Positions 1 to 64,000 of a stretch of DNA of 64,000 nucleotides are shown piece by piece. Position 1 is the stretch's first letter. Every line of letters starts with the position of its first letter. The position numbers and the translations under genes are program-made. Where the stretch lies: positions 59,706,212 to 59,770,211 of the forward strand of contig CM069870.1 of the NCBI GenBank assembly GCA_036172665.1, given 5' to 3'. The DNA is from Prosopocoilus inquinatus. Lineage: Eukaryota; Arthropoda; Insecta; Coleoptera; Lucanidae. The notes below the pieces were generated by a model that made no database searches, was not told the DNA's origin, and saw nothing but the letters and a program-made list of their open reading frames with translations.

Positions 1-1261
1 TGTAAATTTCTCCTTGTAAATGTGTAAATAGTCATACCAAGAATTCTAATACATGCGGCATATGTAAACAAAAAGATCAGATGATAGATGTGTATTTAAA
101 TATTATTTGTCGGTTTTTAAAATGAAATTGAAATTACAGTCAGAAATTAATTTAAAAAACCTCAGTTTGTTAAATTTTCTTAGCACACTATTCAGGAATA
201 ATACTGAAAAGTGAAGAAATTGATGTGTCAATGAGAAAATCATGAATAAAAAGAGAAAGGTAAGAGATGGGTATAGGGAATACTAATACAGTTCGAAAGA
301 ACATTTAATTCTAATTCTTATGGTATAAAAGAATACTGTTGTATTTAAAAAACATGACTTTTCGACAGTTGAAATCAGTTCGAATAGAAGTTACTTTTCA
401 ACCAGCCGGTAAACGATTTTGTGTAAAATTAGACATGACCTGAAAGCTTATGAGCGTAGCCTACTACAGGCCAAAAATTGAAATTATGGCTTTTGTTACA
501 CAGAGATGGCAACATCTTAAACAAGGTACTGCAACTTTGAACTTTTTTTAAAAAATGGAAATATCTCTAAAACGGCTAATTTTTCTTGTATCACATGTTA
601 GACAAAATACCTTTAGAATTTCATGAAGATTTCATAAATGCAATAAAAAAAAGGGATTTTCTATTTAAAATAAGAAAGTTGACAGGAACTTTCGGTACAA
701 GTGTAAGTGCCCGAAAGTTGGAAATATTATATTTTAATAGATCATTATTGTTAACTTATAACCGCAAAATATGAAATAGAAATTCAAAGAGGAAGTCCGT
801 AAACTTTTAATGAATGGGTTGCCTGAATCTCCCTGTATAGTATGTATTACCTACAGTACAATTATTGCCTATCAAAAATTTTATGTTTATTTACAATTCC
901 TTTTTGAATTTGTAGAAAAAACGAGAGTTCAGAAATCAGGAAGTACACCCGAAAAACTCTTTACTTTTAATTAATTATTTTTCATACTTTTAGGTTTGAT
1001 TTACTGGAATTCAACAGATAATTTAAATATTTCCCAGGTTATGAAAGCCATATTAACGACACTCCGTTTTGGGAGTTCCGTGTCACTATAAACAGCAACA
1101 TAATTATGAAGTATACAAGATTATACATGCATATGTATACAAGATTCAAACTGGAATTAAAACATCCGTATTAATGTCTTTTAAGTATCCATATTTTAAT
1201 TTCTTGCCAATATCTGCCAGTTAGTAAATTATGTTCAATAATATACCAAGTGAATTTTTAA
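1..1261. other. Unassigned AT-rich DNA
   Basis: No recognisable gene or repeat. An open frame of 62 codons at 586-774 on the plus strand has no familiar motif and is probably chance. Confidence 0.5.
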
Positions 1262-2483
1262 TACAAGTCAACGGAATATTTCGAGAAGTATCTACGCATT
1301 GCAAGATTTTTTTTTAGATAAACTATGGGTATTTTCGAAGGGGAAATCAATTAATTTTTAAAAGTGACAATACAACTACAAGAATGGAATTAACCAGAGA
1401 GCATTTTCGAATCATGATTTATTATGATTTTAAAAAAGGCTTAAGCGCCTATGAGTGCAAGGAGAGTTTAGATTCGGCTTTCAGTGAACTAGCACCTTCC
1501 TTGGCTACAATTTACCGATGGTACAAGGAATTTGAACGCGAAAGAAATTCTGTTCAGCATCAAAAAGGAGCAGGGCGTCCTCCTACGGCTGTTGCCGACA
1601 AAAACATTGCTGCTGTTAAAAAAATAATTGAAGAGGACAATAAAGCCACTTATGCGGTAATCGAGCATCAACTCAAGATTGGATCCTCAGCTGTGAGAAC
1701 AATCTTACACGATCACCTACATTTAAAAAAAGAGGTTAGTCGTTTTGTGCCGCATCAACTTTCCGACTTCCAAAAAGCAGAACGTGTAAGGATTTTCCAT
1801 GAAACTTTAAATTTCTTAAACAATGGTGGCCACAAAATTTTTCGAAATTGTGACAGATGACGAAACTTATATTCCATTTTTTGATATACCATCCCGCCAA
1901 GAGAGTCGTGTGTGGATTCATGAAGATGAGGAAACTCCAACAATAACCAAGAAGCTGCGAGCTATGAAAAAAGTTATGTATGCAATATTCTTTAGAAGTA
2001 CTGGGCTAGTAAAAGCAATTAAGCTAGACGGACAAAAGACAGTTACAAAACTAAATGGTACAATGAAAAATGTTTGCCTGAAGTACTCAGTAAGGTTCCA
2101 AACAAGGAAATTATTCTGCACCATGACAATTCATCATCCCATACTGCAGCTTTAACTCTCCTGTTTTTGGCTGGAAAAAATATAAAAATAATAAAACATC
2201 CGCCGTATTCACCTGATTTAGCTATGTGCGACTTCTGGCTATTTTTTGGGCTTAAAAGGAATTTGCGGGGTAGAAGGTTTTCGTCTGAAGAAGAGATTGA
2301 TGCCGCAGTTCACATTTATTTTGACGGTATTCCGAAAGAAGATTGGTTGGGCGCTTTTAAACAGTGGAAAGAAAGAATGGTTAAGTGTATCATTGCTGAA
2401 GGGAATTACTTTGAACACATTTAAACTAAAATCTTACAAAATATTAACCATATTTTATCAATAAATTCAGCTTGACCCTCGTA
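1262..2483 (+). mobile_element. Mariner element, decayed
   Basis: A Tc1/mariner-superfamily element around the transposase remnant at 1384-2424. The right end at 2460-2483 reads on the minus strand as TACGAGGGTCAAGCTGAATT, the kind of terminal repeat seen in mariners, and it lies about 35 bp after the stop codon, as is usual. A degraded partner may be present at 1262-1280 (TACAAGTCAACGGAAT). The right end is fairly secure; the left end is an inference. Confidence 0.5.
1384..2424 (+). pseudogene. Mariner transposase pseudogene (DD34D)
   Basis: Cut-and-paste transposase of the mariner family, which would bind the terminal repeats and insert at TA. The N-terminal part (1384-1832) has the paired helix-turn-helix layout: REHFRIMIYYDFKKG, then TIYRWYKEFERER, then a GRPP linker. 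A shift to another frame near 1830 carries the first catalytic Asp (TDDET) and WIHEDEE. A shift back near 2070 carries HHDNSSSH and YSPDLAMCDF. Exactly 34 residues separate the last two Asp, which defines mariner. All catalytic Asp remain, but the two frameshifts make the gene non-functional. Its length, about 345 codons, matches a complete mariner transposase. Confidence 0.9.
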
Positions 2484-2997
2484 CCTATACAACTGAAGAA
2501 AGGTACAATTTCTATCTGTTTACCAAACAAATGTGTAAGGTGTGTTTGTGATTTGAAGAATCATTGGGAAATGTCTGAGAGAAAGTTTATTCGGCTAGTG
2601 CTTCATATTATAAGGGAGCATTCCCCAAAAAAAGTGTAGAAGAAAAGAAAAACAGTGTTATTGTTTTTTTTAACACAAACATTTTCTTTCGAAGAGGACG
2701 ACAGATGAAGCACAACATTTCCATCTCTCGCGTCATGTATGTAATAGTAATAAGCATTAGTATAGGTGCACGGTAAATTTTATGTACTTTGAATAAATGT
2801 GTAATAATGTACATTGCTACACAAATTGACTATTACTGAATTTTTTTACCTAATACCCATTTCTTTTCAATACTTATACTACTAAAATGCAAATCTGAAA
2901 CATAACTGATTTTAACATATAAATTATAATTCTTTATTGCAAAATGTGTTCGCTTACAAATTTTGACCACTAAAAACGATACGGTCACAGAGATATT
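2484..2997. other. Unassigned DNA
   Basis: Nothing recognisable between the mariner end and the dispersed repeat. Confidence 0.4.
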
Positions 2998-3438
2998 CAC
3001 TTTGTTAGGCGGTCACGCTCTTCGTGTTCTCTGCTCGGATTGGTTCGCCATTTTACTAATAGAGAACCGTTTTCAGCTCCTCGATCTTATGCTTCGGCAG
3101 TCATTGCCGTTTCCATACGTTAAGGTGAACTCACATTTGTTGACTTGCGAGAATTCGTGCGTAATTGAGGTGCAAAATTCTAAAATAGAGTCTATCTGCA
3201 ATCGTTTAAGCTCTAAGTGTCGTCAGCTTTGCTTTTGAGCAAATTCTTCCGAGCAGAGAACCCGAATCTGCATTAAGAAATCAGAGGTAATAAGGTTGCG
3301 ATGTTAGCGTGAGCCACGCTGGTAATTCATTTCCACGTTTGTTCTTGGTTTCTTTGTTTTCGCAGAGGAATCCGCTTTTAGCTTAATTTCTATTACCGCT
3401 TTCTATTTTCGCTAGTACGTTCGTAGTATACGGTTTTG
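2998..3438 (+). repeat. Dispersed repeat R1, copy 1
   Basis: Homologous in the same orientation to 9354-9716. Shared blocks include GGTTCGCCATTTT/GGCTCGCCATTTT, AATTGAGGTGCAAAATTCTA, TTTTGAGCAAATTCTTCCGA, CGAATCTGCATTAA and CTTTCTATTTTCGCT. This copy has about 45 bp extra near 3347-3395. No coding potential is shared, so it is probably a non-autonomous element or an LTR piece of unknown type. It ends directly against a fragment of the hammerhead repeat family at 3440. Confidence 0.75.
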
Positions 3439-3439
3439 A

Positions 3440-3625
3440 ACAGATAAAATAGCGACATCTTACTATCTCTTTCTGACCTGACATTGCAGTAGGATAGACA
3501 AATTGAAGCGGGATTTGCTCCTAATAAGTCCCCCATGCAAGGCGGCCATGCTTGCTGTCAAAGCATAATGAAAATTTTTTGAAAAATTTTGTGCAAATCG
3601 TTTTTGATTGTAGTGAACGGTTTTG
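3440..3625 (+). repeat. Hammerhead-family repeat, copy A (truncated)
   Basis: Begins at AGATAAAATAGCGACATC, passes through CAAGGCGGCCATGCTTGCTG and ends soon after CAAATCGTTTTTGATTG. It matches 23488-23692 and, inverted, 23780-23975. It carries only the outer arm, so the ribozyme core is missing. Confidence 0.85.
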
Positions 3626-4517
3626 CTTTTGAAAGAAAAAGGGATGTAGAAGTTACGAAGTGATGTTGTTGATATTCATACTATTATTTTCAAATTCACA
3701 AATTATTAAGTTCTTAGAATTAATTATGTATGTTTAATAAAGTCAGTGGTCATAAACACGTTTTTACGAGAAAGAGTTCTGATAAGTCTGACCTTTCACT
3801 GGTTGATTCCTAGATACTTTCGGCAATCACGTGTGGTTTGTGCTTGATTTAGTAAGATGATAACAACATTGCGTTCCGGAGATGACGTCGTTTGAAATCA
3901 AGACTTTTGAAGAATTAGAAACGGCTCAAAATAAATGTCTTAAAAGTATTTTTTACTTACAAAAGTCTTCTCCGGGTTAGGTATATTAAGATCGGAATTT
4001 AATATTCCTCCTATTTCGCATTGCTGCGTTAAATAGACACGGACATTTATTATAAAAGCTGGATAATCACAGATATCCACACAGGGCGTTAAAAAGACTA
4101 ACTGTTCTGAATACGCTTTTAACAAATAATAATGAATATAACTGGTATTATCAGGTTAAAAGTCTTGTTTTCCAAAAATCTGGGATAATTTTGGATACAG
4201 CAAATTTGTCAAATGCAATAATGGAACGCATTCTAAAAAATCTATTAAAGACTGTAACAAATCCGATTGGAATAGTATCTTATTAAATACATTTTTCGCT
4301 AATTATAAACACATGATTCACGGTGGCCATTTCTATAAAAGGGCGCTGTATTTGGATTTTTATATCCCATTAAATGTTAAAAACAAATATAAGAATACAC
4401 AGTAATTTATAACTAACAGTATTTTTAAATAGTTCATTCTGTAAGATACAACAAACACCATATGTACGTTTTGCAATTTAAACTTATTTGAAAATCACGA
4501 GCATACGTATACTCTTT
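3626..4517. other. Unassigned DNA
   Basis: No gene or repeat recognised. Confidence 0.4.
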
Positions 4518-4549
4518 GGGCGGTGTGATTAAAAGGAGTATTTGCTTTT

Positions 4550-4612
4550 ACTTCAAGTAAATGCTCCACTGTGGAGCTCTTACTTCAAGTAAATGCTCCA
4601 CTGTGGAGCTCT
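4550..4612. repeat. Two tandem hairpin units in the Harbinger end
   Basis: Two copies of ACTTCAAGTAAATGCTCCAC followed by TGTGGAGCTCTT. Each contains the perfect palindrome GCTCCACTGTGGAGC. Sub-terminal repeats like this often serve as transposase-binding sites, but that role is inferred. Confidence 0.7.
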
Positions 4613-5110
4613 TACTTCAAGTAAATTCTAAAAATCATAGCTTTTACTCCACATTATTCTTGAAGTAAGATTAAAGTAAGTACTAGGAGCAATTACTTCA
4701 TACTTTGCTTTATTTACTTCGGTATGTAGAAGTCAATGCTATAGTAATTGCTAATACGGTCTAGTATTTCCTTCAGCTGGAAGTGTTTGGTGTAGTTTTT
4801 AAGAAGTAACCCACAGAGCAACTTCACCAATGTTACTTCGATTGAAAAAGTGGGTATTTTTGTCAATTATGGCAGCAAAAGGAGGGAAATATGTGAACGT
4901 AGAACATATTGGGAGGTACTGTATAGAAAAATATTTCGGCAAGTCCATTATTTTATATAACATTCTACTCTTAGCTTCAATGCAGAAAATGTTGAATGGA
5001 TGGTAGACAAGTTCTTAGGAAATCATTTTATATTTAAACGAGCAACCGCTTTGTCAAACGTAGCGAAAATGGATATAAGATCTTTTAAGATCTATAGGTA
5101 AACCCGGGTT

Positions 5111-5215
5111 CAACAAGGTGTTGGTGTAGATGTGAGTGTACATCAAACAACCGTTTCAAATATAATTAAAGAAGTTTCACAAAAAATTGTGTTGACGACA
5201 CATTTTGTCTGGAAA
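5111..5215 (+). pseudogene. Harbinger transposase fragment (N-terminal HTH)
   Basis: One frame reads QQGVGVDVSVHQTTVSNIIK and then EVSQKIV. This resembles the helix-turn-helix that precedes the DDE core in PIF/Harbinger transposases (pattern G-D-x-V-S-x-x-T-V-S-x-I-I-x-x-V-S). Upstream frames between 4870 and 5110 are broken, and the catalytic domain is absent. Confidence 0.6.
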
Positions 5216-5544
5216 TAATAATGACGCGTACTTCTTACGGAATGAACCATATGGTATTGCTCCATGATTATTGGTACCATATTCGGAAAAAAAACAATAG
5301 AATAACAATTGAATCGATTGAGTTTAAACACATCCTAGCATTTACAGTACTTTATACTTCTAACCTAAGTAAAAATTTCCCATTGAAGGATTTACTTCAT
5401 GTAAAAGATTATACTCCACAAAATACTTTGAAGTAAAGGCTCCTACTTGAAGTAAAAGCAGATAATCTTTTTAATCATACCACCCCTGGTCTGCCCGCTC
5501 TATAGTGCAATACGAGAGACTATTTCAAAATATAACGTAGAAAC

Positions 5545-5547
<3 letters not shown>

Positions 5548-5580
<33 letters not shown>
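5548..5580. repeat. (TA)n tract at a Penelope end
   Basis: Pure TA dinucleotide run between the outer 34-bp sequence and the 3'-UTR boundary GTTAATCCGTAGGC. The same transition recurs at 8806-8816 and 8874-8880. Confidence 0.95.
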
Positions 5581-5583
<3 letters not shown>

Positions 5584-5705
5584 AATCCGTAGGCTTCCGC
5601 GGGTGTTGAATGCTGTAGTATTCTTCCGGGTAGTCCTCCGCGTTGAGTTCTCTAAAGAACTATTTGTCTTCTGACAACGTTTCGGCAAGGTCTCACTTGC
5701 CATCT
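5580..5705 (-). other. Penelope 3' UTR
   Basis: Follows the stop codon on the minus strand. It contains CTGAAGATGGCAAG and CTTGCCGAAACG, able to form a GGCAAG/CTTGCC stem, then AACGCGGAGGACTACCCGG. The block is repeated at 8620-8713, 8908-8993 (inverted) and 9015-9101. Its conservation and its CTGAAGA...GAAA pattern recall the hammerhead core of Penelope pseudo-LTRs, but no convincing stem I was found. Confidence 0.7.
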
Positions 5706-8072
5706 TCAGGTCTTCGCTGCTGCTTGCCTGCTTCTGCTCCTCGTCGTTACTCGAGTCACAGTGGCTTCTGGTCGCGCTGGTGGTGGTTTAAGTACCGTGT
5801 TGCGGTCACGCGTCGTTACGCTTGGTGGTTTTTCCGCTTGACTTCTTGTTGTTGGTTGATTGGGTCGTGCCTGTTGACTGCTTTCTCCTAATCCTGATGG
5901 TCCGGGGTTCGCTGGTTTCTGGCTTCGGGTTACTGGTCCTCGACGGTCGGTGGATTTTCGGATCACTGGCCTCCAGGTGGGTGGTAGTCGTAAGGCATCA
6001 TCTCTGGTGTTTAAGTTCATCTGATGTTTCTCGATTTCTATCGCTTCTCGGATGATGCGTTTGGTCTTGTGTTCTACGCTGGCAATTGTTCTGGTGTTGT
6101 CGAAATCTATTTTGTGTGAAGTCGCTTTTACGTGTTGTGCCAATGATGATGTTTTCTCGTCCTTCTCGACGGCCTTTCGATGTTCTTCTCTCCTGACGCT
6201 TATTTTTCTATTTGTTTGGCCTATGTAGACCTTGTCGCAATCTTGACAGGGAATTCCGTACACGCCTTGGCTTTCCAGTTGTATTTTAGTTTTGACTGTT
6301 GGCAGGATGTTTCCAATTTTCTTGTCGGTGTTGAATGATGTCCGGATATTGTGTTTCTTGAGTATTCTGCTGATCTTCTCTGTTGTCCCTTTAACAAATG
6401 GTAGGCATGCTGTTCCTACTATATCTTTTTCCTCTTCCTGTGTCTTGGGTTTGCGTTGGTGTTCGGCTTTCCTGATTTGTTTGTCCTGATATCCATTTTT
6501 TATTAAAGATGAGCGGATTTTCTTCATTTCTTCTACCTTGTTTTCGGAGTCAGCCAATCTTTGGGACCGGGTGACGAGGGTCCTTACCACTGATTGCAAT
6601 TGTGCTGGATGGTGATGTGATTGTGCGTTCAGGTACCGTTCCGTGTGGGTTGGTTTTCGGTATACGGAATATCCAAGGCTTCCATCTGGTTTTTTCTTTA
6701 TAAGTACATCGAGGAATGGAAGTTCGTTGTTTTCTTCGATTTCCATCGTGAACTTGATTTTCGGATGGATTTCATTCAGGTGTTGCAGAAATCTTCGTAG
6801 TTGTTCTTCTCCATGCTTCCATATTATGAAGGTGTCGTCCATATATCTGAGCCACAGGTGTGGTTTGTGACTTGCGGTATCGATGGCCCGTACTTCGAAA
6901 TCCTCCATGAATAAGTTGGCGATTACAGGAGATAATGCTGATCCCATGGGTGATCCTTCTACTTGTTTATAACGTTGGTTCTTGAAGATGAAGTAGGTGT
7001 TCTTCAAGCAGTGCTTCACCAGGTCCATGGTGTCGTCTGGGATGTGGTGTTTTAGATGAATGATATCCACTGCTTCGTCTATTGGTATGTTGGTGAATAG
7101 TGAGACCACGTCGAAACTTACTAGCAGATCTCCTGGTTCTACGGTGAAGTCCTTTATACGCTCGATGAAGTGGCCTGCGTTCTTTACGTAGGATTCTGCT
7201 TCTTCGGCGTATGGCTGCAGTCGTTTGGCCAAGAATTTTGCTAGTGGTTGTAACGGTGATCCGATGGAACTGACGATTGGCCTCAGTGGTATCCCTTCCT
7301 TGTGGATTTTTGGTAATCCGTAGAGCTTTGGGCATCTGGATGATTTTTCCCTCGGGATCAATTGTAATTGCTGCTCTTGACTGATTGAGCTGGCTTTGAT
7401 TTTAGCTTTCGTTGTCTTCTCTAAGTATGTCGTTGGATCTGTGGCGATGGTGTTGTACGCTGGGTCGTTTAGTAGGACCTCCATCTTCTTTTCGTAGTCG
7501 TTACGATCCATCACAACGGTGGCGTTTCCTTTGTCGGCTGGAAGTATGACGATTTGTTCATTTTTCTTCAGCGTGTGTAGAGCTTGTAGTTCTTCTCGAG
7601 ATAGGTTCCTCTTTGGTGGTTTTGCTCGTCTTAGGATTTGGGATACATCTTGTCGTATTGTCTCCGCTGTGTCCTCCGGTAATCCGATGATGGATGCTTC
7701 CACACTGCATATTATGTTCTCCATTGGTATGCTGGCTGGTGCTACAGCGTAGTTGAAACCCTTGGCCAGTACACTTTTGCTGGCTTCGTCGAGTGGATAG
7801 CTTGATACGTTATGAACAACTTTCTCCAATACGAGCGGTGTTACATGTTCCTTCGGCTTTTGTTCTTTTTGTAGGTGTTCGAACTTCTTCTTCTGCTTTC
7901 TTCTTGTCAGTTCGGTGTCCGTTTCTTCACGAAAAGCTGATAGTTGGTCCAGTGTTGTCCATAACAACGGATGTAGTGTGCGACTCAGCTCCAGATGTAT
8001 TGCTAGAAGCTTTACGTTAACTTCATTCAGTTCCTTCCTGGTGTCGTGGATTGCTTCTCGTAGTAATGCCAT
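5706..8072 (-). CDS. Penelope-like reverse transcriptase with GIY-YIG endonuclease
   Basis: Polyprotein of 788 codons. It would nick DNA with the C-terminal nuclease and prime reverse transcription from the nick. The N-terminal third has the charged region common to Penelope-like proteins (ILPADKGNATVVMDR near residue 175). The RT follows: KLYGLPKIHK, LRPIVSSIGSP, SFDVVSLFTNIP, GSPMGSALSPVIANLFME and the catalytic YMDD at residues 410-413. The GIY-YIG domain starts at VYGI (Tyr605) with the second Tyr616 in KVYIGQTNRK and a CxxC (CQDC) between them. The tail is basic and rich in Pro, Thr and Arg. The first Met lies exactly at the junction with the inverted copy, so the true N-terminus is probably cut off and this start is fortuitous. 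No frameshifts are seen; the catalytic parts look intact. Confidence 0.92.
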   Translation of the reverse strand: MALLREAIHDTRKELNEVNVKLLAIHLELSRTLHPLLWTTLDQLSAFREETDTELTRRKQKKKFEHLQKEQKPKEHVTPLVLEKVVHNVSSYPLDEASKSVLAKGFNYAVAPASIPMENIICSVEASIIGLPEDTAETIRQDVSQILRRAKPPKRNLSREELQALHTLKKNEQIVILPADKGNATVVMDRNDYEKKMEVLLNDPAYNTIATDPTTYLEKTTKAKIKASSISQEQQLQLIPREKSSRCPKLYGLPKIHKEGIPLRPIVSSIGSPLQPLAKFLAKRLQPYAEEAESYVKNAGHFIERIKDFTVEPGDLLVSFDVVSLFTNIPIDEAVDIIHLKHHIPDDTMDLVKHCLKNTYFIFKNQRYKQVEGSPMGSALSPVIANLFMEDFEVRAIDTASHKPHLWLRYMDDTFIIWKHGEEQLRRFLQHLNEIHPKIKFTMEIEENNELPFLDVLIKKKPDGSLGYSVYRKPTHTERYLNAQSHHHPAQLQSVVRTLVTRSQRLADSENKVEEMKKIRSSLIKNGYQDKQIRKAEHQRKPKTQEEEKDIVGTACLPFVKGTTEKISRILKKHNIRTSFNTDKKIGNILPTVKTKIQLESQGVYGIPCQDCDKVYIGQTNRKISVRREEHRKAVEKDEKTSSLAQHVKATSHKIDFDNTRTIASVEHKTKRIIREAIEIEKHQMNLNTRDDALRLPPTWRPVIRKSTDRRGPVTRSQKPANPGPSGLGESSQQARPNQPTTRSQAEKPPSVTTRDRNTVLKPPPARPEATVTRVTTRSRSRQAAAKT

Positions 8073-8619
8073 TCCCTGTCAAGATTGCGACAAGGTCTAC
8101 ATAGGCCAAACAAATAGAAAAATAAGCGTCAGGAGAGAAGAACATCGAAAGGCCGTCGAGAAGGACGAGAAAACATCATCATTGGCACAACACGTAAAAG
8201 CGACTTCACACAAAATAGATTTCGACAACACCAGAACAATTGCCAGCGTAGAACACAAGACCAAACGCATCATCCGAGAAGCGATAGAAATCGAGAAACA
8301 TCAGATGAACTTAAACACCAGAGATGATGCCTTACGACTACCACCCACCTGGAGGCCAGTGATCCGAAAATCCACCGACCGTCGAGGACCAGTAACCCGA
8401 AGCCAGAAACCAGCGAACCCCGGACCATCAGGATTAGGAGAAAGCAGTCAACAGGCACGACCCAATCAAGCAACAACAAGAAGTCAAGCGGAAAAACCAC
8501 CAAGCGTAACGACGCGTGACCGCAACACGGTACTTAAACCACCACCAGCGCGACCAGAAGCCACTGTGACTCGAGTAACGACGAGGAGCAGAAGCAGGCA
8601 AGCAGCAGCGAAGACCTGA
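8071..8619 (+). pseudogene. Inverted duplicate of Penelope GIY-YIG domain and C-terminus
   Basis: Begins in frame at IPCQDCDKVYIGQTNRK and runs to the same C-terminal end as the minus-strand ORF. The protein differs at only one noticed position (RPNQA versus RPNQP). It lacks the RT and the first residues of the nuclease, including the first Tyr. A longer open frame starting at 7915 is only antisense sequence of the other arm read through the junction. Confidence 0.9.
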
Positions 8620-8711
8620 AGATGGCAAGTGAGACCTTGCCGAAACGTTGTCAGAAGACAAATAGTTCTTTAGAGAACTCAACGCGGAGGACTACCCGGA
8701 AGAATACTACA

Positions 8712-8713
<2 letters not shown>

Positions 8714-8763
<50 letters not shown>
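8714..8763. repeat. (TA)n tract
   Basis: TA run directly after AGAATACTACAGCA of the duplicated 3' UTR and before the inverted 34-bp outer sequence (8763-8796). Confidence 0.95.
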
Positions 8764-8765
<2 letters not shown>

Positions 8766-8796
8766 GTTTCTACGTTATATTTTGAAATAGTCTCTC
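8763..8796. repeat. Inverted copy of the outer 34-bp Penelope flank
   Basis: TACGTTTCTACGTTATATTT and the following bases are the reverse complement of 5512-5547. The pair delimits the palindromic composite. It may be part of the element outside an internal (TA)n, or target sequence duplicated together with it. Confidence 0.85.
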
Positions 8797-8837
8797 TTGG
8801 CTCTATATATATGTTAATCCGTAGGCTTCCGCGGGTG

Positions 8838-8843
<6 letters not shown>

Positions 8844-8875
<32 letters not shown>
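8844..8875. repeat. (TA)n tract between 3'-UTR fragments
   Basis: Separates a short 3'-UTR terminal fragment (8816-8843) from a second inverted 3'-UTR piece that begins with the same GTTAATCCGTAGGCTTCCGC. Confidence 0.95.
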
Positions 8876-8878
<3 letters not shown>

Positions 8879-8907
8879 AATCCGTAGGCTTCCGCTGAAT
8901 GAATGCT

Positions 8908-9101
8908 GTAGTATTCTTCCGGGTAGTCCTCCGCGTTGAGTTCTCTAAAGAACTATTTGTCTTCTGACAACGTTTCGGCAAGGTCTCACTTGCAGCAGCG
9001 AAGACCTGAAGATGGCAAGTGAGACCTTGCCGAAACGTTGTCAGAAGACAAATAGTTCTTTAGAGAACTCAACGCGGAGGACTACCCGGAAGAATACTAC
9101 A
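8908..9101. repeat. Long palindrome of Penelope 3' UTR
   Basis: Arms 8908-8993 and 9015-9101 are reverse complements of about 86 bp. The 21-base spacer is AGCAGCGAAGACCTGAAGAT plus G. It would extrude as a hairpin and is also a place where assembly could fail. Confidence 0.9.
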
Positions 9102-9103
9102 CC

Positions 9104-9119
9104 ATATATATATAAATAT

Positions 9120-9161
<42 letters not shown>
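9104..9161. repeat. (TA)n tract, outer right end
   Basis: Slightly interrupted TA run that closes the Penelope cluster. Confidence 0.9.
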
Positions 9162-9164
<3 letters not shown>

Positions 9165-9353
9165 GACTATTTATAGTTTATTTGTGCCTATTTTGCACAT
9201 ATATGAGCCTTTTTAGGCACCTAAAATCGATTTTTAGTGCCCCTAAACTTCTACAGTCTATTTATAACACAAACTCACTTTTGTTCATGATATTCGTATC
9301 GCAAGGACAATAAATATTTTTCATTTTAATTTCATTTTTCATTGACATCAATT
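9162..9353. other. Unassigned DNA
   Basis: Short AT-rich stretch with nothing recognised. Its first bases (GGAGACTATTT) weakly echo the 34-bp Penelope flank. Confidence 0.3.
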
Positions 9354-9716
9354 CTTTCATTGGTCTTAGGCGATCACGCTCTTCGCGTCCTGTGTTCAGA
9401 TTGGCTCGCCATTTTGCTGGTAGAAAACCATTTCCGACATCCTCAATCTTACGCCTCCATCTTACGCTTCAGCGAGAATTCGAGCATAATTGAGGTGCAA
9501 AATTCTAAAATGCGGTGTATTTGGAATCCTTTAGGCCCTAAAGTATCATCTGATTGCTTTTGAGCAAATTCTTCCGATAGGATAAACCGAATCTGCATTA
9601 AAAAATCAGAGGTAATTAGGTTGCGATATTAGTGTGAGCAACGCTTGTAATTGGTTTCCATGTTTCTATCGCCACTTTCTATTTTCGCTTGTATGTTCGT
9701 CTACAGTCTTGTTTTT
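9354..9716 (+). repeat. Dispersed repeat R1, copy 2
   Basis: Direct homologue of 2998-3438, lacking the 45-bp insertion of that copy. See copy 1 for shared blocks. The two copies are roughly 75-80% alike by eye. No open frame is conserved. Confidence 0.75.
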
Positions 9717-10694
9717 GAAAGAGTCCGGAGTTAAAATAAAGACTCTTTGGAACGTGGACGTTACGTAGATTCTTTCATCTGTACGAGTATTCGATCAATG
9801 ACAAATATTTCGCTGGTACCTTATACGTCAATTTAAAAACTTATCCATTTATACCCTACGTGATTTAATTTTTACGAACCGTCTGACCTACATGAGTTCC
9901 CCTACATTTCTTGTAGATTTGGCCGAACCAAAATGCATTATTACGCACACAAACAAGCAAGCGATTAATCATGTTGCTCGGACGTCTGCACAATGGACAT
10001 TTAAGACAAAACGAGAATACGCAGCTCCATCAATTAATTGCAGAGCGCAAAACGAAAAATTCCGTGAGCTAATTATTTTAGAAAATTAAATTTGCCCTCC
10101 TCGTAACTCTCGCAGAATAAAGTCAATCTAAACTTCGCTCTTTTTTAAGAGTTTATAAGTTCTTAATAAAATCAAGGCTTCAATAAACTTGGAGACTTCG
10201 ATGATGATGATGATGATGAGTGATTGGTGTGTGATTAATTTCTTTTCACTTCGCCAGATAGTTTAAAAATTAAAATTCTCTATTTTCTAGCGAGTATTTT
10301 AATGAATTGCCTAACGCTTAAATAATTAATCACAATGTTCAGGCGAGCTCCTTGATGAGTGATTGATTTCTTTTCACGCCAACGGAAAATCTGAAAATTC
10401 AAAACATCTAAATACGGGTGGATTTTGTAGGGGTTTAACAAACGATTATGTTCGTATTAGCTTTTAAATTGAATTTTCAGCATTCGAAAGGACTTGGCCA
10501 GCACGTAAACAATTCTGCATTCTTTCGGCGAACTCGCCCTAATTAATACTGTTAGCTTAGGATATCGGGGGGAGCAAATAGCTTTACGTACGGTGATCTA
10601 GGGACCCGATCGTGGGGGGTTGCGGTGGGGGGGGGATCCCTTAATAGCACCACGTCGTTTAATGGAAGGCCAAGTAATTGTTTATTTGTTTCAG
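9717..10694. other. Unassigned DNA
   Basis: No feature recognised apart from the GAT microsatellite at 10199-10219 and a G-rich run near 10611-10636. The open frame at 9892-10089 has no family resemblance. Confidence 0.4.
10199..10219. repeat. (GAT)n microsatellite
   Basis: Seven consecutive GAT triplets. Confidence 0.95.
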
Positions 10695-10780
10695 AGATAA
10701 TTGGATACTTCGTGACGTTCCAATTCACGAAGCCGCCGGGCATAAGAGAGGAACAACTCCGACGGTACGTGGAGAATCAG
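10695..10780 (+). CDS. Candidate internal exon of an unknown host gene
   Basis: An 86-bp open segment framed by splice signals. The acceptor is a T-rich tract ending TTATTTGTTTCAG (up to 10694). The donor is CAG|GTCAGT at 10781. The frame used here starts at 10697 and encodes 28 residues beginning IIGYFVTFQFTKPPG and ending IREEQLRRYVENQ. GC content and codon choice differ sharply from the surrounding DNA. The protein family is not recognised, and no partner exon was found in the window, so it may belong to a gene with long introns extending beyond it. It could be a chance match. Confidence 0.45.
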
Positions 10781-12662
10781 GTCAGTACACAAAAGGTAGC
10801 TGTAAAAAAAAGGGGGAAAAACCTCCCGACGCGACGTGATTTCAATTTGTAGCTGAGCTGATTGAGCTTAAATTATTCGATTCGATTGATATACCTACAT
10901 TTTTTTTAACTTCGAGCAGCTGACGTTACAGGACCGTTTTAAATCAAGAATTTAATTTGAATCCCCTGGCCCGTGACGCACGCATTCTAGATAACCAATA
11001 GAAAAGATAATCCGTTAAACATAGCAAGGTCGAAATATCTGAACACAATAGAAAACAAGTTTAATAATCACTAAATATCGGGGAAATATATTTTGCGCGG
11101 TTCAAATTCTAGTGAAGCGGGCAATATAAAATATTAGACCGTAGCGTGTAACAAACGCGAGGGCTGCGGAGACAATTCACGCCGCTACAGCAATGGTATT
11201 ACTCAGTATAACAAAAAACAGAGCAATATTGCCGCAATAAAAAATTACAGTTGTGTAATCAACTCTTCTTCTTTAAATGTGTAAAGATTTTCAAAGTAAT
11301 TAGTTGACCAGTTGTAGCTCGACCGCCGGAATTTATTGCGACATTGCATCATATAGTAAGAACGCCGTAAATTATTTTCACCGTACAATTACACAATGTG
11401 CCTGTTCGATACATTTTTACGGCGCTATTGAAACGAAGGCGTGTACTTATTCAAATCCTATGCTTAATAATCACGAAGCAAATATCAGTACAAAGAACGA
11501 AGCTAAAATGTATTGACTGACTGGCTAGTTGCAATGACAAATATCGGACAGTCTGGCTAGCTACATTTTGTTGTTATTGCCCGATTTCTTGATAAATTTA
11601 TCAGCCAGGCAGTATCCTCGGAGACTATTATCGATACAACCGTTTCCAAAGATAATACCTGGCAGATAAATTAATCAGGAGGTGAAGAAATCAGGCATAT
11701 AGCAGTTTATCAATCTTTTAGGGCATTGAAAACATTGCTTTAGTCAATAATTTTTAAAATTATTTAAACAAAAATTGCAACCAGTTAACTTTCATATATA
11801 TTTCCAATATTAACACTCATATTGAATAAATGAAATAAGACGTTTTCTTCTTTGGGAAATGTCTTGCTTTGGTAGCTACCTCATTAATAAGTTAACGTTA
11901 AATTGCAAGAGCATGAGGAAGCGTGTATACATAGTAAGTTTAGAACAGAACACCCCCTACGGTTATGATTAGTAAATTCGGGTTCGCATGGAGAGAACAA
12001 CCGAAATTTCGCCCACCATTAAATTTATGCAAATCCACTTTGAACCAGCCGAGTCCATCATGAGAGCCCACTAGAAAATTCATCCTCCGCCGTGATTAAA
12101 GTACGCCCGATAAATTCGCGGGGAAGTCTTCTTCGCCCGCTTCTTACGTAACAGACTGTTTCGGTTCGGCGTACTGCGCAAGACGTAATGACAAACGAAA
12201 TTATGGAAATTTCTCTTCGCGAAAGGCGGCGAAACGACAACGCCGAAAAAAAAACGATACAAAAGAGCGAGTAAATTATCTCGCAGTTTGCAAGGAAAAA
12301 CGATTTTTGTGCTCGTATTTACTTTGTTGCGGGTGCTTTTGTACGCTTTTTTTCGGTTGATATTAATGAGTTCAAACGAACGCGTTAGGAGAAATTTGTA
12401 CGAATTTGCCTTTTGTGAATGAATAATGACAACTGGCTCTGGTATAGCACGGCTTATTAAATTCAGCTTGAATTTTTTGTTTGGTAAGAATTCACTTTTG
12501 GACACTTAAATTAATTAAGATAATTGAAGAGTGGAACTTCTAAATGGTAAAAGAAATTTATATATAAATTTTATTTAAATACAGTCTTAGTTTGAAAAAC
12601 CGCGTCTCGGGAAACAACCTGTATGTCGAGATTGAATCGCATATATCTTCGATTGCGCTATA
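10781..12662. other. Unassigned DNA
   Basis: Contains an imperfect inverted repeat at 11579-11697 and otherwise nothing recognised. The open frames at 12058-12505 on the minus strand lack any known motif. Confidence 0.4.
11579..11697. repeat. Imperfect inverted repeat, possible MITE
   Basis: The left arm GCCCGATTTCTTGAT ... CAGCCAGGCAGTATC pairs with the right arm, whose reverse complement is GCCTGATTTCTTCAC ... CTGCCAGGTATTATC. The element is about 119 bp. No target duplication was identified, so mobility is inferred. Confidence 0.55.
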
Positions 12663-13143
12663 CACTGTGTCCACATTTCGATGCTCACCATTGGCAACTC
12701 GATTATTAGAAGACAAAGAGCAACGGTTAAATGGGGAATGTTTTGCAGAATTCAATGCTCGCAACAAATCTCATTTCAAATTCACCATAACTCTTTTAAA
12801 TTTTAAGATAATTTAAGAAAACCAAAATTTGACGATTTCAATATTCCTCAATAACTCGATAACACCTGATGTGACCTCTTCTAAACTTTTACATTGTTCA
12901 GACATTTTTTTAAGATAAAGTTTTTGATGCAAACAGGAACCTCCGATTGTCATTTGTTTTCAAGTTATTAGGGCTAACTTTTGTTTTTCATATGGCACCC
13001 ATCTTAGGTTTTCGATCAGTTAGATAGTCTTTAAAAAGAGCTTTTCAACGATGTATAACATACCCGAAAAATTTTTATTTTTAGGGGAGGTATTAACAGA
13101 AACATAAATTAATCCCTTATGAAATTAGTAGGCTATGGAATTA
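12663..13143 (+). repeat. Left long terminal inverted repeat
   Basis: Matches the reverse complement of 16676-17151 through its whole length with scattered differences. Shared blocks include AATGGGGAATGTTTTGCAGA, TGACGATTTCAATATTCCTC and GTCATTTGTTTTCAAGTTAT. Confidence 0.9.
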
Positions 13144-13290
13144 AACACCAACGAGAAAGCTTAAAGATATGCTAAGTATGCTGTAAAATAACGAAATGAT
13201 AATAAAAGTCATAAAAGAAAAAAAAGTAAAGAAAGCGTACTAAAAGTTCAGGTTGATTTAAAGAAACTGTGTAGCATGAGATGTAATTGC

Positions 13291-15495
13291 TTAATTTAAA
13301 TTTAGTTCGAGGCGCTCAAACACCGCACTCAAGTCTATTAAATGTTCCTCAAACGTTCTTGATATTATTATAATATCGTCCATATAAGCTGCAACTGTTC
13401 GATCACCTAACCCCGTACGAAATCGGTCCATGAGCCGTTGAAAGGTCATAGGGGCATTAGTAAGTCCGAAAGGCATTCTAGTGAAGCGATACGTACCGAA
13501 GGGACATACGAAACACGTCTTATCGCGGTCTTGTTCGCGTACGCGCACTTGCCAATAACCAGACTGTAGATCTAACGTTGTTATATAGTTCGTTTGTTTC
13601 TCAGCATACAAAAGTTCATCCGTACGCGGCATCGGGTAACTGTCCTTCACTGTGATTTCATTTAGGCGCCGATAATCGACGCAGACGCGCACTCCGCCGT
13701 TCTTTTTGGGCACCATTATAACAGGCGAGGCCCAAGGCGATTCACATTCCTCGATCACACCATCCGTCAGCATTTTATCTAATTCTTGTCGTAGTATTGT
13801 TTTGTTAGCCGAACTCATCCGGTAAGGAGGCACTGCAATCGGAGGATGTGTTTCCGTGTCGATAACGTGTTCCGCGAATGGCGTCGGTTCTCCCCCTGGC
13901 CGAAAAATGTGGGAATGCTTAACTAAAAATTGTTCTAGTCGAGCCCTCTCTTCCGTTGATAACTCTTGTGCTTCATCCGGGCGCAATTGAACTTCATTTA
14001 TCATAGCTTGTTGCACAGTAATCGATTCAACTACGTTACCGGGCAGTATTACATCTTCCGCAAATTCGTATTCAATTTCCCGTTGATCGGCGAAAGACCA
14101 CGTATGTTGCCCGTGGTTGATAATTATTCCAGCCTTTTGCAAAAAATCGGTTCCAAATAACGTGCGATTATTCTGAAGTTCAGGCAAGATTATAAATTCT
14201 ATCGGTATTATTCGATATTTCACTTCAATGTCAACTTTAGCAATTAGGGCATCTTCGTCTCTCGGTTCACCGTCGGCGTACGTAAGTTTTATTTGACAAT
14301 TCTTGAAAGGGTGACCTTTCTCTAACAAGAAGTCGTACACACGGCGTCCCGCGAGGCTAGCCTGAGCTCCAGAATCGGCAAATGCGACGCCGTTGCATCC
14401 GAGTAATTTAAATGGCAATAACAGTCGAACTCCCGATATACCGCTAGCAGTTAATTGCATAATCTGTGCATAATTTAACAATACGGGTGCGTTTTCGTTT
14501 CGCTGGCTTGAAGTTCGTGGCGTTTGACTAGGATTACACGTCGGACAATTTGCTCTGATTTTCCCGAGTGCGCCGCATCCGTAACATTTGACTTGCGTAG
14601 CAACTTTCGTATGTACCATATTCGACGTATCGTCCTGAAAGGTTTTACTGTGTTTTTTCAATTTCGAGCGGCAGTCGTCAATCGTATGACGAAAATTTCG
14701 ACAGTAAGCACAGCGCGGACGTGGTTTTTGTTGCGGTTCGAGTTGCTTTTGTTTGACGATGCAGTTCGAAGCATTCGTTTCATGCAGTTGTTGTTCGGTT
14801 TCTCTCGCTAATTTTAATAGGTCATCGAAAGTTTTTACATCTTCGCGTTTTACCCATTTTCTTATTCGGCGGTGTAGTAAACCGTAGATCATGTCGATCT
14901 GTATTTCAACTGTGGGAGCATTTTTTAATCGGGATATTAATGCTCTTACTTTACCGACAAAGATATCGGTGGAAGTGTTTTCACCTTGTTCTTCTGAAAA
15001 AAGCTCGCGATAAATTTTGTATGCTGGCTTATCGGGCCCGTATGTGTTTTTTAATGCATCTATCGCAGTTTTCCAATCCGTTGTTAATGCTTTTATTCCT
15101 TGCCACCAAGTTGCTGCTGATCCCGTTAATAACATGGACAGTTCGCGGATCGCGTTCTCGTCACTAATTCTGACGCAATCTTTGTAAGTATTAATAGCGT
15201 CGATAAACGCTTCAACGTTATCATCTCGCGACCCCGAAAACCGAGACGCACATTTAGCGAAGTTACCCTGCATAGGTTGCGCTTGCGTTTGCGATACGTC
15301 TGTAGGTTTCAAATTTATTTGAAATTGTTGCAGTTGTTGATTAACTTGAGCTTGTACGCCCGCCAACAACTGTTGTAACTGATCCGCAGTCATTTGCACT
15401 ACAGGTGAATCGTTATTCGTGGTTTCGGTCGTTTTAGGTAGAGTTAAGTTCGATTTATTTTGGAGTCTTTCGCTACGTCGAACACCGTCCTGCAT
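13291..15495 (-). CDS. Gypsy Gag-Pol, truncated within RT
   Basis: Uninterrupted fusion of 734 codons. Gag: coiled or Gln-rich N-terminus, then a retrotransposon capsid region (residues about 85-235; SRFSGSRDDNVEAFIDAI, GSAATWWQG). Two CCHC-type knuckles follow. The first is canonical (CAYCRNFRHTIDDC). The second, CYGCGALGKIRANC, has Lys where the zinc-binding His is expected. The aspartic protease active site is Asp374 in DSGA. The RT region begins near residue 590 and holds MPFGLTNAP and the catalytic YMDD at 704-707. The last residues (ELNLN) are read from LTR sequence, because the rest of Pol has been deleted. RNase H and integrase are absent, so the element cannot transpose on its own. 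Confidence 0.9.
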   Translation of the reverse strand: MQDGVRRSERLQNKSNLTLPKTTETTNNDSPVVQMTADQLQQLLAGVQAQVNQQLQQFQINLKPTDVSQTQAQPMQGNFAKCASRFSGSRDDNVEAFIDAINTYKDCVRISDENAIRELSMLLTGSAATWWQGIKALTTDWKTAIDALKNTYGPDKPAYKIYRELFSEEQGENTSTDIFVGKVRALISRLKNAPTVEIQIDMIYGLLHRRIRKWVKREDVKTFDDLLKLARETEQQLHETNASNCIVKQKQLEPQQKPRPRCAYCRNFRHTIDDCRSKLKKHSKTFQDDTSNMVHTKVATQVKCYGCGALGKIRANCPTCNPSQTPRTSSQRNENAPVLLNYAQIMQLTASGISGVRLLLPFKLLGCNGVAFADSGAQASLAGRRVYDFLLEKGHPFKNCQIKLTYADGEPRDEDALIAKVDIEVKYRIIPIEFIILPELQNNRTLFGTDFLQKAGIIINHGQHTWSFADQREIEYEFAEDVILPGNVVESITVQQAMINEVQLRPDEAQELSTEERARLEQFLVKHSHIFRPGGEPTPFAEHVIDTETHPPIAVPPYRMSSANKTILRQELDKMLTDGVIEECESPWASPVIMVPKKNGGVRVCVDYRRLNEITVKDSYPMPRTDELLYAEKQTNYITTLDLQSGYWQVRVREQDRDKTCFVCPFGTYRFTRMPFGLTNAPMTFQRLMDRFRTGLGDRTVAAYMDDIIIISRTFEEHLIDLSAVFERLELNLN

Positions 15496-15887
15496 TAACG
15501 AAGTTTAAACGCGACACTTAATGTCCGTGTGCGTAAGAAAGAAAAGCACAAAATAACCGCATAAGTGTAATAGTTCGTAATAACGACAGTCTATATCCAG
15601 CTGTGTAACACATTTATCAGGCGCTCCAGAAAAATTCATTTATCGCTTACCTTTTTCCCGGAATAATACCTGTACAACATAGGTGAATTACTCGGGAGGG
15701 ACACAAAGGACCTCGGCCGCCGGAAGTAGCAAGAACTTGGTGATTCACTGTGGCGGACCGTTTCTTGTTCGGCGTGGTCGATGGAATTATCTTGAATTTC
15801 TTCGCTTTTCTGAACTCATCGATCGATAATGACTTCAAAAATCACTTTAGCACAATTGTTACACAGTTTTTGATTCTTTATTTTTAT

Positions 15888-15903
15888 CACACATTGGGCG
15901 CCA
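15888..15903 (-). promoter_or_regulatory. Gypsy primer-binding site
   Basis: On the minus strand, TGGCGCCCAATGTGTG follows the LTR end (GCTACA) after a four-base gap. TGGCGCCCAA is a common tRNA-complementary start in Ty3/gypsy elements. The tRNA used was not determined. Confidence 0.75.
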
Positions 15904-15907
15904 GATT

Positions 15908-16138
15908 TGTAGCATGAGATGTAAATGCTTAATTTAAATTTAAGGTTCTGCGTGATATAAATAAAAAGAGCAAAGTTTTTATAACACTTTAATCACTACA
16001 CAGTTTTAATTAATAACTTTGAAAGAAAATAAAAGAGAAATTTACAACAAAAAAAGGAATGACTGTCGTGGCGAACTAAACCTTAACACTTACTTAACTG
16101 TTATGACTAATTACTAACGCTTACTTATTAAATTTACA
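15908..16138 (-). repeat. Gypsy 5' LTR
   Basis: Reads TGTAAATTTAATAAG to CATCTCATGCTACA on the minus strand. The last 35 bp recur with one difference at 13270-13304 as the residue of the 3' LTR. Confidence 0.8.
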
Positions 16139-16189
16139 TTTCCACCCCCCTACGCCACCCCCCTTTGTGGACCGCACTGCACAAGTTGG

Positions 16190-16660
16190 CACTTCCTCAA
16201 GAGAGAGGGCGGCTGGGTCCACTATTTCCGCTACAACTGTTCAATATGACGACCATTCTGTTCCACACACTTTTGACACCTTATTCTAACAGAGTTTCAG
16301 ACACTACAAAGTGTGTTTTCATTTAATGATCTCAGCACATCCAGAATTCTTTGTTTTAAAATTCCCTTTTGGCGGTGCAAAATTAAATACTTCGTTTTTA
16401 GTGGTACCCCATAAATGAAAGTCAAGGGGAGTAAGGTCGGGCGATCTCGCAAACAATTGTACTGGTCCATTATTTCAAAGCAATCTTATTCAAGTGTTTT
16501 CTCAAAAAATGTACGTCACGACTCTTATGGGCCAGGTAACCATCCTACTGGAACCGGATGTTCTGCATGCCGTCAGGATTAATAGTTTGTTTCGAAGCAG
16601 GTTTTTCTCGTTTGTTAGTAGTTCCAAATATCTGTTACGTCAATATCGTTTCGTTATTTT
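16190..16660 (-). pseudogene. Tc1/mariner-type transposase, C-terminal remnant
   Basis: One minus-strand frame reads FARSPDLTPLDFHLWGTTKN, the motif around the last acidic catalytic position in many insect IS630/Tc1/mariner-type transposases. Stops and frameshifts flank it. It lies between the inserted gypsy element and the right inverted repeat, where the transposase of the host transposon should end. The N-terminal part is missing, probably lost with the gypsy insertion. Confidence 0.8.
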
Positions 16661-16675
16661 ACACTATTGAGTGCT

Positions 16676-17151
16676 TAATTTCATAGCCTACTAATTTCAA
16701 AAGGGATTAATTTATGTTTTTGTTAATATCTCCCCTAAAAATAAAAGTTTTTCGAGTATCTTATACATCGTTGAAAAGTTCTTTTTAAACATTATCTAAC
16801 TAACCAAAAACCTAATACGGGTGCCATATGAAAAGCAAAAGTTAGCGTTAATAACTTGAAAACAAATGACAATCGGAGGTTTCTGTTTGCATCAAAAACT
16901 TTGTCTTAAAAAAGTGTCTGAACAATGTAAAAGTTTAGAAGAGGTCATATCAGATGTTATCGAGTTATTGAGGAATATTGAAATCGTCAAATTTTGGTTT
17001 TCTTAAATTATCTTAAAATTTAAAAAAGTTATGGTGAATTTGAAATGAAATTTGTTGCGAGCATTGAATTCTGCAAAACATTCCCCATTTAAACGTTGCT
17101 CTATGTCTTCTAATAACCGAAATGCCAAAGCATCGAAATGTGGACAAAGTG
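16676..17151 (-). repeat. Right long terminal inverted repeat
   Basis: Reverse complement of the left repeat at 12663-13143. It ends ...AGCATCGAAATGTGGACAAAGTG followed by TA. Confidence 0.9.
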
Positions 17152-17505
17152 TATTTATAAATTTTGTGAAACATTTTATGGCGCGCCTGTCTCGTCGGTT
17201 TTTATTGCATCAAATAGTTATTTTTGATTCTAGATTGTAGAATGCTACGTTTGCGTTCATTCTAGGAAAATCAAAAGAATTTCCCAATCGAATATCAAAC
17301 AACGTTTTTTCGAAAATTCCGCTGCTCTACATTAGCGGAAACTCAAAGAAAATCTTGATGTTTTAAATTTATGGTATGCTCTGACCAACTAATTATAATA
17401 GCAACCGTCAGAGAAATGTTATAATTTCTAATTTTGTAAGGTTTGATTGCGATTTTGTGAGAATTATTGGTATTTAATAAAAGAGAGAGAGAGAAAAAAA
17501 CAAAA

Positions 17506-17622
17506 ATGAATTCCGAAAGTAATGAAGATGATCTGCCTTTGGATGTATTAGAAGTTTCTAGACTTAACCCGGAAAAGTTCTCTAGACAATATGAATCTAC
17601 TTACAAGGATTTGATGAATTGA
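17506..17622 (+). CDS. Short acidic ORF, unknown
   Basis: 38 codons starting MNSESNEDDLPLDVLEVSR and ending YESTYKDLMN. A purine-rich GAGAGAGAGA leader precedes the start, and an AATAAA is present about 50 bp after the stop. The acidic, coding-like composition suggests the first exon or a remnant of a transposon or domesticated gene. No family was recognised and it may not be expressed. Confidence 0.3.
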   Translation: MNSESNEDDLPLDVLEVSRLNPEKFSRQYESTYKDLMN

Positions 17623-18033
17623 TATGGCTCTAAGAAATTAAAGAACGTGTCTTAAAGTAAATAATATTGCATAATAAAGATTCCCTCAAATTGTGACCTC
17701 TTCTTTATCCAAAAACTGCCGAAGGTGAAAGTCTTTTTCGTTCTAGGTTGCAAAAGACTTTTACAACCAGTGTACAAAACAGTCACTTTGACAAACGATT
17801 TAGGTCATGTAAATGTTAACATTTTTTTATGAGTGTTCGAAAAAATAGTTATTTTACCATCATTTCTTCGTCGCTAAAATTAATTGGATTCGTAAAACAC
17901 AAATGCGCTTACGCTCTATTTTAGTATCGTAATTGCAACTCAGACAGCTTCTTGCATTCGCTTCAAAATACTCCGGACATAAATCATCGTAAAATTCTTC
18001 AATGTATCCGTACTTCGTTATGCCTTTTTAGAT

Positions 18034-18420
18034 TAGGGAAGACGACGGGTACCCGGGTACCCGTTTATTTAGATGGAACCGGTTCCTCTTTTTGAATACC
18101 CGTTACCCGATAACTACCCGATACCCGATAATTACACGTTACCCGATTTTCCGAAATTGCCGAACAACCAAGTAGTCTTCATTTCATTTTGCCTGATGTG
18201 ACCTACATTAACATTTTGCTCGAATGAGCATCAAATTACTTCAGATAATTCTATACTGTTTTTTAAATTGTTAGTCGATACTTATCGGATAGCCAAGTAG
18301 TTGTCGGATATCGGGTACTTATCGGATACCGGGTACTTATCGGGTAACGGGTACTTATCGGGTAACGGGTATCAATAACGGGTACCCGGGTAGTAAACTT
18401 GTCGGGTATCGGTATCCCTA
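18034..18420. mobile_element. Non-autonomous hAT element (387 bp)
   Basis: The ends are TAGGGAAGACGACGGGTACC and, on the minus strand, TAGGGATACCGATACCCG. Flanks TTTTAGAT (18026-18033) and CTTTAGAT (18421-18428) form an 8-bp duplication with one mismatch, the hAT signature. The interior is built of many variants of GGGTACCCGATAACGG near both ends (18046-18160 and 18300-18410). Confidence 0.8.
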
Positions 18421-20155
18421 CTTTAGATAAATAATATCGTTCGGAGGTTTTATTTTTAATAATAATTACAACAGCTTTTTCAAATGTATGCAGGTGCTGC
18501 TCATATTTTCTGTAGGAACTAACCAAACTATTTAGTTCACACGGTGAGCCAGCCATAAAATTTCCACCGCCGGCGCCACCTACTTTTTTTGCTTGGCTAG
18601 AGCATGAAAATTACAATTTTTTTGCGGGTTGTTATTTCAACGGAAAGATTAAATTGCGTTCACTTTCGACCTTTAACACGATTGGGCTTTCTTTACGTGA
18701 TCGATACTCTTTGGTTCCTGTTTAGGCCACGATGTTTGCAAATTCCTTCAAATATTACGGCTTGTTTTAGTTTATTATTAACTTGTAACATATCGAGAGG
18801 GGGTCAGTCGTCTAGCGATATTCCCAGCGCCTGGGGGTGTTGTTTGTAGGGAGTGCTGCCCTAATTAGGGGTAATGTCGCAGTTTCCATACGCTTGATCT
18901 CATTGTTTCCTATAAAGTGCCGTGTGAGAAAGAAATTCGAAGAAATGCTCAGTCTTCCTGCTTGACTCGTTTCATTCTGACCTTGTACGCGACTTAATAC
19001 GTTAAAATATAATTTAATCCCAACTTAATTTTATGAAGTATTGCATCACCACACGTACTGAATATTCGAACCTTTGCAAACACAAAATGAAACACGTGCA
19101 CTGCGAGCTTATACATATAACAAAAGCTTAGATTTCTTTGTTTTCTTCTTTTCTATCATCTTGTCAACTACCAACCAGAATACCCTTATAATAACAACCC
19201 CTAATACTTTTCATAATTTTTATAATAAATTTTCCGAGACAGATTGGTGTGATTATTTCGTAACCTTAACATAATTATAACCATTTTAAGAATAATAATC
19301 AAACAATTAAAACTTTTTAATTAAAAGCTGTGATTCGCTCAAAAATATTTTTTCTTTTAATTAAGCATGCTACTAAAGAGTAGCAGATTAACCTATTCAA
19401 TGAATTTCTTAAACTTTCCAATTTTTTTTTGCTAATCACTTTTGCAAGAAAGAGTTCTAGAGCTATACTAATGAAATAACCTGATCGAATGCCCGAACGA
19501 AAGCGGAGTAATTTGTTCGTATATCACGGCAAGACAGGCAACATAAATCGCCCTATTTCATCCCGGAGCACAGTGGACCGTTGGTGATCTACCTACGGCT
19601 CTGCATTCTCGAACCTTGCCGTGCATTATTTATTACGACAAGACAGAACCCGCTTAGAAAAACGCGAAAAATTGAGAGAGCTCTCAACGGGGTAATGAAT
19701 AGTATCGCTGTTGCGCCCCTGACTCTTCAATATTGAAACGAGGCTGACACAGGTTTTGATCTCTTACACAAAACGAAACCGTTCAACGAAACACATTTCA
19801 CTGGCAATTTAATTTCCTACGCCTGTCGGAACGCTCGCAGGTTGCTGCAGCTGCAGGTGCAGATAAGACATGCAAACAAATAAATCTCTCATTCTGAATA
19901 ACTTACCATTTCCTTTCAGAAGTTTAAAAAATTTAAAAGAAATTTAAGATCGCATTATCTTGCGATTTATTTTTTTAATTTTAAAATAATTTCTTTGTCC
20001 AGAATTCCAGTTTCTTATTCGTACAATAATTTTGTTACCAGATGTTACCACAAGAATCTTGCCCGATAGGAAGCAAAATACCAGGAATTTGCTCGGAGTA
20101 ATGCCATATTCCCTAGCTATCCAGTAGAACGGCGTGTGGGTTGTACTTAAACTTA
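18421..20155. other. Unassigned DNA
   Basis: No gene recognised. A stretch near 18640-18690 (AGATTAAATTGCGTTCACTT and what follows) resembles 35545-35590, so part of it is a dispersed repeat. Confidence 0.4.
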
Positions 20156-20283
20156 GGCCCAGTTTCACCATCACAGTTTAACTTTAAACTTCGCTTTATT
20201 CCCATGGTAACAGTTGCAAGGATAATTGCTTTCATGGGAATAAAACGGAGCATAAAGTTAAACTGTGATGGAGAAACTGGGGC
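20156..20283. mobile_element. Palindromic MITE, TTA target duplication
   Basis: 128 bp. The left end GGCCCAGTTTCACCATCACA continues as GTTTAACTTTA. The right end on the minus strand is GCCCCAGTTTCTCCATCACA and continues identically. TTA flanks both sides (20153-20155 and 20284-20286), as for PIF/Harbinger-type MITEs. The arms cover almost the full element. Confidence 0.85.
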
Positions 20284-21194
20284 TTAAATGAAATAAAATT
20301 ACTCCAGCCTACGTTCTGTACTCGTGTTTATTTTATCAAAATATTTAATTAAAAACAAGGTAAAGAATTGACTTGTTATAACCGAAAAAGATTACCCACT
20401 GCTTATTAGCTGGTGAGGAGTACCGAGAAACGTTCCATGATAGTTTATAAATAAATACGAATCATTCGACTCGAGACACTTTAAGCTTTTAAACACGCAC
20501 ACGTGTTTAAAACCGCAATGTTGTCCGCAAACAAATCAAGTAAAGGAGGGGCGCTTACTTTTTGACGTATACTAAGTCCTGGCCTGTTGCCCTTGGGGAT
20601 GTCATTTCAGGTGAACGATACCGCATCCGGTCGTCACAACGTCGCAAAATCGCTACACCTGGCTGATTACTATTATCGAGAGGGAGCTAGCTCCACCACT
20701 GTACTAAAAATACTAAATGGATCGATATAAAATGATCCCAGAAGCCTGATTTGGAGAAATAAAATAGAACTTAGTTGCGCGATCGGACGACATCCGACCG
20801 TATGACATATTACCTGACTGAACTGGAAAAGTTGGCAGAAGCTTGAAAAATGGCTTATGGACTGACGCTATACAATAATAATAAATAGCATAAAGCTCAG
20901 TAATTGCTTTTACTTCGTGAGTTAAAACATTGAAATTTCCCAACACGCTTCCGGCAGGCAACCGAGTTTATATGCTCCAAATGCGCGTCGCCTCTAATGC
21001 AGGATGTGAGCTAGTCGATCAATAGAAAATATTTCATCTAACGAACACGAACGCCTTTTTCTGATTTTATATGACAAGCTGGCTAATAACAAAGACAGGT
21101 ATCAGGCTTATTTCAAATTGCAGCAATAAACGTACCATCTTGCAGGTGTTCTCACATCAAACTGTCCGCCATTATAATAATAATAATAATATTA
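20284..21194. other. Unassigned DNA
   Basis: Nothing recognised apart from an (AAT)n tract at 21174-21194 next to the hammerhead repeat. Confidence 0.4.
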
Positions 21195-21358
21195 GAAAAA
21201 TTTTGTGCAAATCGTTTTTGATTGCAGTGAGAACCTCGAGCAGCCTCTGGACAGCTGTTTCAGCCCTGCTTGGGGCTTCTTCAGCAGAAACGTAGCTCGA
21301 CATTCCCACTGCAGACCAAAAACGACTTGCCCAATTTATTCGCAATTGCGATGTAAGA
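21195..21358 (-). repeat. Hammerhead-family repeat, copy B
   Basis: Contains both outer arms and the ribozyme core in minus orientation, and runs on to TTCGCAATTGCGATGTAAG. A hAT element then interrupts it. Sequence resumes at 23488 as the start of another unit, so copies B and C were originally in tandem. Confidence 0.85.
21243..21291 (-). ncRNA. Hammerhead ribozyme (type I), copy B
   Basis: On the minus strand: GTTTCTG (stem I), CTGAAGA (core), AGCCC-CAAGCA-GGGCT (stem II and loop), GAAA (core), ACAG/CTGT (stem III, no loop), C (cleavage site), CAGAGGC (stem I return). All invariant core bases are present. Stem III without a loop would work only as a dimer or in tandem RNA, as proposed for other minimal metazoan hammerheads. 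Activity is predicted, not shown. Confidence 0.75.
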
Positions 21359-21366
21359 ATGATGAA

Positions 21367-23479
21367 TAAAGAGCGGATTCTATGCTAAATGCATATTGCA
21401 TGCATATTTTGCATATTTGAGTATTTTGTTCAATTTTCGCATATTTCTTAAAAACGTGCATATATATGCAAATTTGAAAGAATTTGTGTCGAAGTGAGTA
21501 AATTTTTTCCTGAATTCTTAATTCGTCAGAACATGTTGTTGCATTAATTAGGGTCTAGTTTGCACCCTTCTTGGGCTTAAGCAGGCAGAATTTTCCAAGT
21601 AGTGAATTAGGGATTTCCAAGTACTTTCTTAACGATGCGGTGGGGCGTTCATGTTTGCAATATTGTTTCATCACTTCTTCACGGATTATTAGTCGGTTAT
21701 TGCTGCGAACGTTTAGTTCTTCCGTAAAAGTATTTTTGTTTGTGAGAAGTGCAATATGCCGAAAGACAATTCGAGCCTGGTTAATTCCTGGATCAGAAGC
21801 TATCCCGAGCTTGCTTACACCAATGGAAGCGTATTCTGTAAAGCCTGTAGTAAAATGGTAAGTTTTAAGTTTGTTTTCTTCCTCCTTAGGTAAATATTTG
21901 CTTGGTTCTTGAATATTGAAAGTTCAGACAGTTTAAAAAATTCAAGTTCTTGTTGTAGATACCAACCCAACGAAAATTTTCGGTCACACAACATGTCGGG
22001 ACAGAACTACACAAGTCAAAATGCAAGAAGATGAATGAATCGAAAACATTTCAATTACCCTAAATGTTCCCGATGAAAGTACGTTAAGAAAAAATTACGT
22101 GCCTCGCATCTACAACGATACTCTAAAAGAAGTCAAGAAAATCGTAGAAAATCAATATATTTATTTTATTGTGGATGAAACTACTGATTCTTGTGGGCGT
22201 TACATTGTAAATTTGTTAATAGGGTTTTTGCGGGAAGATAAACCTAGTGAATCTTATTTAATAGCCTGTACACAGTTAGACAAAACTAATCATTTAAGTA
22301 TTTTAAGATCTGTTAATGAATGTTTTATGAAATTTTTCTCACCTAATGTAGTTCCTACTGAAAAAATTTTACTTATGGTATCAGATGCTGCCCCTTACAT
22401 GGTTAAAGCCGGGCAGCAATTTAAAACAATTTATAAAAATTTAGTTCACGTGAGTTGTTTAGCTCATGGATGTAACAGAGTAGCTGAACATATTAGATGT
22501 GAATTTTCTGATGTAAATCTACTAATTAGTACCATTAAAAAAATATTTGTCAAAAGTCCCCTACGAGTTCAGTTGTACAGGGAAAAATTGCCGAATGTAC
22601 CTTTACCTCCCGAACCAGTGTTGACTAGGTGGGGAACTTGGTTGGAAGCGGCAATGTTTTATGCTGAACATTTTGTAGCAATTAAGGAATTGGTTGTAGA
22701 GTTTAATGCCCAAGATAGTGCTGCTATTGCAAAGGCACAAAATATTGTAACAAAAACTTCATTGGCAAATCAACTGAACTTCATCAAAATGCATTACAGT
22801 TTTGTAATACAAACTATAAACAATTTAGAAAAACCGAAAATGTCTTTAATAGAATCCGTTAAAATTATTAAAGAATTTAAAGAGAATATTTCAAAAGTTC
22901 CAGGTAAAATCGGCAGTTCAGTAAATAAAAAATGTTTATCCGTTTTAGATAAAAATAGCGGCTTCAAAACCCTTGAGGAAATTTACGAAATTTTGAATGG
23001 AAACTTTGAAATTGACTTAAGTGTAGAATTTTCAGCTATGAGTCACTTTAAATATGCTCCAATTACCTCCGTGGATGTTGAAAGAGGAGTTTTTCAATTT
23101 ATAAAAATATTTTGTCAGATAAAAGGCAAAATTTCCTGGTAGAGAACTTGGAAAAACACATTGTTGTAAATTATAATCGAAGATTTTTTTAGTCGTTATA
23201 ATATTTACTTAATAATGTACATACATAATATACATACTTCCTTCATATAAGCGTTTACAAATAAATGTAAATAAATTGTATAAAATATAATGTTTTTTAT
23301 TTGAATAAGAATGCCCATAAAACACAGTAGACCAGTTATTGCATTATTTGAAGTGTTCGGCCTATCTTGCACATATTTCGCCATTTTTAGTGCATATATA
23401 TGTGCATATTTCATCATTTTTTAGTGCATATATATGCGCATATTTCACCAAAATTACTCGCATATAAATCCGCTCTCTA
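21367..23479 (+). mobile_element. hAT element 1 (BED-finger type)
   Basis: The terminal repeat is TAAAGAGCGGATT on the left and TAGAGAGCGGATT on the right (minus strand). It is flanked by a perfect 8-bp duplication, ATGATGAA (21359-21366 and 23480-23487). Sub-terminal regions are rich in TGCATATATATGCA-like motifs, probable transposase-binding repeats. It is inserted between two units of the hammerhead repeat. Confidence 0.92.
21756..23192 (+). pseudogene. hAT transposase pseudogene with BED zinc finger
   Basis: Exon 1 (21756-21857) encodes MPKDNSSLVNSWIRSYPEL ... VFCKACSKM. The donor is GTAAGT at 21858. An intron of about 101 bp ends TTGTTGTAG at 21958. Exon 2 resumes with IPTQRKFSVTQHVGTELHKS, completing the CxxC...HxxxxH BED finger across the splice. 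The frame then breaks: roughly 100 codons are missing before STLRKNYVPRIYND. The long frame 22099-23142 carries the RNase H-like hAT core (IVDETTDSCGRYIVNLL, SDAAPYMVKAG, CLAHGCNRVAE, TRWGTWLEA). A frameshift after VDVERGV displaces the C-terminal dimerisation region, whose true end is near 23192. It belongs to the same family as 42993-44532 and resembles CGGBP1-like hAT proteins. Confidence 0.85.
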
Positions 23480-23487
23480 ATGATGAA

Positions 23488-23692
23488 CATATAAAATAGC
23501 GACATCTTACTATCGCTTTTTGACCTAACATTGCAGTAGGATAGACAAATTGAAGCGGGATTTGCTCCTAATGAGTCCCCCATGCAAGGCGGCCATGCTT
23601 GCTGTCAAAGCATAATGAAAGATTTTAGAAAAATTTTGTGCAAATCGTTTTTGATTGCAGTGAGAACCTCGAGCAGCCTCCGGACAGTTGTT
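23488..23692 (-). repeat. Hammerhead-family repeat, copy C
   Basis: Starts CATATAAAATAGCGACATC and ends GCCTCCGGACAGTTGT, where it switches into inverted copy D. Only the outer half of the ribozyme is present. It forms a near-perfect inverted repeat of about 200 bp with 23772-23975. Confidence 0.9.
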
Positions 23693-23975
23693 AAATTGGG
23701 CAAGTCGTTTTTGGTCTGCAGTGGGAATGTCGAGCTACGTTTCTGCTGAAGAAGCCCCAAGCAGGGCTGAAACAGCTGTCCAGAGGCTGCTCGAGGTTCT
23801 CACTGCAATCAAAAACGATTTGCACAAAATTTTTCTAAAATCTTTCATTATGCTTTGACAGCAAGCATGGCCGCCTTGCATGGGGGACTCATTAGGAGCA
23901 AATCCCGCTTCAATTTGTCTATCCTACTGCAATGTTAGGTCAAAAAGCGATAGTAAGATGTCGCTATTTTATATG
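23693..23975 (+). repeat. Hammerhead-family repeat, copy D (best copy)
   Basis: Nearly complete unit in plus orientation, from TAAATTGGGCAAGTCG through the ribozyme to GTCGCTATTTTATATGTTC. The flanks of the ribozyme (23701-23745 and 23781-23822) are themselves imperfect reverse complements, so the ribozyme tops a hairpin of about 40 bp. The unit length, with the missing tail seen in copy B, is about 330 bp. Confidence 0.9.
23739..23787 (+). ncRNA. Hammerhead ribozyme (type I), copy D
   Basis: Stem I is GTTTCTG/CAGAGGC (7 pairs including two G-U). The core CTGAAGA is at 23746-23752. Stem II is AGCCC/GGGCT with loop CAAGCA. GAAA is at 23769-23772. Stem III is ACAG/CTGT. The predicted cleavage follows C23780. 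Stem I extends beyond an internal loop through CGAGC/GCTCG (23731-23735 with 23789-23793) and TGCAGTG/CACTGCA. This fits CUGANGA-II-GAAA-III-UH exactly. Confidence 0.8.
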
Positions 23976-25500
23976 TTCAATAATAATAATGTTTATTGGT
24001 TCAAAAAAAAGTAACCAAACGGTTCTAGATCAGCAGTCCCAAAAGGATATGCTGCTCTTCCTCTAAAACCTTTAGGTTGAATGTAAATACAAATAAATAC
24101 ATTGTAAAATGGCAGTAAACAAAAATGACAAATATGATAGATTAATAAGAGATTAAGTATTAGTTTACATAAATATTTCTGAGGAAGCTATTGTACATAA
24201 TGAATACAAATAATACAAAAATCAAACATCTTTGAGAAATACAGATACTGAGTTAATAATCAGAAAAATAACCACAGCACAAACTACCAAAAAGTCACCA
24301 AAAAGGTAGAGTTATTGAAAACGAAGCAACATCTAACGCCTGAAAGATGAAACTGTAACAGATTTAAGATTAACAGGAATATTATTATAAGTTTTAACTA
24401 TATTGTACGTAAACGATCTGTGATAAAGAGAAGTACGATGCGCAGGAGGCGTAAGTAAACCTTTATTCCTTATATTTATGTTGTGAACTGACGTTCTGAA
24501 AGAAATTTTATCGTAAAGGTAAGGAGGTATTTCACTTTGTATAATTTTATAAAAAAATACAGCAGAGTGCAACTGACGTCGTTGGATCATATTTAACCAA
24601 TTTGCCTTTGCAAAAAAATGTGAGGTATGGTCCCTGCGCCTAAGGCCGTATATAAAACGCAAACAAGAATTTTGAACTTTCTGAATTCTGGATATGTTGA
24701 CACTGTCCAAGCACGGACCGTAGATCACATCGCCATAATTAAACTGCGAGAGTACTAAAGAGTTGCATAACATTTTGCGAGCGTCCATGTTCAGGAATTC
24801 TTTGCTGTTGTAAAGTATTTTCAATTTACAATAGGATTTTTGGATTAATTTACTTACGTGTGTTTTAAATCTCAGATTTGTGTCAACATAAAGACCCAAA
24901 TTTTTAGCGCAATCAGTAATTACTAAAGATGTGTCTTTAACACATATATTTATTTTATTTACTATTGTACTGCGCGCCTTATTTCTGTCAAATACAAGTG
25001 CACAACATTTATTAGTATTTATTGCTAAGCAATGATCTGCGCAAGTAGTGATAATTTGATCCAAATCAGAGTTAATTTGTGTAATAGCTTCATCAATATT
25101 ATTTAGATCAAAATGATGCATAAGTTGAGTGTCATCGGCATATATTTGACATTTACAGAATTCAAGGTTATTGAAAATAAAACTAGTGTAAATTGAATAT
25201 AGAATTGGCCCGAGGATACTTCCCTGAGGAACCCCCGATTTAAGTTCTTGAGATATTGACTTAGTATTTTTGTACACGACTTTCTGGAACCTATTCAATA
25301 AGTAACTACTGAAAAATGCAACTGCCGAATCGCTAAGACCAATGTAATGAAAAATGGATAAAAGTAAATTATGGTCAACCGTGTCAAAAGCCTTAGAAAA
25401 ATCAAGTAGAACTAGCACTGTTATTTTATGGTAAACGTCACAGATTATTGACAGTTTATGAAACAACTTGCTTTGAATTTTTTTTCCTATTAACCTTATG
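23976..25500 (-). mobile_element. Non-LTR retrotransposon, 5'-truncated
   Basis: The minus-strand 3' UTR ends at a short (ATT)n tail (23976-23989), abutting hammerhead copy D. The coding region starts abruptly in RT near 25490, where unrelated sequence begins; 5' truncation is normal for target-primed insertion. The protein is of the same lineage as that at 40160-41960, which also ends in (ATT)n. Confidence 0.8.
24333..25500 (-). pseudogene. Non-LTR reverse transcriptase, C-terminal part
   Basis: Encodes the palm and thumb of a Jockey/CR1-like RT: LVLLDFSKAFDTVDHNLL (first catalytic Asp), GVPQGSILGPILYSIYT, and YADDTQL (catalytic Asp pair). It then has the C-terminal domain NSCLRFIYGLRRRDH, WLNMIQRRQLHS and PPYLYDKISFRTS. 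Endonuclease and the RT fingers are missing. The terminal residues VSSFRR stop early compared with the sister element, where the frame continues about 10 codons, so a small frameshift is likely. The open frame extends upstream to 25604, but that part (MAQARSFFCG...) is foreign sequence fused by the truncation. Confidence 0.85.
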
Positions 25501-25942
25501 CCATGGTGAAAGAAACCCAACCGTTGCAATAAGATATCACGAGCGTAACAAAAGGAGCGCTTAACGCGTTTTGACCCACAAAAAAAAGAACGGGCCTGCG
25601 CCATCCGTAACCTACGGTATATCTGAAGCTGCGTCTCTCTCGGAGATTACGATGTGAAGAAAAGCTGCGTAACAATGCCCACTCAGTGGAGTCAGGGTGG
25701 AGCAATTCAAAAGGTCTTACGATTAAGGGCACCACCCAGCAATTTTTACGCAACCTATAAGTATCGGTGATGCACAGCCGGGAAAATGTACCCCTATTTG
25801 TTCCCGAAAGAGGCAATACCCCATGACCAGCTTCTCCGTTGGCATACCGCAAGTGGCGATCGTTAGGGAATACAAATAAAAATGGATTCCCTGAAACCCG
25901 TCCCTAACAATACATATACATCCCGACCAAAGTAATCACTAA
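25501..25942. other. Unassigned, possibly fragment of another element
   Basis: Relatively GC-rich block with a 118-codon minus-strand frame (25496-25852) of unknown type. No motif supports a function. Confidence 0.35.
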
Positions 25943-26090
25943 GGGCCAGTTGCACCAAACACTTTAAGGCTAGCTTAACTCTAAGTATCGCTTAGAATAT
26001 GACGAATACAATGTTGTGTAATCTCCAATGTCACATTATTAGCGATGCTTAAATTTAAGCTCGGTTTAAAGTATTTGGTGCAACTGACAG
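25943..26090. mobile_element. MITE with TAA target duplication
   Basis: 148 bp. The left end is GGGCCAGTTGCACCAAACAC. The right end on the minus strand is CTGTCAGTTGCACCAAATAC. Both continue into TTTAA...GCTTAA. TAA flanks both sides (25940-25942 and 26091-26093), so PIF/Harbinger-type. Confidence 0.85.
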
Positions 26091-27599
26091 TAAGCAAATA
26101 AACTCTAGTTCGTATCAAAAGCAAATCATTTATTGTTACACGCAGTTGTATGTTCAGTAATTGTACGTATCCCCTAGCGGGGTGATTGATCGTAAACCTA
26201 TCGGAATTATTCAAATTTATATGGCCAAAACCACAAAGAACAAAGGCGCACTCTCGTGTTTGCTTACAGTCACAAGCATCAAAATAATGGGACAAAAATA
26301 TTAAGGCAGCACAGGCCGAAATGGCTAAAATAAGCGCACGATCAGAGCCAAGACGGAGAAACTCTCCAAAACTACGTAAACGTTTTGCGCTCGGAAGGAG
26401 TCAACTAGCACGAACAATGTAAAGATAAAATGCAAAATGGAAAACAATAAAAGAAATAGGGCAAACAGTGTAAATACGACTCTAATGAATATGACAAACG
26501 CGACAAAACTTCCCTGTCTACGATGCCCCCAACAAGCAGCGCGGCCCTACCCGCCAAATTCGTTGCCGAAAATCCCGTAGCTCAGCACAATCTCCGCCAC
26601 TGGCAATGTGCACACCCGGTGTTATGACGCCACGTATTCAATTCCGCAGATGAGAAGAAAAATTGGAATGTTGTTACTCAAGTTTTCCTTGGGAACGAAA
26701 TATCAGTAAGGTGGCTGCGACAGTCCAAAAAACGGAGACGGCAATACCTTTTTTTCTTTCAGCGAAGGCAAGAGGAAATGACGGCTGTCGGAGTTTAGCC
26801 GCCGCTCACGAGGTTGGTCGAGGCCAACGCCCGGCGTTGAATTGCTGGTGAAAATATATCCCAGATTATTTGCTATAAAGAAAGTAAACGAGGATTAACG
26901 AACCCGAGCAATAAACGCACGTGGAAAACAAGAAGGTAACAAGATAGGAAAACAAAATAACTCTTACCTTGCTCGGGGAACCAAGCCCGGAAAGGGTTTC
27001 TCACGTCCACCAAACCCGTAGAAAACGGTTCAACAAACAGTCAGGGGCACAACTAACAAAGTGAATACATCCGTACAGGACGGTAGGGTTAACGTTAGCT
27101 TCGTTTCCAAAACACCCTCAAACTCACTACGTTTTACAGACCTGAACACAACTGCACCATCTCATTGCTGGCATATAAAAGAAAGGAACATGCGTTCCGA
27201 ACGAGAAGCTGTCCGACAACGAAGAACCACACGGCTAACATGAGCGTACAAAGGGAAGTCTACTCGACTGCAACGACAATAGCGAAAAATGATTGTAACA
27301 AATGTTACAGAACACCATCCACCGGCAGTATGTCATCGCAAAGTTCGCTCTGTTGATTTATTTCTTAAGCCCAAACAATACATATTGAATGCATCACGGT
27401 TCCCATTTAATATTCAATAAAACGTTCCTTGACTTCCTGGTTTTCCCCGACTTTTCGTTAAAAAAATTGCGATTACGTAACTTCCGTAAATTTTATGTGT
27501 TAAATTTAAATTTTCCATTTCTTAGTTATTAGTAATTAGTAATATAAATTATTTTTATTTATTATTATTATTATCTGCCGGTTTGTCTAAAAATAAAAA
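26091..27599. other. Unassigned DNA
   Basis: No supported gene. Open frames here are short and without motifs. A block near 27290-27365 (CACCATCCACCGGCAG) resembles 28820-28880 and is therefore part of a local repeat. Confidence 0.4.
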
Positions 27600-28175
27600 T
27601 TAGAGTATTAAATTATACAATGAAAAAAGCCTTAACATAGGCAAACCAATGCACTCAGCAGTCCATATGGTTGCGGTTAAAATATTTCTTTTGTGAAAAG
27701 TGCTTAAATAAATTCGAAATTCTGCCAGATTTAGCTTACACGCCCTAAAAATTACTAACTTAGTTTTTTTTTTAATTTTCATCTGTATTAACAGAGAAAA
27801 TTATGTAATTACTTTAAAAAATTATAAACAATTAATTTCAATAACGACCTACTTGTTTATTTAAAAATAATGAATAGAAATTTTCAGCCTTAGTATAGGC
27901 AGCCCAGTGAACAGAACGGTTTGTGTGGTTACCTAAACTTAAAGCTTTAAGGAGTTTTTCTTTAAATTAAAAATGTGATGAACTTGTTCACAGTTCGATT
28001 ACGGGTTTTCTTTTACATTTAAACAATTTTCCGCTTTCCTTTTTTTTTAATTTCAGAAAACAAATCTCCAGTTTCAGTAGATATACAAAAGTTGCTAATT
28101 TAAGAAATGTCACCTACATTAACGCAGAAAATTGTTAAATTACTTTTCAAATTAGTAGCAATTAATAATAAATTG
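27600..28175 (+). repeat. Diverged tandem duplication, period about 280 bp
   Basis: 27625-27890 aligns with 27890-28170. Examples are GCCTTAACATAGGCAAACCA against GCCTTAGTATAGGCAGCCCA, and ATTAACAGAGAAAATTATGT against ATTAACGCAGAAAATTGTTA. The two units are AT-rich and non-coding. Confidence 0.6.
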
Positions 28176-28400
28176 AATAGATAAAACAGCGACATCCTAC
28201 GATCGCTTTTTGTTGCAAATCGTTTTTGGTCGCAGTGAAAACCTCGAGCAGCCTCTGTACAGCTGTTTCAGCCCTGTTTGGGGCTTCGTCATCAGAGAGG
28301 TGGCTCGACATTCCCACTGCAAACCAAAAACGATAGGGCTGAAACAGATGTAGAGACGCTGCTCGAGGTTTTCACTCCAATCAAAAACGATTATTAAAAC
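28176..28400 (-). repeat. Hammerhead-family repeat, copy E (rearranged)
   Basis: Starts AGATAAAACAGCGACATCCT, skips most of the outer arm, contains a whole ribozyme region in minus orientation (28214-28333), then a partial plus-orientation copy (28334-28392). Confidence 0.85.
28251..28299 (-). ncRNA. Degenerate hammerhead ribozyme, copy E
   Basis: Minus strand: CTCTCTG, then ATGACGA where the intact copies have CTGAAGA, then AGCCC-CAAACA-GGGCT, GAAA, ACAG/CTGT, A, CAGAGGC. Stems II and III and the GAAA strand are intact, but the invariant first C of the core is A. Cleavage should be abolished. Confidence 0.65.
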
Positions 28401-28988
28401 AAAAATAAAGTATTAATAAATATTGCATACAAAATACTAATCAATGTTCAAGTTCTTCATTCATTTACACTGACCTTTGTATTAAAAAAGACGAACTCCC
28501 TTCCTGACTTTTCCCTAATATTATGGACCTTTTGAATCTCCTGACATCTCCTGGTTTTTTAGATTTTCACGGTGAGTGGAGACCCTGATGATGCAAGTAC
28601 TTCAGGCACGTCTTATTATTTTATAATTGCAATCACACTGAGGTTCCCTTTCTAATTTTAATTAATTATTCTTTTGTATAGAATTCCGGTTTCTTACACT
28701 AACTTTTTTTTACCAGATATTCTAAAATTGATAAACTAATCTTGCATTTACATAGTTAATTTTAAATAACTTTTTTCCTATTCATATTATTTATGTGACC
28801 CAGTTAGTTACTCAGCCGTTGTAAAAAAAACCATCCACTGGCAGATGGCATGACAGTATTTATTTATTTCTCATGCCTAAATGATACAAGTCGCTCACAC
28901 ACTTGTCTGTGTTGAGAAATCAATTTTACTTCTTACGTTTTTCTTGCATCTAGTGCAGAACAGACCCACGGAATGTTTTTTTTTAAGA
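28401..28988. other. Unassigned AT-rich DNA
   Basis: No gene recognised. It probably includes the decayed 5' end of the mariner that follows. Confidence 0.35.
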
Positions 28989-29825
28989 AACTTTCTTTGT
29001 TTGAGCGCGCTTGGCAGATTATCTGAGGAACTTACCATTTATTTTCGTGCCATGATTTTTTACGTATTCAAATGTGGTCTAACGCCGAAACAATGCCTCG
29101 ATCGGCTTCATTTGGCTTTTGGAGATGAAGCACCATCAAAGAGCAGTGCTTATAATTGGTTTGTCGAATTCCAGCGTGGACGTACCTCTCTCAGTGACGA
29201 ATTTCGTGAAGGTCGTCCATCAACATCTGTTGTTGCCACTAATATAGATGCTGTGCGTGAAATGCTTGAGCGAGATCGACATGTGAGATACCGTGAGATT
29301 CAAGGATCCTTACGCATTAACATGAAAGCAATACACCAGATTTTGCATGATCATTTGAATGTACGAAAGCTTTGCAGTCGTTGGATCCCACACAATTTAA
29401 CAGATGCGCAAAAGCAGGGTCGTGTCAAATGGTGCGAAGAAATGCTCAAGAAATTTAATGGAGGTCGTTCAAATTTAATTTATAACATCGTTACTGGTGG
29501 CGAAAGGTGGATCTATTAGTACCAGCCAGAAAGTAAACAACAATCTACCGTTTGGGTATTTCAAAATGAACCAAAACCAACAAAAGTTGTCCATTCACGC
29601 AGTGCTGCGAAGCAATGATTGCTTGTTTCTTTGGTTAACTGGACATGTAGCATCCGTGACTTTAGAGGATCGAAAAACCGAGAATGCTGATTGGTATTTG
29701 TTGATCAAATAAGAAGAAACAATCGAAATCGACGAATTATTCTCCATCATGACAACGCCAGCTCTCACTCAGCCCGTCAAACAGTTGATTTTTTGTTATC
29801 AACTTTGTTATTCACCAAGGTCAAT
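28989..29825 (+). pseudogene. Mariner transposase pseudogene, C-terminus lost
   Basis: A second mariner, unlike the one at 1384. The recognisable protein starts near LSEELTIYFRAMIFYVFKCG, continues through AYNWFVEFQRGRTSLSD and GRPSTS (linker), HQILHDHLNVRKLCSRWIP and VTGGERWIYYYQPESK. The first catalytic Asp (normally TGDE) is Gly here. Several frameshifts follow from 29515. The second Asp remains in ILHHDNASSHSARQ (about 29737-29780). The protein ends near 29825 before the PYSPDL block and third Asp, where copia-related sequence begins. The open frame starts at 28881, but its first 30 or so codons do not resemble mariner. Confidence 0.85.
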
Positions 29826-31325
29826 TTGGTAAGATTTTAAAGGAACGAATCCTTTAAAATATTTTGGTTTCAACTGATTTTTAGAGGGATATTTATTATA
29901 CCGTCTAGTTTTCAGTATCTGGTGACATTTCGAAATCAATTTTATCTGAAAAACCAACAACATAACAACTATAAAAAGTGATCGATTAATGGGAATTGGA
30001 AATTGATTATTCTCGACACTCCCTGTCAATTGAACACTTCTCCATTGTCTCTTGAAGTCCTATGCCCTTCAAGCAAACTTGTAATTTTGGAAAAACTAGT
30101 GGTTAAGTCAAAAAATCTGGTAACATATCTTCAGTACTAAGATAATTTACATCAATCAGGTGATCCTTCAGAGGCTGACGCAAAAAATGATGACTATGAA
30201 AAACTGAGTTCCGAGCAAGTTTTCCTGCTCCTTGATTATCATTAAATAAATCAGCACGGCTCAGTTTTTCAAATCCCAGTTCAGTTAAACATCTAATTAA
30301 ATAAATAGACTCTTTTATAAGCACCTGTGAGACCCATATACTCTGCCTCGGTGGAGGATAAGACGACGGTACGTTGTTTTCTGCACTCCCATGGGATAGA
30401 ACTTCCTGCTAAAATAAATGTGAATCTTTCATAAGAATTATACAGCCCCTCCAATCAGCATCTACACAACCTTGTAATGGTTTTTCCGTCTTTCGATAAA
30501 CTAATGCTAAATTCATGGTACCTTCGGAATTTCTGAGCGCTCTTTTGGTTGCGGTCCAGTGCATTTTTCCAAAATTATTGTTGAATTGGCTCAAGTAACT
30601 CTCTGCGTACGATATATCTGGTCGGGTTGCCATAGCCAGATACATCAGACCTCCTATCAACTCGCGAAACGGATCTGGCTTGCTTTCATAATCGCCCTCA
30701 TTTGAATCTGCAGTCAATTTTATTCCTACTGCCATTGGAGTATTCACAGGTTTGCAATTCATCATATCGAACCTTTCGAGAATGTCATACGTGCAGCTCC
30801 TTTTGGAGCGTAAACAGATTCCACTTTTTCCTAAACTTCTTTCGATGTGTTACATCCACGAATATGTTGGAGTTCGGACGAACTAATTGATTAGGGGATA
30901 TTTGCCTTTGCTTTCAGATCTTGCTTTGTCCTGCCTTTGTCCACTCTTTAAGAGCTTCGAGGTATTACCCAATACATATCCTCACATGTCACATTTTATC
31001 AAGAGCTTGTGCATGCACTTTTCATGTGTCGACATTTTTTTTTGGGCAGCATTTCTAAACGTATTGAGTTCATCATACCTACTTAATTATGCCATGGTCC
31101 AAATTCAATGAGCTTCCGGCGATATAGCAAAACACAAACGTCAGTTTTTGATGCAGTTCGTGTCCGACACGGGGATAATGAAGATTGCAATACTAAAACG
31201 ACGATATAATATTCTGTATTTGGCAACTTTTTTATGTATTATGACATTTACAATCAACAACATAACAACTATACAAAGTGTTCTTGATTGATGGGAATTG
31301 GAAATTGTTTATTCTCAATAATACA
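29826..31325 (-). mobile_element. Ty1/copia element, large internal deletion
   Basis: Minus-strand element. The 3' LTR begins at about 30018 (TGTCGAGAATAATCAATTTC) after a purine run, GACAGGGAG. A related LTR piece lies at 31252-31320 (GAGAATAAACAATTTCCAAT), sharing TATAGTTGTTATGTTGTTG. Only the C-terminal part of Pol lies between them, so most of gag, integrase and RT has been lost. The outer ends could not be fixed. Confidence 0.65.
30060..30860 (-). pseudogene. Copia Pol remnant (RT end and RNase H)
   Basis: Frames on the minus strand read MNCKPVNTPMAVG, FRELIGGLMYLAMATRPDIS, YAESYLSQFNN, HWTATKRALR and VDADW (30765-30409). These form the conserved block after the copia RT active site. 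RNase H follows in other frames (30324-30103): LIRCLTELGFEKLSR, FNDNQGAGKLARN, HHFLRQPLKDHLIDVNYLST. At least two frameshifts are present, and the YVDD block is missing. Confidence 0.85.
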
Positions 31326-34300
31326 CATATAATAAATTCGATAACATATTAAACATCAGATATACCTACCATTTTGCTCTGAATCGTCTTAGATCGAATC
31401 ATTGTATAAAAGAAGCAATTCTGGCACCGTGACACGAATAAATTTCAAGTACACTTACGCGGTGGCACACGTATCTTGTGAACACGTTCCTGAGACATCG
31501 ATTAGTTTCAGAAGTTATTCTTTTTTTTTCTTTATTCTTTCATCCAAGAATCAAAACCAACATAATGAACTTTTCAATTGAACAGCAATTATAATTATAT
31601 GAAATTCGTTAAAAAAAGAGTAATTTGGTTTTATACAGTCATATTCACGGTGAGAGGCATGTTAGATTGTATTGGAAACTCGGTTGTTCAAAATTTGTAT
31701 TACACTCATATTAAGAACATTCACTACGAAATTGTCAAATCATATCATTTAAGTTGAGCATCGTTGTACATGATAATAATCTTTAACGAATTATTCAAGT
31801 AATCCAAAAATTTATGGCGTTGTAAAGACCGCGGGTTATTTATTTAGCTAGTTAGGGGTGGTCCTCTTAAATATTTACCTAAAACTCTTTACTCTGATAG
31901 AGAACAGAACCACCCTCGTTTACTGACAACCCCTTAATTTGCTCTTTGAAAACAAGGAGCCACCCCTGGAAGATGATTCGATGAACGCCAGAATAGTGTC
32001 GTTATGCCTGAAGATTGTCACCTTCTTCTCGTTGTCTCTCTCCTTATAGGAATTTCCTCGATTATCTCCTTGAAGATGTTGACAGTATTTAAATTAGTGA
32101 AATCAAATTTTATGATTTTTAAAAGAATCGACAATTTTTGGCGACTGAAAAAAGTAGTTTTCTGATATCAGAAAATGCAATGCAATGCAATGCTATTGAA
32201 TCAAGGAGATATTTTCCAAAAACTATTTTTTATCTATACGCTTAGGTACCATGTGATCAATGGAATTTATAATTAGAGCAGGCTATGATATTTTTCAAAA
32301 AGTTGGCAACATAGAATTAAAAATTTTAAGTATCAGAATAGTGACATTTGATATTCTAAAAAAGGGTTTAAACCAGCATGCATACAAAATAAATTAACTA
32401 AATAAAGATTATATAAAGCATGAGCATAACCTCAAATATGACAACTGTCAACTTATTATTTATTTCTCATTGCATCCAACCACACAGCATAAAGCAGCAT
32501 CAATCACAGCCTCCTCTAATTATGAATTCCGTTGATCACCAGGTACAATTGATTGCACGCATACAGTAATTGTTTCGTCAATGTGTACAGCGCATAAAAC
32601 TGACCCTCAAATAGAACCCTGCAGGACTCCAGAAACTTTTCCAGCAGCCCACGTATGTACATATGCAAATTTATTCGTACAGATCGCGCTTAAACTAAAA
32701 TACAATAGAATCTTTCCAGATATTGGCTCAACCAAATCTCTGTTTATAAATAGTAATAGTTACTAGCAGAAACTAGGTCGACCTGACTGCGCCACCCTAC
32801 CACCTCGTATAAAGAATGGGTTCATTGGACGAGGGTTAACACTCTATGAGCCCGCTATTTGCGTTTATATGTCAACGCCAAACGTAACCTTACACGTAGA
32901 AACTAACGGATCTACGTATGTGAATTATTTCACGTCTCACACATGACAGCATCGCGACGCCTCCATGAATATTTCGAGAATCATACACCAGCGTGCTAGT
33001 AGTCTATTTGCACAGCTTCAAAGCCGAGCGTGTATTTTACGTTAAACACCGCATAGTTATACGAGGAACTCCATGGGGCTTACGATCTGATTTACAAGTG
33101 TAATTCGGCCACAAGATCGTCAGCGAACTAAACTCAATCCCGGTGGCGCACCGACCGCAAACACCGATCACCGATCAGCCCTTGTCGCCGTTCTCTGGGG
33201 TTGCCGGCCTCGTTAATTATACCAAATAGCTCGGATGCCGAGGGTGCACAAAACGGTAATACATAAAACACGAGAGGAACATTTTTTTTAAATGTCTCGT
33301 CGTGTCGATAATACTGAGGATAGCTAGTTAGCTACAGGTTATATAGCCTACTTTACACTAACTGACGGAAATAAATAAAATAAAGTTACGGTAATTTTGG
33401 AACGGGGCATAGTTAGAGCAAAGTAAAAAAAAATAAAATGCATTTATTATAAATAATAAATTAACTTACATGATTTTGGCATTTACGTAGACTAGGGGAG
33501 GTTTTTAATTAGAGGTTTTATAACTATCGACTGTTCTTCTGCAAGGTGCGTTCCAAGTATTTAAAGACATCGTGACGTTTAACATTCTGGAGGGAGGACG
33601 AACTGATGCAAACTTAGCTGCGTTTTGATTCCTATGGCCAAGGTTAGTTTTTCCGCACTATCTACCGCGCTTGCTTTATGGTCAACTCTCATTACATATT
33701 TTATTTGCAAGTAATGTGGGAATTTAATTTCTGTTAATTACAATATTTTAAATTAGCTTTAGTAGTTCAGTCAGTGTGAAACCGGCCTTCATTTCTGAAG
33801 CGAAATCATTGTAGTTTGGTATACATAGATTACAAACAAATCCCACCAGTGCCATTAAATCCTAAAACTTTCTGAAAGAAAGTTTCGGCCTTAAATAAAT
33901 ATTATATTTTAATCTTCAAAAGGATTTTAATTTTGCGAGTTTCGCGTTAATTCGAAATTTCATTAAGATTCGCAGAGCAATCGGGCAAAAATTAGAACGA
34001 ATCCGTCCCAATTTGAAAGAAGTCATTACGAAATTGTTGCGAAAGTTAGTTGGCATAGCAAAATGTCTGAATTATTAATCCGGGGTTTGTCTGGATGCCT
34101 CCCTCCCTCCTCCCCCCACCGAACTCAAGCTAAAAATTCTTACATATAATAAACGTCAATCGCTTTGAAGTTTTAATAGAACCCAGTCGGAACAAAAGGA
34201 GCTCCCCACTTAAACATGATCCCGCGGGATTAATTTCGATTTTAATTATTTTCTCCTTCGCACTTCTAATAAGAAAGACGCGCGCGGAGGTGGAAAAATG

Positions 34301-34984
34301 CTCGCACGTGTGCGGATTATTTAAAAAAAAAACGAGTTGCGTAATTTTTAACACACAGTAGAATTCATAACGATGCGCATGCATTCGATTTTATTTATAA
34401 TTTGGTTTAAAAAGAAAAATGTATGGAGCCTTCGTAGTTACACATAAATTAATTCCAGTTTTTGAGTAATTTAAACACGACTTTTCTGCATTTATTATTA
34501 ATTAGTTTTCAGAAAACGCCATTTTTTTCCTTTGTAGCTCTTAATTTGCCGTTACAATTTAAAAGCTTTTCGTCGACGCTTTTACTGATTTTTTGCGGTA
34601 CAACACCTGCTCTCGGTTTACTTAATCTCCGAACTCAAAGGAAACCGGCAGTAATAAACTCTAGTTCATCTACGTGAAGATGAAGTAATTGGTAAACAGT
34701 TTTGCGTGTAAACATGTGCGGGACTCGTACGATTTGAAGCAAACCGAAAGCAGCGCTTTGTTATTAGCCACCTTGTCAATCAAAATCAGAAAAGGGTTTA
34801 TTTTATGCGAGTCATACAAGTGAAATGCTTTCTACTGGCCAGTTGGATCACGTGATCCTTTAGAGGGAACACTCATTTGGAGCATATAAACTCAGTTGTT
34901 TGCTGGAAGTGCAAATTGTTGGAAAATTTCAGTTTTCTTCAAGATTTCACCAGATTGTCGAGTTCGGGTCAACTAAAAAGTCAA
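31326..34984. other. Unassigned DNA
   Basis: 3.7 kb with no supported gene. A short (AATGC)n tract lies near 32175-32192. The composition alternates between AT-rich stretches and moderately GC-rich ones (for example 33060-33260), which may include host regulatory or intronic sequence. Confidence 0.4.
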
Positions 34985-35270
34985 TAAAGAATTTTGTTGC
35001 AAATCGTTTTTGATTGCAGTGAAAACCTCGAGCAGCTTCTGTACAGCTGTTTCAGCCCTATTTGGGGCTTCTTCAGCAGAGACGTAGCTTGAAATTTTCA
35101 CTGCAAACCAAAGACGACTTGACCAATTTATTCGCAAAAGCGTTGTAAACAAAGCAAGCATGGCCGCCTCGCATGGGGTAGCTTATTATGAAGCAAACCC
35201 GCTTCAATTTGTTATCGTACTGCAATGTCAGGTCAAAAAGGGATCGTAGGATTTCGCTGTTTTATCTAAA
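34985..35270 (-). repeat. Hammerhead-family repeat, copy F
   Basis: The ribozyme region is in minus orientation (35001-35119), followed by TTCGCAAAAGCGTTGTAAAC. It then switches into an inverted outer arm (GCAAGCATGGCCGCCTCGCA to TTTCGCTGTTTTAT). Confidence 0.85.
35035..35083 (-). ncRNA. Hammerhead ribozyme (type I), copy F
   Basis: Minus strand: GTCTCTG, CTGAAGA, AGCCC-CAAATA-GGGCT, GAAA, ACAG/CTGT, A at the cleavage position, CAGAAGC. The core is complete. Stem I has one mismatch, and the stem II loop differs from copies B and D while the stem is unchanged. A is allowed at the cleavage position. Confidence 0.7.
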
Positions 35271-36697
35271 AAGTCAACGTTCAAACAATCGGGGGCGTGG
35301 CTCTTCTTAAAATGCACGTGTGGTTCTGCGTATTTGCAAAATCAAAGGATACCACCAGCGTCGCAAATGTCAATTACCCAAGCTTCGTTTACAATGGTCT
35401 ACACGCTCTTTTCTTCTTAAATGAACACCTGCATCAACTTCAAACGATACCGCGTCTATTCTGGTCGGTTACATTCCTTACTCTATTGCTACTCGTACAT
35501 CGGTTCTGAAAATTTGCGAACAACTTTTGCACACGACAGAGAGATTAGATTGCGTTCACACTTGACCTTTAATATTACTGGTCTTCCCCTGCCTTTAGTC
35601 TTAATTGGGTTTGATGCTGCGATGATGATTTCGATTCGTGCGAACCTTTCCTTCGCCCTTCTAGTTTTAGCTTCATTAACCTGTGGGGCTCCTTGAGAGA
35701 GTCGGAGCCTTTTTTGGTGATATCCCCAGAGTACATTGGTGTGTTTTTTGTGCGGTGTCTGCGGCCCCATCGCTGCCTATATTCCATGGCAAACAAGGCA
35801 AGACTATTGTGGTTCCAGCAGGACCCCGGGAGGTTCCTGCAGTCATACGATTAACTTGATGCTCTGAAATGAAAAGCTTGTCAGAGCTTTGTCTCAGGCT
35901 CGTCCTTGGAGTTCAGGACAGGTATGTTGGCAACCATTGCTTTCTCTTTCGTGCAATTTATTATTACCGAACTTGTCTTTCGTTAAGGGCTTCTAGTATA
36001 GACTTTTGGGCCTAGTCTTGGTTACGGTTTAGTTATTTTCTGTTTACGTACCACTTATGTATAAACAAAGACGCTTTTTCGACGTTCCGCTGTTATTTGT
36101 CATAGTCCATTAGGGAGACCAGCTTTACTCCGGTCAGCCGGAGTTTTGGTTTCAGCGTCTTCACACGCCGACGAAGGTAACAAAAGAAGAATCTACAAGG
36201 AAGATTAATCTTTTAAAAAGTAGGTTGTTTCTATTTATATTTCTATTACGGCCATATGTGGAATTGTTGGAACGTCTATCGTAATGTTTTGGGGCGCTTC
36301 ACGTCATCTGAAATATCTTGCGAATACCATGTGACTTTTGTGCCTAAAGCTTCTAGCGGATTCACCAACTGTTAATGTGTTTATTTATCATTAATAATTC
36401 GTTTAAATTTACATTACCTTTCATAAAATTACATACTGTTTTATCGGTCCATCATCCTTAACATAACACATAAAAGCAAATCTGACAAAAGAAAATTGAC
36501 TGAAATGATTCGGTTCAATTACTTCAAAAGAAATAGCTGCTCTTCCTTCGAACCCTTTTGCTCTTCCTCCGTATCCTTTAATTTGTAATTTGTTTTTGGT
36601 GTTTATCATTCATCAAGTATGGAACATACTTGGTGGCGTTAAACCCGCCACACAATTTGTTGATATTAAAGTTGTTGCATAAATTGAATCATTAAAC
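35271..36697. other. Unassigned, includes dispersed repeat fragments
   Basis: 35545-35720 resembles 18640-18690 and, more weakly, 58040-58200 (TTTCGATTCGTGCGAACC against TTTCCATTCGTGCCAACC). This suggests a shared T-rich repeat, perhaps an LTR. No coding motif. Confidence 0.35.
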
Positions 36698-36941
36698 ACC
36701 TGAACGGTCCAGTGATAAGGGACCGACCTTGCAATCGTAAGGTCGTGGGTTCGCACTCACTTCAGGTACCCTTCAGTGTTGGCGAGAAAATTCGACATTG
36801 CTTCCCCCTCAACGGCGAGGAGGTTTGGAAGTAACAAAGCCATGGAACACTTTACACACACAAAAATACAGTTCCGCTCCTGAGGTCCTGACAAGTCCAT
36901 GACTTAGGACCCCGTTGGGCAAACACCACAGTAAAAAAAAT
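36698..36941 (+). mobile_element. tRNA-derived SINE
   Basis: The 70-nt head (36698-36767) looks like a tRNA. ACCTGAA and TTCAGGT pair as a 7-bp acceptor stem. GTCC/GGAC forms the D stem. GACCTT/AAGGTC forms an anticodon-like stem. GGTTCGCACTC matches the pol III B box. A tRNA-unrelated body follows and ends in an A-run (36934-36941). Pol III transcription is expected from the A and B boxes. The source tRNA was not identified. Confidence 0.75.
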
Positions 36942-38045
36942 TGCATTTCCTTTGATCCTCTCCTCACATCCGGTTAAGATTAAGTGGCGCTCGTTTATTT
37001 TCGCGTTTATGTTAACACCCATATCCGTCACGACTGAAGCTGCTGGCTTTACTGCAAGTTTTAATTTCCTTAGTACAAATATTGTTTCTACATTAGGTGG
37101 ATAGCAAGATATTTAGAAATTAACTCGTAAAGTCTTTCGAATACAAAGCACTGGATTAATTTGCTCCACTTTCTCGTTAGCAGCGCGTACATTTATTCTC
37201 GATTATTGTCTCAGTCTATTCTTTTGCCTTTTATTAAATATGTTTTTACAAATAAAAAGGACTATAGAACATTGGCTAGTATTTTATTGTATTTAAGCTG
37301 CCCATTAACAATAAGTTAAATTATAACTCACATCCGTTCCACTGGCTAGCTAGAACTTGTGACAATCTCAACATATTTTGCCACCTTTTGGTCGTATCAA
37401 TCATTCTTAAGATAAGCCATGTAGGTAGCATTGTATTTCCCCAAACTTTCCTTCTGTTCCCAAAGCTTGCACTAATTTTCTTCAGTTGCTCTGCGTTCTC
37501 ACGCATCAATCTTTATCGAGTGGACTTTTACATTATCCTATCTGAATGATCACCTCACTGGAACTCAGCGTATTGGCTAGGGGATTTCCGCTTGCGCCTG
37601 TTAGCACCTTGTAATGTTTACGTTTCAACCAAGATTGAAATTCTCTCTCCGATCGAAGTCGACTCTTACTTTAATTCATAAAATTTTATTTTTTTTTCTT
37701 TTGGCTGTTTACTTCGTTTTATACAGTATCAATTAAATTAATTAATAATTCATATATTTTGTAGAAACCGAACAAAATTTTGTCACGATTCTGAATTAAT
37801 TTTAGATGTTAAGAGTTAATGTTAGGATATTAAGAGTTAATGGGTTACTGTGGCAACGTCTCATTAAAATCTCTACGTACAACGCAAAATCTGAAAGACT
37901 ACTAACTAAAAATAGCCTCTAGGGAATTAAAAATTGCCTAATTTCAAATACCAAGCAAAAAGAGAGGTTAACTTATCGAAAAAGTACTCCGAAAAGTACA
38001 CAAAAAAAACGGAAGGCGAATTGAGTGGCACTTAACACTGTAGAA
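36942..38045. other. Unassigned DNA
   Basis: No gene or repeat recognised. Confidence 0.4.
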
Positions 38046-38228
38046 GTTCCTACCTAATCCTTAACTTACCTGAGCTTTAGCAAATACGACACGTATATGG
38101 AGGGTAGCAAAGAAATGTGCGTCGTTATAGCCCCAGCTCAGATGCAGATGTGGGTAATGGGTCGAACTTCGACGATAATTTGTTTATGGGCGCCTGAGAT
38201 AATTATCCAACAGGAATTCCAATCAATC
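38046..38228 (+). repeat. Dispersed repeat R2, copy 1
   Basis: Direct homologue of 45612-45806. Shared blocks include CGATAATTTGTTTA and the alternatives GGGTCGAACTTCGA/GGGTCGATCTTTAA. Type unknown; possibly LTR-derived. Confidence 0.6.
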
Positions 38229-38414
38229 CAAAATGCTTGTTCCTATAAAGTATCGCCTCTGTAACGTATCGTAACGTAACGTTTTAGGTATGTCACTGTA
38301 TATGAATACATCGACCTGTCTGATCGTAATTACCAACTCCTTCGCTGTGAATGTAAAAAACCAAACAGATTTGATACTGCGAGAATATTTTCGAAACAAA
38401 ATAATAACACATTT

Positions 38415-39726
38415 ATGAATAGTATTAAAAATGTAAATTGGAATCATATATATGCAGAAACAAACCCAAATAATAAATTGTTATGTCTGTTTGAGTTACT
38501 TCAAACAAATTTTGAAAAATGTTATCCTCTAAAAACACGCCAAATTAATAGTCCTCAAAGTTGGATAACCAGAGGAATTCGAAAATCCTGTCGTAGAAAA
38601 ACAGAACTATTTCAATTAACTAAAATCTTTCCAGTTGACAATGTAATTAGTTACTACAGAAAATACGTATTGATATTAAAACAAGTAATTGAAAAAGCGA
38701 AAGAAATGTCACTCAATAAAATAATTTTTAGTACAAAAAAATATTATCAAAGATACATGGCGAATTATAAAATCCGAAACACAATCCAATAGCGATTTCA
38801 GAAATATACAATTAAAAGGCACATCTTCAAGTATAGTTTACGGCCCTTTCGTAATAAGTAATACTTTGAATAATAATTTTGTTAATTTGCAAACAACTAT
38901 GATACAAAATAAAGACAACACTAACTTCAATAGCCATCTTCGTAATCAATCTCAAAAATTTTTGAAGTTGTCCTCAAAGATCAGTTATTAAACTACTTTA
39001 TAAAAAATAATTATATCAGTCAACATCAACGCGGTTTCTTAAATAATAAATCTACTTATACTGCTTTAACACAGATTGCCGATGAAATACTAGAAAATCT
39101 AAATAAAAATGAAAACTAGTTGGGTGTATCAACTGTGATCTCTCGAAGGCGTTTGACCGGGTCGATCATAATGTATTAGTAAAAAAATTGGAATACTATG
39201 GTGTTAGAGGGAAAGCTTTAAATATCTTATTATATTAGCGGCAGACAACAATTTATAGAAATAAAACATTTAAGCGACGAAGGCATACTCTATTCACAAA
39301 TCTAATAAACTTTACAATTGTTCTGGAATACCCCAGGGCCTATATTAGGCCCGCTCCTATTGATCATATTTATAAACGACGGACTCATGTAAACAAGTTT
39401 TTATAGATTTAAACATTCCCACTGTCTTTAATCTATTTATCCTTCAATCAGGAATCTACGTGCATGAAAATATGAATAGGTTTACATTTAATTCTGATGT
39501 TCATCGATACAAAACTCGAACCCCAAACTTCATTAGAATCGATCAAATAAAAATTAGTAAATTTTATAATTCTCACATTTGTATTAGCATCAAAATATAT
39601 AATACGTTATTGGATGAAATAAAATCTTTTAATGGCAAAAAATTCAAACATTATATGAAAACCTTTTTAAGTAAATTTAGTTTTTATTTACTTGATGAAT
39701 TTTTTAGCGCTGCACCTATACTCTGA
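38415..39726 (+). pseudogene. Non-LTR retrotransposon remnant
   Basis: 38415-38792 encodes the linker upstream of RT in Jockey/I-like elements (QSWITRGIRKSCRRKTELFQ, YYRKYVLILKQVIEKAKEM). 39115-39235 carries the first RT catalytic block (CDLSKAFDRVDHNVLVKKLE) in a broken frame. 39460-39726 carries the C-terminal tail (NSDVHRYKTRTPNF, ISIKIYNTLLDEIKSF). The YADD region and most of the thumb are deleted, and many stops are present. This is a different lineage from the element that follows. Confidence 0.7.
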
Positions 39727-39866
39727 ATATTCTCAACAATATTTAAAATTTATTTCTCATATCACTAACTTTTAATTTGTCATTATGTTCTTATGTGTAC
39801 CCGTTTAAGCTAGACGTGTTTACGTACGGCTCTGATTTTTAATACTTTTAGTCGGTAGTATTTAAA

Positions 39867-40151
39867 ATGAGTTCTGAAAGAGTTACCAGATACGGTGACA
39901 ATGAGAGAGATGAACAGCTCGTACAAAGAGTGATTGAGAAAGTCCTTACCAGTCCAAAGTTTTTGGATAAAATGGTGTCTGCCATCAATGAACAACTTCA
40001 GGGACTTAAATCGCAGGTCGAGGAATATGAAAAGAAGGTAGATTCACTAGAAAGTAATTTGAGAGAAGCCAATAATGAATTAGAGAAACAACAACAGTAT
40101 TCTCGTTCGAACAATCTTAGAATTTACGGCTTTCCCGACAACGAAATCTAG
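39867..40151 (+). pseudogene. Non-LTR ORF1, N-terminal part
   Basis: 94 codons. MSSERVTRYGDNERDEQLVQ is followed by a coiled coil (about residues 45-75: LKSQVEEYEKKVDSLESNLR) and then QYSRSNNLRIYGFP, the start of the RNA-binding domain typical of ORF1 proteins. The frame is cut at that point by an internal deletion. The product normally coats the element RNA. Confidence 0.75.
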
Positions 40152-40159
40152 CCACAACT

Positions 40160-41960
40160 TCTCTTAAATTAGAAAAAAAAGGCCCTTTTTGATCATATTA
40201 CCAGCAAACGCAACAATACAACTCTGTGGAAAAATCTAGCCCTTCTTGGCTTCAGCAAAAATAGTAGTCATAATATACCAACATATCTTGCAGATGTAAA
40301 CAAAATTAGTAACTACTTTCTTAACAGCATCCCGTCTTCTAATCCTGCTAGTCAATCATTGTACTCTTATGAAGTAAATTTTGAAAATGAAACCACGTTT
40401 TCTTTTCAAACTGTAGATACTGAATCTATTTTCCGTATCATTAACAGTGTAAGTTCTGCAGCAACTGGATCTGACGATATTAATATTACAATGATAAGGT
40501 TATGTTGTCCTTTAATAATTCCATATATTACACATATAATTAACTCGTGTATTATCAGTCACTCGGTTCCACTCATCTGGAAACATGCTTTAATTCATCC
40601 TCTGCCCAAAGTTAAAGAGCCGGCGTCAATAAAGGACTTACGTCCTATAAGTATATTGCCAACTATGTCTAAAGTATTTGAAAAAGTTATACAATCTCAA
40701 CTTTATAACTATGTAGAGACCGCTCAAATTTTGCCAAGTGTACAGTCTGGCTTCAGAGCAGGTTTCAGTTGTACTATTGCTTTACTTAACGTAACCGATG
40801 ACATTTTGAAGGTATGATAATCGTTTGATAATCGTCAAATAACAGCTCTTATTTTATTAGATTTCAGCAAAGCGTTCTATACTGTAAATCATAATATTTT
40901 ATGTTCCCTGTTACAACATGTAGGAATCACCAAAGAATCTGCTGATCTAATTAAATCTTACCTAACCAAACGAATCCAGACTGTGGTTATTGGGTCATCT
41001 TTTTCAAATGCGCTTGCCGTTACTCAGGGTGTTCCTCAAGGTTCGGTAATTGGACCTTTACTATTCTCCCTGTATACAACTAAATTTTTATCTGTTATAA
41101 AGACGTGCAAAGCACATGTTTTTGCGGATGACACGCAATTATATTTTTCCTTCGATCCATCTAACTGGCGTGAAGCTAATTCATTCATAAATGATGACTT
41201 CAAATCATTGTTTGCTGAGGCTGCTAAACATTGTCTAACCTTAAATACTTCCAAATCTCAGTTATTACTCTTTGGAAACAATAATATCAATAATATAGCA
41301 AATAAATTTAATGTAAAATTAAATGACGTCGGTATTCCAATTTCCAATAAATCTAGAAACCTCGGATTGATAATAGATAATAGTTTCCGTTATCGTGAAC
41401 AAATTTCAAAATACATTACTAATGCTTACATACAACTAAGGAAACTGTTTCCGTTTCGAGGTGTTTTAAATATAGAAACAAAAAAACGTCTATGTGATGC
41501 TCTTGTATTGTCGTTTGTATATTGTTCTCCCGTTTATCATTTGGCTTTGGATTATTATACAAAAAACCGCACACAAAAAATACAAAATTCATGTTTACGT
41601 TTTATATATGGCATTAGAAAATATGACCACATTTCACATAAATTACGTGACATTGGTTGGCTTAACATGGCTAACCGACGGGAGTTACAAACTATAACAT
41701 TATTTCATAAGATAATTATGTATAAAACACCACCATATTTGTACAATAAAATTCGTTTCAGATCAGATGTACATAATCTTACCACCAGATTTCGTGGTTT
41801 GATTTCACCACCTCCGCACAGAACTGCTTTTTACGAGAGATCTTATTCATTTGCTATTTACAATAAATACAACAATTTAGCATTCGAATTAAAAAATCTA
41901 GATTTGAGAGTTTTTAAAGTTAGACTCAAAAATGCGTTATACCTAAGGCAGAATCATTAA
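40160..41960 (+). pseudogene. Non-LTR reverse transcriptase
   Basis: Fingers and palm in 40359-40817: LIHPLPKVKEPASIKDLRPI, SILPTMSKVFEKV and QSGFRAGFSCTIAL. A stop and frameshift near 40815-40830 break the frame, which resumes with ALILLDFSKAFYTVNHNIL and TQGVPQGSVIGPLLFSLYT. The catalytic FADDTQL is near 41120. The first catalytic Asp (normally F-D-T-V-D-H) is altered: Tyr-Thr-Val-Asn-His replaces Asp-Thr-Val-Asp-His, while the Asp in LDFSKAF is intact. The C-terminal domain 41580-41960 is complete (NSCLRFIYGIRKYDH, PPYLYNKIRFRSD) and ends in LYLRQNH. Confidence 0.85.
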
Positions 41961-42319
41961 ACCATGTAAAGTAGTTATGTAATACATTTTCTCTAACAGT
42001 AAATATCATTTAGGTTGGATTCTTTTTTTCATTCATTTACTTGCTTGTAGCTAATAATTGATTGTACGCTATTGTATTAACAAAATTTGGGTTCATTCAT
42101 TTTGGGGTTCACAATTTTTTTTTCTTATAATTTCCTTTGCGTCTTAGCTTAGTTAAATTTAGATTTACTGTAGTTAGTAGGCAACAACGATTATTTTATT
42201 TTCTTTCAATAATTTGTTCAAGGTTAAGTTTAAAAGCAGATTATTATCTGAACTTCGCCTTGCGATTTGTGTATTTTATGAGATCATGTTCTTTTCCTCC
42301 TAATTCTGTTATGTTTACA

Positions 42320-42351
<32 letters not shown>

Positions 42352-42817
42352 ACCTGCTAACTACTTTTTGTGTTTGTAATTTGTAACTGTAAATTTCTAC
42401 ACCACTGGTACAGAAGTTCAATATATATTATTATTATCGGTTCTACTAGCGCGTGCGAAGGTAGTGAACAGCATATATTCAATAAATAACTTTGTAGTAG
42501 TGGAAAGCATACGTATATTCAATAAATAAATTGAAATATTGACAATTTATTGCACTTAAAAACAGATAAAGAGAAAAAATAGTTGAATCTGTTGCAAATA
42601 AAATGGCAAATTCAAATAGCTCTTAGTGGGCCTCGATTCATTTAGCAGTAGTGTTACGACAGATAAATAAATACGAAAATTTGTAAATAAATACATAAAT
42701 GGTTGCTGATAAACTAAGTAGACGTTATAATCCGGGACACGCTTTAAACCTCGCAATTATTGACCATGCAAGACCGTCTATGACGTCACGTCGAATCGGT
42801 CGACCGACGGAAATATG
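42352..42817. other. Unassigned AT-rich DNA
   Basis: Contains a local duplication of TATATTCAATAAATAA (about 42474 and 42514); nothing else recognised. Confidence 0.4.
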
Positions 42818-42825
42818 GTTATAAA

Positions 42826-44911
42826 TAAAGACCGGATTTACATGTGCTAAAAAAGTGGAAAATAAGTTTTTTTTATGCGATTAAAATAGATCAAAATATG
42901 GATATTATATGCGATAAAAATTTTATTTTACTTATACTTTAGAATAATAAAAACATAAATTGTTTCATATAAGTAATTTTAACACTTAACACTTAAATAG
43001 TAGGATTACAAAATATAATCAACAGTTGATTTAAATTATTTGGGGTAAAATTTTGTCGTCTGTCTGACAAAATATTTTTATAAGAGGAAAACGAACGCTC
43101 GACACCGCATGAAGTAATGGGCGCAAATTTCATGGATGCTACATCTTTGGGGTCCATGTCCAAATCCTCTTCACTTTGACCTTTTAAAACTAAACAGATT
43201 TTCCTCATTTTATTGTAGTCAGGATTACGTAATAGAACCTTGTCTAATTTTTCCATTAACTTTTCTCCTATCTCCCCTGGAATTGATTTTACACTTTCAA
43301 TTGCATCATCGACCACTTCAAAAGAATCTAATAGAGCCGTCTGGGATGATTCCAACTTTTTAATGGTGGATATTAAAACCGAAAAATGAGTTTTAATGAA
43401 TGCTAATTGATTCCCGATGTTTGTGTTCGACATGCATTCCTTACAAATTCTTAAAGCCGCTGAATTGGAATCATCCAATTCTAAGAAAATTTCCTTTAAT
43501 TGTTTAAAGTTATCTGCGTAAAAATTTGCTGCTTCAAGCCACGTACCCCATCTCGTAATTATTGGTTCTGGTGGTAATGGCAGGTCAGCAGCTAATTCTT
43601 TATAGTGTTGTATACGCAGTGGGGCTTTAAGAAACGCCTTTTTTCCGTTATTGATCAACTTATTTACTGTTGGGTATTCTAGTCGCACCAATTCAGCGAG
43701 CCTATTCATTGCGTGAGCCATACAAGTGAAGTGCATCAGATTTGGGTAAAACACCTGTAAAGCCTGTCCTGCTTTTATCATGTAGGCTGCTGCATCAGAC
43801 ACCATTAGTAATATATTTTCCGATTTAACTTGATTAGGTGCATATAAAAGTGTCAAGCTGTCGTTAATAATACGTGCGATCGTTGAATGATTTGTTTTTT
43901 TTCCAAAACTGCACTATTTACCAAATAAGGTATTGGTGCAACTGTGTTGCTTAATACTCCTGCTAACATATTTGCTACATAACGACCGCAGGCATCTGTC
44001 GTTTCATCAACTACTATATAAATATTGTTGTCGCTAAGCTTCTCTCTTATTTTCTTCATCCGTTGCTGGTAGCATATACTTAGATAGTTTTTCCGCAAAG
44101 TCGATTCATTTGGAATATGACGATTGCAATATTTTTCCAAAAAAGTTCGAAAACTTGCTTGTTCAAGTTTATGCCAAGGAATGTTTGACTCTGCCATAGC
44201 ACTGCACAAGTCTAAAAAGAATTCATTTCCTGTGTCACTGCCCTGTGAGTTACTGGCTGTTGAAGAAATAAAAGACTGCTTAAAGTTAGATACATCTTTT
44301 CTCCGACTCCTTATGGAGGTTTGTAGCCAAATGTTGATCAATCTGGTACTTTTGGTCTGACGATGACACCTTAAAATATTGTCAAAATGAAAATGTGATT
44401 TTTAAGAGAATTTGTAAGGTGTCTACCTGTTTTGAGCATGCGTTGCAAAAATTAACTTTTCCATCTGTAGTTAGATGTTTAGATGCTTTAATCCATTTTT
44501 TCAATAGATCAAGAGGATGCTACTTTCGGCATTTTGAAAAGATAAGCACTGAATTTATTTCGTCTTTAAATTTAATAAGAAAATAACAACTAATTCGCGT
44601 TGATAAATACACTAGTCACTAGTCACACACATTCACGGAGTAAAATAAAGTGGCCAGACGTTGAGGAGAATAAATTACTTCTTGGAAAAGCTGCAGACTT
44701 GAATATTGACCGTATATTGAATTATAATGTTATTTATATCAATATATGGATAAATAAATAAATATGCGCTAAAAGTCTAAAATATTAAGTTATATGCGAA
44801 ATAAAACTACCATTTTTGGGCTTCTCTAATCGACAAACATATAAATACAAAACGCCAAGTTTAGGTATGTTAGCGTAAAAAACTTGTAAAAACTTATAAA
44901 TCCGGTCTCTA
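42826..44911 (-). mobile_element. hAT element 2 (BED-finger type)
   Basis: The ends are TAAAGACCGGATTTA on the left and TAGAGACCGGATTTA on the right (minus strand), very like those of element 1. A perfect 8-bp duplication GTTATAAA flanks it (42818-42825 and 44912-44919). Length is 2086 bp. Confidence 0.93.
42993..44532 (-). pseudogene. hAT transposase pseudogene with BED zinc finger
   Basis: Two exons on the minus strand. Exon 1 (44532-44427) starts MPKVASS, suffers an early frameshift, and encodes WIKASKHLTTDGKVNFCNAC and SKQ before the donor GTAGAC. A 57-bp intron (44426-44370) ends TTTTAAG. Exon 2 completes the BED finger (QIDQHLATNLHKES) and continues in frame through NESTLRKNYLSICYQQRM and IVVDETTDACGRYVANML. 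A frameshift near 43855 separates this from 43856-42993: SENILLMVSDAAAYMIKAG, FTCMAHAMNRLAELV, PIITRWGTWLEAANFYA and the C-terminal SCGVERSFSSYKNILSDRRQ (hAT dimerisation motif). It keeps about 100 codons that element 1 lacks. Intron position is shared with element 1. Confidence 0.88.
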
Positions 44912-44919
44912 GTTATAAA

Positions 44920-45311
44920 TCACTTACGCTTAGGCAATCCTCCTGGTATTACTTATCCGTGTGGGATCCTCTTTACTACCGCAATCTGCTGATAGCTCAG
45001 TGCAGTTCAGCTCTGCACGGACCGGCCCGGAGTTATGATCCCTGTCGCGCTGGATGCTGTACGGAAACGACGTCCAACACAAAAGATACGTTCGATACCC
45101 AAAGAAATGTCTTATACTAGAGTCCAATACTAAAAGCCCATAAGAAAGAAGTATCGAAAACCTAACAAGACATGGACCATTTTCACTACTTACTTGTGCA
45201 AATTCACCGACTTCTAATTACTGCAAAATTGCGTTAAAGTCACGTGGAGTAGTTTCAGAATTGAGCAAAGCCGAATTTGAATTATGTCACTTCGGATAAG
45301 TCTCCAAAAAT
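44920..45311. other. Unassigned DNA
   Basis: No gene recognised. A moderately GC-rich block at 44935-45070 has no clear frame or RNA fold. Confidence 0.35.
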
Positions 45312-45585
45312 AGGACGACACACACAAACAAGCACACTCTAGATTGTTCCATGAACAATTCCAAGGGTGCAGGGGCCGAGATGGCCGCCGAGAGCGCGAA
45401 ATTTAACATACCACGTGCGAAATCAGCCAATCGTAAATTAGCATAATACTCCAGGGATAAAATACATATGTCTGCGATTTGCAAAAGGTCAATTAGTGGA
45501 ACGGAGGACTAATAGATGGTGTCAGCTTCACAAAATAGAAAATTGGTGAAAATAATTAGATTGTAAAAGCAAGTGGAACAAAGTA
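45312..45585 (+). repeat. Dispersed repeat R3, copy 1
   Basis: Diverged direct repeat of 47003-47258. Aligned blocks include GCCGAGATGGCCGCCGAGAG/GGCGGAAATGGCTGATGCGG, TACCACGTGCGAAATCAGCC/TACCACGTACGGATTCAGCC and TTGTAAAAGCAA. The pair could be the old LTRs of an element whose interior has been lost. Confidence 0.55.
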
Positions 45586-45611
45586 TTTACCTTCTGAGTA
45601 AAAATTTACTT

Positions 45612-45806
45612 CCACGATGTTGCTACCTATTCCTCTAATTTACCTAGAAATTTTAGCAAAATTACGTCACGAATGGGGAATAGCAAGAAAAGTTCGTAGT
45701 TACACGTGGAATTCCCTATCTCGAGTGGAGATGCGGGTCGTGGGTCGATCTTTAACGATAATTTGTTTAAGGACGCCAGAGATTATTGTTCAACGGGAAT
45801 CCTTGT
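45612..45806 (+). repeat. Dispersed repeat R2, copy 2
   Basis: Homologous to 38046-38228. It sits directly after R3 copy 1, so R2 and R3 may be parts of one element. Confidence 0.6.
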
Positions 45807-45962
45807 CATTCTTTAACGTTTATCGCTACGAACGGATGACGTCGAAAACGTGTCATTTCTACTGCTACGCAAAGAGATGGTGGGCCGCATAAATTCAACA
45901 AAGAAACTATAATACTGGCAATTTATTGCTCTCGTAAAATGTGTTTGATATTTAGTTACTTA

Positions 45963-46176
45963 CGCCGGTATTCATAAACCAATTCGTTCGTTCGTTTACA
46001 ATTCGCCATAATTCATAACCTGTACATATTTCCCGCATTTTGGGCGCATAACCAGTGAGAATTGAAGAATATTTTATGAATTTTTTTTTCCAAAAGGCGG
46101 CAAATACGAATGATTTATGAATTATGGCGAATTTTAAGTGAACGCATAGCATAAATTTTGTTTATGAATACGAGCC
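45963..46176. mobile_element. MITE with TTA target duplication
   Basis: 214 bp. The left end is CGCCGGTATTCATAAAC. The right end on the minus strand is GGCTCGTATTCATAAAC. Inner arms share AATTCGCCATAATTCATAA. TTA flanks both sides (45960-45962 and 46177-46179). Confidence 0.85.
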
Positions 46177-46179
46177 TTA

Positions 46180-47002
46180 GTATTTAACTGTAAATTAAGT
46201 GACAAAATTTAAATAGTTATTCGAGGTCCTCGGTTAACCTAACAGTGTCAATATTAATAACCAATGCACCTAAAATTACATCCACATTCTTTAATTAGCA
46301 AATAATCGGGTACGGACACGTCACTCTGTGGATCGTCTATGACGTCACTCCAAAATAAATTTCAAGGCACTTATGCGATGCTGCTTTTTGCACGCCGTCC
46401 GCCGTTGAGACGCCTAAAACCTCTGCTACCTTTCGTTCGAAGCCCAAATACTTGCTTGGTAATTATTGAAATTAGAACTGCCATGTAAAACTTAGTTACA
46501 ATAATCGGAAATAGAAGGGCCGCCGATAAACGCAATCGACGAAAAACGAATAGGTGACAATGAAAACCTAAACGGACGATATAAGCCTGTGAGAGAGTGA
46601 AACAGCGAGAGATTAGCGATGACTGATTTTAACACATTACCAGAGAAAAGAATTCAGGCCACGTAGTGACGTTTTCTACGCTGAATGTATTATTGCCACT
46701 TTTCCGCGGCCTCCGATACGATGCACCAAATTGTATTGAGTGGGAGAGACAGCATTCACGTGTTGTAGGCGAGATTGATACAGTCCGAGTACTAAATTTT
46801 CATACCGTTCTCGGAACAAGTGGCCCGAATTCTTTTCCCTGCACATTACACAAATGCAGCATACCTGTGTATAACTTTCACAGGCTCCTTGATAATGCAG
46901 AAAATGCACTAGCGTCACAAGAGTGTTTTCCAAAGCCGACAAAACCGTATTCGAATCATGTCCACGCGGACAAATAAGTCTCCTCCAAATTTAAATTATC
47001 CA
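46180..47002. other. Unassigned DNA
   Basis: No gene recognised. The open frames at 46666-46977 lack motifs. Confidence 0.4.
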
Positions 47003-47258
47003 GACGGAGGAAAACACAATCGCACTCTTTGACTGTTCACCCAAGCAATATCAGGAGGCGGAAATGGCTGATGCGGCCGCGAAAGCGTTTGTACCACGTA
47101 CGGATTCAGCCAATTAGGAAAATATTCTCGAGATGAAAACGCAAGCCTGCATGTCAGGAACGGCGGTCTCTGGAATAAAGAAGTAATCTTCCTGGAACAG
47201 AGTAGGTGATCTATCACGGCTGAAATTAACAAGGTTGTAAAAGCAACTGTAACAATGC
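47003..47258 (+). repeat. Dispersed repeat R3, copy 2
   Basis: See copy 1 at 45312-45585. About 1.7 kb separates the two. Confidence 0.55.
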
Positions 47259-47395
47259 CACAGTTGTTTTATTATTTTTCAAAACCAAAACTCCTAGCAA
47301 AGGCATCATGTCGCTCAGATTGCTAACTTAATACTGAGAGATGAGCGAATGCGGATAAAGATGGCAACTAACTTACGCAAACTCCCAGTAAATAC

Positions 47396-47721
47396 TGTGG
47401 CGAGTCAACCGGACTCAGCGAAAGGCGTCAAGAAGTCGGTCCGCTTGATGTGTCATCGGCCGTCACGCGTTCGGGGCCTGTATCGAGCAAACTAGAATCT
47501 TCCAGCATCGAGACTTCCAGACGCCTGCAGTAGATATAAAATCGCCCGGAGTTGACTCACCAGGCAGTCGAATTCGAACAGCGATAGTCGAAGTTAGATT
47601 TTAGTGTGAAAATAAATTGTTAGAAATAAATTAGTTTTTAAGCTTTATTAAATTACGGTTAAGTTTGTATCGAGTGTTTTATTCGTTTAAATAAATAAAC
47701 TCAAACCCTAGAAACGTAACA
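47396..47721 (+). repeat. 5' LTR of the macrodomain gypsy
   Basis: Starts TGTGGCGAGTCAACCGG and ends CCTAGAAACGTAACA. It contains GATATAAAATC (TATA box, 47535-47540) and, downstream, several AATAAA-type signals (for example in AAATAAATAAACTC). Confidence 0.97.
47535..47540 (+). promoter_or_regulatory. LTR TATA box
   Basis: TATAAA within GTAGATATAAAATCGCC, about 140 bp into the 326-bp LTR, suited to start the genomic RNA. The 3' LTR has the same site. Confidence 0.65.
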
Positions 47722-47740
47722 GTGGTGTCAGGTGTGGGGT
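47722..47740 (+). promoter_or_regulatory. Primer-binding region
   Basis: GTGGTGTCAGGTGTGGGGT follows the LTR directly, where the tRNA primer should anneal. The matching tRNA was not determined. Confidence 0.5.
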
Positions 47741-47818
47741 TTGTGCAAATAAATAAACAATTTAAAGTAAATTAAATTTAATCAGATTATTAAATAAGTA
47801 CAGTATCGAAAAAAAACA

Positions 47819-48301
47819 ATGGCTACGAGAAAAGTGTTGTTGAAAGACTTAAAAGTGGCCGAATTAAAAACCGAATTGGAAGAACGAGAGTTAGAAACCT
47901 GTGGTTTGAAAGGCGCACTTCAACAGCGTCTCCGATCCGATTTGTTGACAGCTGGTGAAGATCCAGAGACGTTCCTTTTCGAAATTTCGTGTGGTCCCGT
48001 CGATTTTAATAAAATCTTGAAGGATGAATTTCGAGAACAATCCAGAAATTTGGACGAGAAGTTTCAAGAACAGTCTGGAAATTTAGAGAAGAAACTTCTA
48101 GAACAATCTGGAAATTTCAAGGACGAACTTCGAGAACAATCCAGAAATTTGGACGAGAAGTTTCTAGAACAATCTGGAAATTTCAAGGACGAACTTCGAG
48201 AACAATCCAGAAATTTGGACGAGAAGTTTCTAGAACAGTCTGGAAATTTAGAGAAGCTTAGAGAACAATCCAGAAATTTAGAGGATAAGCTTCTAGAATA
48301 A
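47819..48301 (+). CDS. Gag N-terminus: SAP domain and hendecad coiled coil, ends at premature stop
   Basis: 160 codons, in the same frame as the long ORF at 48344. Residues about 8-45 form a SAP domain (LKVAELKTELEERELETCGL, then KGALQQRLRSDL), a helix-hairpin-helix that normally binds AT-rich scaffold or nuclear DNA. From about residue 66 an 11-residue unit of the type xEQSxNLxxKL repeats and predicts a long rod-like coiled coil. The frame ends at TAA (48299-48301) at a position where the sister units have a Gln codon, so this is a nonsense substitution and not the natural end. Start: the only early ATG, preceded by CAAAAACA-like context, about 100 bp after the 5' LTR. Confidence 0.85.
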   Translation: MATRKVLLKDLKVAELKTELEERELETCGLKGALQQRLRSDLLTAGEDPETFLFEISCGPVDFNKILKDEFREQSRNLDEKFQEQSGNLEKKLLEQSGNFKDELREQSRNLDEKFLEQSGNFKDELREQSRNLDEKFLEQSGNLEKLREQSRNLEDKLLE

Positions 48302-48525
48302 TCTGGAAATTTCAAGGAAGAACTTCGAGAACAATCCAGAAATTTGGACGAGAAGCTTCAAGAACAATCCAGAAATTTAGAGGAGAAGCTTCTAGAACAA
48401 TCTGGAAATTTCGACAAATTACAAAATAAATTGTTGGAACAATCTAGAGACTTAGACGAGAAATTTCGAGAGCAATCCAGAAATTTCGACGAGAAATTTC
48501 TAGAAGAAACAAGGAACTTGCAAGA
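48014..48525 (+). repeat. Hendecad (11-codon) tandem repeat in gag
   Basis: About fifteen 33-bp units encode REQSRNLDEKF, LEQSGNFKDEL and similar. Nearly identical pairs of units (66 bp) at 48125-48240 show recent expansion. The premature stop at 48299 falls in the ninth unit. Confidence 0.9.
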
Positions 48526-51500
48526 AAATGTGGAAGAAATCATATTCCAGCAGGATAATAAAATCAAAAATCTGGAACGAATCATGGCGGGGTTGCGAGT
48601 GTTCGGGGATCAGCCACCAGTAGAAGTACTAGAAAAGAATGAAACCCGAATTGTGGAAGGACCAGCAGAAAATTCTAAACTGAAGATAAAACCACCAACG
48701 TTCGATGGAAAGTCTTCTTGGCCCAACTACTTCAAACAGTTCGAAGCAGCAGCAAAGGCGAACAGATGGACGGCCAGCGAAAAAGCCACTTCGTTAATTG
48801 TGGCCTTGAGAGGGGACGCTATCGATGTGCTACAGACGATGCCGCCAGAGGAACAAGAAGACTTCTACAAGCTGGTGAATAGGATGGAAATGCGTTACGG
48901 ACAGGCCCATCTGACCGAGGTATACCATGCGCAGTTGAGGAATCGCTGTCAGAAATCCGGAGAAACTCTTCAGGAATTCGAAGCAGACGTTGCGCGTCTG
49001 GCCCAGTTGGCATATCCCACAGCTCCTGTTGAATTCCTCAAATGTTTGACGGTGCAGACCTTCATAGATGGAATCCGTGACCCAGACAACCAGCAGGCAT
49101 TGAGAATGACCCATCCGAAGACGTCCAAGAACGCATTGGCTTATGCCTTGGAATTTGAAGCGGCGAGACGAGTCTCAAGAGGGCATGTCAAGGTGCGAGC
49201 GGCTATGGACTTCCAAGAGGAAGAAGAGGAAGAATCCGCTAACGCCAAGGTGGGATCTGCTATAAAGGAGCGACCCAGGGAGTATACCACCGCCGAGGAT
49301 GTTCGCCGCATTGTGGAACAGGTCTTCAAGCAGAAGAAACCGCTGGTGTGGCCAGGAGGAAGGACATGTTCGCAGGCGATGTCCAAAGCCCAGACAGGAT
49401 CCAAGGAAGCCACAGTTAAACTAAGCCGGGTCGGTGCAGAGGGGCAAACGTCGACCCGTATTCAAAGGCCCCCAAAGACGAAAGCCAACCAAGTAATATC
49501 CCTACGGCAGTTAACCAGCAGTATCTTCGTGGATGTTACCATTGATGACATTCCTCACACCATGTTGTTGGATACGGGTGCGACGAAGACCATCCTAAGA
49601 CCCGACGTCATTAAGTCATCTGGACGCACCGAGCCGACCAAGTGGAGACTGAAAACTGCAACTGGAACATCAGCAACTGTCCACGGTGAAGTAGAGGTTA
49701 TCATCACCATTGGTTCAACTCCAATAAAACACCGTGCACTGGTGGCAGATATAGAGGACGAGGCAATTTTGGGCATGGACGTCATGTGTGCCCACGGGTT
49801 CCAATTGGACTTAAAGCGTGGCGTAATGGCGGTCAATAATGAGGAGTTGGTTCTTCATCAACGAGGGGACGTGGCCGCTCGAGTAGTCCTCGCTGAAGAC
49901 GTTGTATTACCCAGCAGGACTGAGGTTATCGTCGACGCAAAACTGGACGGTGTTTTTCAAGATGGGCAAGTCATTATGGTTGAACCTAATACTGATGATC
50001 AAAGGATTGGAAGAGGAGTCCTCGTTGGGAAAATGTTGTTGACGGCGAAGAAGGAAGTACCTGTCCGCCTGATGAACGTCAATTGTTTCTCTGTCAATAT
50101 CAAGAAAGGAACAATCTTGGGAAGCTGCACCATGGTGTCCTCCATCTCCCGGCAACTTGAAACAAACGTGCCAGAAGCGAAAGTCCCAAAGAAATTATGG
50201 GAAATGGTTATGTCAACAGCCCAGGAATTGACTCCAGACCAGAAGACAAAAGCAAAGAATCTGATCGGCCGCTATCAAGACGTATTTGAGGTAGAAAATG
50301 GATCCAAGGGAAGAACTGATGTCGTGAAACACAAAATAGAGACTGGAGAAGAAAGACCTATCCGTCAAGCCCCAAGGCGATTACCGTTGGCGAAGCGTGA
50401 GGAAGCGGAACGCATTATTCGCGAGATGGAAAAGGATAATGTAATAGAACCATCAAGCAGCCCGTGGGCGTCACCAGTAGTGCTTGTGAAGAAGAAGGAT
50501 GGGTCCACCAGGTTCTGTGTAGACTACCGGTTACTCAATAATGTCACCAAGAAGGACAGCTATCCCTTGCCCCGGATTGATGATACCCTGGACACCCTGG
50601 CCGGCTCAAAGATCTTCTCAACTTTGGACTTAAAGAGTGGATATTGGCAAGTGGAGCTGGCGCCCGAAGATCGAGAAAAGACGGCGTTTTCCATTGGTAT
50701 GGGTCTATGGCAGTTCACAGTGATGCCATTCGGGTTATGTAATGCCCCAGCGACATTCGAGAGGTTAATGGAGACGGTTCTGAAAGGTCTGTCCTGGACA
50801 ACGTGCATGGTGTACCTTGACGACATAATTGTCGTGGGAAAGACGTTCGACGACCACCTAAGGAACCTGGAAGGAGTGTTCCAGCGGCTTCGCGGAGCTG
50901 GACTAAAGCTTAGCCTCAAGAAGTGTCACCTGTTCCAGAAGGAAGTGAATTACCTGGGGCACATTGTTAATGGAAACGGAATCGCCGTGGACCCTGTGAA
51001 GATTCAGGTGGTGAAAGACTGGCCAACTCCCACAAATAAACACCAAATAAGGAGTTTCCTTGGCCTGTGCACTTACTATCGGCGCTACGTTCCTGGATTT
51101 GCAGACATTGCTAAGCCGTTAACAAAACTCACTGAAGAAGGTCGTCCATTTGAATGGGACCAACAGTGTCAAATTGGCTTTGAACAACTAAAGCAGTACT
51201 TGGTTAGTGCTCCTATTCTGAGTTATCCTCTCCCGGAAGGCAAGTTCGTCGTGGACACAGATGCTAGCAACGTTGGGATTGGTGGCGTACTCTCCCAGAT
51301 ACAAGAGGGGCAAGAGAAGGTGATCGGCTACTTCAGTAAAGTCCTATCAAAGCCGGAACGAAACTATTGCGTCACAAGAAGGGAATTGCTAGCCGTCGTA
51401 AAAACGATAGAACACTTCTACAAGTACTTGTATGGTAGACGCTTCCTGCTGAGGACCGACCACGCCGCTCTAAAATGGCTTCTCCGTTTCAAGAACCCAG

Positions 51501-53803
51501 AAGGGCAAGTTGCACGATGGATCGAACGACTTCAGGAGTACGATTTTGAAATTCAGCATCGGGCAGGAACTAGCCATCGAAATGCCGATGCTCTGTCGAG
51601 AAGACCCTGTGCCGAAGACTGTAAGCACTGTAGTCGTTTGGACGAGAAAGTAGCCACGACTGCGAGAACAGCCATTGTTGATGACAAATGGCAAGGCGAA
51701 GAACTGCGAAGAGACCAGGAAAACGACCCGGATTTGAAATTAGTGCTAGAATGGAAAAGCAGGGACGCGAGGCCTACCTGGGAAGAGGTAGCACCATGTG
51801 CACCGTCCGTAAAATCATACTGGGCGCAGTGGGACTCCATAGTGTTGGATCGTGGTCTTCTGAGACGAAGCATAGAGAATCAGGAAGGCATGGAACAGAA
51901 GACACAGTTACTGATCCCCAAGAATAGGGTGCCAGAAGTTCTGAGGGAACTTCACGATGGAACTTCGGGAGGGCATCTGGGAGTTAAGAAGACTATGGAG
52001 AAGGTGCGCGAAAGATTTTACTGGGTGAACTGCAAGGAAGACGTGAAGGATTGGTGCAGAAAGTGTGCAGTCTGCGCAGCCAGTAACGGCCCCCACAGGC
52101 GGGGTAAGGCTCCCATGAGACAGTACAACGTTGGAAGTCCTTTTGAGAGAGTTGCCATCGATGTAGCCGGCCCGTTTCCAGAAACGAATGGTGGAAACAA
52201 GTACATCGTCGTGGTAATGGACTACTTTAGCAAGTGGGTTGAAGCTTACGCCCTACCTAACCAAGAGGCAGTCACTATTGCGGAAGTCCTTGTCAGGGAA
52301 TGGATCAGTCGGTATGGTGCACCTATGGAACTGCATTCAGACCAAGGAAGGAACTTTGAATCGGCCTTGTTCAAGAACGTGTGTACTCTGCTCGGCGTAC
52401 GAAAAACTAGAACAACTGCACTCCACCCACAGTCGGACGGAATGGTGGAAAGGTTCAATAGAACCATCAACCGACATTTGTCCAAGGTCGTTTCCAATCA
52501 TCAGAGGGACTGGGACACGTACATCCCCCTGTTTCTAATGGCATACCGCTCATCTGTTCATGAGACAACAGGGGAGACTCCCGCGAAAGTGGTATTCGGG
52601 CGAGAGCCGAGACTGCCCTGCGACCTGAAGTTTGGTGTGAAGCCTGGCGAAGTCTCTGCCGACGAAGATTACGTGAGCAAATTACGCAGGAAAATGGATG
52701 ATATCCACAACCAAGTGCGTCACAATATACAGACGGCCAGCGATCGGATGAAGGAGCACTATGACATCAACGCTCAACACGGGGGATACCAACCTGGAGC
52801 ACTGGTCTGGCTTTATAACCCCCAAAGACGTCGAGGCCTCTCCCCAAAATTACAGACCTCTTGGGAAGGTCCTTACAAAGTGATGAAACGGATCAACGAC
52901 GTCGTTTACCGCATCAGGAAGGTCCCCCATGGCAAACCCAAAGTAATCCACTTCAACCGGATAGCCCCTTACCATGGAGAAGCAGATGAAGGGACAGTAC
53001 AAAGGGCGCAAGTTTCCGAAGTGAACTTCGAAACCTTCATGTCTCAACACGCCGAAGGAAGCAAGGCACGGTTTGGAGTGACCACGGAGAAGCAACAAGA
53101 TCTCTTTAAAGTGCCACTGGAGTACAGTCTGGCCCACTGCGTAGCAGAAGACCTGAAAATGTCCAAAGGAATCGCTCAGGTGTTTAAGAAGAAATTTGGC
53201 CAAATCGAGGAGCTACGAAGACAGCATCCCGTGGTAGGCAAGAGCTTGCAGATCATTGATTCGACGGCAGATCGGAGGCGCCACGTGCATTATTTAGTCA
53301 CTAAGAAGACATCAAGCGGTAAACCTGACTATGTGACTATGTGGAGAGCCCTATATAGCCTGAGGAGACAGCTAATAGAGAACCATCAGATGAAGTTAGC
53401 CATCCCCAAATTGGGCTGCGGATTGGACGGACTAGACTGGAGAGTAATTCGAAGCATGCTGGAAGTCATCTTCCACAGAACGGGAATTGAAGTCCTAGTC
53501 TGCAGCCACCACCCACAGGCAACAGTCAGCAACAGCAAAACCGTAGACTGTTACTTCTTCCAGGCGGGAAGTTGCAAGAATGGGCCAGCATGTAGATTCC
53601 GACACCCTCCTTCAAGACTATCACCAGGAACATTTCGAGACGAAACGTTTCTAAGAAGGGGGCAGTGTGGCGAGTCAACCGGACTCAGCGAAAGGCGTCA
53701 AGAAGTCGGTCCGCTTGATGTGTCATCGGCCGTCACGCGTTCGGGGCCTGTATCGAGCAAACTAGAATCTTCCAGCATCGAGACTTCCAGACGCCTGCAG
53801 TAG
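48344..53803 (+). CDS. Gypsy Gag-Pol with C-terminal TARG1-like macrodomain and CCCH zinc finger
   Basis: 1819 codons from an internal Met; the frame is continuous with 47819. Residues 1-60: rest of the coiled coil. 110-275: Gag capsid (PPTFDGKSSWPNYFKQFE, FIDGIRDPDNQQAL). No CCHC knuckle is seen. Protease: Asp410 in LDTGATKTIL. RT: about 665-850, catalytic YLDD at 824-827. RNase H: Asp971 in VDTDASNVGIGG. Integrase: HHCC zinc module about 1200-1247, then Asp1273, Asp1333 and Glu1369 (D35E spacing). GPY/F region: WEGPYKVMKRI near 1505. Macrodomain: 1577-1722. CCCH finger: 1736-1754. The last 46 codons are read from the 3' LTR. All enzymatic centres look intact. Pol normally ends soon after GPY/F; the extra 300 residues are an acquisition. 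Confidence 0.95.
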   Translation: MDEKLQEQSRNLEEKLLEQSGNFDKLQNKLLEQSRDLDEKFREQSRNFDEKFLEETRNLQENVEEIIFQQDNKIKNLERIMAGLRVFGDQPPVEVLEKNETRIVEGPAENSKLKIKPPTFDGKSSWPNYFKQFEAAAKANRWTASEKATSLIVALRGDAIDVLQTMPPEEQEDFYKLVNRMEMRYGQAHLTEVYHAQLRNRCQKSGETLQEFEADVARLAQLAYPTAPVEFLKCLTVQTFIDGIRDPDNQQALRMTHPKTSKNALAYALEFEAARRVSRGHVKVRAAMDFQEEEEEESANAKVGSAIKERPREYTTAEDVRRIVEQVFKQKKPLVWPGGRTCSQAMSKAQTGSKEATVKLSRVGAEGQTSTRIQRPPKTKANQVISLRQLTSSIFVDVTIDDIPHTMLLDTGATKTILRPDVIKSSGRTEPTKWRLKTATGTSATVHGEVEVIITIGSTPIKHRALVADIEDEAILGMDVMCAHGFQLDLKRGVMAVNNEELVLHQRGDVAARVVLAEDVVLPSRTEVIVDAKLDGVFQDGQVIMVEPNTDDQRIGRGVLVGKMLLTAKKEVPVRLMNVNCFSVNIKKGTILGSCTMVSSISRQLETNVPEAKVPKKLWEMVMSTAQELTPDQKTKAKNLIGRYQDVFEVENGSKGRTDVVKHKIETGEERPIRQAPRRLPLAKREEAERIIREMEKDNVIEPSSSPWASPVVLVKKKDGSTRFCVDYRLLNNVTKKDSYPLPRIDDTLDTLAGSKIFSTLDLKSGYWQVELAPEDREKTAFSIGMGLWQFTVMPFGLCNAPATFERLMETVLKGLSWTTCMVYLDDIIVVGKTFDDHLRNLEGVFQRLRGAGLKLSLKKCHLFQKEVNYLGHIVNGNGIAVDPVKIQVVKDWPTPTNKHQIRSFLGLCTYYRRYVPGFADIAKPLTKLTEEGRPFEWDQQCQIGFEQLKQYLVSAPILSYPLPEGKFVVDTDASNVGIGGVLSQIQEGQEKVIGYFSKVLSKPERNYCVTRRELLAVVKTIEHFYKYLYGRRFLLRTDHAALKWLLRFKNPEGQVARWIERLQEYDFEIQHRAGTSHRNADALSRRPCAEDCKHCSRLDEKVATTARTAIVDDKWQGEELRRDQENDPDLKLVLEWKSRDARPTWEEVAPCAPSVKSYWAQWDSIVLDRGLLRRSIENQEGMEQKTQLLIPKNRVPEVLRELHDGTSGGHLGVKKTMEKVRERFYWVNCKEDVKDWCRKCAVCAASNGPHRRGKAPMRQYNVGSPFERVAIDVAGPFPETNGGNKYIVVVMDYFSKWVEAYALPNQEAVTIAEVLVREWISRYGAPMELHSDQGRNFESALFKNVCTLLGVRKTRTTALHPQSDGMVERFNRTINRHLSKVVSNHQRDWDTYIPLFLMAYRSSVHETTGETPAKVVFGREPRLPCDLKFGVKPGEVSADEDYVSKLRRKMDDIHNQVRHNIQTASDRMKEHYDINAQHGGYQPGALVWLYNPQRRRGLSPKLQTSWEGPYKVMKRINDVVYRIRKVPHGKPKVIHFNRIAPYHGEADEGTVQRAQVSEVNFETFMSQHAEGSKARFGVTTEKQQDLFKVPLEYSLAHCVAEDLKMSKGIAQVFKKKFGQIEELRRQHPVVGKSLQIIDSTADRRRHVHYLVTKKTSSGKPDYVTMWRALYSLRRQLIENHQMKLAIPKLGCGLDGLDWRVIRSMLEVIFHRTGIEVLVCSHHPQATVSNSKTVDCYFFQAGSCKNGPACRFRHPPSRLSPGTFRDETFLRRGQCGESTGLSERRQEVGPLDVSSAVTRSGPVSSKLESSSIETSRRLQ
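53072..53509 (+). other. Macrodomain, TARG1/OARD1-like (ADP-ribose hydrolase)
   Basis: About 146 residues, close to the whole length of TARG1 (152 aa). In order: a DLF motif (the adenine-contacting Asp strand), SLAHCVAEDLKMSKGIAQVF, KKKFGQIEEL, the YLVTKK strand, KPDYVTMWRALYSLRRQ, and IPKLGCGLDGLDW, ending VLVCSH. The residues equivalent to the catalytic Lys84 and Asp125 of human TARG1 are Lys1654 (53303-53305) and Asp1695 (53426-53428). The family removes ADP-ribose from acidic residues and from nucleic-acid ends and binds poly-ADP-ribose. Assignment is by family motifs; activity is inferred. Confidence 0.88.
53549..53605 (+). other. CCCH zinc finger at the Pol C-terminus
   Basis: CYFFQAGSCKNGPACRFRH has the exact C-x7-C-x5-C-x3-H spacing of RNA-binding CCCH fingers (Cys1736, Cys1744, Cys1750, His1754). 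It may replace the absent CCHC knuckle of Gag for RNA binding, or target the macrodomain. Same frame as Pol. Confidence 0.85.
53651..53665 (+). promoter_or_regulatory. Polypurine tract
   Basis: CTAAGAAGGGGGCAG directly before the 3' LTR, the usual primer site for plus-strand DNA synthesis. It also encodes Pol residues. Confidence 0.75.
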
Positions 53804-53991
53804 ATATAAAATCGCCCGGAGTTGACTCACCAGGCAGTCGAATTCGAACAGCGATAGTCGAAGTTAGATTTTAGTGTGAAAATAAATTGTTAGAAATAAA
53901 TTAGTTTTTAAGCTTTATTAAATTACGGTTAAGTTTGTATCGAGTGTTTTATTCGTTTAAATAAATAAACTCAAACCCTAGAAACGTAACA
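53666..53991 (+). repeat. 3' LTR of the macrodomain gypsy
   Basis: 326 bp; no difference from the 5' LTR was noticed on base-by-base reading. The Pol frame extends 138 bp into it before the stop at 53801-53803. Confidence 0.97.
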
Positions 53992-53995
53992 ATAC

Positions 53996-55098
53996 GTTTA
54001 ATAAACTTTTTTGTCTATCTGTTGAGTAATTTAGTTGGCAAGACAGCTGAAACCTAAAATTCCCGAGGCAGGTTATTATATTCGGTATGTTCAGAACGTT
54101 CGCATTTTCAAGAATCATAATATCAAGCATGTCCTCCGGATTCTATTACCGATTGTTTATGTGGTCCTTCGACCTCGCCGTAACAAATCCGTTGAAAATT
54201 CTAACTTCGAACGCAACACAAAACATCCAACAGCAGTAGCTAATTAAAATCCGAACGCAACCCAAACACCTCAAAATATAATTAATGATTCGACCCTTAT
54301 TTTCCGTCTTCGTACGGAAGGGGACAGTTTCCACGGGTAGGTATAATTAATTCCATTATCGAAGCTCGAAAGTTTCGCCCTGCGAATTATGTACGCCGGG
54401 AATACATGAATACGGAATGCGGTGGTGCCGATCGAAGTGCCATTAGGGAGACGGGCGTGCACCTGTCGGACAAATCGGGATTAGCGAAGATTAAAAATGT
54501 GCTCACCGTGTTCGGGAATACTTACAATGAGGGTTGCCTTTGAGGCATTTATAGTGAAGCCCACTCGAAAATCAATCAGGTTAATTGCGTTTGGAAGCAA
54601 AACGTGTTTGTTTTGCTAATAAATATTAATGGAATTTAACAGCGGATTACACGTACATAAATGAAACTTGTCAAATTTGCAGGCTTGGTAATACAATTTA
54701 AATTGATGACTTTCAACTTACGTTTATTACGTTATTACGTTCACGTACCAATATTGTATAAACACGCTCCTGAGGGTGTACAGAGAACAAGCAGATCTTA
54801 CCTGCGTTCAACGAATCTTCGTGGTCGTCTTAGGTGGACAATGTGTAGTGTCTACGGCAGCGCCGGCTGGTGCATAACATATTTGGGTAGGCGGTAGACA
54901 TACTCCCAGAGCGCTTGCTCTGTCTAACACACATGAACGAAAACAAACAATACACGACGTACAACGGTCGCCTACCCAAATATGGTCTGGTCTACGGTTA
55001 GCTCAAGAAAAATGGGTAGAGTAGGGTCGTGGAAGGAGAACTTGCAAAAAAAAGAGATACGCCAACTGAGATCATATGGAACATATATCGATTACATC
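53996..55098. other. Unassigned DNA
   Basis: Host flank of the gypsy insertion; no gene recognised. Contains the inverted repeat at 54878-54984. Confidence 0.4.
54878..54984. repeat. Short inverted repeat
   Basis: CATATTTGGGTAGGCG (54878-54893) and its exact reverse complement (54969-54984), 75 bp apart. It could be the ends of a tiny MITE or a stem-loop. No target duplication seen. Confidence 0.7.
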
Positions 55099-55480
55099 CA
55101 AATAAAAATAACTTTAGTTTCGAAGATGTGGACGTGTCCAAGACAACAAATCAAAAGTTCAAACATTCAAAAACTGATGAAAGTTATGCGTAGTTAAAAA
55201 TCCAAGATAAAGTAAATATTTCAGAAACAGTAAATGGTACGTACCTACTTCGAAAATTTCCTTCGTCTCACAAAAGTCACAAAAGTTAAAATAAAAGTAA
55301 CTTTAGATTTAGAAATGTGGACGTGTCGAAGACAACAATTCAAAAGATCAAAAATTCGAAATGTGATGATGACGAAAGTCATGCGTAATAAAATTCAAAG
55401 ATAACTTAAAGTATTTCCGCAACAATAAATGGTATGTACTTAGAAAATTTCCTTCATCTCACAAAAAGCACAAAAGTTTC
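55099..55480 (+). repeat. Tandem duplication, period about 190 bp
   Basis: 55099-55280 aligns with 55290-55475. Shared blocks include ATGTGGACGTGTC, AAGACAACAA, GTCATGCGTA/GTTATGCGTA, and AAATTTCCTTC followed by TCTCACAAAA. Non-coding. Confidence 0.75.
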
Positions 55481-55599
55481 AAAATCTTCGAATGCAAAAA
55501 AAATTTATATTAGTAACTAACTGTAACTGAATTTAATTCTAACGAGTGAATTATTCTTTAATTTAAAAGTAAAAAAAAAACTAAAACGTTAAGATCGTG

Positions 55600-55944
55600 A
55601 AAATTTCAATGACTGAATGTAACTGCACAACTACAACAATCTGCAAACAACAAAGGTGGAAGTCGACAGTTGACGTGGTCAACAAGACGGCACTTGAAGT
55701 CCTAGAGCAGCTGTGTTCAACCCTTTGTCTCGATCTTGTCTAGGGAAGGACAAAATTAGATCAAATCTTGTAAGCAAACGATCGAATAGAGTTAAAAAAA
55801 ATCACAAGTTTTTGTTGCTGTGCTCTGAATAATAGTCGAAAATATAAGGATTGTTTAAGCAATTCAAAAAAGTTGATTGTTGTATGGTTTCCCTTTTCTC
55901 TCTCTTCTTTCTTTGCCTTTTTTTAAACACAAAGTTGGAAACAT
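55600..55944. other. Unassigned DNA
   Basis: Nothing recognised. Confidence 0.35.
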
Positions 55945-55959
55945 TAAAAACGTGTCAAG

Positions 55960-56790
55960 GTCAACTCAACTAAACTGAACGTAATTCAACCCAACCCAGG
56001 AAAAAAATTTACAATAGGTAAAATGTAATTATCAGAAATCGACATAAAGAATGATAAAAATTAAAAACTTTAGAAAGAAGAAAATATTTTACATAAGAAA
56101 AGTAAGAAATTAAACAAGAATTGAAACAAAAATTTTAATGAAGTCCGAAAAAAACTGCTGGAGATGAAATCTTAAAATAAAAAATCAAAATCATAGAAAA
56201 TTTGAACACGATATTTCCAAAAATTTAAAAATATTTCAAGGCCAACCCTATTAATCTGAACCTAAGTGAACCCAACCCAACTAAATTGAATCTAAGCGAA
56301 CCCAACCCTACTAAGCTAGACCCAAATCAACCCAACTCCTTTCAAATACAAAATTTGAAACAAAACGTTTTAAGGCAAAACCAATCCAACTAAACTGAAC
56401 CCTCAGTTAATCCAATCAAAGAAAGGAATTTTACAAAAGAGTCAAAATTACCAAAAATCGAAACAAAAATGTTAAAATTCAAAAATCTTAACGAAATTTC
56501 AGAAAAACTGCAGTAAATTGAAATAAGAACGTTAAACGTAAAAATTAAAAAAAAAATTAACAATCCAAAAAGTAAAATTTTAAAAAGTGTTTCAAAGTCA
56601 ACCCAACCCAACTAAACAGAACCCAGTCGAAGAAAAGATTTTCGCAAAAAAATTAAAATGAGAGAAAATCGAACCAAAAAAGTGGTAAGTTTTAAAAATT
56701 TTAAGAAATAAAAATTAAAAACCAGAAAATTGAAACAAAGAATATTAAAAAGTAATTAAAAATAAGCCCAACTAATCTAACAACTTGTTT
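55960..56790 (+). repeat. Degenerate tandem repeat with CCAACCCAACTAAACTGAAC blocks
   Basis: Blocks of CAACCCAACTAAACTGAACC-like sequence at about 55970, 56240-56340, 56375, 56595 and 56765 alternate with A-rich stretches that share AAATCGAAACAAAAATGTTA. The period is roughly 180-220 bp. It looks like an old minisatellite. Confidence 0.65.
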
Positions 56791-56809
56791 AACTTTCAGA
56801 ACGTTACTT

Positions 56810-57215
56810 ATAACTAAATGTTTCTAATGTCTTTGCTTTTGGATCTCACATTTTCTTTTGCTCAACGTTTTTCCTCCTTGATCTTTTCTTGCTTGGGGTC
56901 TTTTTTTCATCTTCCTTTTCCTACATTTTTAAAAACAATTATATATGTACGTATATGTTGTCTTCTTCTTTTGAATTCTTTTTATCTTGTTTTGTCTTTT
57001 CTCATCTCTTTTTTTCATTGCATTTTTCTCTGATATTATTTTTACTTGCTTTCTCCCTTTTTCTCACCTCGCCTGTCCCTCGCTGACCTTCTACACTTTT
57101 CACTTATCCTTTTCTTTCCGTCACTTTTCCACCATCACATCATTTTTAGATTGCATCCATTCCTTTCAGTTTCTCTTTTGCCTTCTAGTCGACAACCCAA
57201 TTTATTTTTAATTTA
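56810..57215. repeat. Pyrimidine-rich low-complexity tract
   Basis: Dominated by TTTTC/TTTCT runs on the plus strand. The open frames inside it are products of this composition. Confidence 0.7.
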
Positions 57216-57999
57216 ATAAACTATTTATAGCGAGAAATGAAATAGTTTTTTTTTAGTTTTGTTTAGTGCCCCATGAACATGAGTGATGGGCAGCTGCCCC
57301 ATTTGCCCTATTTTGGCTACGTCCATGTTCTCAATAGACAGAAACGGTAAAGCCTATTGGCGGTATAACATCTGTAGTGGGGATTTGCCTGCTAGCTATG
57401 AAATCCCTATAGACTGTGCACGGCCTGTGGGCTGTACGCAATCTATCGAAGAAAGAAAACAACAACACAACGCCGTTTACAGTAAACGAAACTTGTCTGC
57501 AAATGATCGAAAAAACACCGAAGTAGAAGTACCAAACAAAAAACAATTAACTTACCAAAACAATCCGACGTAATTTATAAAAACAAACGTGATAACCGGA
57601 ACGATTGTCCTAAAACGGAATCGGAGCGTCTAACTTCAATCAGGCTTAGGTTCACAAAACCATCTAAGGTTAGAGACTTTGGTCTTTCTTATTGACCGTA
57701 ACGAAGAGCAGATGTAGCCGTTTGATACCAAAGCTACTTTTATAAGTGACAAGCGAAGTAGCGCTGTGAACTGTACACGACTCAGTATGGCATTTTAAGA
57801 AAGTGAAAGTGCTCTAAATGAGTAAAGATGCCCAAGGAAAGTCGAATCAGTGAACAAAAAACAGTAAACGAGAAACGAAAGAATTTTTTGAGAAGAGGCG
57901 TGCAAATCATTCATACGGTACCTTACCTGATTTAAATACTTAAAAAGAAAACGGTTTAAAAAAAATTTCAACTTTTAGTAAAATCTGTAAAATCGATGA
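57216..57999. other. Unassigned DNA
   Basis: Contains a 96-codon open frame at 57283-57573 (MMGSCPICPILATSMFSID) without a recognised domain; doubtful. Confidence 0.35.
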
Positions 58000-59990
58000 G
58001 CAGCAACGGATTCAAGGCTAGCCCGGCGTTTATAGAAATAAATTTAACACTGGTCTTCCTTACCTCAGCTTTTATTATGTTGACTTATACTATCACGATA
58101 ATTTCCATTCGTGCCAACCCTTCCTCGTCAGTCGTCTTGTGGTGGTCCCAGCACTTAGTTGGTGTTTGGAGGGGCTTTTGTATAATAATATCCTCTTCTT
58201 CTTCGTTGGTTTTGAACTCCTCCACTTCTTCTGTTCGCTGTTTTGCAGAAATGATTGATTTTGGAATGGAAATTGATAGTTTTGTAAAGGAAAATAATTT
58301 GCTTGATAACTGTGTGGTGGGTACTTCATACATGGAAAATTTTTCTTTTGATTCTAGATTAGGTGTTATTTATTAGTTTATTTTTTCCGTATTGTTTCCG
58401 GAGTATTTCTATTTTTAGATTCCTCAACTCGAACTCTCGCGAGTTTTGATGGCTGCCTCCTTTTCGCTCGCCGCGTTCATTTGTTTTTCTACATGTTGCC
58501 GAACTCGGGGCAGTTTATTTTTTTTGCTAATTATCTCGGACTTTTCGGTTTATTAGGTGTTTTTCTGAATAGGATTTGCAATTTTACTTTCGTTATAAAA
58601 AGCCAGTTGTTTTATTTTCGTTGAATTAAACCAGTTACATGCGTTTTATTTTATTCCGGACGGCGCCGTTCTGTCTGTCTTCGAGCTTTATTTTTATTGG
58701 TTTCCAATTAGGTCACATTTTCTTTTGATTGGAGTGTTTTCTCCGGTCCTTTTCTTTTACGTTTGGTTCTCTTTTCTCCTCTACCCGGATCAGCTTAGCA
58801 ACGCTTCGTTTCTAATTGGAAATTCGAGTGAACCAGTTGTGTTTCTTTCGTTTGAGTGTAAATTATTTCCCCCGAGAGTGAAAAAAATTTTTATGACCGC
58901 TGGCCAGAATTAACGGTGCCGCTCGAAGATAAAGCGATGTCTTCACGCCCTTTTGCACAGCCTAGTTTGTGTCCTCCAGGTGAGTTGTATTTGTTGTCGA
59001 CCAATTTGAGCCGTATTGTACGTTTTCCTTGTTCTCTCCCCTACTAGGTTTTTATCTCTGGTGATTTTCACCGCTGGTTACCTTTGTGTTTGGAACCTTA
59101 TTCCCTTTTGATTAATTGCCCTTGGTTGGACTAATCGTTTGTGGGGGACTGTTCTTGGTAAGCGTTACCTCCTCCATACGACTTCGTGGACCAGCTGCTG
59201 CCGCATTCCTCTTTACCCGACCGTCGCTCCCATTCCCTCCATAGGCTTTTAATTCCCCATTCCAATTCAAGACCTTTGTTTGGCATCTGGTCTCGAACTT
59301 TGCTCTGACAAAACAACCTGGCTGCAGTTGGTGTCAACGGTTGAGTCCCGGCATATCCTGGAGTTGATGATCCTCTTCGTTCGGTTTTGGTGGCCCCGCC
59401 CAAACCTTCCCTTGCGCTTTGCGGACTTCTGCTGTCGCCAACTGATTCGAAGAAACTTACTTAAAGGTGGAATTGTTTTGATTAACATTATTGCCGATCA
59501 GAGATTTATGTGTTTGTTCCATGTGGAACGTAGAGTGTAATAATTTTAGATCGTAATAACTTGACTTTTTGCGATTGTGCCCTCGTACCTACAAGCGCTT
59601 TTCGTTTAGTTTGATGTAAGTATTGTAACGAATCCGGATTCCAATTAACCATAAGGTGAGGCTGTTGAGATTTAACTTCTAATTTGATCCTTGACACCTT
59701 CAAGGCCTTCGGCCTTTTTGTTTAGTTACAATTTGCGTTGCCCCCTTCTTGGTACTTGCTTGGTTAAAGTTTGATAGTAATTAATTGTGCTGTTTAATGC
59801 GCATTGTTTTTTTTTTTTTTGCATTTTATGTGATTTTGAGCGTCGGCCCGTTCGGCGTAACAATTTGGGTTTTCCCTATTATTGATTTTTGTATTGATTA
59901 TTGTTATTTTATCAATAAAGGATTGCATAGTTTGAAAGTTTTCTTAGCTTTTCCTGCGTTTTCCCAAAAAAATTGAGCGGCGCCCGTTGG
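58000..59990 (+). repeat. Possible LTR remnant
   Basis: T-rich, without conserved frames. Near its end an AATAAA (about 59913) is followed 60 bp on by GGCGCCCGTTGGATAATT (59979-59996). This looks like an LTR end plus a tRNA-complementary primer-binding site. The 5' limit is unknown, and no gag or pol follows. Inference only. Confidence 0.3.
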
Positions 59991-62900
59991 ATAATTTCGA
60001 GTAGGATTGAAATAATCCCGACCCGTCTCACTGGAGCTGCTGGCAGCACTGAATTCAATCGTAGTTAGTGCTAATCGTCTGCTTATCCACCAGGTAGGTA
60101 GCAGAAAATTAAATGTTTTAGATCATTTCATGACATCAGATGTCATTTTAAAATTATCCAGAAAAAAATACCTGTGAAGCCATATTTATAATAACAATGA
60201 CTTTGATATGTAAATAATGCAAGGGTATGACATCGTCCTAAGACCGCGCGAGTACAACCTTGGCCTTGTTTACTACATATTAAGAACAATAGATTCCTTT
60301 ATGTAATTCCAGCTGCACATTTAACGTGTTAGTATAAATTCACTAATTTTTCTTTTTTTGTTTTCGTTTATATTCCTAGTGCTACTACGGACGCATATAC
60401 TTGTACATAATTAATAATTATTCAATTTCACAAATAGGAGTAAATTAAAAACGCTCCACTGCAAAATATAACTGTAGAGACGAACTTGTAAACAAAATGT
60501 AATAAAAACTATTTTTGTTTTTTTTGTTTTTTTTTTTGTTAATACGATGTGTGTTGACAATGCTTCGTGATATAGATCACACGCGCCCGGCGCGTCGCCG
60601 GCGAGCTTTAGTTATTTTTTAATCTACATTACTGTGTTACATTTTGAGCAAATATAAATATCACCGCGCGTGTTTGCCGCAGATAAAAAAAATTAATGCA
60701 AATCAGCTTCCTGCACACGTAAATAACGAAAGTCTTATCGCCGCGTTGGGGGGGGGGACGTAATTTTTGTGTAAGCCGCCGCCTTTTGGCATTCATGCAT
60801 ACAAGTCGCTAATTTGCGAAATCGAATAACAAGAGCGTCATCTTGTAAAATAAGGGGTTGGATCAGGCGCATCCGACGCGAGGAGAGGGTTGAAGCATCA
60901 AGCGCAGGATGCATAATTTCTTTCTTCTAGACGAGCAAACACCCTAATCTTTGGGGATTAGAGTCAGGTTCAGTTAAAAACGAACATTTGATGTGACCTA
61001 GTTAGAGCAACGAACTGGCAATGGCATAAGGAGAAATACAAAATCATTATTTTATTTCTCTAGAGACCTAATTCCACGTGTAAACCTGTATTCTTTCGAC
61101 TGGGACTATTTTTTACATTGTATTGAAATATTGAAAAATTATCGCTATTTAGTTTTTGAGTTACACAAAATTTGACGCGCGCATGTTTAGGTTTAATTGA
61201 CAAAATTGTTTAGTTAGCATTTCTTCAATACGGTTATCGACAGAGGCTTAATCGCCGCGGAAACTAACTAGCATGAATTAGCGATACCTATTTAGCTCGC
61301 GGATCATAGTTCTTTCGGTCGATCGAACTTATGCTAAATTAACTGTTACGTTAAACACTTTGTCATCTCTCGCTTTTGATGATGCGCAGCAAAGGGAGGG
61401 TCGAATCTACCTGTTGACGGTCGAAGGATAATATTCGCAAAAGAACCACCCAGCTCAGGGTGACGGACGCCGGGTACAGAGATTCGCGGCGAGATAGCCG
61501 TGACAACAAAAGGGCGCCACCAAGTGTGGCTTCGCGAGGGCTAGAATCTCGGAACACTCCACTAGGAAAATATTCGCTCTTCACAGTTAAGTTCAACTCC
61601 GAAAGTCCCAAGTTGCGTCGACGACATACACAACAGAGGAGCTCTTGCATCGGAAATAAGACCAACCCGAAATTATAGATATAGTCAAAATCAGGAATCA
61701 AGAGTAATACGTCATTGATGACGAAAACTCGTACCATCTTAAAATACTTGAGAAATCTGTAAAATGCCTTCAGTAAATGAGAATTAAGTTGGCAATATTT
61801 CACCATGTTGTTAAGTGTAAACATAAACATTCGTGCAGAGCATCAGTAATTTGTTTCGTGTTTCGTGTGTCTGACAGTTGTATATCAATGTAATTATCTT
61901 GACTGTAAAGCGGATCGTACTCTAAGTTCAATTACTTCCTAATTTCATTCTAGCAATCTGAAAAGTAATTATTAAGAAACTAAATAAAAGAACCTTTTAC
62001 CGTTTTTATTGCATGACGTTTCATTTAAATTTCTGTTTGGCGCCACTATCATTGACATCTCAATACACATCCAGGCCTTTATAATAACTGTGGTAATAAC
62101 TTCTCATATTCTTCACGAGCATCCCCTTATGCCTGGATTCAATCAGTTGAACCAACGAGATTTACCCCATCTTTTACGGAGCAATTTTAGTTACTTTTTC
62201 TTTACAAACATCGATAAAAATAATAGAATATCACATTTCGAGAAACGTCAAAACCCATTTATCGTCATATGTTAATTTCTGCCTGACGGCCTGGTGGAAT
62301 GTCAAGATGGCAATGCCACTGCTCGTGGTAACATCTACGTACTTTGACGTCATTACTAGCTGTGACGTATTACGCTTGCTTTGTGACGGGGCCTATAGTA
62401 TCAGTATCTTTAATATATAATTATTGGTCACGTCAATAATCTTTTCAAAAGCAAGACTAATAGATAGTAAATTACGCACGTAAAGAAAGACAAGCGCTCC
62501 CGCAGTAAAATACTTAATTCTAGCAAAACAGAATAGTTTAAAGCTGCTAGGCACAAATTTACAAACGGCTAATATCAACAGCAACACGTTATGAAATAAA
62601 CAACAGGTTTCTGCTCTCGCGATGGATCCACGCGTTCGCCGCGCCGTACAACAAAATTTACAATCTCAATCAAAATAAAGAAAAGCTAGACGCAAAGCCA
62701 AAATGTGACAAAGATTATAAGTCAAACAAAATTCCACTTTGAAATATTTAAAACTTTTTCTAAGAAAATAAAAGAAAATATTGACGGGAAGTAGATTACG
62801 GTGAAACAAGCAAGAATATAATTTCGATGTGGAAGAAACGATTTTTTTTTAAACTTATCGGTACTCCTATTCCATCAGCGGCATCTTCAGAGCAGTTCCT

Positions 62901-64000
62901 AAAGGGGGGGGGGCAAGTCGGAGAACGCCAAATCGGGGTAAGATTTTCGTCCGGAGGAAAATTAACCAAGTATATTCCAAGCAGGCGTCGATTAACCAAG
63001 CCCTCAGCAGAAAAGGACAGGCTTGGTTCTTGATTTTATGCCACGAAAAGGGGGGGGGGGGGAAGAAGTCGCTATGTAATCAAAGAAAGAAAAACTCACA
63101 ATACGTAACAACACAAAAGAAAAGCTTAAACATACCCCCACGCACCTATGCATAAACTAAAACCTTCCCAAATTCGAAAACGAAAGAAACGTGGCCTCAA
63201 GAAGATGGCGAGGCCCATCAATCAAGAGGTGAAGAAGTTGCTTCAAATCCGTTTTAAAACGGCAGAAAAATTCCCAACCAAATTTGTCTGCGGCCACCAC
63301 ATTCCAACATGGAAGCAGAACAACTCCAATAGGAACGCCAAATGTGATTTCCAAAATCACCTCAAAACTACACGGTTTCTCCCAAACGTAACGGGAATAC
63401 CTCAAGAATCAACTGATTCAACGTGAGCGGACAAAATTCTCGCAAGATTTCGCTCCCATCACCTTTTATGCAGCCCAACCACAAAAAAAGAACAAGCGAA
63501 AATATAACAAACGAGGACGAAGTTCGGGAAGATAGGGAAAGCTAAGTCGAATACACCACGAAATCCAAAACGCTCCAAAAGATCGGGCCTGAATTTAAAA
63601 GGAAGAGGATGAAGAAGGAAAATGAAAAGCCAAAGGGGAGTTGAACACTTCTAAAATAAACTCGTCAAAGTCGAAATTCTCAAAGAGGTCGAATAAAAAG
63701 AGAAATTAAGCAACAGAAATGTCCTCAAGGGAATTAACTGATAAGGAGTTGATAGACCTGCGGCAACCGTGCGCCAACGTCAATAACTGACGCCATGCCC
63801 ATTAACCTCCGAATCAAAACTGTTTGAGGTGGAATAAAACGAAGAATTCGTGGGAAAAGGTAACAAACGGGACGAAAATGAAGTCACAAAACGTACAACG
63901 AGCGGCGCCGAAAGCTAGGTGAACAAAACGTGGCGTGAGACGGCTATTGAGCGCAGAACAATTAAACTAGTAAACGTGATATAACAGCAGCGAATTTCGT
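59991..64000. other. Unassigned DNA
   Basis: No supported gene. It has three long G runs (about 60748-60757, 62904-62913 and 63050-63062) and a CpG-rich patch at 60580-60610. From 63060 on the sequence is purine-rich. A 155-codon minus frame at 61363-61830 carries no recognisable domain. Confidence 0.4.

What the first reader, a model, noticed from the sequence alone, without database searches (positions are those of the whole stretch)
53072..53605. Gypsy retrotransposon encodes a TARG1-type macrodomain plus a CCCH finger
Seen: in one uninterrupted frame after the integrase and GPY/F region, Pol continues into a 146-residue macrodomain and then a C-x7-C-x5-C-x3-H finger. Known: the motifs SLAHCVAEDL, KKKFG, YLVTKK and GCGLDGLDW match the TARG1/OARD1 macrodomain class, which hydrolyses protein- and nucleic-acid-linked ADP-ribose. 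CCCH fingers together with ADP-ribosylation occur in antiviral PARPs such as PARP12 and ZAP. Inference: the element has captured an ADP-ribose hydrolase, possibly to counter PARP-based restriction or DNA-damage signalling during integration. I do not know of a described retrotransposon with this domain order.
Basis: partly seen in the sequence, partly recalled or inferred. Interest (0 to 1): 0.95.

Follow-up and report, generated by a model that had tools for sequence, protein, structure and literature searches.

The report
Insect retrotransposons carrying ADP-ribose erasers
Several families of jumping genes in one insect genome have a cellular enzyme domain that removes ADP-ribose marks built into their replication polyprotein, which suggests that such marks hinder these elements and that they carry a way to erase them.

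The parts
47392..47395 (.). 5' copy of target site duplication ATAC
   Evidence: sequence
47396..47721 (+). 5' LTR, 326 bp, TG...CA
   Evidence: 326 bp identical to the 3' LTR
48344..53803 (+). gag-pol open frame (1819 codons from TTG; first ATG near 48584); an in-frame stop upstream separates it from a 160-codon ORF in the repeat array
49565..49582 (+). aspartic protease motif LLDTGA
   Evidence: motif; only a sub-threshold Pfam gag-asp_proteas match at the cut end of the piece
50486..50968 (+). reverse transcriptase (RVT_1), YLDD at 50813
   Evidence: Pfam E 2.4e-38
51155..51541 (+). RNase H
   Evidence: Pfam E 4e-34
51914..52402 (+). integrase H2C2 zinc domain and first part of the core
   Evidence: Pfam E 1.6e-20 and 4.6e-12
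52790..52975 (+). integrase C-terminal GPF/p58_C region
   Evidence: Integrase_p58_C E 9.5e-13
53081..53503 (+). TARG1/OARD1-type macrodomain; Lys84-equivalent codon 53303-53305, Asp125-equivalent codon 53426-53428
53549..53605 (+). CCCH zinc finger C-x7-C-x5-C-x3-H, CPSF30-like
53653..53665 (+). polypurine tract AAGAAGGGGGCAG, inside the reading frame
   Evidence: sequence
53666..53991 (+). 3' LTR; the pol frame ends inside it at 53803
53992..53995 (.). 3' copy of target site duplication ATAC

Best explanation
A Ty3/Gypsy element carries, fused to the end of its integrase, an insect-type TARG1/OARD1 ADP-ribosylhydrolase domain plus a nucleic-acid-binding-type CCCH finger. It is one of seven groups in this genome in which such a domain was seen next to a retroelement integrase or protease (an eighth, E, by its flank), in three layouts. 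The domain is made with Pol, so it would reach the virus-like particle and the integration complex. There it would hydrolyse ADP-ribose that host PARPs put on exposed single-stranded element cDNA, on gapped integration junctions, or on Gag/Pol and nearby chromatin proteins, so that cDNA synthesis, integration or gap repair is not blocked. Shown: identity, fusion, recurrence, conservation of the catalytic Lys/Asp and pocket, several layouts. Inferred: catalysis, packaging, substrate and benefit.
Against: No activity test. Human active-centre Ser35 is Ala here; it is Ala or Gly in all 28 named insect OARD1 rows listed, whose activity I have not seen tested, while families E and F have Ser. Family E has Asn at the Asp125 position, so at least one group may bind rather than cut. 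At least two element proteins lack the finger (P0016, P0161), and so does family C. The selection ratios come from copies fetched by protein or profile similarity and are biased low; among A variants shared by two or more copies the macro ratio is 1.13 (four against one). In flies, loss of PARP-1 raises some gypsy-superfamily transcripts, possibly indirectly (PMC7712786, passages), which points to transcription rather than cDNA.
Confidence: 0.55

Rival explanations
1. Reader, not eraser: the macrodomain binds ADP-ribose or PAR and tethers the integrase (A, C) to sites of PARP activity such as breaks or active chromatin, as chromodomains tether chromovirus integrases (recalled).
For: In A and C the domain follows the integrase C-terminus, the place of the chromodomain in chromoviruses (recalled). 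Family E has lost the Asp125 equivalent but keeps the Lys.
Against: In B, B2, B', D and F it follows the protease, not the integrase. A pure reader need not keep Lys84, which is invariant in the 20-row set and present in each group's representative.
Confidence: 0.2
2. Counter-defence against a PARP-based antiviral response in which the target is ADP-ribose on Gag/Pol or on host restriction proteins, as with alphavirus and coronavirus macrodomains (function recalled), not DNA.
Against: TARG1 is about 11 Z units above the viral ones; CCCH-PARPs were not sought in the host. The two readings overlap and sequence cannot separate them.
Confidence: 0.2
3. Passenger: a domain picked up by chance and carried without benefit.
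For: The A copies read in this genome are very young (macro 99.3-100 percent identical to the window in 48 of 48 loci), so their intactness alone proves little.
Against: Macro identity of only 52-61 percent to element relatives with the catalytic and pocket residues kept, and presence in several backbones and layouts.
Confidence: 0.05

Closest known systems
TARG1/OARD1 (C6orf130)
   Same: Sequence, fold, Lys84, Asp125, Gly123, adenosine-pocket residues
   Different: The cellular protein is a stand-alone macrodomain; here it is part of Pol; Ser35 is Ala, as in the named insect OARD1 rows (Ala or Gly)
Macro-domain ORFs of fish epsilon-like endogenous retroviruses (Basta et al. 2009, as told in PMC4977317, passages; the original is not held)
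   Same: A retroelement that has taken up a macro domain
   Different: Told there as additional open reading frames in vertebrate retroviruses; here in frame within Pol of Gypsy-type elements, TARG1-type, in several layouts. I could not compare sequences
Chromoviruses (Gypsy with a chromodomain after integrase; recalled, one title in the listing)
   Same: Extra domain after the integrase C-terminus
   Different: Macrodomain plus CCCH instead of chromodomain (no chromo match)
DarG and phage TARG1-like proteins
   Different: Prokaryotic; not part of a Pol
CPSF30 (CPSF4) CCCH fingers
   Same: Best match of the finger (E 5.9e-16 over several fingers of one chain, best single finger 0.0018)
   Different: One finger only, in a polyprotein

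Membership tests
TARG1/OARD1 macrodomain | TARG1-class sequence and macro fold | tested here: met
TARG1/OARD1 macrodomain | Catalytic Lys84 | tested here: met
   Window residue K92 of the 53030 frame; 140 of 141 relatives
TARG1/OARD1 macrodomain | Catalytic Asp125 in the GCGLD loop | tested here: met
   Window D133 of the 53030 frame; 140 of 141; Asn in family E
TARG1/OARD1 macrodomain | Ser35 of the human active centre (not defining: 28 of 28 named insect OARD1 rows have Ala or Gly) | tested here: not met
   Ala in the window and in 133 of 141; insect rows
TARG1/OARD1 macrodomain | ADP-ribosylhydrolase activity | not testable with these tools
   needs an enzyme assay
Ty3/Gypsy LTR retrotransposon | LTRs, target duplication, polypurine tract | tested here: met
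Ty3/Gypsy LTR retrotransposon | PR-RT-RNase H-IN order with GPF/p58_C end | tested here: met
   (protease by motif and a sub-threshold Pfam match)
Ty3/Gypsy LTR retrotransposon | Placement in a named Gypsy clade by RT tree | not tested
   no reference RT set was used
CCCH zinc finger | Three Cys and one His with CCCH spacing | tested here: met
   C-x7-C-x5-C-x3-H, zf-CCCH above cut-off
PARP12/ZAP-like CCCH protein | Several CCCH fingers with WWE/PARP domains (recalled) | tested here: not met
   single finger; no WWE or PARP match in the Pfam scans of the pieces
Chromovirus | Chromodomain after integrase | tested here: not met
   no chromo match at E up to 1 in pieces 52400-53050 and 53030-53668
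Fish ERV with macro-domain ORF | Epsilon-like retrovirus with macro-domain ORF | not tested
   Basta et al. 2009 not held; no sequences compared

The most novel reading that the evidence does not exclude
LTR retrotransposons of insects have acquired a host TARG1 domain more than once, or swapped it among distant backbones and between two sites of the polyprotein, because ADP-ribosylation of retroelement cDNA or proteins by PARPs is a real restriction in these hosts; the element-borne domain is a dedicated counter-enzyme.
Probability: 0.45. Interest if true: 0.95.

Novelty: new variant of a known kind. Interest (0 to 1): 0.83.

Why it matters
Viral macrodomains are a known counter to PARP immunity (recalled), and TARG1 is reported to clean DNA. 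A DNA-capable de-ADP-ribosylase built into Pol of abundant, recently active elements, in several layouts, would make ADP-ribosylation a testable layer of transposon control in insects, and would give many natural variants of a TARG1 enzyme under selection.

Tried and rejected
PARP12/ZAP mimicry by the CCCH finger: rejected as stated, since the finger matches CPSF30. Annotation or assembly artefact: rejected, since copies with the same frame are spread over many contigs. Viral contigs: no relative; phages: only distant macrodomains. A single capture of the A family from a beetle OARD1: suggested (element macros one clade, 100/99; element plus insect cellular against the rest, 100/96), but made less simple once other families were added; sisterhood with beetle OARD1 was neither supported nor rejected (p-AU 0.456). 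One clade of all element macros is not rejected (p-AU 0.173; 0.21; without C 0.40), so the number of captures is open. Labels in these trees: six of the 18 rows called insect and seven of the 18 called other are of unknown organism and were labelled from their place. P0020, a long-branch row of unknown origin labelled 'other', fell among element rows and was dropped; some A rows were also dropped there to thin the set (15 database rows and L071, 12 database rows). The grouping of A with D/E went from 92/45 to 96/91 for A with D/E/F. L104, fetched as a possible finger-less family, turned out to be a damaged A copy. Literature: searches showed no report of a macrodomain in a Gypsy Pol (searches returned no paper, 13 returned five reviews that I saw as listing only, 76 listed 15 of 2,030); led to the fish ERV review. 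Most subscription papers are not held.

Full report

CATALYTIC RESIDUES. Human TARG1 uses Lys84 and Asp125, with Ser35 helping (PMC11488344, passages); the numbering along the human chain was recalled and fits the printed alignment. Among the 141 proteins returned by two searches, Lys84 and Asp125 equivalents are kept in 140 each and Gly123 in all 141; the four finger ligands are kept in 129-133, the rest mostly outside the alignment. These 141 include six that do not look like elements (P0017-P0022) and are dominated by Aromia and Molorchus, so they are not independent. In a thinner set of 20 element sequences, 22 of 139 columns are invariant, 20 as in human TARG1, including the Lys, Asp and Gly; twelve pocket and loop positions average 0.917 majority residue against 0.681 for all columns. 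Ser35 is Ala in the window and in 133 of 141; it is Ala or Gly in all 28 named insect OARD1 rows, so this looks like an insect trait rather than decay, although families E and F have Ser.

SPREAD OUTSIDE. The tail search returned 21 proteins; the search on the tail region of a half-length Pol query returned 197, of which 120 were listed; the profile search returned 1269 of all kinds, 120 listed. Named element-type hosts among the listed rows are Aromia, Molorchus and Exocentrus (Cerambycidae), Gonioctena (Chrysomelidae), Brassicogethes (Nitidulidae) and Pyrocoelia (Lampyridae). In Aromia, Molorchus, Exocentrus and Pyrocoelia the integrase end is in the same predicted protein; the Gonioctena and Brassicogethes proteins hold only the macro-finger tail. 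Many rows carry no organism. Of 241 retrieved proteins with a macro match, 134 have the integrase C-terminal region upstream. Against 19 element relatives compared by domain, RT is 81-86 percent identical (three proteins), integrase core and C-part 61-83, GPF 56-82, macro 52-61, finger and end 44-61, gag 48-60, and the linker before the macro does not align. So the macro changes faster than RT and about as fast as gag, but keeps its active site. P0016 and P0161 have the integrase end and macro but no finger.

COPIES IN THE HOST. The window lies in a 650-Mb assembly, G000. The macro query scored 150 of 1405 candidate places; all 150 are 98-100 percent identical and 149 have no stop. In 48 loci read, macro DNA is 99.3-100 percent identical to the window, integrase 96.5-100 in the 47 loci where it matched, and LTRs, in the nine loci where read, 91-98 percent. 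The family has burst recently. Open frames of up to 1992 codons are listed, so the window copy, which has a stop in a repeat array upstream of its long frame, is not the longest.

OTHER FAMILIES, THE MAIN NEW RESULT. Searching the same genome with other macro queries showed further retroelement-type polyproteins with a TARG1-type macrodomain. Their LTRs were not examined, and each search scored at most 150 of about 1300 candidates (135 of 135), so the counts are lower bounds. Layout 1, IN-macro-CCCH: family A (window). Layout 2, IN-macro without finger: family C (L091; H2C2, rve and p58_C upstream; nine places listed at E 1e-40 or better, seven at 96-100 percent). Layout 3, protease-macro, with RT after it where the read stretch reaches that far: family B (L081: Asp_protease_2 E 3e-11, Macro E 2e-10, RVT_1 E 2e-37; 14 full-length places at 91-100 percent); F (L105: protease, TARG1-type macro below Pfam's cut-off, RT; 23 places of near-equal score of which 17 have a 1764-codon frame, one locus read); B2 (L106, protease and macro; 10 places at 67-70 percent to B); B' (L100, L101, protease then macro; three places); D (L097, protease then macro; 16 places of 45, two of them partial). 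E (L098, three places) has a D-like sequence after the macro, but an A element sits directly upstream in the copy read, so no protease or RT was seen; it has Asn at the Asp125 position. Three of the 45 places and four partial places were not assigned. The macros of B, C and D hit TARG1 at 4e-37, 4e-42 and 5.5e-32. Among A, B, B', C, D and E representatives the macros are 38-54 percent identical, and 40-47 percent to the host's own OARD1; RT of A and B is 54 percent identical, integrase of A and C 42-45 percent, proteases of B and D 23 percent. A further Gypsy relic in the window (13291-15495, minus strand), whose RT is about as close to A (52 percent) as that of B, has no macro between protease and RT, and the window has no second macro match: the domain is not general to Gypsy.

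ORIGIN. The host's cellular OARD1 lies at G000:C5:3752892-3753236 with a second region at C5:3756537; it is 59 percent identical to Aromia OARD1 over residues 64-178 and its sister in the tree (100/97). Rooted on 18 OARD1 rows labelled non-insect (seven of unknown organism), the 21 element macros and 19 rows labelled insect form one side (99/93). A is one clade (99/97), D/E/F (99/96), B/B2/B' (99/82). A and D/E/F group together (96/91; in the smaller sampling A with D and E only 92/45) although one sits after integrase and D and F after protease. C lies in an unresolved fork (88/88) with the beetle OARD1 rows, Blattella and the A+D/E/F clade; B lies outside. A single clade of all element macros is not rejected (p-AU 0.21). 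So either one old capture was passed between backbones and between two insertion points, or there were several captures. The host is probably a beetle, by its OARD1 and by the named hosts of A relatives, but insect sampling in the tree is thin.

SELECTION. In 25 pairs of A and 12 pairs of B copies with 8 or more differences the nonsynonymous/synonymous rate ratio is 0.09-0.66 and 0.26-0.55; the pairs overlap. Among 48 A loci the variant-count ratio is 0.46 for the macro, 0.42 for integrase, 0.51 for GPF, 0.46 for the finger and 0.69 for the linker; for variants shared by two or more copies it is 1.13 for the macro on five variants. Loci were chosen by macro similarity, so these values are biased and only support the deeper conservation.

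MECHANISM. TARG1 removes thymidine-linked ADP-ribose from DNA, and the Lys84 mutant does not rescue (PMC8501950, passages). Exposed ssDNA is reported as the preferred substrate of PARP1-mediated DNA ADP-ribosylation, which TARG1 removes (PMC11102865, passages). RNA ADP-ribosylation on uracil has also been reported (PMC13036486, listing only). A retroelement makes ssDNA and leaves gaps at integration (established knowledge), and the host has PARP catalytic-domain matches at four loci, one with stops inside. Carrying TARG1 in Pol would put the eraser where the marks would arise. The layout after protease fits particle delivery and speaks against pure integrase tethering. Fly data show several gypsy-superfamily elements raised without PARP-1, perhaps indirectly (PMC7712786, passages). 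None of this shows activity or benefit; that is inference.

WHAT IS KNOWN. Reported earlier: macro-domain ORFs in fish epsilon-like ERVs (PMC4977317, passages, citing Basta et al. 2009, which I could not read). I saw no report of a macrodomain in a Gypsy Pol. Hence: new variant of a known kind, with the recurrence in several layouts as its most surprising part.

Noticed in passing
window 47957-48528: Array of 33-nt repeats in the leader and start of the gag frame, coding an 11-residue pattern (EQSRNLDEKLQ-like) that looks like a coiled coil to the eye; an in-frame stop lies within it in this copy.
   Followed up: partly
window 13291-15495 (-): Another Gypsy relic with gag, protease-like region and RT but no macrodomain; useful as a negative control.
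   Followed up: partly
G000:C9:28344896-28357708; C4:34671073-34677737; C5:48018850-48025480: A-family macros spaced about 6.2 kb apart, as expected for head-to-tail arrays sharing LTRs.
   Followed up: no
L098 (G000:C10:15663500-15665100): An A element appears to have inserted into a family E element right before its macrodomain; a similar neighbour pair of A-like and E-like hits lies on C6 near 36.69 Mb.
   Followed up: partly
L091:1860-2490: After the macro, family C carries repeats of an acidic motif (EDEIPLSEL) of unknown role.
   Followed up: no
P0151, P0153, L054: Cellular OARD1 of Aromia has a second conserved region after the macrodomain, found also in the host (34 percent) and perhaps Blattella; it looks macro-like to the eye, not tested.
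   Followed up: partly
G000:C5:47386768, 47398250, 47409732: Three family F places spaced exactly 11482 bases apart.
   Followed up: no
window 5706-8072, 24333-25604, 40359-41960, 22099-23142, 42993-44341, 28881-29519: Other mobile-element remains: RT fragments, DUF659 proteins and a mariner-type HTH.
   Followed up: no
phage records: TARG1-like proteins at 31-36 percent identity in Lactobacillus, Bacillus, Lysinibacillus and Fusobacterium phages and one uncultured phage.
   Followed up: no
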